DNA of 35,348 bases from an uncultured Bacteroidales bacterium. Its GTDB lineage: Bacteria > Bacteroidota > Bacteroidia > Bacteroidales > F082. The notes below the pieces were generated by a model that was given only the letters and a program-made list of their open reading frames with translations, was not told where the DNA came from and made no database searches. The stretch is from assembly GCA_900318465.1 (NCBI GenBank), contig ONKQ01000042.1:1-35348 (forward strand), given 5' to 3'. The translations under genes were made by a program, and so were the position numbers. Every line of letters starts with the position of its first letter. Position 1 is the first letter of the stretch. Positions 1 through 35,348 of the stretch are shown here, in pieces.

Positions 1-219
1 GACGGCGCAGGCGAGGAGGGCAGCACCAAAGGCGAGCGCGAACGCTTCAATATGTGTTATTTGTTCAGCAATTTGCAAGTAACGCGCCGCGACCAGCCCG
101 CCAGCACGGAAGAAGCGACCGAGACGGCAGAGGCGCAGGAAGCACCCGCCGAGGAAGCCGCCGCCGCGTTCCTGCAGCCCGAACCGATGGAAGAACCCGA
201 ACCGATAGCGGTTTTTTAG
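1..219 (+). CDS. C-terminal end of an unknown protein with acidic tail
   Basis: The frame is open from base 1 to a TAG at 217-219, giving the last 72 residues of a gene that starts upstream of the window. The first part contains a mixed segment (RFNMCYLFSNLQV) that could be the end of a folded domain. The rest is a low-complexity tail rich in Glu, Ala and Pro. Such tails occur on single-strand-binding and other replication proteins, but no family can be named from this fragment. The next gene follows 14 bp later behind a strong AAGGAGG ribosome-binding site, so it is probably the first visible member of a three-gene operon ending at the terminator at 722-763. Confidence 0.6.
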   Translation, partial: DGAGEEGSTKGERERFNMCYLFSNLQVTRRDQPASTEEATETAEAQEAPAEEAAAAFLQPEPMEEPEPIAVF

Positions 220-233
220 AAAGGAGGCGCGAA

Positions 234-506
234 ATGTTTAATGTATTTATCCCCGCCCATCTTCTGCCGTTACTGCTTCACGGAAAGCGTGACGGAATAA
301 CCGAGGAGGAAGCCAACGACACCGCCATTTTTGCGGCAAAATTCGCCTTTATCCTGCCGCTGCCGCTGGATAACTATTTCACCCCGAAAGAGGGACAAAA
401 AACGCAGTTCTGCCCATTTTTCAACGATGTGACCGCAACGCCCGCGAAATGTTACATTTTCGCAATCCCGACAGGGGAGGAGCAAGGAAAGGAGGCGCGG
501 CAATGA
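234..506 (+). CDS. Small hypothetical protein (90 aa)
   Basis: The start at 234 is chosen because AAAGGAGG lies about 7 bp upstream; the longer open frame back to 54 merely overlaps the preceding gene. The product has a hydrophobic N-terminus (FNVFIPAHLLPLLL), a Glu-rich patch, and a central hydrophobic stretch but no clear transmembrane helix or known motif. The stop overlaps the start of the next gene (ATGA at 503-506), indicating translational coupling. GC-rich codon usage matches the flanking small genes and the 25.6-30.7 kb replication genes rather than the AT-rich cargo. Function unknown. Confidence 0.6.
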   Translation: MFNVFIPAHLLPLLLHGKRDGITEEEANDTAIFAAKFAFILPLPLDNYFTPKEGQKTQFCPFFNDVTATPAKCYIFAIPTGEEQGKEARQ

Positions 507-700
507 TGGACAGAATAACAAAGGCACTCACGGCGGAAAAATACCACCTGCCGAAAGTCGGACAATACACGGGCGCACAACTCGCGGAAATGCTGGAGAC
601 CAGCAACGCACCCGCCGCCACGGTGGAGGCATTCAGAAAATACGTAGTTTATGCCACTTTGAACGCCCCGAAAAGAATTGTAATACAGCCGCCCCAATAA
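503..700 (+). CDS. Small hypothetical protein (65 aa)
   Basis: It starts at 503 in an ATGA overlap with the preceding stop (a second Met follows at 506) behind AAAGGAGG, and ends in TAA at 698-700. The product is hydrophilic with several predicted helices (TGAQLAEMLETSNAPAATVE) and no membrane segment or recognised domain. It is the last gene of the small operon, since a strong intrinsic terminator starts 22 bp downstream. Function unknown. Confidence 0.6.
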   Translation: MMDRITKALTAEKYHLPKVGQYTGAQLAEMLETSNAPAATVEAFRKYVVYATLNAPKRIVIQPPQ

Positions 701-721
701 GGGCGGAAGCACCCACCCAGC

Positions 722-763
722 AAGGCGCAAAGATCCGAAAAACGGAACTTTTGCGCCTTTTTT
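722..763 (+). terminator. Intrinsic terminator after the small-gene operon
   Basis: A perfect 10-bp stem AAGGCGCAAA (722-731) pairs with TTTGCGCCTT (750-759) and runs into TTTTTTA (758-764). Confidence 0.85.
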
Positions 764-786
764 AGTGCCATTTTCCAAAAAAAAAA

Positions 787-830
787 TTTTTCCGCCATCC
801 GGCGGAAAAAATTACGGCGGCATTCCGTAA
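787..830. repeat. Two adjacent perfect hairpins
   Basis: The first hairpin has a 10-bp stem, TTTTTCCGCC (787-796) with GGCGGAAAAA (801-810), and a 4-nt loop. The second has a 6-bp stem, TTACGG (812-817) with CCGTAA (825-830). Ten As at 777-786 precede the first hairpin, so on the minus strand it is followed by T10 and would be a strong terminator for leftward transcription. No leftward gene is visible nearby. Confidence 0.7.
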
Positions 831-929
831 CGGGAAATGACAGCCGCTTCCCGGAGGTCAGCATCTTTCTTTGAGGCGTCATTCTCCCCTTACTCCATAT
901 CTGTCCCATGCGTTTTTCAACAAGCGGCT

Positions 930-937
930 TATCTTTG
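930..937 (+). promoter_or_regulatory. Bacteroidota -7 box (TATCTTTG)
   Basis: TATCTTTG matches the TAnnTTTG -7 consensus and is followed by GC, as is common. A T-rich stretch at 913-917 could serve as the -33 region. It lies 18 bp before the start codon at 956. Confidence 0.6.
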
Positions 938-955
938 CCGCAAAAACCCAACCCT

Positions 956-1195
956 ATGGCCACAAAGATAAGACGCGCCGACGCGCTGCGGGAAATGGAA
1001 ACCCGCGAGAAGTCCAGCGGCAGAGCCGCCCGTTTCTCCGTCCAGTTCTATCTGAAAAACGGTGAGCTGGTCTCGTTCCCGAGAGCGGTGATGAGAGGCT
1101 TGAAAGCCGACATGAAAAGGAGCATGGGAAGCTCAACGGCCGCTGCGTTGGACCGCAACGCGGAACGCCTCTTCGACCTCGCCGCAGAGTTTTAG
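956..1195 (+). CDS. Small hypothetical protein of mobile-element type (79 aa)
   Basis: The ATG at 956 is preferred over the upstream in-frame ATG at 908 because the -7 box at 930-937 lies between them. The product is basic. Its centre (RAARFSVQFYLKNGELVSFPRAVMRGLKADMKRS) resembles, from memory, short proteins common in Bacteroides phages and conjugative elements that share a 'F-Y-x-K-N-G-E-x-V' segment followed by 'P-R-A'. The biochemical role of those proteins is unknown to me. It is transcribed alone and followed by a hairpin at 1210-1237. Confidence 0.6.
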   Translation: MATKIRRADALREMETREKSSGRAARFSVQFYLKNGELVSFPRAVMRGLKADMKRSMGSSTAAALDRNAERLFDLAAEF

Positions 1196-1209
1196 GGTGA
1201 CAAGTGCTG

Positions 1210-1237
1210 GTCAACTTCTTCGGAACGAAGAATTGAC
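1210..1237. repeat. Hairpin downstream of the 79-aa gene
   Basis: GTCAA (bulged C) TTCTTCG, loop GAA, then CGAAGAA TTGAC gives a 12-bp stem with one bulge. The left arm CAACTTCTTCG at 1212-1222 recurs inverted as CGAAGAAGTTG at 1338-1348, just past the 80-bp repeat. There is no U-tract, so it is not a classical intrinsic terminator. Confidence 0.6.
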
Positions 1238-1259
1238 GAACGGCCCTATAACAACGAGA

Positions 1260-1339
1260 GATTCTTATTTTCACACGAATCCACGTCAAACCACAAGTTA
1301 TTGACAATCATATATTTCCAATTTTCACGCGAATCCACG
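1260..1339 (+). repeat. Left 80-bp direct repeat flanking the AlbA_2 gene
   Basis: It aligns without gaps to 2933-3012, with 67 of 80 positions identical by hand count. Each copy contains two 19-bp units close to ATTTTCACGCGAATCCACG, 54 bp apart; here they are at 1267-1285 and 1321-1339. Confidence 0.85.
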
Positions 1340-1390
1340 AAGAAGTTGGGAGTTGGTCTTGCGACAGTAACTCCACTATCATACTGAAAG

Positions 1391-1419
1391 GAAAACTGCG
1401 ACACGCTGTCGCAGTTTTC
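1391..1419. repeat. Perfect 12-bp-stem hairpin upstream of the AlbA_2 gene
   Basis: GAAAACTGCGAC (1391-1402) pairs with GTCGCAGTTTTC (1408-1419) around a 5-nt loop. It sits between the left direct repeat and the putative promoter at 1455. It may be an insulating terminator (rightward it ends in TTTTC) or an operator. Confidence 0.7.
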
Positions 1420-1454
1420 ACCAACATGTCTATATTTACATGAAAGAAAAAATG

Positions 1455-1462
1455 TAATTTTG
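1455..1462 (+). promoter_or_regulatory. Putative -7 box for the AlbA_2 gene (TAATTTTG)
   Basis: TAATTTTG matches TAnnTTTG and lies 29 bp upstream of the ATG at 1492. A TTTAC at 1435-1439 is a poor -33 candidate. Confidence 0.5.
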
Positions 1463-1491
1463 CGACCTAATTAAAACATGTTGATTGAAAT

Positions 1492-2934
1492 ATGGCTAAT
1501 TGGCTAAAACAAGCAGTTACGGCACTTGAGGACAGCTTGTATCCTGTCCCCCAAGAGTTAAATGGTATAGATTGGAAATGTGCATTGTCAGACAAATCGG
1601 AACGATTGGCCCAACATCTGTGTGCTTTCTCCAATACGACAGGTGGCGGCTATCTGGCATTCGGCTTGGATAATGATGCCGCTTTTGTGACGCTATCAAA
1701 GGATGAGATAGAGGAAATAGTTGGCAGGCTTGGAAACATTGCCAAAAATAACCTGGCTTGGTCCGTTCAACTGGAACATACAGTAGTGGACTACAAGGGT
1801 CATGTGCTGCTCTTTGTCCGTGTTTATGAGCAGACGAACAAGCCCATCTATCTGAGAGGGAAAGATATATACGAGGCCTATATCAGATCAGCAGGGCATA
1901 CAGTGAAAATGTCGAGAGAACAGGTGCATGAAATGGTTGCGCTGTCTCACGGCCTTTCATTTGAAGATAGGGTGGCACAAAGCGGGTTGACGATTGGTGA
2001 TGTCGAGTACCTGCTGGACTGCGAGAAGTTATTTGAGAAGCTTGACAAGAGAATGCCATCGGAAAAGAAACTGATGATGAAACAGTTGGAGGAATATGGG
2101 TTGGTTGTGGAAAAAGGTGACAGCTATGATATTCTGAATCTGGGGGCCATCCTGTTTGCCAGAAGGTTGAAAGATTTCCCATCGCTGGCTGGTAAGGAAA
2201 TCGTGGCGAGAAAATATCAGGGAACCAACAACCGGATTCTATCGCTGGAGTATCGTTGCGAGACAGGTTATGCTGTGGGGTTCGGAAACTTGGTTTCATT
2301 TGTAAGTAAGAATACGAGTACGGAGAAAATTGAAGTACAACGTGAGACGGTTCCGACATACCCTGTTGTGGCAATCAGAGAACTGGTGGCCAATATGATG
2401 GTCCATCAAGATTTTGCCATCAAAGGGATGCCGCTGACGATTGAGATTTTTGAGAATCGTCTGACGTTCACGAATCCGGGATCTTCGCTAAATGATGTAA
2501 ACCGCCTGATTGATCTCCCACCGCATTCGCGCAACGAATCGTTGGCGCAAATGATGCTGTTGTTGGATATGTGCGAGCGTCGGGGTAGCGGTTTCGACCG
2601 TGCCACCGATGCGATTGGGCAGATGAAACTTCCTGCATATAAGGCTCAAAGTGGTGATAACTATACGAGAGTGACACTGTTCCCGAGAAAAAGTGTAAAT
2701 GAAATGACACGGGAAGAACGTATAGCCGTGTGCTATCAGCATGCATGCCTGCTATATGAAGATGGTCTTTCAATTGGGAACCAAAACGTCAGAGATAGGT
2801 TTAATCTGAATAAGAACCAGTCGGCAATGGCTTCTCGTATCTTGGCAGACACTTTCGAAAGCGGCCTTATTAAGATGGAGAATCCTGAAATGGAATCGAA
2901 GCGCTACACATCTTACATACCTTATTATGGGTGA
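1492..2934 (+). CDS. AlbA_2/divergent-AAA (Schlafen-like) ATP-binding protein
   Basis: The 480-residue product begins with a domain of the AlbA_2 (divergent AAA-4, Schlafen-like) type: a strand-helix segment with 'AFSNTTGGGYLAFGL' (around residues 46-60) is the typical signature. The middle (around residues 290-360) has an ATPase-like fold with 'AIRELVANMMVHQDF', a degenerate GHKL N-box, then 'NPGSS' and 'RRGSGFDRA'. The C-terminus (around 410-480) looks like a winged helix. Family members are usually annotated as putative transcriptional regulators or ATP-dependent DNA-binding proteins, some linked to phage defence. The gene is solitary, with its own promoter. The stop codon at 2932-2934 overlaps the right direct repeat by two bases, so gene plus repeats form a compact cassette. 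Confidence 0.8.
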   Translation: MANWLKQAVTALEDSLYPVPQELNGIDWKCALSDKSERLAQHLCAFSNTTGGGYLAFGLDNDAAFVTLSKDEIEEIVGRLGNIAKNNLAWSVQLEHTVVDYKGHVLLFVRVYEQTNKPIYLRGKDIYEAYIRSAGHTVKMSREQVHEMVALSHGLSFEDRVAQSGLTIGDVEYLLDCEKLFEKLDKRMPSEKKLMMKQLEEYGLVVEKGDSYDILNLGAILFARRLKDFPSLAGKEIVARKYQGTNNRILSLEYRCETGYAVGFGNLVSFVSKNTSTEKIEVQRETVPTYPVVAIRELVANMMVHQDFAIKGMPLTIEIFENRLTFTNPGSSLNDVNRLIDLPPHSRNESLAQMMLLLDMCERRGSGFDRATDAIGQMKLPAYKAQSGDNYTRVTLFPRKSVNEMTREERIAVCYQHACLLYEDGLSIGNQNVRDRFNLNKNQSAMASRILADTFESGLIKMENPEMESKRYTSYIPYYG

Positions 2935-3012
2935 TTCTTATTTTCACGCGAATCCACAACAAAACAAGACCTATTGATAATCAGACACTTCCAATTTTCA
3001 TGCGAATCCACG
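2933..3012 (+). repeat. Right 80-bp direct repeat flanking the AlbA_2 gene
   Basis: This is the partner of 1260-1339. Its 19-bp units are at 2940-2958 and 2994-3012. The repeat starts inside the stop codon of the gene. No gene is seen from 3013 to 3161. Confidence 0.85.
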
Positions 3013-3161
3013 GCAGGTGAAGAAATGGTTTTGACACCAAAATGAAAGTCGCCAACACGAGGAGAACTTTGTAATAATTTTCGGCGTTCCCTCTCTCATC
3101 AGATGTTCAAACTTGACAAGTCCAAAAACACAGCACCAAATATCTGTCACATTGCAGAGAC

Positions 3162-4355
3162 CTATTCCTTAGATGACGGTTCTGAGGGCTTTTCGTCGTT
3201 TAGTTTCTTCTTGGCCGACTTTTCCTCTGTGGCCTTTTCTTCGGTAATATTCCCCTCATTTTGAGCGAGTTCGACTGCATTTCCTTCTTGTGGGATGTTG
3301 ACCAAATGGTAGCCGCCGTTCTTCCTACTGCCAATAAATTCGATTAGTCCCTGCTTTTTAAGTACTGCGATGCAACGTTCGACGGTACTCAACGGAATCT
3401 TTGTCTCATCAACAATCTTCCTTGTATTGCAGTTCGAATGATTTTCTATATATGAAAGCACCGCTTTGAGCTTTTCGTCAGGAGGTGTTACAGGCTTCCG
3501 TTTGATTTTTGGACGAGCCGGTCTCACCGGAATGTTTTTACCGCTCGCTTTAGCTCTGTACCGCAGAAGACCTTCCACTACCTTTTCGGAAATCTCTTCT
3601 TGGTTTTTGGGCTCCAACTTAAATGTGGTTGGTTGCGCTTCCCATGGCATTTTCTTCATAATCACGGTATTATCTTTGCACGTTTTAATGTATCGGAATG
3701 GCACCAATTCAGTAGGCGTTATGCGAACAAAATCGTCCCCAAACAGATGCTCAAGATGCTTCATTGAACCGAGACGTGAATAATTCTTATTTTGTACCAA
3801 AATGATATCAGTGAAGTTTCGTTGTTGATGACAATAGAAAATGTCATCAATATTGACCAAATGTAAGTTGCATTTTTTGTCTGTAACATCTAGCATCCTA
3901 ATATCTTGATATACAACTTTCACCTCTTTTTCCCAAGCTTGCTGGAAATGCTGTCGTTCCCTTATCAGGAATGGAAAGACAATCAGTGCAAGATTACGCC
4001 AAACAGTGATAAACAGAATCTTTGAGAAAAAACTAAATGCACCCACATACTCAACAAGTTGAGCATTACACGACATTATACCAGGATAAGCAATGACTAA
4101 ATCAATGATACCCGTTAACATTGCAACAAGCACCAATGTCAACCAATAAATCTTCGGATAATTCCGATAGAGTTTAGGATAAAGCAGGAAGTAATTGATA
4201 TACAATGTTCCTAATAAGAAAACGCCAGAGATAGTTTCCTTAAGTAAGCTGCCTGAGAATGGGCGCAGATAAGAGTTGCGTGCAAAAAACCAAAGTGTTA
4301 CTGCGCAAAACAGGATGTTTAGAAAAACAATTACAACTGTGTTCAGATGTTTCAT
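3162..4355 (-). CDS. Membrane-anchored LytTR regulator with C-terminal winged helix
   Basis: The 397-residue protein starts with about four hydrophobic segments (roughly residues 5-25, 40-60, 68-92, 105-130), forming an inner-membrane sensor region. A LytTR-type DNA-binding domain follows (about 157-240), recognisable from 'NIDDIFYCHQQRNFTDIIL', 'GSMKHLEHLF' and 'DFVRI'. Then come a basic Pro-rich linker and a second DNA-binding winged helix (about 290-355; 'KIPLSTVERCIAVLKKQGLIEF'), and a highly charged Lys/Glu tail. A membrane LytTR protein lacking a receiver or kinase domain is known in Bacteroidota; the added winged helix is less usual. It is divergent from the lipoprotein gene at 4661, and direct repeats in the shared intergenic region fit LytTR half-site spacing. 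The likely role is a one-component regulator of the rightward surface/toxin cluster (inference). Confidence 0.8.
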   Translation of the reverse strand: MKHLNTVVIVFLNILFCAVTLWFFARNSYLRPFSGSLLKETISGVFLLGTLYINYFLLYPKLYRNYPKIYWLTLVLVAMLTGIIDLVIAYPGIMSCNAQLVEYVGAFSFFSKILFITVWRNLALIVFPFLIRERQHFQQAWEKEVKVVYQDIRMLDVTDKKCNLHLVNIDDIFYCHQQRNFTDIILVQNKNYSRLGSMKHLEHLFGDDFVRITPTELVPFRYIKTCKDNTVIMKKMPWEAQPTTFKLEPKNQEEISEKVVEGLLRYRAKASGKNIPVRPARPKIKRKPVTPPDEKLKAVLSYIENHSNCNTRKIVDETKIPLSTVERCIAVLKKQGLIEFIGSRKNGGYHLVNIPQEGNAVELAQNEGNITEEKATEEKSAKKKLNDEKPSEPSSKE

Positions 4356-4380
4356 ATTGATTTAATTTTGAATACGGCTG

Positions 4381-4388
4381 CAAAGATA
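4381..4388 (-). promoter_or_regulatory. -7 box for the LytTR gene (TATCTTTG, leftward)
   Basis: CAAAGATA on the plus strand reads TATCTTTG on the minus strand and matches TAnnTTTG. It lies about 25 bp upstream of the start at 4355. GAGGG-containing minus-strand motifs further upstream (plus-strand CCCTC at 4428-4432 and 4451-4455) resemble the sites proposed for the divergent gene and could mediate autoregulation. Confidence 0.6.
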
Positions 4389-4537
4389 AATAATTATCCA
4401 ATACGAAAACCCAAGTAGCACCCTACACCCTCGCACCAATGCCATTTCCGCCCTCACACAATTCAAAAACATGAGGGTTTGTTAATATATTGATTATCAA
4501 TATACTACCCCCCCCCTAAAGGTATTAAAATCAATAT

Positions 4538-4588
4538 AGGGTTCACATTTAAAGAATGAGGGTTCACATTTTCGGAGTGAGGGCTTAA
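4538..4588 (+). promoter_or_regulatory. Predicted LytTR operator: three half-sites at 21-bp period
   Basis: AGGGTTCAC occurs at 4538-4546 and identically at 4559-4567, and a weaker copy AGGGCTTAA starts at 4580. LytTR proteins are known to bind imperfect 9-bp direct repeats separated by 12-13 bp, so exact 21-bp steps are as expected. The third copy lies where the -33 region of the promoter at 4608 would be, suggesting activation. A possible outlier AGGGTTTGT is at 4474. A run of nine Cs at 4508-4516 lies between. Confidence 0.65.
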
Positions 4589-4607
4589 ATGACGTTTTCA
4601 GATGTTG

Positions 4608-4615
4608 TATTTTTG
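4608..4615 (+). promoter_or_regulatory. -7 box for the first lipoprotein (TATTTTTG)
   Basis: TATTTTTG matches TAnnTTTG and is followed by CC. It lies 46 bp before the start codon at 4661 and 20 bp downstream of the third predicted LytTR half-site. Confidence 0.6.
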
Positions 4616-4660
4616 CCGTCGAAAATTATCAAAATTAGTATGTTTCAAAATCAAAGTACA

Positions 4661-5161
4661 ATGAAAAAAGTATTGACACTGACACTGCTCGCGGTCATAT
4701 TGTTTGGCGCTTGCGAGAAAGAAGAAAATTCAACAGCAACACATGAACAATCACGCAACCGTGTGATAGCACTGCCCAACGACGGAAAAACCGGAACTTC
4801 AACATACCTGTTTGCTCTGGGTGTTGGGCATAGCGGTAAAGACTGCAAAGGGTGCATGATGTTAGACGGCCATCTTGTCCATATTAATTGTATTGGGGCT
4901 GGTGATGATTGTTGGAGGACAGCATCCGTCCAGCTTCAACAAGTTGGCACAGAAATTACTGCTACCACAACGGACACATTCGATCTTACTTCAGATGATT
5001 TTTTCCTTATGCCAGACCGCTCGTTAAGTTATACGGACGAAAAAAATAACCGCATCTTCCTGAACATCCCAGAGCAGATTGTCTATCGTGATACCGCCAC
5101 GCTGCAGTTCACCTTTACGAGTCTGTTCTTCAGCGAAACGGCGGCATACAACAACAATTAG
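4661..5161 (+). CDS. Surface lipoprotein of unknown family (166 aa)
   Basis: The start at 4661 gives a clean lipoprotein signal peptide: KK, a hydrophobic core, and lipobox FGAC with Cys18. The cysteine is followed by EKEEN, an acidic stretch of the kind that directs Bacteroidota lipoproteins to the cell surface. The upstream in-frame ATG at 4589 would precede the -7 box and is rejected. The mature part is mostly predicted beta with three further cysteines (GKDCKGC, GDDCW) that might form a disulphide or bind metal. It is the first gene downstream of the predicted LytTR operator and divergent from the regulator, so it may be its main target or its outer-membrane partner. Function unknown. Confidence 0.75.
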   Translation: MKKVLTLTLLAVILFGACEKEENSTATHEQSRNRVIALPNDGKTGTSTYLFALGVGHSGKDCKGCMMLDGHLVHINCIGAGDDCWRTASVQLQQVGTEITATTTDTFDLTSDDFFLMPDRSLSYTDEKNNRIFLNIPEQIVYRDTATLQFTFTSLFFSETAAYNNN

Positions 5162-5498
5162 AAATTGTATAAACAGTTATGAGACCTTACCCACAACCCA
5201 ATATCATAGCCAACCTTTTTTGGTTGGGAAAGAATAACTTCATTGTATGATGCTCCGCTATAGTGTGCAACAGACCGATAGCGGAGCCGGAAAAGAAAGG
5301 CACCCGAGCAGGGGCATCGTAATGGGATTGTGAACACTCAAAAACGATGTTCCCTGCCGTTAAGCACCTTAGGTCGCATATATCGTGATGTCTGTAACGC
5401 GATAGCACAAAAATCCTGTGGCAAAGATACAACTTTTCCGTTTTGGATTACAGATATGTTAATTATTCGTTTTTTTTACAAATTAAAATTATTTCAAG
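5162..5498. other. 337-bp intergenic region with inverted repeats and an orphan leftward promoter box
   Basis: CCAACC/GGTTGG (5210-5227) encloses T6, and a 10-bp inverted repeat GCTCCGCTAT (5252-5261)/ATAGCGGAGC (5278-5287) follows. Plus-strand CAAAGATA at 5422-5429 reads TATCTTTG leftward, but no convincing leftward gene follows. The most likely meaning is a remnant of a lost divergent gene. A T8 run lies at 5470-5477 just before the next gene. Confidence 0.5.
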
Positions 5499-6434
5499 AT
5501 GAAAAAAACTACGATGTTATTGTTAGCCCTTATAGCACTACTTATGGGCTTGTTGTTTCCGGGATGTGAAAAAGAAAGAGTTACTACACAATCATCATCT
5601 ATCCAAACTTTAAAAGAAAAAGGTATTCTTGATATTAAAATGCAAGACGGAATGTTGTGTTTTGATTCTTGGGAACAATATGAAAACACCATTTATTATT
5701 TAGCAGAATCGTGCGAAAATCATGTGGCACGTTATTATGATAGCATTTGCTCTGTAACAGGCACAGATGATGAAGAGGTATTTAATATGTGCGCCGAAAG
5801 AGATGGTTTTAGTCAATTTAAACCGTTGCACGATTTTTCAAATGCATTAAACTTCCAAAGCCTTTACAATGTGTTGGAAGCAGAAGAAATAAAATGGCTT
5901 GAAGAGTCAACGGATAGTCTTTCCCCTTTTGAAACAACTCTGTTGGAACGCTATCAATCAGCTTTGCATAACGTTGCTGGAGATGTGATGATTGAGGGGA
6001 AGGTGTTTAATCCGGATAAGGCTGTTGAAGATGATTGTAAAATGCATGGCAGTGTATCAGGTAAAAGTTCAGATTATATTTATAATGACAAAACACGTTT
6101 TATAGAAGGTAAGTTAAGTACAACAGCGGTTTCTTTCAGTGCTCATACAACAGCATACACGAAAAAAAATGGTAAAAAGAGCTTGTGGTTAACGAGAGGA
6201 CTTGGAGTATCTGATTGGGGAAATAAATTGCGTGCTTGTGAAACTGTTTATTACAGTGATTTATTGATGCCGATGCAGGGCAAGTCAAAACATAGGCCCA
6301 ATCTTCCATTATGCTATGTGTTCGTTTTCGAGACCATCCATCAAATTCCGAATTATGTTCATCCATATGCTCAATTATTACACAGTTCTCATTGGCACTC
6401 TCTATCTGGAACTTCCTTTCAACGTGCATTATAA
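5499..6434 (+). CDS. Lipoprotein of unknown family (311 aa)
   Basis: It starts with a lipoprotein signal peptide: KK, a Leu-rich core, and lipobox FPGC with Cys23, then EKE, again a surface-export-type signal. The mature part is acidic and helical up to about residue 180, with many Glu/Asp and several cysteines. About 185-260 looks beta-rich ('GKLSTTAVSFSAHTTAYTKK'). The last ~50 residues (from about 262) are rich in His, Pro and Tyr and look unlike the rest, so a late frameshift or a recombined end is possible. The next gene starts 11 bp after its stop, consistent with an operon. No family is recognised. Confidence 0.65.
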   Translation: MKKTTMLLLALIALLMGLLFPGCEKERVTTQSSSIQTLKEKGILDIKMQDGMLCFDSWEQYENTIYYLAESCENHVARYYDSICSVTGTDDEEVFNMCAERDGFSQFKPLHDFSNALNFQSLYNVLEAEEIKWLEESTDSLSPFETTLLERYQSALHNVAGDVMIEGKVFNPDKAVEDDCKMHGSVSGKSSDYIYNDKTRFIEGKLSTTAVSFSAHTTAYTKKNGKKSLWLTRGLGVSDWGNKLRACETVYYSDLLMPMQGKSKHRPNLPLCYVFVFETIHQIPNYVHPYAQLLHSSHWHSLSGTSFQRAL

Positions 6435-6445
6435 GTAACAATATT

Positions 6446-8036
6446 ATGAAATTAAATAAGTCGCTTTTGATTTTAGTTCTGTTAAACGGAACGATGGCAT
6501 ACGCCCATAACGACACCATCAGGAAAAGACCTTTTTCGGATAAGACGGTCCACTCATTCACAATACAGTACAACAACATCATTCGACCCAAGGGGCATTT
6601 TGACTATCATTGTGATCCGTCGTTAGGTTGGGCACCGCTGATTTCATACGGGAATGAATTATCCTTTGGCTATCAATTCACAACGAAATCGGGTTTTGGA
6701 GGGAGTGCAGAATTAATGAGCGGTATTTTTGGATTACGATTTCTTTTTTAATCCTATGAATGTTAACTATATTGGTCTGAAATTGAAAGCGACTTATATG
6801 CAAACTCTTACGGATTATTTATTTGCGAATTACAATATAGGGTTATCATTCCCATTTTATTTACCTTATTTTTTTGAGTACACGAATTATGAAGATATGT
6901 TTATATCCCCTAATTCTGTATTGAACATAGCAAACAGTCCTTGCCATCGGAAATGGGTTCCCGATTTGACATTCGGGATGGATTTTCTGTGGCACAGGAA
7001 ACGTAATCCGCGCAGCAATTTCATTGTCGGGGTGAATGTCAATTTGGGCTTTGTGACCCGCTACAAGGGCTATTTCTCTTTGGAAGCACCTTTTAACCAG
7101 TATGATTGTGATATTGCATACGGATCTACTTTTGTAGGGTTTAATTTCGGATATGCCTTTGTGGGACTGCCCAAAACCTTTGACCGCAAGCAACATAGGA
7201 ACTCCTTTGAACTCACCACTTTTGATTTCACCAAACCCCTACATTCGGTTTCCTTGCAATTGAACAACGGCATAGCCATCGGTGGTAAAATCATTGACAG
7301 GGAAGGTCCGATAACGCCTAAGATTGACAACACTTATACCCCCGAGCTGAGTCTGAAATACAGCTGTACATTTGCAAAAGGTTTTGGTTTTTCCATAGGC
7401 ATCCCGTTCGGTTATTTCTTCCGAAAGGCACATATAACTTTGGAAGGAGTGGTCCCTGCCGACACTGTGTGGGCGAATGGAGCTGTTGGCTGGCATGATT
7501 CTGATAATATAATTCTTGCCCTGAATCGTTTTTCGGGTTTCTCCATCCAAGCCAGTTATCTTAAACCAATCCATGACAAGATGTTGATGCAATGTGAGTT
7601 GGGATTGTCCATAAAGCCGTTTGTGAGAAGTGCTCAGGATATTGATGACGACTTTGGTCAAATAATAACTTATCCAGACGGTAGTATTTCAATTAACGAA
7701 TACTATATTGATTGCATTTATAATCCAACAGACTACACTACGGGTATTCAATTTGGACTTTCCAAATTGCATTGTCACCAAGAAGGATATTGGATTCCAA
7801 ACATGTCGGGAAGCGTTAATTTCTTGGTACATGGCATGAATCCAAGCCATAATTTTGTTTTTGGTCTCAACTTCAATGTGGATTTCACCAAACGGATGAG
7901 TTTTGTCTATAGTACGATTCAATCATTCCCTGCCAAATACCAGTCGTCAGGAAGAATGTTGCTCAATATGACGACTATCGGCCTCAATATTGGCTATCAG
8001 TTCATGGCAGGGAAGACACATAAGCATGAATATTGA
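6446..8036 (+). pseudogene. Two-module outer-membrane barrel-like protein, frameshifted at a T6 run
   Basis: The ATG at 6446 begins a protein with a signal peptide (cleavage near 'MAYAH'). As sequenced, the frame stops at 6749-6751, giving 101 aa. The next frame is open from about 6729 to a TGA at 8034-8036. Removing one T from TTTTTT at 6744-6749 restores a continuous 529-residue protein reading 'GLRFLFNPMNVNYIGLKL' through the join. The two halves look like a tandem duplication: 'HSFTIQYNN...ELSFGYQF' near the start is echoed by 'HSVSLQLNN...ELSLKYSCTF', and 'FGMDFLWH...VGVNVNLGF' by 'VNFLVHGMN...FGLNFNVDF'. Alternating hydrophobic/aromatic strands suggest outer-membrane or surface beta structure. 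The lesion could be a sequencing error, a mutation or slipped-strand phase variation. Confidence 0.65.
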
Positions 8037-8157
8037 TATCCCGTTCCTGTATCTGCAAATCTCAAAAATCAAACACGATGAAAATCGCGACTATGGAAGA
8101 TTGCGTATAGCAACATTTAGACAACATAATCATTGTTTAACAAACATAATTTACAAT

Positions 8158-9714
8158 ATGAAACGAAAAAACTATTTGATAATCAGCATGATTATCGGGA
8201 TTGCTGCAACAGTGCAAGCCCAAATCCAGCACCCAACCGCGTGGCTTCGCGCCGACAGCGCAGTGCTGAATGCGTCATCGTGGATTGACGTGTCCGGCAA
8301 CGGATACAACGCCATGCCGTCTTCGGGAGCCATGCCCGCCGAATTTTCCCGAATGAACTTCAACAAGTGCTTCGAGGTGGGCGGGGCGGAGACTTTCACC
8401 CTGCCGTTGGGAATCAACGACTCCCGGCAGTCGGACGTGATTGTGGTCTATGAGACCTACGACACCGCCAACGAGAACGCCTTGTGGCAGGTGCAGCTCG
8501 ACACGGCCAAGCGCATCGGGCAGACCACGCAGCGCATCCTCAACGACAACGGGCAGATCACCTACGATACGGCCAACCGTCTGAAGCCCGTCGTCAACTA
8601 CCTCGCGCAGTCGTGGCGGACACCCGAGGTGTGCGCCCCCACGCTCTCCCTCTGCACAGCGGACTCGCTGCCGCTGTACGGGCGTGTCGCCGAGGCCATA
8701 TACTTCGACCATCGGATCAGCGACACCGCCGTCATCCAGTGGATCAGCTACTTGGCGGTGAAATACGGCGTGACTCTCGCGCAGACCGACTATTTGGACA
8801 GCCGCCGCAACGTGATATGGGACTACACCGATTATCCCGACTACAGCACCTCCATTGCGGGTCTTGGCAGGGACGACTCGGTGGGGCTGAATCAAAAACA
8901 GACATATTATGCAGACGGTCAAATAATCTGCGGTGTCAACCAATTGGCAAGCACCAACGAGGACAACGCCGCTGCCCTTACAGACGGCGACTTCATTGTC
9001 TTTGGCATGGAAGGTGTTTTGCCTGCCGTTTCCGAAATCTACACACAGAGCGGCGAGACCTACGAGGTCATCGGGCGCAGCATGGTGCAGGTGACGGGCA
9101 ATGCCCACATCTACAACACTTTCATCCTTTTGGACACCGCCGCCATGCAGGACAGCATCGCGCCTGTCCTCCTGATTGACCGCAGCGGTACGGGAGAGTT
9201 TCCCGCAGGGGAGCTGGAGCAGATTCTGTCTGCAGGGACGGACAGCACAGGACATTACATTTATAACAATATACACTGGGACACCGACCAAAGCGGGCGC
9301 GATTTCTTCTGCTTTGCCGTGACGATGCCGGACACCATGGACACACCTAAAGCGGCGGCAATGAACGACACCCAAAGCGGCGGCACGGGACAAACCAGCA
9401 CCGGGCAAAGCGCGGATGCGAGCCAGCAGCAGGCACTGAAGTCCGTACAACTGCGGAGCGGGGAATCCTCTGCTCCGCAGTACCGCCTGCTGCCCAACCC
9501 CAACCATGGGAACTTCACCGTGGAAATTGCATATCCCGAAGCGCAGGATGTCATAGTTACGGTGTACGATGCGGACGGAAAACGGTTGTTCTGCATGGAC
9601 GGCAAGGGACAGTGCAACTATCGTTTTGAGGGCACTGTGCCGACAGCAGGACACTACCTCATCGATATTGTCACCCTTTTGGAGCACAAGACCCTGAAAA
9701 TGATTGTAAACTAA
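8158..9714 (+). CDS. T9SS-secreted LamG/lectin-like surface protein (518 aa)
   Basis: The ATG at 8158 is chosen because it begins a clear signal peptide ending near 'VQAQ'. The N-terminal third ('WLRADSAVLNASSWIDVSGNGYNA' onward, about residues 25-200) resembles concanavalin/LamG-like jelly-roll domains of Bacteroidota adhesins. A beta-rich middle domain starts at about 215 ('IAGLGRDDSVGLNQKQT'), a pattern I associate with Ig-like domains in secreted T9SS cargo. A low-complexity Gly/Thr/Ser/Gln linker at about 400-435 precedes the C-terminal T9SS type A sorting domain ('YRLLPNPNHGNFTVEI' ... 'GHYLIDIV'). That domain should direct export through the type IX system and surface attachment. The RHS gene starts 40 bp downstream, so the two are probably co-transcribed. 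Confidence 0.8.
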   Translation: MKRKNYLIISMIIGIAATVQAQIQHPTAWLRADSAVLNASSWIDVSGNGYNAMPSSGAMPAEFSRMNFNKCFEVGGAETFTLPLGINDSRQSDVIVVYETYDTANENALWQVQLDTAKRIGQTTQRILNDNGQITYDTANRLKPVVNYLAQSWRTPEVCAPTLSLCTADSLPLYGRVAEAIYFDHRISDTAVIQWISYLAVKYGVTLAQTDYLDSRRNVIWDYTDYPDYSTSIAGLGRDDSVGLNQKQTYYADGQIICGVNQLASTNEDNAAALTDGDFIVFGMEGVLPAVSEIYTQSGETYEVIGRSMVQVTGNAHIYNTFILLDTAAMQDSIAPVLLIDRSGTGEFPAGELEQILSAGTDSTGHYIYNNIHWDTDQSGRDFFCFAVTMPDTMDTPKAAAMNDTQSGGTGQTSTGQSADASQQQALKSVQLRSGESSAPQYRLLPNPNHGNFTVEIAYPEAQDVIVTVYDADGKRLFCMDGKGQCNYRFEGTVPTAGHYLIDIVTLLEHKTLKMIVN

Positions 9715-9754
9715 ATACATAGAATACAAACACAAACAAAAAAAACACGGAAAA

Positions 9755-12700
9755 ATGAGACAATACTTACTCGCCGTAATAGCGGTGCTGGCCGCCATCA
9801 TCCTTGCCCTGTTTTCCATTGACACGGCAAGCAACCAGCAATCTGCCCGTTCATACAGGGCATATAACTTTAAGTCGGGATTGGAATCCAGAGCAGGCGA
9901 CCAAGATTCAGCTTTGTGGAATGACAATGCTGGAAACGTCAATATTCCTACGATAACTGAAACAGTCACGGACAATGGATTTTCCCCATTAACGATAACG
10001 AGCTCCCCACTGAACACGCCGCCCGCCATGCTGGCAACGAGCGCGATGACGGAGCTCACCCCTGTGCAACTGCCGCCGCTTGACGCAGGCATGGTGAACG
10101 TGACAGGCGGGTTTGACGGAAACAGCCAGACGGCAGGCTACAGGGTGAATCCCCGCCCTGGAGAGTTCGCCATTGCCGTGCCTTACGACCCGTCATTGTT
10201 GCCGCAGGGCTTCACCGAGGATGACATACAGACCTACGTTTATGACAGGCAGTACCACCGTTGGGTGGCCGTCCAGCGCGATTCCGTGAACGAAGCGGAG
10301 CTGTTGGTCTGCTCACGGTTCAGACCGTGGGAGAAAGGACTGCCCCACACGCAGAATGATTTGGCCAACCAGCAGGACGCGCTCGCGCAGGTGCAGGACA
10401 TGATGTCGTTTGCCCCGCAGGGCGAAGGAGGCGGCGACTCCCCGCTGGACTTCATCAATGCGGTGCTGAAGACCCCAGAAATGCCGGAGACCTCGGCCTA
10501 CACGCCCACGAGCATCAAGGAGCTGAAGGCCGCCGACCCGCTGGAGGGTTTGACGCTGATGCAGCCGCCCACGGCCAACAACAGCGGCACGGCCAATCTG
10601 AGCTACCCGATAGAGATTCCCGCCGGACGGCAGGGCATGCAGCCTAACCTCGCGCTGACCTACAGCAGCGGCGGAGGCAACGGCTGGCTCGGCGTGGGCT
10701 GGGACATCTCCATCCCTTCCATCACCGTGGAGACGCGCTGGGGTGTGCCGAGATATGACCAGAGCAAGGAGAGCGAAGTGTATGTCTATGAGGGCGAGCA
10801 ATTGGTGACTAAAGACGGTAACGGCAACTTCAGGGAGATGCCGCACCGCACCAACCAGTGGACAAGCAGAAGCACCCTCGGTAACGAGGAACAATTCTTT
10901 CCCCGCAAAAACGAGGCATTCGACAGCATTGTCCGCCATGGAACAGGCCCCAGCAACTATTGGTGGACAGTAACGCACAAGAATGGCGTGACAGACTACT
11001 ATGGGAAGTACGCTTCAGACAATGGCGTGAACAACGGCTGCGTGTTACGGACAGGGGCAGACAATACATCAGGTGCCATTGGTCACTGGGCGTTGGCGGA
11101 AAGTGTTGACCCATACGGCAACAATGTCAGATATTATTACAATGTGGCTTTTGAAAATGTGGGTGCAAATGGAGATGGAGGTCCTATAGGAAAACAGATT
11201 TACATAGACAGCATCAGCTACACCAACACATCCGTAGAACAGGGGAAATACAAGGTGGTCTTCAACCGTCGAAACGGGGAACGGCAAGATGTCATTGTCA
11301 GTGCCAACAGGGGTTTTGCGGAAGTCACAGCCACTAATCTATGCAACATAGGGGTGTTTTATAATGACACAACTATTAGGGAATACATGTTCATTGATAC
11401 CATCGGCAGATGTAGCAATTATAAGACCCGACTTACAGATGTGGTTCGGGTTGACCGAATCAGCGTCAAGCCTCTCGGTTGTGTTGGTGACATGAGCGAT
11501 CTTGCGGAGGAGAATACGACAAGGACACACTTTGATTATTTTGATTCCCCTCAAGGTGAAGGGATTTTTGGCGAAGAGCAATACCCGTATCTTAATGATG
11601 ACAATGTCAATTCTTGGTTTCTCACAGATCCTGCCAGTTTGGGCAATGAGGGTAGCTCTACCGCATTGGGCTCCACCCGTGGCAAAAGTTGGAATATAGG
11701 TGGCACAGCATCTGTTGGTATTGGTGCCAATGTGGCGATGACTTCTGCAAGTGTGGGTGGCAACTTCAACTACAGTCGCTCCAAGAGTGAGGGTGCATTG
11801 ACACTTATCGATCTTGACGGAGATGGTTTGGCTGACAAGGTGTTCAAGGTTGGTAAGAAATTGGTTTACCGTCCACAAATTGCCATTGATGACACCACAT
11901 TCGAATACGGGGACACCATGCATATCGGCGGATTGACTGATTTCCTAAAAGAGGCGAGCAGTACAACTACATGGGGACTGCAAGCCTCGGCTTTGCTGGC
12001 GTATAACGGGAGTTGGCCTACTACAAGATCCACCACGACCACCTATTTTTCGGATGTGAATGCAGACGGGCTGCCCGACCTTATCACAGATGATGGAGTG
12101 ATGTTCAATGTAACGGAACCAGGTGACAGGGTCAGATTCAGCAGCTTCTACACCATTATGGCGGAGAACCAGAATGCAGGAGATGCTGTTGACAGCAATG
12201 TCGTGCACACCTCAGTGGACACATGCCAGGGCATCATCTTTGACGGTGAAGCCAGCGACAGTATTATTTGCTTTATCAGTTGGATTCGAGACACTGTTTT
12301 CAATGCTAAAGAATACAACAACCACATGCCCCAACAGGTGCTGGATTTTGTGGATTCTTTGGAAAGTACGGGTGAATATTATTGCGAGTATCGCTATTCA
12401 GCACATCCGCCAAGAGTGACGGACATTATAGTTTACCGAAAGGAGATGGAGTGTCTTCCCATTTTCTCGCAGACAGCAAACTCCACAATTGTAACCATTC
12501 CCGATCCTGATTTGGAGGCTGTGAAAGTATGGGTGCCACAAAAAGCAGGAACTGTCAGCATCCGATCTCGCCTGAGATTGCTGAACGACAGCATCGGCGG
12601 AATGTCACAGTCAAAGTGGCGCGATGGGGTATCCTATGCTGTGCAAGTCTGCAGAGGGGTGACCGCTGACAACGACTATGTGCTCCATGCCATATCTTAC

Positions 12701-15700
12701 GACACACTCTTCACCAGATATGTGGACAAAGATGACACAACCATGAAGGACACCACCTTCAGTGTTTATCTCGGTCTCAATGATCTTGTGTTTTTCCGAC
12801 TCATATCAGGTGACAACCACGACTTTGATAAGGTTAGCTGGCAGCAGACCATCACTTATTCCGGCAGCGGATCAGAAGACCAATATGGGGTGAATGAGAA
12901 TTATTACGACTCTAAACGCGATTTCGTGGTGTCTGGCAGGGATTTTTTTGCTGCGCCATTGGATGAAAACAATACTTTCGTCAGAGTATCTGCTGACATT
13001 TATACAACAACACCTTATCTCAACAATTCGAATCACAGTTACCAACTAAAAGCGGAGCTGCATCGTAACAATGCGAATAATATCAATAAAAATTGGAATA
13101 TATATAACAACACACTGTACGATCACGTAATAATGACTAAAAATTATTGGGGAGTTGATTCAGAATATTTTCATGTTGGACAGGAAGATTATGTCTTATT
13201 TACAATAGAGGGTCCTTCATCCCAGAAATTTGACTGGAGCAAGGTTCAGATAGTCCCACATGTGGAATATTGTCGATTGCAAAACGGTCAATACGTTATA
13301 ATTCAGGATTATTATCCACCTGTAAAGGCGGAAATAGAGAATTATGACGGAACAAAAAAAGATACCGTGTACCACACCCTTTTCGGTCCGCTCTACCGCG
13401 GATGGGGACAGTTCGCCTACAACAACAACGACACGTTAAACGGTGCGACAATCCACGATACCCATATCCATGTGGACAAGTTGGTCACAGACTTGGATAT
13501 GTATCCTCATGACGACAATCACGCAAATAATGGAAAGTACAAGATTAACCATTTCAAAGACCACATCACCAACGACACCGAGAATCCTCAAGAGAGTTCG
13601 GATATGGTATCTTGTTACGAAAACGCAGGGGTTTACAATCCCATAGCCAAGACCACCAGCTGGATAGAAATGCGACCAGACTGCAAAAACCGTGCTTGGG
13701 TGGGTTATGGAAATATCAACTACCTGACAGACAGTATAATGAGTAATACCCGCCTGCCGGAATATTCCGCAGACACTAATACGATAGACATTGAGGAGTA
13801 CGATCACCCCATTCCCATCGTGACCAATCACGAGGTGAAGACGGTGCGTAAACAAAACATTTCAAGGATCAAGAACCATTCACTCAGTCTTTCAGCCATA
13901 CCCGTTATTTCTGTAGGGATGACCCATTCCCGAGGAGAGAACATTATTCTTACAGACTATATGGATCTAAACGGTGACCGCTATCCTGACATTGTCGGCC
14001 AGTCGCTGGTGCAGTACTCAAACCCATGGGGCGGAATAGGAAACCCTGTGCCCATGGGACCGATGGCTGACGGGATTACGAAGTCGGAAACCACCTCTGG
14101 CGGTGTCAATTTCGGTGGCAGTTTCCAAATGCCGACAAGAGGTGCTTCCAACAATCCCAAAGGGTCTAAAATCAGTTTTGACGGTTCGGGCAATGTGGGT
14201 GCAGATCTCGGCAGAGGCTCCGACAACACCGTGTTCTCCTGGATGGATGTCAACGGTGACGGACTTCCTGACAAAGTTTCGGTGGATGGTCAAGGCTATG
14301 CTTTCGTCAGCCTCAATACAGGCTACGGATTCCAGACGAAGACATTGTGGGGAAACTTCCCCATCCGTGACGGTGATAGCGAAAATGCAAGCATGAGCTT
14401 CGGAGCAAACTTCAACGTTGGCCAAGCCAGTATTGGTGGCGGAATGGGAGTGAACTTTTCCCGCAACCACACACAAAAAATGCTGATGGATTTCAACGGC
14501 GACGGGCTTCCCGACTATGTGATGAAAGGAGGAAACGGTCTTATGGTGCGTTATAACATCGGCGGTGGAAACTGGTCGGGATGGGAAAATGTCAACAACG
14601 TATCGAATATCAGTTTTGGTCGATCCTACAGCGAATCCATCAATGCATCTGTCACACTTGGTTTCACTTTTTTCAGCATTCTGAAAGTGTGTGCCGGCAT
14701 TTCCGGCTCGCCATACAGCAGATCGTTCAGCCGTGACAGCGTTCAGCTCACCGACATCAATGGTGACGGATATGTTGATTACGTCACCTCCGATTATGAA
14801 AATGAAATGATTGTGCGCTACAACAAGTCCGGCAAAACCAACCTTCTGCGCAAAGTGACAAATTTCACAGGAAGTTCCTTCGAGATGGACTATGACATGC
14901 CGCTATCTTCCTTTGACAAACCACAGCGCAGCTGGAATCTTGCGGGGGTCGTAGTCAGCAACAATGACACGCTTTGTCCAGTCGGTGGCAACCGCACCTT
15001 CACCAGTTTCGAATATTCGGAACCCAACTATAACCGCGTGGAACGAATGGACTACGGCTATCATACTGTAATCTCTTATCAATATAACACGGAAAACCAC
15101 GACAACCTGTACCGACTCACCGTGGAAGAGTTCAACAATCAGGATTTCACCAAACGGGGTCGCAAAATTCGCGACTGCATCTACGATGCGGCATGGAACC
15201 CGTATATAGAACATTTGTACGACGCTATCGTCTATGACTTTTCAGGCAGCGAAGTGTCAGAAAATGGTTGTGCCCGTGCTGATGTGTATGTGGGTGTGGA
15301 GTCCGACCTGACAAATTGGTACGAGGGACATTCTACGGCACAGGTGACCTCTCGGATTGTTCGTAGATATGACCGCTACCGCAATGTAACCGAATACATC
15401 CACTATGGTGACACCACTCATCATGACGAATGGTTTAAAGCTGAGATTGAATATGCCGCAGGAATGCAGCACAATCTCGTGGCATTACCCGTGCAGATTG
15501 TTGTGAAGAATTATAGCGGCAACACTATGCAGAAGCGCACAGCCTCCTATTATCCGACAGGCAAATTGCAACAACTTGTGCGACATAACAGCAGTGGTAA
15601 TGCACAATATGACTTCACCTACGATACGTACGGAAACGTGTCGTCTGCTATGATGCCGCAAAACTTGAATGGACAACGACTGCAATTCACCTATCAGTAT

Positions 15701-18700
15701 GATAACAATGTGCAAACCTATCCCATTCGGGTTGACAATATTTCTTTGGGCTTCTTCTCCACGACAAGTTATGACCTGAAGTTCGGTAAACCGACCAGAA
15801 CGGTTGATATTAACGGCAACGAGATGCGCTACCAATACGATCACATGGGCCGGAACACTGTAATCTTGGCACCATACGAAATAGACGCAGGGCAGACATA
15901 CACCATCAGGATGGAGTATCACCCGAAAAACTACGGCACCTTGAACATTTCCGGTTCTGGCGGACAAAGCTACGCCTGCACCTATCATTATGACTGCCAG
16001 CATCAAAGCGACCCTATCCGCACAACCGTTATCGCAGACGGCCTCGGCAGGATGCTACAGACCAAGAAAGATGCGGAAATTAACGGACATGAGTGGAGTT
16101 TGGTGACAGGTAGGGTGAAGTACGACTGTTTCGGCAGGACGGTCGAACAATACCATCCGTTTAGAGAAGATACTGCATTGTTCGCCACTTACAATCCCTA
16201 TTATTCCTCAGGAACACGAACCGCCACATGGTATGACATTATGGACCGTCAGACTAAATTGAAACTGCCTACCTCAGACAGCACCGTGATGTCTTACGGC
16301 GTGGAGTCTTGGGGTGGCAAGATTCTTTTGCGAACCATCACCAAAGATGCAAAAGGGAACCAGGTAAGGGTGTTGACAGGTACCATGGGACAGCAGATAG
16401 TGCAGATTGATCCTTACGGTTCAGAAACCTCCTTTGAATATGATTGCCTCGGTCAGCTCAAGAAAAGCACAGATCCAGACGGCTTCGAAACTTCATACGA
16501 CTATGACATGGTTGGTCAACTGGTTCACAGAAAGCATCCCGATGCAGGTGATGACCGATACAAATATGACCCAGCGGGGAATTTAATATATCATGATAAT
16601 GCAGCTGGGGAGCATTTGGATTACCGTTACTATTACAACCAGCTGACAGACGTTCTTTGTTCACAATACTCAGCCAACAACGTACACTATGAATACGGCA
16701 CGTACAGCAGCACAAATCTGATCAACAACTCGGTGGGCAAGGTGACAAAGCAGGAGGACGCCTCCGGCTGGCAAACTTTTAAATATGGCAAACTTGGTGA
16801 AGTAACCGAAAATATTCGTACTTTTGCGCTTCCGTATGATGCCCAAACCTATACGTTCAAAATGAATTTCGGATACGACAGCTGGAACCGCATAATGGGA
16901 ATGACCTACCCCGATGGGGAGGTGGTCACGTATGTCTACAACCTCGGCGGTATGCTGAAGAGCATCTCCGGCACAAAGATGAACAACGCCTATCCATACA
17001 TCGACAGCATCCGCTACAACGAGTTCGAGCTGAAAGAGGCGGTGTATTACGGCAACGGCACACGGTGTACATACGGATATGATGTTCTGCAAAGGCTGAC
17101 TGCGTTGGCTTCATATACGGCAAACAACGAGCTGATGCAGATGCTGAGATATGATTACGATGCTGTAAGCAACATCACCGACATAGACAATTCCGCAGGC
17201 ATCCTTGCCAACGGATTGGGTGGGATGTATCACAACCGATACTCGTACGACAACCTGTACAGGCTGGTATATTCGAGAGGCAATTGGCTTGGAAGCCCGA
17301 ACACTAACTATGAACTGGAAATGAGTTATAACCATAACGGACGAATCAGCAGAAAGACTTTAACAGCTGGAATTGTGACGCAGACACCTATGATAAACTC
17401 ATTCAACTCGGTCATCTATAACAATATGTACCACTACACGAATACAAGCCAGCCCAATACGCTGACATACATAGACAACAACGGTCCGCAACAGTTCTTC
17501 CAGTGGGATGCCAAAGGGAATATGACATACCATAAGAACACAGCTGTCTCTTTGGAACGCTTCCTCTGTTGGGACGAGCAGAACCGCCTGCAAGGGGTAA
17601 GGGACAAAAGCTCGCTGTCAGTCTATCAGTATGATGCCAACGGCGACAGGACATACAAGCTGACGGGAGACTACACTTTCCAGAATGTTAGTGGCACATG
17701 GCGGTATTTCTACCAGCTGGACAATGCCACCCTATATGCATCCCCATATTTAGTTGTCACTCCTAAAGGCTACACCAAGCATTATTATGCAGAGAGCGAG
17801 CGCATTGCCAGCAAGCTGGGCAACGGCGGACTACAGGGGCTTGGTCATCCTTTGGCTGACGACATTCAGGTTCACGACAAGTTATTTGCCAATAAGAACC
17901 ACGCCCAAAGCGTGATCTACGAGTGCCTGAACGCGGAAGAGGTGAGGGCATTTTCTCCCTTGTCATACCTTTACGAGTTGACGAGCTCATCTCAGAGCCC
18001 AGAGGACAAGCGCTACTTCTACCACCCCGACCACTTGGGAAGCAGCAGTTGGATTACGTTCACCGACGGTGAAGCTGTCCAGCACCTCCATTACCTGCCC
18101 TACGGCGAAGACTTGGTGAACCAGCAGCACACGGCCGTTGGTGCCATGTACACTTTCAGTGCCAAGGAGAAGGATGCGGAGACGGGTTACTCGTACTTTG
18201 GTTCCCGCTATTACAACTCCGATTTGAGCATTTGGTTGAGTGTGGATCCGATGAGTGACAAGTATCCAAGTATGAGCCCGTATGTTTATTGCGCGAATAA
18301 TCCTGTAAAGTTGGTGGACCCAAATGGGGAGGAGGTATGGATTGTTGGAGATGAATGGGAATCAGCATTTAACAGTTTACAGCAGGGTACAAATTTGGAA
18401 TTATCGATAGAAGATGGAGTGGTGAAAATTGTAGGAGGAAAAGTTCTGAACGACAATGATCAACAATTATATGATGCAATTAATGACAATTCTGTTATTG
18501 CTAAAATTAATGCATCTGATGAAATGCCAGATCCAGAAGGAGGAGAAAATCTTCAAACAACAACTGGACATTGTTACGGTGCCACTTATGATGAGAAAAC
18601 TGGAAAAGCTACTGCAACAAACTATGTCAATATAAGTGGATTGTCTGAGTATGAAAAGCCGGGTGCTGAAGGCGCAGGTATGATGCATGAAGTAACAGAA

Positions 18701-18961
18701 GCTTACGGTATTGGGTGTGCCTCTGTTAGATCAAAAAGAAATATAGCTGCCGCTTTTAGAAGACCTTTTTCAATACAAGGGCCAAACAACACTCCCATAA
18801 ATGGTGAAGCTTATGGACCAGACTATGGGACTTATTTATATTGTCACTCTAAAGCCACACCATCTCCTAATGAAATGAATGCAGAGCAATCTCGAAACTT
18901 CAAGAAACCGTCTCTTCAATATTTGTTGCCTTTAAGTCTTCCAAAATTGAATTATAGATAA
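9755..18961 (+). CDS. Giant SpvB/VCBS/RHS polymorphic toxin-like protein (3068 aa)
   Basis: It begins with one hydrophobic signal/anchor helix (residues 5-22). A SpvB/TcaC-like N-terminal domain starts near 285 ('YPIEIPAGRQGMQPNLALTY'). Asp-rich VCBS/FG-GAP calcium-site repeats ('DLDGDGLADK', 'DVNADGLPDL', 'DLNGDRYPDI', 'DVNGDGLPDK', 'DFNGDGLPDY', 'DINGDGYVDY') lie between about 685 and 1680. RHS/YD repeats run from about 1950 to 2750, then the RHS-associated core ('GSRYYNSDLSIWLSVDPMSDKYP', 'YVYCANNPVKLVDPNG'). The conserved DPNG is at residues 2855-2858. The following ~210 residues are the variable effector region and contain MMHEVTEAYG (His2978, Glu2979, Glu2982), a possible zincin-like HExxE. 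By analogy with Tc toxins and other RHS proteins, the shell should encapsulate the tail. No T9SS domain is seen on this protein, so its export route is unknown. The tail is AT-rich, and a candidate immunity gene starts 9 bp later. Confidence 0.9.
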   Translation: MRQYLLAVIAVLAAIILALFSIDTASNQQSARSYRAYNFKSGLESRAGDQDSALWNDNAGNVNIPTITETVTDNGFSPLTITSSPLNTPPAMLATSAMTELTPVQLPPLDAGMVNVTGGFDGNSQTAGYRVNPRPGEFAIAVPYDPSLLPQGFTEDDIQTYVYDRQYHRWVAVQRDSVNEAELLVCSRFRPWEKGLPHTQNDLANQQDALAQVQDMMSFAPQGEGGGDSPLDFINAVLKTPEMPETSAYTPTSIKELKAADPLEGLTLMQPPTANNSGTANLSYPIEIPAGRQGMQPNLALTYSSGGGNGWLGVGWDISIPSITVETRWGVPRYDQSKESEVYVYEGEQLVTKDGNGNFREMPHRTNQWTSRSTLGNEEQFFPRKNEAFDSIVRHGTGPSNYWWTVTHKNGVTDYYGKYASDNGVNNGCVLRTGADNTSGAIGHWALAESVDPYGNNVRYYYNVAFENVGANGDGGPIGKQIYIDSISYTNTSVEQGKYKVVFNRRNGERQDVIVSANRGFAEVTATNLCNIGVFYNDTTIREYMFIDTIGRCSNYKTRLTDVVRVDRISVKPLGCVGDMSDLAEENTTRTHFDYFDSPQGEGIFGEEQYPYLNDDNVNSWFLTDPASLGNEGSSTALGSTRGKSWNIGGTASVGIGANVAMTSASVGGNFNYSRSKSEGALTLIDLDGDGLADKVFKVGKKLVYRPQIAIDDTTFEYGDTMHIGGLTDFLKEASSTTTWGLQASALLAYNGSWPTTRSTTTTYFSDVNADGLPDLITDDGVMFNVTEPGDRVRFSSFYTIMAENQNAGDAVDSNVVHTSVDTCQGIIFDGEASDSIICFISWIRDTVFNAKEYNNHMPQQVLDFVDSLESTGEYYCEYRYSAHPPRVTDIIVYRKEMECLPIFSQTANSTIVTIPDPDLEAVKVWVPQKAGTVSIRSRLRLLNDSIGGMSQSKWRDGVSYAVQVCRGVTADNDYVLHAISYDTLFTRYVDKDDTTMKDTTFSVYLGLNDLVFFRLISGDNHDFDKVSWQQTITYSGSGSEDQYGVNENYYDSKRDFVVSGRDFFAAPLDENNTFVRVSADIYTTTPYLNNSNHSYQLKAELHRNNANNINKNWNIYNNTLYDHVIMTKNYWGVDSEYFHVGQEDYVLFTIEGPSSQKFDWSKVQIVPHVEYCRLQNGQYVIIQDYYPPVKAEIENYDGTKKDTVYHTLFGPLYRGWGQFAYNNNDTLNGATIHDTHIHVDKLVTDLDMYPHDDNHANNGKYKINHFKDHITNDTENPQESSDMVSCYENAGVYNPIAKTTSWIEMRPDCKNRAWVGYGNINYLTDSIMSNTRLPEYSADTNTIDIEEYDHPIPIVTNHEVKTVRKQNISRIKNHSLSLSAIPVISVGMTHSRGENIILTDYMDLNGDRYPDIVGQSLVQYSNPWGGIGNPVPMGPMADGITKSETTSGGVNFGGSFQMPTRGASNNPKGSKISFDGSGNVGADLGRGSDNTVFSWMDVNGDGLPDKVSVDGQGYAFVSLNTGYGFQTKTLWGNFPIRDGDSENASMSFGANFNVGQASIGGGMGVNFSRNHTQKMLMDFNGDGLPDYVMKGGNGLMVRYNIGGGNWSGWENVNNVSNISFGRSYSESINASVTLGFTFFSILKVCAGISGSPYSRSFSRDSVQLTDINGDGYVDYVTSDYENEMIVRYNKSGKTNLLRKVTNFTGSSFEMDYDMPLSSFDKPQRSWNLAGVVVSNNDTLCPVGGNRTFTSFEYSEPNYNRVERMDYGYHTVISYQYNTENHDNLYRLTVEEFNNQDFTKRGRKIRDCIYDAAWNPYIEHLYDAIVYDFSGSEVSENGCARADVYVGVESDLTNWYEGHSTAQVTSRIVRRYDRYRNVTEYIHYGDTTHHDEWFKAEIEYAAGMQHNLVALPVQIVVKNYSGNTMQKRTASYYPTGKLQQLVRHNSSGNAQYDFTYDTYGNVSSAMMPQNLNGQRLQFTYQYDNNVQTYPIRVDNISLGFFSTTSYDLKFGKPTRTVDINGNEMRYQYDHMGRNTVILAPYEIDAGQTYTIRMEYHPKNYGTLNISGSGGQSYACTYHYDCQHQSDPIRTTVIADGLGRMLQTKKDAEINGHEWSLVTGRVKYDCFGRTVEQYHPFREDTALFATYNPYYSSGTRTATWYDIMDRQTKLKLPTSDSTVMSYGVESWGGKILLRTITKDAKGNQVRVLTGTMGQQIVQIDPYGSETSFEYDCLGQLKKSTDPDGFETSYDYDMVGQLVHRKHPDAGDDRYKYDPAGNLIYHDNAAGEHLDYRYYYNQLTDVLCSQYSANNVHYEYGTYSSTNLINNSVGKVTKQEDASGWQTFKYGKLGEVTENIRTFALPYDAQTYTFKMNFGYDSWNRIMGMTYPDGEVVTYVYNLGGMLKSISGTKMNNAYPYIDSIRYNEFELKEAVYYGNGTRCTYGYDVLQRLTALASYTANNELMQMLRYDYDAVSNITDIDNSAGILANGLGGMYHNRYSYDNLYRLVYSRGNWLGSPNTNYELEMSYNHNGRISRKTLTAGIVTQTPMINSFNSVIYNNMYHYTNTSQPNTLTYIDNNGPQQFFQWDAKGNMTYHKNTAVSLERFLCWDEQNRLQGVRDKSSLSVYQYDANGDRTYKLTGDYTFQNVSGTWRYFYQLDNATLYASPYLVVTPKGYTKHYYAESERIASKLGNGGLQGLGHPLADDIQVHDKLFANKNHAQSVIYECLNAEEVRAFSPLSYLYELTSSSQSPEDKRYFYHPDHLGSSSWITFTDGEAVQHLHYLPYGEDLVNQQHTAVGAMYTFSAKEKDAETGYSYFGSRYYNSDLSIWLSVDPMSDKYPSMSPYVYCANNPVKLVDPNGEEVWIVGDEWESAFNSLQQGTNLELSIEDGVVKIVGGKVLNDNDQQLYDAINDNSVIAKINASDEMPDPEGGENLQTTTGHCYGATYDEKTGKATATNYVNISGLSEYEKPGAEGAGMMHEVTEAYGIGCASVRSKRNIAAAFRRPFSIQGPNNTPINGEAYGPDYGTYLYCHSKATPSPNEMNAEQSRNFKKPSLQYLLPLSLPKLNYR

Positions 18962-18970
18962 CTTTGCTTT

Positions 18971-20068
18971 ATGAAACGAATAGCACTTTTATTATATTTG
19001 TTTTGTGATTTGTTGTTTTCCATAAAAGCACAGGACTATTCTCATATTCCCTCAAAATTTCGCAATGCTAAAGTAAGAAAATGGGAGATGTATTCCAAAA
19101 GTGATTATCTTTTGGAAGAAAACAAATACTATTTATTTAAAATTACGAAAATCATTGTAATGAGGGATGGGTATTTGATAAGAGCCACTACCAAAATAAA
19201 CAATAAAAAAGTCGCCGTTGTTATAGTTTCTCCAAAAGAAAGCAACAAACAATATTTAGAAAATCGAAACGCCTTACGATTAAACAAGAAATATTCCTTG
19301 TCTTTACAACGATATTTTCAAGTTCCCTCATGTCATATTGGTAATGAAGGAGGAAATATTGTTGACATTCTACTTGGGGATCATACTATAAGCATCAACG
19401 AAAGCGGTTATTATTGGTATATTTTTACAACAATGAATTTGGATGGTTTGACAGTGAGAGACGAACAATTTACGGATTCATTATTGAATATGTATAGCAA
19501 AGACACTAATAATATTCGAATACTTGTTGATTCTTTTGTGCAACATATTTGTTTTAATAAAACAATGTATGAAATGACAGACACTATTAGAATGAAAGCT
19601 TCATTAATTAGATATGGGGAAAAGTTATGGAAAAGATCCCCCATAGAGCTATTAGAGGGACATTATGATAAACAAAATTGGCATATAGATAGTGTTCCAC
19701 CAAAAATAAACTGGACAACACATCCATATTACATTGACACTTGTAATGTTGGAATGATGTTTCAACATATACTTGATGAATATTGTGGTCTTCCTATTAG
19801 TGATACATTGATAAATGAAGATATGAAAACAGATAAAATAAGGCTGTTATATGTTGATCCAACACAGTATTTATATACTGTCGAGATAGAATGGTCGCTT
19901 CCATCTTTAAATAAAACATTCATTCTTGTTTTGAATGTTCGGAAAATTGAAGATAAACTAATAATTTGTGGCCTTGACAAACCATATTGTGGATATGCAA
20001 TGAACTGTAAGAACAACAGCCTTATAATTCAAGACAAAATGAAAAATAAAACACTGATAATTTTATAG
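18971..20068 (+). CDS. Candidate immunity protein to the RHS tail (secreted, 365 aa)
   Basis: It starts 9 bp after the RHS stop. A signal peptide (MKRIALLLYLFCDLLFSIKAQ) predicts a periplasmic or outer-membrane location with no lipobox. The rest is AT-rich and Lys/Ile/Asn-rich with mixed alpha/beta character; no family is recognised. Position directly behind an AT-rich exchangeable toxin tail, and shared base composition, are the classic arrangement for a cognate immunity gene. A periplasmic immunity protein would fit an effector acting in the cell envelope, such as a protease (inference). Alternative: a secreted accessory factor of the RHS protein. It is longer than most immunity proteins, which lowers certainty. 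Confidence 0.6.
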   Translation: MKRIALLLYLFCDLLFSIKAQDYSHIPSKFRNAKVRKWEMYSKSDYLLEENKYYLFKITKIIVMRDGYLIRATTKINNKKVAVVIVSPKESNKQYLENRNALRLNKKYSLSLQRYFQVPSCHIGNEGGNIVDILLGDHTISINESGYYWYIFTTMNLDGLTVRDEQFTDSLLNMYSKDTNNIRILVDSFVQHICFNKTMYEMTDTIRMKASLIRYGEKLWKRSPIELLEGHYDKQNWHIDSVPPKINWTTHPYYIDTCNVGMMFQHILDEYCGLPISDTLINEDMKTDKIRLLYVDPTQYLYTVEIEWSLPSLNKTFILVLNVRKIEDKLIICGLDKPYCGYAMNCKNNSLIIQDKMKNKTLIIL

Positions 20069-20121
20069 ATTAAATTATTCGTCAAACCAAATTTTATTCA
20101 TCATCAAAAAATTCAAAAAAA

Positions 20122-20517
20122 ATGAAAAAAGTATTTTTTATCTTGGCGATGGCATTCGCCGCAGTAACAGCAATGACCTCTTGTTCCGACAAGGAGGTGA
20201 CCCGAGAGTCTTTCATCGGAAAATGGAATGCGGATTACAAGTGGGAACCTGTAAATGGTTCCGCTCCGACGAACCCGTTTGAGGGTGTCACCATCACATT
20301 TACCATAAATGCAGATGGCACCTACGACGAGAATTGGAGCGACGGCACTCATGAGCAAAGCACCTGGTCCTACGACGAAACGACTGGAGACTTGTTCTTC
20401 CACCACACACATTGGACTGTGGAGAAATGCACCAGCAAACAAATCAATCTTTATTACGACAAGGATTCCCAGTACACTGGCTATGCTGAACGTATGACGT
20501 TGAGGAAAACCAAGTAA
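20122..20517 (+). CDS. Lipocalin-like lipoprotein (131 aa)
   Basis: The signal peptide ends in lipobox MTSC (Cys21), followed by SDKE, an acidic surface-export-type signal. The mature part fits the short lipocalin-like domain of Bacteroidota lipoproteins: 'IGKWNADYKW' as the first strand with its Gly-x-Trp, 'VTITFTINADGTY', a central 'STWSYDETTGDLFF', and a C-terminal 'MTLRKTK'. Such proteins may bind small hydrophobic ligands; the specific role is unknown. It ends the rightward cluster, and an intrinsic terminator lies about 100 bp downstream. It might be a second immunity or accessory gene. Confidence 0.75.
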   Translation: MKKVFFILAMAFAAVTAMTSCSDKEVTRESFIGKWNADYKWEPVNGSAPTNPFEGVTITFTINADGTYDENWSDGTHEQSTWSYDETTGDLFFHHTHWTVEKCTSKQINLYYDKDSQYTGYAERMTLRKTK

Positions 20518-20614
20518 AATTGTTCTCTTCGGGCGACCGGGCACGCTATCCGTTCAAACTGCGCGGCAGGCCGCTCGTAACCATTCCTATCGTTGTCGCG
20601 GACATCAAGGAAAC

Positions 20615-20650
20615 AAAACCGCAGTCAATCAGCACGACTGCGGTTTTCTT
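20615..20650 (+). terminator. Intrinsic terminator at the end of the toxin cluster
   Basis: AAAACCGCAGTC (20615-20626) pairs with GACTGCGGTTTT (20636-20647), a 12-bp perfect stem with a 9-nt loop, followed by CTT. It could also act leftward on transcripts from the recombinase gene. Confidence 0.8.
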
Positions 20651-20768
20651 ATGCCGTTCTCTATCTGAGACCGAAAGTTTAGGCCATTTTTGCCACAAAC
20701 TACACTATGATATTTCAATCTATCCAGTAGTTTTCTGTTTCTCGTCGAAGAGGAATCATTTTCCCTTT

Positions 20769-21710
20769 TCACATCCTACTCCTTGGATGATGGTTCGTCA
20801 ACACATCCCGTTGTCGCACGGAATTGACGTGCATGTATATCTGTGTTGTGGAGATGGAGCTGTGGCCTAAAATATGCTGAATTGTAAAGACATCCACATT
20901 CTCCTCTAACAGTAGTGTGGCAAACGTGTGTCTGAACGTGTGCGGGGTTACATTTTTAACAATGTTACACTCCTTTGCCATTTGATGCACCAGTAATCGG
21001 ACTATCTGAGGGGAGAGACCACGTCCTAAACGATTCGTAAAAAAAAGAGCACTCGAATCAGCAGACGTTTTGCGCACCTGCACCCATTCTTGCAATGCCG
21101 TCAATGTCACAGGCATGCAAACGTCCACTATTCTCTCCTTATTCCCTTTCCCAATGATGTGGACTAAGCCATGTTCCAAATCAACATCGCAATTCCGCAG
21201 TCCGCACAGCTCTCCGATACGCATCCCTGTCCCGAACAGCAGCTCAAACACCGCTCTGTTACGCACTGCCAGTTTATGACTTTGAGTGGAGCCTTTCCCT
21301 GATTGTACATTCTCGTTCAGAAGTGCAAATATCCGTCCTGTCTCTGCCTTAGTCATCACGACAGGCAACCTTTTAGGCTCTTTTAGTTTAATCCGTACTC
21401 GCCTCACGGGATTGTCGAAATCTTCAAACACCCATTCCATATAGCGCATAAAAGCGTTCACCGAGGCAATCTTTCGTTTCATTGTCCTGAACTTGTAGGC
21501 CGAGATATTCTCCAGCCAACATTGTATATCGTCCCGCTTGACATTTGCCACCAGTGTCTCTGATCCGTTTGCCAATAGTGATGCGAATTGAACAATATCG
21601 CACTGATAAGCCGATATGGTCTTTTCATCCAATTTCCGTTCAAAGCGGCAGTGACGCTTGAAGTCGTCCAAAGCAGAAGTCATTGTCGTTTGTTCCAAAG
21701 CATTTATCAT
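20769..21710 (-). CDS. XerC/D-type tyrosine recombinase, probable DNA invertase
   Basis: The 313-residue protein (an alternative Met lies at residue 10) has an N-terminal SAM-like core-binding domain (about 10-95) and a catalytic domain with the expected residues: Arg in 'TGMRIGEL', Lys in 'GKGNKERI', His-x-x-Arg in 'HTFRHTFA', His in 'LGHSS', and the nucleophile Tyr in 'TTQIYMHV'. It is compact like the Tsr/Mpi-type invertases of Bacteroidales, and it lacks the long N-terminus of the integrase at 29488. The gene reads away from an inverted repeat 41 bp from its start codon, and the second copy lies 3.3 kb on. The likely job is inversion of 21752-25123. A weak leftward -7-like TATCTTGC lies at 21726-21733. 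Confidence 0.85.
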   Translation of the reverse strand: MINALEQTTMTSALDDFKRHCRFERKLDEKTISAYQCDIVQFASLLANGSETLVANVKRDDIQCWLENISAYKFRTMKRKIASVNAFMRYMEWVFEDFDNPVRRVRIKLKEPKRLPVVMTKAETGRIFALLNENVQSGKGSTQSHKLAVRNRAVFELLFGTGMRIGELCGLRNCDVDLEHGLVHIIGKGNKERIVDVCMPVTLTALQEWVQVRKTSADSSALFFTNRLGRGLSPQIVRLLVHQMAKECNIVKNVTPHTFRHTFATLLLEENVDVFTIQHILGHSSISTTQIYMHVNSVRQRDVLTNHHPRSRM

Positions 21711-21751
21711 AATCCGTTTTTGGCAGCAAGATAGTAAAAAAGTTTTAGAGG

Positions 21752-21780
21752 GAACTAACGATAATGCACGATTATGGATA
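21752..21780 (+). repeat. Left 29-bp inverted repeat (recombination site)
   Basis: It is identical in inverse orientation to 25095-25123, and identity stops at the next base on both sides. Its centre ATAAT-GCACG-ATTAT (21761-21775) has inverted arms around a 5-nt spacer, as in tyrosine-recombinase sites. The spacer lies 3 bp before the ATG at 21774. Confidence 0.85.
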
Positions 21781-24134
21781 TATTTATTGACCGAAGGATA
21801 GAGAGACGAAAGCTATTGTCGGAGATTCAACAGCAACATGTCAAATCTCAAGTCATACTGATTTCAGCTCCTTCTGGCATAGGGAAGTCTCGGCTTGTTG
21901 ATTATGTAGTCAATGAGTCTGGTTACAAGATACCTTATCGTGTTAATATATATGAGAGCGAATTGTCGGAAACTGTGGACGGCTATTTCTTTAGGAAAAT
22001 AACCCGACTATTTTCCAATAACGCAGAAAAATTTTGGGGGCTTAAGTCATTCCCTTGGTTTGTTCAACATCATGATTTGGTTGGAACAACTTTAAGAGTT
22101 GGTATCCGTCACATTGCACCATCAATAGGGAACGAGATTAGCCAAGTCAAAAACACGATGCGTGACGTCGATTCTTGGCTTGAAAATAATGACCATTATT
22201 TGAATCTTGCCAAAGAATATATCATTAGTATACTGGATTCTCTATCCGAACGCATAGTGCTTGCTTCAATAGAAAATGTTCAAGGTATTGATACGGTGTC
22301 TCTGAATTATATTGTTGATGTAGTGGATAAATCCAAGAATTTTTTACTGTTTTTGGAATTTACTCAACCAAAATCAAGATTGTCGGAATTTGATGTTTGT
22401 GAGAAATTTCGAGAAAAAGGGATAGAAGTTAGTCCATACTCGCTAGACAAACTCCCTAAAGAAGAAATTCTTAAGGAGATGTCAATCAACAAATTATACG
22501 AATTGATCAGTGACACGTATGACAATTCTGACGGTAATCTATTTAAACTCAGGATATTATGGGATACGTCAGAAAGTTCTTTACAAAGCATAACCTACCA
22601 AGAAACAATTACAGCATCTTTAGAACATTTAACTGAGCCCGAGAGAATCATTCTTTCATCTATCGAATTGCATCAAGGGTTGTTGTCTTATGACAAACTT
22701 GCAGAATTGTCTTCTGCCGTAATCATTAATCCTGAAGAAAAAAAATCATTAAAAGACCATTTGGATTATCTGTGCAAAGTTGGTTTACTAAAAAGTATCG
22801 GGTTTGATTATATGTTAGCACATGATAGTATCGTATCTGAGATTCGAAATAGCAAAAGATTCAAAAGAACTATTGCTTTTTCGATTAATTTATGGATGAA
22901 ATATTATCAGCTTCAAGATGATTCTCTAGAAATTACCAAAGAGCAACGTTTCAACAATGACAAGCAAGTGCTTTTTCTTGCATTAAGAAAGAAGGATTAC
23001 GCGGTTTTTGCTGAAAAATTGGGAAAAATAGACCACTTGCTTCAAAAGTTTCCGATTTCGAAGCTTGTCTTATATTTAGATACGTTAATCAAACAGTACG
23101 AGCAAGAGAAATCCGATTCGGATTATGATCAGATTATTTATCGTCACTGTCTTTTTATTTTTTATCAGTGCGGGCAGTTTAATCAAGTCATAGCCTTAGG
23201 GGAAGAGCGTGTAGAATTTTTTGATTCTGTAGCCAAAATATGCTACATTGCTGCTTTGTCCAGTGAAAATCAAACAAAAGCCGAAACTTTATTAAGGAAA
23301 TGGTTTGTGAAAAAAGAGACAGAACAAATAGAGTTGGCTTTGCAGTTAGTGAAGATTAGATTACTACGTGCTAAGGGTGACATTAAGGGTTGTAGAAGAT
23401 TATGGGAAATGATTGATCGAAACCAATCATACAACGGGTCGATATTGAAGGGGGATATATGCCGATATGTATCTTTGTGTGTGATGGATGATTATGATCT
23501 TAGAATAAATAAACAACGTGAAGCCTATAAATCGTATGAAAACAACAATCGAACATATGGTAAAACGGCCTCAGCTTTGATTTTAGCCAGGGATTACTGC
23601 TTTTTGCATCTTATTGATGAATCAAGAATGTGGATGGAAAATGCACGAAAATTACTGGAAACATCGCTGTATCCAAGGTATCAATACTATAACAATGCAG
23701 GATTATTACAGTTGTTTTCTGACTCATATAATTCCGCTATTAGCTATTTTGATCGTGCGTTAGAAACATGTACCAACTCTGACGATATTATCCTTATAGA
23801 ATCTAACAAACTTTCTGGCTATATTTTAACCAACAATCATTCAGCATATGTGGACGATCTATTCATGCATCTATACCATGAATATCAACTTCATAATCAT
23901 ATTGTTTCAGATGAACTTTTGTACAATTGCTACAACTATGCTATACAGGGAGAGCACCATGAAATAGTTAGTGATTTACAAAAGTCATACGACTGTCTTG
24001 TGGGCAAGATTAAAAATTCTAAAGGCGTATATTTCAATCTATCATCCCTATTACAATATGTTGATAGTCGATGCCTGCCTGTCTTTGTTATTGATTGGGA
24101 TATAGATTTCTATAACGTTCTAAACAATTCATAA
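21774..24134 (+). CDS. STAND-like NTPase with helical (TPR-like) C-terminus (786 aa)
   Basis: An N-terminal P-loop APSGIGKS is at residues 32-39, with a possible Walker B strand near 160 ('RIVLASIEN'). A winged-helix-like stretch at about 280-350 ('ITASLEHLTEPERIILSSIEL', 'YLCKVGLLKSIGFDYMLAHDSI') follows the NTPase as in STAND/AAA_16 proteins. From about 400 to the end the protein is all-helical with TPR-like periodicity ('NAGLLQLFSDSYNSAISYFDRALE'). STAND proteins act as signal-triggered switches, including anti-phage sensors; the output here is not evident. The first two codons (Met-Asp) are encoded by the inverted repeat and shared with the opposing gene. No TAnnTTTG box lies in the 60 bp upstream, so the gene is probably silent in this orientation. 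Its last 47 bp overlap the ATP-grasp gene tail to tail. Confidence 0.75.
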   Translation: MDIFIDRRIERRKLLSEIQQQHVKSQVILISAPSGIGKSRLVDYVVNESGYKIPYRVNIYESELSETVDGYFFRKITRLFSNNAEKFWGLKSFPWFVQHHDLVGTTLRVGIRHIAPSIGNEISQVKNTMRDVDSWLENNDHYLNLAKEYIISILDSLSERIVLASIENVQGIDTVSLNYIVDVVDKSKNFLLFLEFTQPKSRLSEFDVCEKFREKGIEVSPYSLDKLPKEEILKEMSINKLYELISDTYDNSDGNLFKLRILWDTSESSLQSITYQETITASLEHLTEPERIILSSIELHQGLLSYDKLAELSSAVIINPEEKKSLKDHLDYLCKVGLLKSIGFDYMLAHDSIVSEIRNSKRFKRTIAFSINLWMKYYQLQDDSLEITKEQRFNNDKQVLFLALRKKDYAVFAEKLGKIDHLLQKFPISKLVLYLDTLIKQYEQEKSDSDYDQIIYRHCLFIFYQCGQFNQVIALGEERVEFFDSVAKICYIAALSSENQTKAETLLRKWFVKKETEQIELALQLVKIRLLRAKGDIKGCRRLWEMIDRNQSYNGSILKGDICRYVSLCVMDDYDLRINKQREAYKSYENNNRTYGKTASALILARDYCFLHLIDESRMWMENARKLLETSLYPRYQYYNNAGLLQLFSDSYNSAISYFDRALETCTNSDDIILIESNKLSGYILTNNHSAYVDDLFMHLYHEYQLHNHIVSDELLYNCYNYAIQGEHHEIVSDLQKSYDCLVGKIKNSKGVYFNLSSLLQYVDSRCLPVFVIDWDIDFYNVLNNS

Positions 24135-25101
24135 CTATAAGTTCAACTGCTTGTTTGAACTCATAGCCCTCAAATGAAATAGCCTTGAAAAAAGCACCAT
24201 CAGGAGCTAATGTTGTATCTTGGGACAATTCAAAACAGTAAAACTTATTGTTAAAAAGTTTACCATCAATACGCATATATTCTACTTTATCTAATGAATC
24301 GAATAGCTCAAACAGGTTTGACATCATAGAGTCCGTCAAGAGATGCTTAGTATTTCTCAATAAGATGGTGTCATTGATTTTGTCTTGATGACTATGTAGG
24401 TGGTTTTCGAAATACGACTCGTCTCCTGGAGAATAACGTTCCACCGCCCCCCATACTTTAATATGATTTCTCCATCCTATTATACTGACGCTTATTTCCT
24501 TGCCTGGTATAAATTGTTCGACAATAACTTGTTCCCCTAAGTTTTCATATATTTCATTGACCTTGTCGGCAACAGCATGAGGATCTGGAGAAATGATCAG
24601 ATTGTTTTGCGAAATTCCAATAGAAGAACCTTCGAAATTTGGTTTAATTATTAGTGGAAATTTTAGTTTAGGGAGTTCCTGAACTGTAATACACTTATTA
24701 AAACTGATACTTTCTGGGACGAAGACACCGTTCATTTTACACACATCCTTTGCAAGTACTTTGTCACAGCAAATAATATTTGTATAAGTATCAGCACCAA
24801 CATATCTTATACCAGCTGCTTCACAAACGGCTGACACTAAGGCTTGCTTGTTTCGCGATTTCTCACCATGCCAATATGGAAACACCAAATCTTTAACATG
24901 TTCTGACGAATTAAATGTAAATTTTTCTGCTGAATCGTAGAAGACAACTTCGTTTGCGATTGTTTCGAGAGCTGATTTGATGGCCGACACATTGTTCGAC
25001 TGGGCCTTGTCTGAGTCAAGGTAATATAAATCATTTGGCAATCCTTCACTCGGGGCGTTATCAGCAATTAAGACAATCCTATTAAAAGCAATACTATCCA
25101 T
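24088..25101 (-). CDS. ATP-grasp ligase related to D-Ala-D-Ala ligase (337 aa)
   Basis: The order of motifs fits ATP-grasp: an N-terminal Rossmann-like part ('NRIVLIADNAPSEG'), 'CDKVLAKDVCKMNGVFVPES', the ATP-binding 'FPLIIKPNFEGSSIGI', 'VIVEQFIPGKEISVSIIG', and the metal-site region 'YMRIDGKLFNNKFYCFELSQD'. In true D-Ala-D-Ala ligases the last motif is Glu-x-Asn; here it is Glu-Leu-Ser, so the substrate or metal coordination may differ. It could ligate amino acids or modify a peptide or protein. The first codons Met-Asp lie in the inverted repeat. A canonical leftward -7 box at 25169-25176 indicates it is the expressed gene in this orientation. It overlaps the STAND gene by 47 bp at the 3' end. 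Confidence 0.75.
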   Translation of the reverse strand: MDSIAFNRIVLIADNAPSEGLPNDLYYLDSDKAQSNNVSAIKSALETIANEVVFYDSAEKFTFNSSEHVKDLVFPYWHGEKSRNKQALVSAVCEAAGIRYVGADTYTNIICCDKVLAKDVCKMNGVFVPESISFNKCITVQELPKLKFPLIIKPNFEGSSIGISQNNLIISPDPHAVADKVNEIYENLGEQVIVEQFIPGKEISVSIIGWRNHIKVWGAVERYSPGDESYFENHLHSHQDKINDTILLRNTKHLLTDSMMSNLFELFDSLDKVEYMRIDGKLFNNKFYCFELSQDTTLAPDGAFFKAISFEGYEFKQAVELIVMNCLERYRNLYPNQ

Positions 25102-25123
25102 AATCGTGCATTATCGTTAGTTC
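25095..25123 (-). repeat. Right 29-bp inverted repeat (recombination site)
   Basis: It is the exact reverse complement of 21752-21780. It contains the start codon of the ATP-grasp gene (25099-25101). Confidence 0.85.
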
Positions 25124-25168
25124 ATAATAAATCTGATTCTTGTTTATTCTGAATCGTAAAAATCGCTG

Positions 25169-25176
25169 CAAACATA
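25169..25176 (-). promoter_or_regulatory. Fixed promoter outside the invertible segment (TATGTTTG, leftward)
   Basis: Plus-strand CAAACATA reads TATGTTTG, a full TAnnTTTG match followed by CAGCG. It lies 46 bp outside the right inverted repeat and 68 bp upstream of the ATP-grasp start, so it would drive whichever gene is placed there. Confidence 0.65.
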
Positions 25177-25316
25177 CGCATTATTCTAATACAAGCCTCA
25201 ACTATTGGATATTATTTTTTCCTGATTATGAAGGATGCTTTTGTATATAAATGGACTCAACAACCAGCAATGACCGTCGTTTATTGTCAACGTGATGACT
25301 TGTGTCCTTGATTAGG

Positions 25317-25332
25317 ACAAACAGCTGTTTGT
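25317..25332. repeat. 16-bp perfect palindrome
   Basis: ACAAACAGCTGTTTGT reads the same on both strands. TGTCAAC occurs on both sides (25286-25292 and 25339-25345), and a second CAGCTG follows at about 25344-25349. It may be an operator or origin element beside the replication module. Confidence 0.7.
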
Positions 25333-25370
25333 GTCTTTGTCAACAGCTGATTATCATATTCTTTTATCCC

Positions 25371-25412
25371 TATACCCACCCCCTTACATCGGGGGTGGTG
25401 GGTGTGGGTATA
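25371..25412. repeat. G/C-run hairpin within 25124-25594
   Basis: CCACCCCC (25376-25383) pairs with GGGGGTGG (25391-25398) around 7 nt. The outer TATACCC (25371-25377) is mirrored by GGGTATA (25406-25412). The G-rich arm (25391-25408) has G-quadruplex potential. It is downstream of the leftward primase-like gene and may end that operon, though no U-tract follows. Confidence 0.55.
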
Positions 25413-25463
25413 TATATGAATGTCTCTTTCTTTCTTGCTTTATATATATAAGGGGAAGAAAAA

Positions 25464-25540
25464 GGGCAAGGTATTGAAAACCAACAAGTTACAAGGTTTT
25501 CTTTTTAACCGTGGGCAAGATATTGAAAACCAGTAAGTTA
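25464..25540 (+). repeat. Pair of 28-bp direct repeats
   Basis: Copies at 25464-25491 and 25513-25540 begin GGGCAAG, share TATTGAAAACCA and end AAGTTA; 25 of 28 positions match. Related AAGGTTTT-C/G-TTTT motifs follow each copy (25494 and 25553 regions). Position next to the replication genes suggests iterons, protein-binding sites or an attachment/transfer site. Confidence 0.65.
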
Positions 25541-25594
25541 AATTGATATTTTAAGGTTTTGTTTTGGCGTTTGGCGTGGTTCCTTGTTTACGGT

Positions 25595-26656
25595 CTAAAA
25601 CAGCCAATGCTTGGGCCTGAATCCTGCAGGAAAGCCAAAGGAAACCAGTATGTCGTCCAGTGTCCGTTCCTTGGCTTTCCATTCTTTGCACTGTTGCTCC
25701 TTCACAAAGTCGCAAATCAGGTCGCCGATGTCATATCCGCTGCCGTCCGCCCCGATTTCTTCCGCGTAGAGGTGTGCGCAGTCCTCAACCCCCGCAATAT
25801 GCTTGGCCGCGTTAACCCTCCATTGACGGCCTGCCTTGTCGCTGTCGGGGAACAGGTAAACGTCTCTGCCTCCCAAAAGCGTGCGGTCGCTGTCAAGTGT
25901 GCTTTGGAGGAAGGTTGCACCGCCCGTGGCCAGAAACGCGTAGTCGCTGAAGATCCCGTACTGCCTGCGGGCGCACTCGCAAAGCAGTGCGCTCTTCTCG
26001 CTCTCCACAACCGCGATTCTCGCGGCCGTGCAGCCGATTGCGTGCCGCAACCCGAAAAGATGCTTGGCGGGGTTGTAGCCGTCAATTCTCAGTGTGTTGT
26101 GCGCCCAGTACATCGTCTTCCCCTTGTCACGGTGGCCGTCGGACTTGTACGGTATGATACGGGCGGTGGTGGCCGTTCCGTCCTCGCTGAACTGCCAGAA
26201 GGCCACACGGCAATTGTCAACAGCGCTTGCACCATATTCGTTCCACACATTGTCGGTCAAATCTTTCCCGAACATGGAATAGAACCATTCTTTCAGACAG
26301 TTGCGGACACCGTTGGCCCTCCACACCTCCCATCTGTTGTTCATCGGGATAAGGGCTGTTTCGGCGCATTCCTGCGTGTGGACGGTGTGTCGGAAGTGTC
26401 TTGTTTTGGACGAGGTGTCCTTGTCGGGGAATTTTTCATACCCGCAGCTGTTCACGCGGTCGCATTTTCCCGCCAGGGTGTCACGGCTCCAGTCCCCTGC
26501 AAAATGATCCCAGTATCGGCTGAACTTCCCTTTGTGGCCGCATTGTGGACAGCAGAACTTCACCGTTTTTCCCGTCAAGGGGTTCTTGCTGGTCAGCTGG
26601 TACCGTTGAGCTCCGTATGGGACAATCCGCCTTCCCTTGTCTGCCGTCATTGCCAT
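25595..26656 (-). CDS. Toprim/zinc-ribbon primase-like protein (353 aa)
   Basis: An N-terminal zinc ribbon ('FCCPQCGHKGKF' with a second Cys set in 'GKCDRVNSCGYEKF', about residues 33-75) is followed by a toprim-like fold: 'RIAVVESEKSALL' (the Glu motif) and 'DVYLFPDSDKAGRQW' (Asp-x-Asp). This matches Bacteroidales mobile-element proteins often annotated as DUF6371/toprim domain proteins, thought to be DNA primases or topoisomerase-like replication factors. No helicase domain is attached; the neighbouring RepA-like ATPase, which ends 18 bp upstream, could supply it. It is the last gene of the leftward xis-rep-primase operon. Confidence 0.8.
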   Translation of the reverse strand: MAMTADKGRRIVPYGAQRYQLTSKNPLTGKTVKFCCPQCGHKGKFSRYWDHFAGDWSRDTLAGKCDRVNSCGYEKFPDKDTSSKTRHFRHTVHTQECAETALIPMNNRWEVWRANGVRNCLKEWFYSMFGKDLTDNVWNEYGASAVDNCRVAFWQFSEDGTATTARIIPYKSDGHRDKGKTMYWAHNTLRIDGYNPAKHLFGLRHAIGCTAARIAVVESEKSALLCECARRQYGIFSDYAFLATGGATFLQSTLDSDRTLLGGRDVYLFPDSDKAGRQWRVNAAKHIAGVEDCAHLYAEEIGADGSGYDIGDLICDFVKEQQCKEWKAKERTLDDILVSFGFPAGFRPKHWLF

Positions 26657-26674
26657 TGTGCGTATGGGATGTAG

Positions 26675-27853
26675 TTAGTTGTCATGCTTTTTGTATAGTT
26701 TCGGGTTATGGCTTTTCCCGCTGGCACTCAGCACCTCCTCCAGAAAGCCCTGCCGGATGAAGCTGCACAATTCATTGCGGAATTGCTTTTCGGACAGGGA
26801 ATCGCCCCCTCCAAGTTCCTTTCTCGCCTTTGCGTGCGCCTCCTCCAGTTCATTCTTTGTGAACGCGGTCTTGCCGGGGTTGGAACCCTGCGCCCTGTCG
26901 ATCATCGCCTTGCACATGTCGCCGTCACTGACCTTGGGAGGTTCGTAGGGGATGGACAGCTCCAGTCTCCCGTCGTCCTTGTGCGTGATGTGGAATGTCT
27001 CGAAAGGCGCATTCCGCGTGTGCTGTGCCGTCACGATGGAGGACGAGCCGATGTCTTTCGCCTTTTCCACCATGTACACCGTTTCGGCCTTCCGCTCGTA
27101 CTCGCTCCCCAGATGGCCGCGGCCTTTTTTCACATTGCTTTCGGTGTTGTGCAATATCGCAATGATGTGTGAGTCGGTCTTCTCCGCGAGTTCCATGAGC
27201 AGGCTTAGCATCTGCGAGGATTCGGTGTTGTTGTTGGTATCCGTGACCAAATCGGCCACCCCGTCAATGAATGCCACATTCGGTCTGTTGTTGAGCATGT
27301 GGTCAACAATCAGGAACAGTCGTCCCCTGCTGTTCTCTTCGCGGAGACGCATATAGGTGAGGTTTCCCTTCTGGACTGCGGTCAGACCGTCGGTTATACG
27401 GTTCCGCATCTTCGCGGAATGATAGTTGCTCTGCTCTGTGTCGAAATAGGTCACGGTCGGTGACGGGATGTCGCTTGTGACAACGCTGTCTTCCCAGCCG
27501 TCATCACCGTTATATGCCAGCAGTTCTTTCGCCATCATGATAGCCAGTGACGTTTTCCGGCTCTTTGCACCGCCGAATATCAGGGAGAGGTCGCCGCACG
27601 ACCCGGTCCGAACACCTTTAATTCTGACAGCTGCGGGCGGCGGGTTCCGGATTAGGCGTTCCGCATCCTGTTCAGTCATTATGCAGCCGCCATCCGATTG
27701 CGTACAGCAATCCCCATCCCATTCGAGATGCTTGTGTATCAGACTGGTCGCCCCGCTGTCTCTTGGGCTGTCGGTCTTCGGGGGCGGGATGGCCGTCCGC
27801 TCACCCCTTATTATTGCGCCAAGGGCACTTCGGTTTTCCAAAGTGGTTTCCAT
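26675..27853 (-). CDS. RepA-like AAA ATPase (392 aa)
   Basis: It contains a P-loop variant 'FGGAKSRKTSLA' (around residues 93-104), where Arg replaces the usual Gly before Lys-Thr; this substitution is familiar in Bacteroidales RepA/AAA_25-type proteins. A Walker B strand 'NVAFIDGVADL' and a sensor-like 'SHIIAILHNTES' follow. A C-terminal helical segment from about 310 probably mediates DNA or protein contacts. Related proteins are hexameric replicative helicases of plasmids and integrative elements. It lies between the excisionase-like gene (28 bp gap) and the toprim protein (18 bp gap), so all three are likely co-transcribed. Confidence 0.8.
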   Translation of the reverse strand: METTLENRSALGAIIRGERTAIPPPKTDSPRDSGATSLIHKHLEWDGDCCTQSDGGCIMTEQDAERLIRNPPPAAVRIKGVRTGSCGDLSLIFGGAKSRKTSLAIMMAKELLAYNGDDGWEDSVVTSDIPSPTVTYFDTEQSNYHSAKMRNRITDGLTAVQKGNLTYMRLREENSRGRLFLIVDHMLNNRPNVAFIDGVADLVTDTNNNTESSQMLSLLMELAEKTDSHIIAILHNTESNVKKGRGHLGSEYERKAETVYMVEKAKDIGSSSIVTAQHTRNAPFETFHITHKDDGRLELSIPYEPPKVSDGDMCKAMIDRAQGSNPGKTAFTKNELEEAHAKARKELGGGDSLSEKQFRNELCSFIRQGFLEEVLSASGKSHNPKLYKKHDN

Positions 27854-27881
27854 AACGGTATGCAGGCGTATTCGTTATGCC

Positions 27882-28175
27882 TTATCTAAAATGGTTTGCG
27901 CAATACTGCTCCGCCTGCTGCTGTAGTTCCTCCGCCGTGGGCACCCTGTGTGACAGCAGCCATTGCTCCACCTCCTCGCGTTTGAAATAGGTGCGCTTCC
28001 CGCCGGGGGATTTGTAGTGCGGGATTCTGCGCAGGTGTACCAGTCTGTAGATGTAGTTCTTGCTCATCCCTGTGAGTTCGGCCACATCGTCCATCGTCAG
28101 GACGATTTTGGAGTTGCTCATGGCCTGGGCTTGCTTTCTGACTTCTTCCATTAATAGTTGCAGTTCATTGTTCAT
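27882..28175 (-). CDS. Excisionase-family helix-turn-helix protein (97 aa)
   Basis: The MerR/Xis-like winged HTH is clear: 'LTMDDVAELTGMSKNYIYRLVHLRRIPHYKSPGGKRTYFKREEVEQWL'. In Bacteroidales elements this protein helps excision and/or activates downstream genes. The frame extends upstream to 28220, but a -7-like box at 28201-28208 lies inside that extension, so the start at 28175 is preferred. It heads the leftward replication operon. Confidence 0.85.
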   Translation of the reverse strand: MNNELQLLMEEVRKQAQAMSNSKIVLTMDDVAELTGMSKNYIYRLVHLRRIPHYKSPGGKRTYFKREEVEQWLLSHRVPTAEELQQQAEQYCANHFR

Positions 28176-28200
28176 GTCTTTTGGGTTTAGAATTATGCCG

Positions 28201-28208
28201 CAAAAGTC
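28201..28208 (-). promoter_or_regulatory. Putative -7 box for the xis-rep-primase operon
   Basis: On the minus strand GACTTTTG matches TAnnTTTG except the first base and is followed by CGGC. Confidence 0.4.
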
Positions 28209-28307
28209 AGAAAAAAGCAAATTTGTAATATGAAGTTATTGCATAACTCCATATTCGTAATGCATTACGGGATTATGCCTTTTTATTTGGCAATCAACGT
28301 GTTGCAT

Positions 28308-29498
28308 TTATAAAAAACTTTTCGGAGACAAAGATTTTCGATCCTTCTGCGAGGCGGTGAAAGCCGTGAAGCACCTGTCGATTAACCTTGTTATCTCATC
28401 CTCCCTCGGGTTGTCGCTTGACTGGAGGGACTTTCTGTTGAACAATCGTTTGAATTTGCCCCAGGGTGCTCTTTGAGGGGTGTCCGAAATCCTCATTTCA
28501 AGCAATTCGGAAACCTTGACGGCAAAATACGCTATGTATATCGTGGAAACAGTTTTCCCCCTGTAGAGTTTGGTCTTTTCCCACTCAAAATGTTGTTGGT
28601 CGTCACTGACTCTTATGAGACCTTTGAGTATCGCAAACCGGAACAAGTCTTCCGCCCTCTTCTCGTTCGGTTTATACAGTTCGGCCACCAGTTCCCAAAC
28701 CGATTGGGGTTGCCCCAATGTTTCGGGTTGGTTCGCGGCATCATCTTGGTTGTGGGTGCCGTTCTCTTCGGCGGCGGGTTCTGTAGTGCCCTCATTCGCG
28801 TTGCCGCCATTGTCACCGTCGGCAGGACAAGGGCTTGTTTCGGTCTCGCATTCGTAACCGAGCAATGGTTCGTACTCGCCAGTGAATATATCCAGCACAT
28901 CCAGGCATTCGATGTATTCGTTGCTCCAAAAATACTTCATTGAGGGTCTTCCACAAGAAATCCCCCTCGTGATCTTTTCAAGTTTTCTGGCATATTCCAT
29001 AAGACTGTCGCCATCGTTGTTGACGATATATTCAACAAGCGGGCAGAAACAATCTTCGAATTGGTCAGCGAACTCCTTGACTGATTCCAACATGTCCACG
29101 GTTTCAGGATAAAACTCTGTCCGCAACCATTCATTAAACGGGGGGAATGCGTTCGTCAGTTTCCCAACCATTTCCCACGCCAATTCTTCTTCCATGCCGA
29201 AGACCAGATAATCTTTCCAATCGGGGAAGTGGGCGGCTAATCCCTCGCTGAGATTCGGTATGTTCCAATGTTCATCATCTTTCATTAAGTCAACCAACCA
29301 TTCCGTAAAGACATCGTAATTCTCTCTTTCCGTGTCTCCAAAGTCCAATTTCCCTGTTGCTTTTAATTCCGCCTCCAACACTGCTATTGGCTTGTAGTCA
29401 AAATCAGCGAAATCATTCAACGCTTCCAAGTGGGTGAAACAGATGCTCTCAAGTTTCGCAAACGCCTTGAGCATATCCATTTTCGTCTTAATCTTCAT
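28308..29498 (-). CDS. Unknown mobile-element protein (396 aa)
   Basis: It overlaps the end of the integrase gene by 11 bp and has a strong ribosome-binding site (AAGGAGGAGACG then ATG on the minus strand), so the two are translationally coupled. The product is acidic and helical. It has two parts: an N-terminal region to about residue 225, and a C-terminal region from about 265, joined by a low-complexity linker rich in Asn, Glu and Gly. The C-terminal part ('KRAEDLFRFAILKGLIRVSDDQQHFEWEKTKLYRGK') looks like a module seen downstream of integrases in Bacteroidales elements, but I cannot name a function. No catalytic motif is recognised. Confidence 0.7.
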   Translation of the reverse strand: MKIKTKMDMLKAFAKLESICFTHLEALNDFADFDYKPIAVLEAELKATGKLDFGDTERENYDVFTEWLVDLMKDDEHWNIPNLSEGLAAHFPDWKDYLVFGMEEELAWEMVGKLTNAFPPFNEWLRTEFYPETVDMLESVKEFADQFEDCFCPLVEYIVNNDGDSLMEYARKLEKITRGISCGRPSMKYFWSNEYIECLDVLDIFTGEYEPLLGYECETETSPCPADGDNGGNANEGTTEPAAEENGTHNQDDAANQPETLGQPQSVWELVAELYKPNEKRAEDLFRFAILKGLIRVSDDQQHFEWEKTKLYRGKTVSTIYIAYFAVKVSELLEMRISDTPQRAPWGKFKRLFNRKSLQSSDNPREDEITRLIDRCFTAFTASQKDRKSLSPKSFL

Positions 29499-30657
29499 CG
29501 TCTCCTCCTTTCGTCTTGAAGATGTCGCTCACTTTGTTGACTGCCTCTATTTTCGCGCTGTTCACCACCTCGGCGTAAATCTGGGTGGTTCTGATTTCGG
29601 TATGGCCCAGCAGCTTGCTGACCGTGTACAGGTCAACCCCCGCGGTCAGGTTAAGTGTGGCAAACGTGTGCCGCGCCGTGTGGAATGTGATGTTGCGGTC
29701 AGTTATCCTTGCCGCCTCCGTCCACCTGTGGATATGTTTGTTGACGATTCCGTGGGAGGGGAGTGTGAACACAAACTCCTCTCTGTCGGCTCTCGGAGGC
29801 AGATTCTTGACCGCCGCATCCGACAGCGGCAGATACAGGGGCTCGGATGTCTTCTGCTGATAAATCTCCACCATGGGTGTCTTGTTGACCGTCTTGATGT
29901 GCTTCCATTGCAGGTTTTTGATGTCGCACAGCCTCAACCCGCAGAAGCAACTGAACAGGAAGGCGGAACGGACATCCTTGTTCATTTCGCATTCCGTCTC
30001 CATCAAAGTCTTCACCTCCTCGATGGTCAGGTAGGTGCGTTTCGTCTTGGCGCGGGTGAGCTTGTCGCTCCTCTCCAGAAGCCAGCAGGGGTTGGACGGT
30101 ATCAGTTCGCGTTTGAACGCCACGTTCAGGATGGAGACCACTATCCGCGAATATATGGAGGCCGTGTTGGCGCTCAGCTTCTGGCCGTTCGCCTGGACAC
30201 AGTCGTTTTTCAGATAATTGTTGAAACCTTGGACGAACTTTTTGTCCACATCGCACAACCTTACATCCTTGCCCCCGTATTTCAGGAGCATTTCCCCGAC
30301 TCTTCGGGTCACGCTCCTCAAGCTGCGGCTCTTCGTCTCCAGCGACTTCTGGTATTCCTCAAGCCACACGCTCAGGAGGATTTTCCCCTTGTGCTTGTTG
30401 ATTCCCGCCTTCCCCATGGTCAGCTCCTCGATCCGTTTGGCCTTGATTGCCGTGGCCGCCTCCAGTGTCGTGCGGTTCTGTATTCTGTCGGCGGGTGTCC
30501 GTTCAGGGATGAGGTAAAGCCGCAGAAACTCTTTCGGCTGCCGTTTACCGTCCGTGTAGGTGTCCAGATAGATGCTCCGGTTTCCGTTCGCCAGTTCCTT
30601 GAATCTGATTCTCACCGGCTCCTTGACTTTCTGATACTGTTTCTTTGCCATAGACAT
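29488..30657 (-). CDS. int: Tyrosine integrase of the integrative element (389 aa)
   Basis: It has an arm-binding N-terminus (about 1-90), a SAM-like core-binding domain (about 95-200) and a catalytic domain with Arg in 'CGLRLCDI', Lys in 'QQKTSEP', His-x-x-Arg in 'HTARHTFA', His in 'LGHTE', and nucleophile Tyr in 'TTQIYAEV'. Length and N-terminal domain match Bacteroidales phage_int_SAM_5-type integrases, unlike the shorter invertase at 20769. The start at 30657 (Met-Ser-Met) or the next Met at 30651 are both possible. The gene is nearest parC, pointing into the element. Confidence 0.9.
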   Translation of the reverse strand: MSMAKKQYQKVKEPVRIRFKELANGNRSIYLDTYTDGKRQPKEFLRLYLIPERTPADRIQNRTTLEAATAIKAKRIEELTMGKAGINKHKGKILLSVWLEEYQKSLETKSRSLRSVTRRVGEMLLKYGGKDVRLCDVDKKFVQGFNNYLKNDCVQANGQKLSANTASIYSRIVVSILNVAFKRELIPSNPCWLLERSDKLTRAKTKRTYLTIEEVKTLMETECEMNKDVRSAFLFSCFCGLRLCDIKNLQWKHIKTVNKTPMVEIYQQKTSEPLYLPLSDAAVKNLPPRADREEFVFTLPSHGIVNKHIHRWTEAARITDRNITFHTARHTFATLNLTAGVDLYTVSKLLGHTEIRTTQIYAEVVNSAKIEAVNKVSDIFKTKGGDDED

Positions 30658-30675
30658 TCACTTTTAAATCGTCGG

Positions 30676-30683
30676 CAAAGATA
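30676..30683 (-). promoter_or_regulatory. -7 box for int (TATCTTTG, leftward)
   Basis: Plus-strand CAAAGATA reads TATCTTTG, followed by GCC. It is 18 bp upstream of the int start, and TTTG on the minus strand at 30706-30709 may be the -33. Confidence 0.65.
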
Positions 30684-30904
30684 AAATTTATTTCAATATG
30701 GGGGACAAACAAGGTACAAAAATAATCAAAAAAAGGTCATATAAGCGAAAACAAGAAAACAGCCTGCTATATGTAATATGTTGATATATAGTTGTTTTAG
30801 TTGTTCTTGTTTGTTTTTGTTTGAGTTATTGAATTTGTGTGGGGTTAATTGCGCTTCGCGCGTGTTGCCTCTTCGAGGCTGCTTAGGGAAGTGGTGTGTG
30901 ATAA
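30684..30904. other. int-parC junction; likely contains the element end
   Basis: This AT-rich 220-bp stretch holds no gene. Near the parC end are two small hairpins, GCGC-TTC-GCGC (30851-30861) and GCCTC-TTC-GAGGC (30867-30879). An integrase-proximal end and att core should lie here, but the partner att site is not in the window. Confidence 0.4.
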
Positions 30905-33648
30905 TCATTCCTCGTCAAACAGGCCCAATTGCAATCCTCCGCCGTCATTGTCGGTCGTGATGTCCGTCTTGTCGGTGGAGATGGTGTCGAAGATGTCCTT
31001 GGCGATCTCTTCATCCACAGAGGGGGCCGGTTCTGCGTCTTTGGGCAGTTCGGGCTCGGGCTCCTCTTCGGGCTCTTCGTAAGGCAGCGGGTCGGTGAAT
31101 TTCACGGACTTGATTTCGTTGAAGCTGAGACGTTTGCCCTTGGCGCGGGCGGTGGAGAGGTCAACAAGGTCGGTGCATGCGATTACCTCTTTGCTGTCGC
31201 TGTCGGCTTTCTTCTCGCGATAGACCACCTCGATCCGAGGCAAGTAGTCGATGGAGTAGGCCACGAGTTTGGCGGTGCCGTCGGTGGGGTAGAAATCGGT
31301 TTTCTTCATCAACACATCGGGTTGGAAGCGTTTGATGAAGTATTTTTTCTCCTTCTTCAGCATATAGACGGCGGTGATAATCATGGAAGGTTTCCATTTG
31401 CGGATGATGTCCAAATCGTCTTCGAAGTGGAGCGAGGTTTCGTAGCCAGTGATTCGGTAATTGCCGGATTTATATACAGTTATAATTTTCTCGTCTTCGT
31501 GGAAGGATCCGATGAGCTCGCCACGGCCTTCGGTGTTGAGGCGCATCACGGCGGATTCGAAATAGACATCGATGGCGCTGAGCGTGGAGATGCCCTTTTG
31601 CGCCAGAGTGATGTTGGCAATCGGGTAGCGGGTGACGATGTTGCCCAGTGCAGCGCGGTTCTTTACGGCCAATGAGCCGAAATCGAAGTCGAACTCGCGT
31701 TTTTTGAGCTTGGGCTTTGGCTTGAGCTTTACGCGCACCACCTCGGCCTCTCCGTTCGGGTTCGACGTGAAATAGAGCACCTTGGCATTGGTGTTGCCCT
31801 TCACCAGGTCGTATTTCTTGTCGCGTGTGACACCGCCCACATTGAAACGTTTTGCATAGACGGGCCCGTTCACGCCGGCCGAGTAGATCATGTTGTAAAT
31901 CTGACGGTCGTCGCCGCGGCGGAAGACCTCCGCGTGGATGATGTGCTTGCCAACGAAATGCTTGTCTGAGACTTTGCTGATGGAGCATTCGCCGTTCTCG
32001 TGGAAGACGATGATGTCGTCCAAATCGGAGCAGAGACACGCGAACTCCACCTCCTCGTCCTTCTTGAGGTTTGTGCCGATGAAGCCCTCCTTCTTGTTGA
32101 CGTAGAGCTTCTGGTTGGCCACGGCAACTGTTGCCGCGTTGATGTTGTCGAAGCTCTTGATTTCGGTAAGGCGCTTGTAGTCGGCACCGTATTTCTTCTT
32201 GAGCTGCATGAAGTAGTTGATGGCGAAATCGACCAAGTGATCGAGATGGTTTTGGACCTCGTCCATGTTGAGCTCGATTTCGGCAATCTTCTCTTCGGCG
32301 GCCTTGATGTCGAATTTGGAGATTTTGCGGACGGGTTTTTCGCAGAGCGCGAGGATGTCGTCGCGGGTGATCTCCTGGCGGAAAAGCTTGCGGTAGGGGT
32401 CGAAAGCACGCTCGATGCGGTCGATCTGAACGTCCCAAGAGTCCGCGTCCTTTTCCAATTCCTTATAGATACGCTTTTCGAAGAAGATCTTCTCCAAGGA
32501 GATCTTATGCCATTGCTGCCTTAGTTCGTCGAGCTCGATTTCCAGCTCTTTTCGCAGCAGGTTAAGGGTGTTTTCGGTGTTGATGCGCAGGATGTCCTTG
32601 ACATTGGTGAAGACAGGCTTGCCGTTCCATATCACGCAGGCGTTAGTGGAGTAGGTGATTTCGCAGTCGGTGAAGGCGTAAAGCGCGTCGATGGTCTGGT
32701 CGGGGGAGACGCCGGGTTGCAGATGGAGGTAGATCTCGGCCTGAGCCGCGGTGTTGTCGTCTATTTTCTTGATTTTCAGCTTGCCGCTGTCAATGGCTTT
32801 CGTGATGGAGTTGGTGGATTCGGAGATGAGATCTTCGGTGGTGGTGCCGTAGGGAATCTCGTTAATCACCAATGTCTTGTTGTCAACGATGCTGATTTTG
32901 GCGCGGTTACGGATTTTGCCTCCCTGCGCACCGTCGTTGTATCGGCTCACGTCTATGGCGCCGCCGGTGGGGAAGTCGGGGTAGATTTCGAACTCCTCGC
33001 CGCGCAGGATATGCACGGATGCGTCAATCAGTTCGTTGAAATTGTGGGGCAGGATGAGGGTGGACATGCCCACGCCGATACCCTTCACGCCCTGGGCGAG
33101 CAGCAGCGGAAACTTGACGGGCAGCGCGATGGGCTCGAGGAGACCTGCCACTCGGTGGTTTTGTGGTTGAAGACCACCTCTTTGGCGAATGGGGTGAGGC
33201 GCGCCTCGATGTATCGGGGGGCCGCAGCGTCGTCGCCGGTGAGGATGTTGCCCCAGTTACCCTGTGTGTCGATAAGCAGATGCTTCTGCCCCATCTGCAC
33301 AAGGGCTGCGCCGATGGACTGGTCGCCGTGCGGGTGGTACTTCATGGTGTTGCCCACGATGTTGGCCACCTTGTTGAAACGGCCGTCCTCCAGCTCGTCC
33401 ATGGAGTGCAGAATGCGGCGTTGCACGGGCTTGAGACCGTCATAAACATCAGGGAAGGCGCGGTCGAGGATGACGTAGGAGGCGTAGTCCAAGTACCATT
33501 CGCGATACATCGACTGCGCGAAAATCACCTTGTGCAAGCCCGACTCGTCTTGCGTACTTGTATCTGTATCTTCCTCAGGGATAATGATTTCCCCCGAATT
33601 GTCAGTGGTTTCTTCGTTTAATTCTTCGTCTTCGAATTCTTCAGCCAT
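30905..33648 (-). pseudogene. parC: Topoisomerase IV subunit A, frameshifted
   Basis: The N-terminal part (33648 down to about 33140) has the ParC/GyrA breakage-reunion signatures: '[25 protein letters not shown]', '[12 protein letters not shown]' and the active-site Tyr in '[10 protein letters not shown]'. The remainder, in another frame, continues '[26 protein letters not shown]' through the coiled-coil region and a C-terminal propeller-like domain, ending 'LGLFDEE'. '[21 protein letters not shown]' favours ParC over GyrA. The frames switch between 'TTEWQVS' and 'EPIALPV'. Homologues have about six more residues there (Tyr-Asp-Gly-Arg-x-x), and exactly 16 missing bases would restore a 919-residue protein. 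Because parC is essential, an assembly or sequencing error is the leading explanation; a second copy elsewhere is possible. Confidence 0.85.
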
Positions 33649-33692
33649 AGGTTTTGGTTTTAAAGCGCGAAGATACGAAATTTTACAAAACG

Positions 33693-33721
33693 AAAAAAGG
33701 GAACTCTTTCGAATTCCCTTT
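33693..33721 (-). terminator. Intrinsic terminator after the FN3/T9SS gene
   Basis: On the minus strand AAAGGGAA and TTCCCTTT pair (plus-strand 33714-33721 and 33696-33703), followed by more Ts (plus-strand A-run 33693-33698). It separates the leftward secreted-protein gene from parC. Confidence 0.7.
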
Positions 33722-33723
33722 CA

Positions 33724-33751
33724 TCTCAAGTCTCAAGTCTCAAGTCTCAAG
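33724..33751. repeat. Four tandem copies of TCTCAAG
   Basis: Perfect 7-bp units at 33724, 33731, 33738 and 33745, immediately before the stop codon of the secreted-protein gene. A small microsatellite with no obvious function. Confidence 0.9.
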
Positions 33752-33753
33752 TC

Positions 33754-35348
33754 TTATTTCTTTACAAACGATTTCGTCACAACGCCTTCGTCTGTGGTAA
33801 TACGCACGAAATACATGCCTGCGGCGAGGTCGGAAACGTTGATTTGCGTTGTCTGTAGAGACGTTGCGCGCAATGTCTCAGTGCGGACGACCTTACCGTA
33901 AACGTCGAACACTTCGATGGCATCGGCTTGAACATCGTTCATGGTACATTGCACATTGACCACGTCGTTTGTCGGGTTCGGGTAGAGGGAGATGCTGCTC
34001 TGCAGGTGCTCGATGATGCCCACGTCGGTGGTGTGCACCATGATGGTGTCGCTCCAGTCGCTTTCGTAGTCCACACACACCGCCTTGACCCGGACATCGT
34101 AGTAGGTGTCGCCCTCCAGTCCGGTGACTTGGAACGTGGTTGTGGTGGGGAAGAGATTCTGCCAGCTGCCGTTCTGCTCGCGGTAGCTCAGCATCCACAA
34201 GTTAGCATCGGCATTGTCTGTCCAGGTGACGGTGAAGCTTTCGTTAGCCACATCTGTGGTGTGCAGGTTTGTCGGGGTTTCGCACAGGTCGGTTTCTTCA
34301 GGGAGCGTGGTGAAGGTCACTTCGTTGCCGTAGGTGGTCATGTTTGCGGTGGTGGCGTAGGCGCGGTAGGTGTATTCGGTGTTGGGGATGAGGCCTGAAA
34401 GGCCGAACAACAGGATATCGCTTGTTCCGGTGGTCACCTGTGTGTAGTTGGCGGCGCCGGTGGCTTTCCATTCAAAACCGCGGGAGAGGATGGTCTGGTT
34501 GCCTTCGTCGGTGATTGCCCCGTTCAGGGTTGCAGAATGGCGGGTGATGTCGCTGGCTTGGCTCGTGGCGACTGAGGGCTCGATGATGATGACCCCCTCT
34601 TGGGTGGTGAACGTTGCGATGTCGCTCCAAACACTCTCGTCCAGACTGTCGCAAACCGATTTCACACGCACTTGATAGGTGGTGGAAGATTGCAGGTTTT
34701 GCAACGTGTGATTGGTGCTGGTGCAGAGGATGTCGGCACTCCAGGTGGTCGCTGAAGCCTCTTTGTATTGAAGGACCCATTGGGTCTCCAAGGCGCCGTT
34801 GTTCCAGGCGACAGTGGCCTCGGACGAGCTGATGTTTCCAACGGTCACATTTGAGGGGACGTGACAGGACGGAGCGATTTCAACGGTGAAATCATCCAGA
34901 TTCCAGGAGACTGCGAACGAGGAGTTGGTGTAGCGGAGCGCGATGCGGCCGTTGGAGGCTTGTGCCCCGTAGAAATCGAAGGGTCCCATATAGTTGCCGT
35001 TTCCGGTAGTGGCGCTGCCGCGCGGGCCGGGCAGGCCGGCGGTTGCAACGGGTTCAAAGCTGTCTGGATTGGTGATGTCGGTGATGACCCCGATCTGCAA
35101 TGTGCCTGTGGCGGGGTTAGTGGAGGTGGCCCAGAAAGAGAGTCTCAGCTCATGTACGTTGTTGGTGAATTCGGGAAGCACCAACAGGTTGTTATCGCCC
35201 TTGAGCTCTGCAGAGTTGACGCCTGAATGGCAGGCCGGCGCATTACCGCAGTAAACGAAGGGAGCTTGATAGTAGGCGTCAACGACCGTTCTCTCCCAGC
35301 ATTGGAACGGTTGCTCACCCTCTCCTTCGTAGCTCTCGAAATCTTCCG
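33754..35348 (-). CDS. C-terminal part of a fibronectin-III, T9SS-sorted secreted protein
   Basis: The frame is open to the right edge of the window, so the N-terminus is missing (about 530 residues visible). The first ~170 visible residues look like a jelly-roll (MAM/choice-of-anchor type) domain ('FESYEGEGEQPFQCW', 'ELRLSFWATSTN'). Three fibronectin-III-like domains follow (starting near 'CHVPSNVTVGNISSSEATV', 'SQASDITRHSATLNG', 'CETPTNLHTTDVANESFTV'). The C-terminus is a T9SS type A sorting domain ('SISLYPNPTNDVVNVQC', 'AGMYFVRITTDEGVVTKSF'). It is a surface or secreted protein, possibly an adhesin or the non-catalytic end of a peptidase. It is transcribed leftward toward parC but separated from it by a terminator. 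Confidence 0.85.
   Translation of the reverse strand, partial: EDFESYEGEGEQPFQCWERTVVDAYYQAPFVYCGNAPACHSGVNSAELKGDNNLLVLPEFTNNVHELRLSFWATSTNPATGTLQIGVITDITNPDSFEPVATAGLPGPRGSATTGNGNYMGPFDFYGAQASNGRIALRYTNSSFAVSWNLDDFTVEIAPSCHVPSNVTVGNISSSEATVAWNNGALETQWVLQYKEASATTWSADILCTSTNHTLQNLQSSTTYQVRVKSVCDSLDESVWSDIATFTTQEGVIIIEPSVATSQASDITRHSATLNGAITDEGNQTILSRGFEWKATGAANYTQVTTGTSDILLFGLSGLIPNTEYTYRAYATTANMTTYGNEVTFTTLPEETDLCETPTNLHTTDVANESFTVTWTDNADANLWMLSYREQNGSWQNLFPTTTTFQVTGLEGDTYYDVRVKAVCVDYESDWSDTIMVHTTDVGIIEHLQSSISLYPNPTNDVVNVQCTMNDVQADAIEVFDVYGKVVRTETLRATSLQTTQINVSDLAAGMYFVRITTDEGVVTKSFVKK

What the first reader, a model, noticed from the sequence alone, without database searches (positions are those of the whole stretch)
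21752..25123. Inversion switch that exchanges two whole genes: STAND NTPase versus ATP-grasp ligase
Two convergent, unrelated genes each begin inside the same 29-bp sequence, present as perfect inverted repeats. The repeat core (ATAAT-GCACG-ATTAT) has tyrosine-recombinase-site symmetry, with its spacer 3 bp upstream of both ATGs. A tyrosine recombinase lies just outside on the left. A canonical promoter box lies just outside on the right (25169-25176), and none was found on the left. Inversion would move the STAND gene to the promoter and silence the ATP-grasp gene. Most known Bacteroidales inversions flip promoters or shuffle 3' ends; alternating two complete enzymes with fused 5' ends and overlapping 3' ends is unusual. 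The pairing of a STAND sensor with an ATP-grasp ligase may be an undescribed phase-variable defence or modification system.
Basis: partly seen in the sequence, partly recalled or inferred. Interest (0 to 1): 0.95.

Follow-up and report, generated by a model that had tools for sequence, protein, structure and literature searches.

The report
Flip switch exchanging two whole genes
A small DNA cassette holding two unrelated genes head to head appears to be turned around by a neighbouring recombinase, so that now one gene and now the other faces the outside control region; similar flip cassettes with other gene pairs, some resembling bacterial immune genes, turned up in three bacterial phyla.

Summary
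In detail: a perfect 29-bp inverted repeat (21752-21780 / 25095-25123) bounds convergent STAND-like (21774-24134) and ATP-grasp (24088-25101) genes, both starting inside it, with a tyrosine recombinase 41 bp outside. Relatives support the switch reading. Two Aliarcobacter plasmids share recombinase and flanks at 99.9-100% identity, but their 3458-bp STAND/ATP-grasp cassette lies in opposite orientations, breakpoints in the repeat. The same-genus relative G009 also has the other orientation. In G087 two contigs of 117 and 169 kb both end at the repeat, though repeats of 27-43 bp inside them did not break assembly. The unit is general: switch recombinases separate from XerC/D controls (98/92), and 12 of 20 Bacteroidota genomes found with one show both sites around a cassette (7 contigs end on the cassette side, 1 has a single site). 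Cargo differs and, where near-identical flanks could be compared, changes exactly between the repeats: STAND|ATP-grasp, methyltransferase|GNAT, glycosyltransferases|STAND, twice Thoeris-like ThsA|TIR. Shown: inversion and cargo replacement in relatives. Inferred: exclusive expression, defence role. Nine full-text searches found no description. New variant of a known kind.

The parts
20769..21710 (-). tyrosine recombinase, 313 aa, Xer-like, divergent from the cassette; presumed invertase
   Evidence: R164, K188, H257, R260, H283, Y292 (numbering of this protein; catalytic roles recalled) invariant in the 13 aligned switch recombinases; separate from XerC/D controls
21752..21780 (+). left inverted repeat, 29 bp; core GATAAT (21760-21765) - spacer GCACG (21766-21770) - ATTATG (21771-21776)
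25095..25123 (-). right inverted repeat, 29 bp, identical on the minus strand
21774..24134 (+). STAND-like NTPase with TPR-like C-terminal part, 786 aa; starts inside the left repeat; recombinase-side gene in this assembly (presumed silent)
24088..25101 (-). ATP-grasp ligase of the D-Ala-D-Ala ligase superfamily, 337 aa; starts inside the right repeat; far-side gene in this assembly (presumed expressed)
24088..24134 (.). 47-bp overlap of the two 3' ends
25169..25176 (-). Bacteroidota-type -7 box TATGTTTG (consensus recalled) reading into the cassette from the far side; candidate fixed promoter
   Evidence: sequence

Best explanation
The locus is a reversible two-gene DNA-inversion switch. The Xer-like recombinase pairs the two short palindromic sites (GATAAT-N5-ATTATG), exchanges strands in the short centre and turns the 3.3-kb segment around. 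Each gene starts inside its repeat, so inversion keeps both ORFs intact and only changes which gene faces the far-side flank, where a fixed promoter is thought to lie. In this assembly the ATP-grasp gene faces it; after inversion the STAND gene would. The same chassis, with cognate sites, occurs in Bacteroidota, Campylobacterota and Bacillota, and its cargo pair changes as a block between the sites, most simply by recombinase-mediated cassette exchange. Shown: sites, recombinase, opposite orientations in near-identical relatives, block replacement of cargo in relatives. Inferred: which gene is expressed, that this recombinase is the invertase, and that the cargo serves conflict or immunity (STAND-like, Thoeris-like and TIR cargo in sister cassettes).
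For: (1) Natural inversion: pM830MA and pACRY43158 have flanks at 100% (985 bp) and 99.9% (5581 bp), while the 3458-bp segment between the repeats is inverted at 99.9%, breakpoints inside the 17-bp repeat. (2) Same-genus relative G009 has STAND 52% and ATP-grasp 74% identical; its recombinase start lies beside the ATP-grasp gene, not the STAND gene, and that flank is nearly identical to those of the recombinase genes of G041, G087 and G090. (3) The repeats co-vary: the spacer differs between systems (GCACG, AACAG, AGGTA, AGGAT, TATTT and others) but is the same at both sites of every system with both sites in hand. (4) Assembly forks: in G041 and G087 both flank contigs, and in G388 the far-side contig, end 4-9 bp past the site core; in G087 these are 169-kb and 117-kb contigs, and repeats of 27-43 bp inside them did not break assembly. 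(5) The five recurring cargo pair types were each seen in both orientations relative to the recombinase (hand tally, see full report), e.g. STAND|ATP-grasp with ATP-grasp far in 4 loci and STAND far in 4. (6) Cargo replacement ends in or within a few bases of the repeats. (7) Controls: 17 XerC/D loci give best repeat scores 11-14; loci with both sites score 17-39, L160 only 16.
Against: No reads or expression data: inversion in the window's own population is untested. Promoter placement is weak: the TAnnTTTG box was found on 4 of 13 far sides and 0 of 13 recombinase sides, so 9 far sides lack it too; L104 and L160 were not given to that count, and L086's far side is close behind another gene. 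In about half the loci the recombinase reads into the cassette, so its transcript could also express the near gene. Thoeris needs ThsA and a TIR partner together (recalled), which fits poorly with strictly exclusive expression. A repeat score of 17 or more is not proof by itself: L164, a recombinase hit without a matched core pair, has unrelated repeats scoring 19 and 18. In L081 and L089 one gene's listed ORF starts 74-300 bp inside the repeat, so 'starts at the site' is not universal.
Confidence: 0.86

Rival explanations
1. Both partner genes are needed together and both are expressed; inversion only exchanges a strong far-side promoter for a weak recombinase-side one, tuning the ratio of the two partners instead of choosing one.
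For: Conserved pairs look like functional partners: ThsA with a TIR protein in two cassettes, methyltransferase with a GNAT-like protein in three phyla, STAND with ATP-grasp in eight loci. In about half the loci the recombinase reads into the cassette and could co-transcribe the near gene.
Against: In the divergent loci, the window among them, some 40 to 170 bp lie between recombinase start and repeat, and no TAnnTTTG box reading inward was found in 150 bp (0 of 5 divergent loci). A ratio change would not obviously need convergent genes that start at or near the sites.
Confidence: 0.3
2. The sites mainly serve mobility: the segment is a captured cassette, the recombinase an Xer/integron-like integrase, and inversion a by-product of paired inverted sites.
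For: Cargo is replaced between the sites in Aliarcobacter and in S. salivarius megaplasmids; one locus has a recombinase with a single site and no cassette (G046); the sites resemble Xer dif cores (recalled).
Against: Two sites in inverted orientation favour inversion over excision. Most cargo genes start at or near the sites, which mobility does not require. Integron-integrase models score far below cut-off (125.8 against 265 bits).
Confidence: 0.2
3. The repeat is a conserved regulator-binding site, not a recombination site.
For: It overlaps both gene starts.
Against: Two near-identical plasmids differ by exact inversion between the repeats; spacers change between systems but match within each pair; a distinct recombinase group lies beside them.
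Confidence: 0.02
4. The opposite orientations are assembly artefacts.
For: Draft metagenome contigs end at the repeats.
Against: The two Aliarcobacter plasmids are described as complete sequences and the repeat there is only 17 bp; in G087 repeats of 27-43 bp inside the same contigs did not break assembly. The assemblers and reads were not available.
Confidence: 0.04

Closest known systems
Ureaplasma mba/UU376 and UU172/UU171 alternating loci (PMC3047005, passages read)
   Same: DNA inversion at inverted repeats switches expression between two neighbouring, oppositely oriented ORFs; XerC-type recombinases are proposed (PMC3599477, abstract start only).
   Different: There a 5' coding region (membrane anchor) is fused to either surface-protein ORF; here both ORFs are complete and share little more than the start codon, the cargo is enzymes and immune-type proteins, and the recombinase is encoded beside the cassette.
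Phage Mu G-segment / Gin and related tail-fibre inversion (recalled)
   Same: Convergent gene sets inside an invertible segment take turns before an outside promoter.
   Different: Serine recombinase; alternative versions of one function; not exchangeable unrelated pairs.
Mycoplasma vpma switching (named in the passages of PMC3047005; PMC2268961 abstract start only; Xer1 recalled)
   Same: Site-specific inversions link a silent gene to one active promoter.
   Different: A family of related lipoproteins rather than one pair of unrelated genes.
Bacteroidales invertible promoters (PMC12118408, passages read)
   Same: Tyrosine-type invertase, short inverted repeats, phase variation in the same order.
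   Different: The promoter inverts there; here the genes invert.
Thoeris defence system
   Same: Sister cassettes L082 and L108 hold a nearly full-length ThsA match (PDLC00407, 1.1e-96 and 2.7e-97) and a TIR protein.
   Different: The window's cargo is not Thoeris; in the sister cassettes the two genes are convergent inside an inverted-repeat cassette rather than in one operon (usual operon form recalled).

Membership tests
Site-specific inversion switch (tyrosine recombinase) | inverted recombination sites with identical centre flanking the segment | tested here: met
   29-bp perfect repeat
Site-specific inversion switch (tyrosine recombinase) | adjacent tyrosine recombinase with intact catalytic-type residues | tested here: met
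   (residue roles recalled)
Site-specific inversion switch (tyrosine recombinase) | both orientations exist in nature | tested here: met
   in relatives: plasmids; G009; in the window's own population not testable without reads
Site-specific inversion switch (tyrosine recombinase) | fixed outside promoter on one side only | tested here: inconclusive
   far side 4 of 13, recombinase side 0 of 13, background 8.6% of 150-bp windows; L104 and L160 not given
Site-specific inversion switch (tyrosine recombinase) | orientation changes expression | not testable with these tools
   no RNA data
Ureaplasma mba-type alternating locus | 5' coding region fused to either ORF | tested here: not met
   only the start codon and the few bases after it in the repeat are shared
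XerC/XerD chromosome-dimer resolvases | passes the curated XerC or XerD cut-off | tested here: not met
   236.3 against 335.15 and 218.2 against 329.6 bits; on the other side of a supported branch from 14 Xer controls
Integron | IntI-type integrase above cut-off | tested here: not met
   125.8 against 265 bits
Thoeris (window cargo) | ThsA and ThsB proteins | tested here: not met
   no PADLOC hit for STAND, ATP-grasp or recombinase
Thoeris (sister cassettes L082, L108) | ThsA protein | tested here: met
   PDLC00407 over positions 7-477 and 3-474 of 478
Thoeris (sister cassettes L082, L108) | ThsB-type TIR partner | tested here: inconclusive
   both partners have Pfam TIR; for L082 the ThsB model gives 5.4e-9 over 100 positions while another candidate model, PDC-S66, scores higher (1.2e-13); the L108 partner was not given to PADLOC
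D-alanine--D-alanine ligase | passes a curated Ddl cut-off | tested here: not met
   none of the 25 of 45 NCBIfam models shown passes; best 91.3 bits against 404 (PRK14571.1); superfamily membership by Dala_Dala_lig_C 45.6 against 24

The most novel reading that the evidence does not exclude
A cross-phylum family of recombinase-borne flip cassettes splits the two partners of an immune-type module onto opposite strands so that no DNA orientation gives both at full strength; a cell is armed only just after a flip (old partner protein persisting, new one being made) or when it holds both orientations on sister chromosomes or plasmid copies. Immunity would then be a transient property of a switching minority, and the same recombinase would exchange whole modules by cassette exchange.
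Probability: 0.15. Interest if true: 0.97.

Novelty: new variant of a known kind. Interest (0 to 1): 0.88.

Why it matters
Phase variation by inversion is mostly known for promoters, surface antigens and specificity subunits (from recall and the papers seen here). Here one chassis (recombinase plus two dif-like sites) goes with whole unrelated gene pairs, spans at least three phyla, and carries cargo that includes Thoeris-like and STAND-like proteins. If expression is exclusive, defence surveys that score such gene pairs as present would misjudge when they are active. If both partners are needed, the arrangement is a new way to gate a costly module. The site rule ([GA]ATAA[TC]-N5-[AG]TTAT beside this recombinase group) gives a simple way to find further two-gene modules, including unknown ones.

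Tried and rejected
Operator-only and assembly-artefact readings: rejected. Integron or XerC/D membership: rejected on cut-offs. A leader hairpin downstream of the far-side box looked appealing in three flanks but none stood out from shuffles (z -0.22, -1.37, -0.79), so it is not claimed. STAND protein against plasmids: no match. ATP-grasp alignment against IMG/VR: 59 pattern matches, none a relative. ATP-grasp against phages: three weak hits, not followed. STAND profile against solved structures: none at E <= 0.01. ATP-grasp profile: best hits D-Ala-D-Ala ligases, which gives no substrate. One genome-contig scan gave only one contig, which has the length and match of the G009 contig. No structure prediction was run.

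Rows dropped or not examined. Recombinase searches of plasmids reached the 5000-record limit; of the 40 rows shown in each I opened six non-Aliarcobacter hits (H52-H56, H58), and all six have a cassette, two of them (L045, L049) identical; the other rows were not opened. Among the eight best IMG/VR recombinase hits: L157 has both sites; L160 has a 16-bp repeat, no better than the best of the weaker hits, so it is doubtful; L158 and L159 end at the site; L161 and L163 have no site; L164 has a core without a matching partner and unrelated repeats scoring 19 and 18; L162 has a 39-bp repeat pair (95% alike) with the same core in what looks like a different, phage-type invertible region. As weaker-hit control 36 of the 72 remaining loci were scored (best 16). 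Phage-record hits L107 and L109 show no cassette; L108 does. In one search L104 and L160 were left out. The first recombinase tree had three control rows translated on the wrong strand; it was rebuilt and only the second is used; it contains some switch recombinases whose cassette is truncated, missing (L088) or doubtful (L160), and three long branches (L046, L106, L044). In the survey searches at most five candidates per genome were scored in most rows, so the counts may be low.
Full report
Observation. Between 20769 and 25123 lie, in order, a tyrosine recombinase (minus), a 29-bp sequence, a STAND-like gene (plus), an ATP-grasp gene (minus) and the same 29-bp sequence inverted. The repeat is perfect, is the strongest inverted repeat reported for the window, and was found nowhere else in the 3.67-Mb genome. 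Both genes start in it and their 3' ends overlap by 47 bp.

Genes. The recombinase matches Phage_integrase at 1.7e-41 and the N-terminal SAM-like domain. It scores below the curated XerC and XerD cut-offs. The ATP-grasp protein belongs to the D-Ala-D-Ala ligase superfamily (45.6 bits against a cut-off of 24) but lies far below the Ddl and Van cut-offs shown; the nearest solved structures by sequence are D-Ala-D-Ala ligases. The STAND label is weak from Pfam alone but is backed by homology: 3e-12 to an Aliarcobacter protein whose AAA_22 hit just passes the curated cut-off. PADLOC gave no match for the three proteins.

Same pair elsewhere. Of 199 related genomes (the own one included), four matched the STAND protein; only G000 and G009 had full-length matches. 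In G009 (by its public twin a water-buffalo-cecum MAG) the pair has the same convergent form, STAND 52% and ATP-grasp 74% identical. Its repeat has similar arms but another spacer (AACAG for GCACG), again the same at both ends. The bases after the ATP-grasp-side repeat begin a protein like the window recombinase, and this flank is nearly identical to those upstream of the recombinase genes in G041, G087 and G090. So there the recombinase sits by the ATP-grasp gene; in the window it sits by the STAND gene.

Direct inversion. A plasmid search with the ATP-grasp protein led to Aliarcobacter cryaerophilus. A near-identical system lies on pM830MA and pACRY43158. Comparing the two: 985 bp on the recombinase side are identical, 5581 bp on the other side are 99.9% identical, and the 3458 bp between match at 99.9% only in reverse. 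Breakpoints lie in the 17-bp repeat AATAAT-AGGAT-ATTATA. pACRY43158 carries a second, diverged system in which a tRNA-editing-domain protein precedes the ATP-grasp gene.

Signs of mixed orientation. In G041 and G087 both flank contigs end 9 or 4 bp past the site core; in G388 the far-side contig ends 5 bp past it. In G087 the two contigs are 169 and 117 kb. Besides the end repeat they contain other repeats (23 stretches in all at k = 27, the end repeat counted; 18 at k = 31; 6 at k = 41; none at k = 56) that did not break the assembly. This is what both junctions in one population would give; the assembler and reads were not available, so it is an inference. In G064, G061 and G009 both sites lie on one contig.

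The chassis is general. A profile of seven recombinases over 396 related genomes gave 13 genomes with a hit at 362 bits or more, and then a gap to 256 bits. A 13-row profile over 395 genomes of the phylum gave 8 at E <= 1e-80, G000 among them. Of these 20 genomes, 12 have both sites around a segment (G000, G293, G102, G064, G061, G278, G745, G503, G472, G442, G567, and G460, whose segment has no ORF of 100 aa), 7 have contigs that end on the cassette side (G041, G087, G090 and G482 4-12 bp past the site, G097 within it and G228 about 30 bp past it, both read by eye, G388 107 bp past it), and 1 has a single site without cassette (G046). G009 is extra, as only the start of its recombinase is held. 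Plasmids and other records add Aliarcobacter, S. salivarius / S. equinus and Paenibacillus, an unverified phage-type record from human faeces (L108) and an IMG/VR contig (L157). In a tree of 26 switch and 14 Xer control recombinases the switch group is one side of a branch, support 98/92.

Site. The systems with both sites in hand share [G/A]ATAA[T/C]-N5-[A/G]TTAT (read). The inner half-sites recall the Xer dif core (recalled). The spacer varies between systems but matches within each pair. In Streptococcus and Paenibacillus the repeat runs on through a Shine-Dalgarno-like stretch (read by eye), so it would supply translation signals to either gene. Controls: best repeats beside 17 XerC/D genes score 11-14 (one control contig is only 3.9 kb) and beside 36 of the 72 weaker IMG/VR recombinases at most 16; loci with both sites score 17-39, L160 only 16. 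L164 shows that unrelated repeats can reach 19, so the core and the gene layout, not the score alone, make the case.

Cargo. STAND|ATP-grasp: window, G009, L038, L039, L041, L046, L080, L157 (L039 and L041 are one system on two plasmids), with a tRNA-editing protein beside ATP-grasp in L038 and L080. Methyltransferase|GNAT-like protein: L042, L045 (L049 identical to it), L086 (only the L042 partner has a Pfam GNAT hit, the others by homology). Glycosyltransferases|STAND: L081 (also a TIR protein), L089, L102 (with an Mrr-AAA protein). SIR2-STALD|TIR, i.e. Thoeris-like: L082 and L108. Lycopene-cyclase-like|331-333-aa protein: L100, L106. Others: polyprenyl synthetase|330-aa protein (L044; L047 99.6% identical there), SHMT-like|STAND-TPR (L048), EamA|methyltransferase (L103), 288-aa|spermidine-synthase-like (L105). 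In L081 and L089 one listed ORF starts 74-300 bp inside the repeat; elsewhere starts lie at or near it. Relative to the recombinase each of the five recurring pair types was seen both ways: STAND|ATP-grasp with ATP-grasp far in window, L038, L041, L046 and STAND far in G009, L039, L080, L157; methyltransferase far in L042 and near in L045 and L086; TIR far in L082 and near in L108; lycopene-cyclase-like far in L100 and near in L106; glycosyltransferases far in L089 and L102 and near in L081. This tally was made by hand and the annotation tables.

Cargo replacement. A. cryaerophilus and A. faecis plasmids share recombinase and flanks while the genes between the repeats differ; homology stops at 6004 and resumes at 9420 in L041, whose repeats are at 5985-6001 and 9426-9442. 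In S. salivarius megaplasmids three different pairs occupy one locus; homology with L044 stops at 3895 and resumes at 5906-5907, inside the repeats. Exchange by the recombinase is the simplest reading; homologous recombination in the flanks is not excluded.

How it works. Shown: two sites, a recombinase group that goes with them, inversion between near-identical replicons, cargo replacement. Inferred: the recombinase catalyses it; the far flank holds the promoter. TAnnTTTG occurs in 150 bp of far flank in 4 of 13 Bacteroidota loci (window, L082, L080, L089) against 0 of 13 on the recombinase side, background 8.6%; of three further far-side contigs those of G041 and G087 have one and that of G388 has none, and the G041 and L082 flanks are close relatives, so not independent. 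In the window the ATP-grasp gene would be on. In about half the loci the recombinase reads into the cassette and its own transcript might express the near gene, which weakens exclusivity there.

Function. The cargo points to conflict and immunity, but only some sister cassettes back this by models. The Thoeris-like pairs pose the main puzzle: partners needed together (recalled) sit where one flank faces only one of them. Either both are expressed at different levels, or arming depends on the flip itself; neither was tested.

Literature. Nine full-text searches returned no description of such cassettes that I could see in their listings; preprints and most subscription journals are not held. 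Passages were read in PMC12118408, PMC3047005, PMC5903667, PMC8138268 and PMC7365950; other papers were seen only as listings or abstract starts. The closest is the Ureaplasma alternating locus.

Verdict. Alternation of two genes by inversion is a known kind; a cross-phylum, cargo-swapping chassis that carries whole unrelated genes, Thoeris-like ones among them, is a new variant of it.

Noticed in passing
window 25595-30657: Right of the switch lie DUF6371/zinc-ribbon and AAA_25-like proteins and a second recombinase-type match (29554-29946), which look like an integrative or mobilizable element next to the switch.
   Followed up: no
window 9755-18961: One uninterrupted ORF of 3068 aa; identity not examined.
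   Followed up: no
L082 2183-4379 and L108 6527-8700: Thoeris-like ThsA and TIR genes in convergent orientation inside an inverted-repeat cassette beside a switch recombinase.
   Followed up: partly
L104 7127-8918 (G460): Two matching sites and a recombinase ORF around a segment without any ORF of 100 aa, with a second, nested 40-bp inverted repeat: apparently a decayed cassette.
   Followed up: no
L088 near 10025 (G046): Switch recombinase with a single site and no cassette: an empty or collapsed locus.
   Followed up: partly
L039 939-988, likewise L041 and L042, recombinase side of the repeat: An extra inverted copy of part of the site lies between recombinase and repeat and could pair with it (I10); possible attenuator or further binding site.
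   Followed up: no
L162 10326-13695: Phage-type contig with a 39-bp inverted repeat (95% alike) containing the same site core, probably another kind of invertible region.
   Followed up: no
L039 1937-4407: The STAND gene lies in two ORFs in pM830MA but in one in pACRY43158.
   Followed up: no
L044, L045, L048 about 7235-8513: An annotated PezAT toxin-antitoxin pair follows the switch recombinase on S. salivarius megaplasmids.
   Followed up: no
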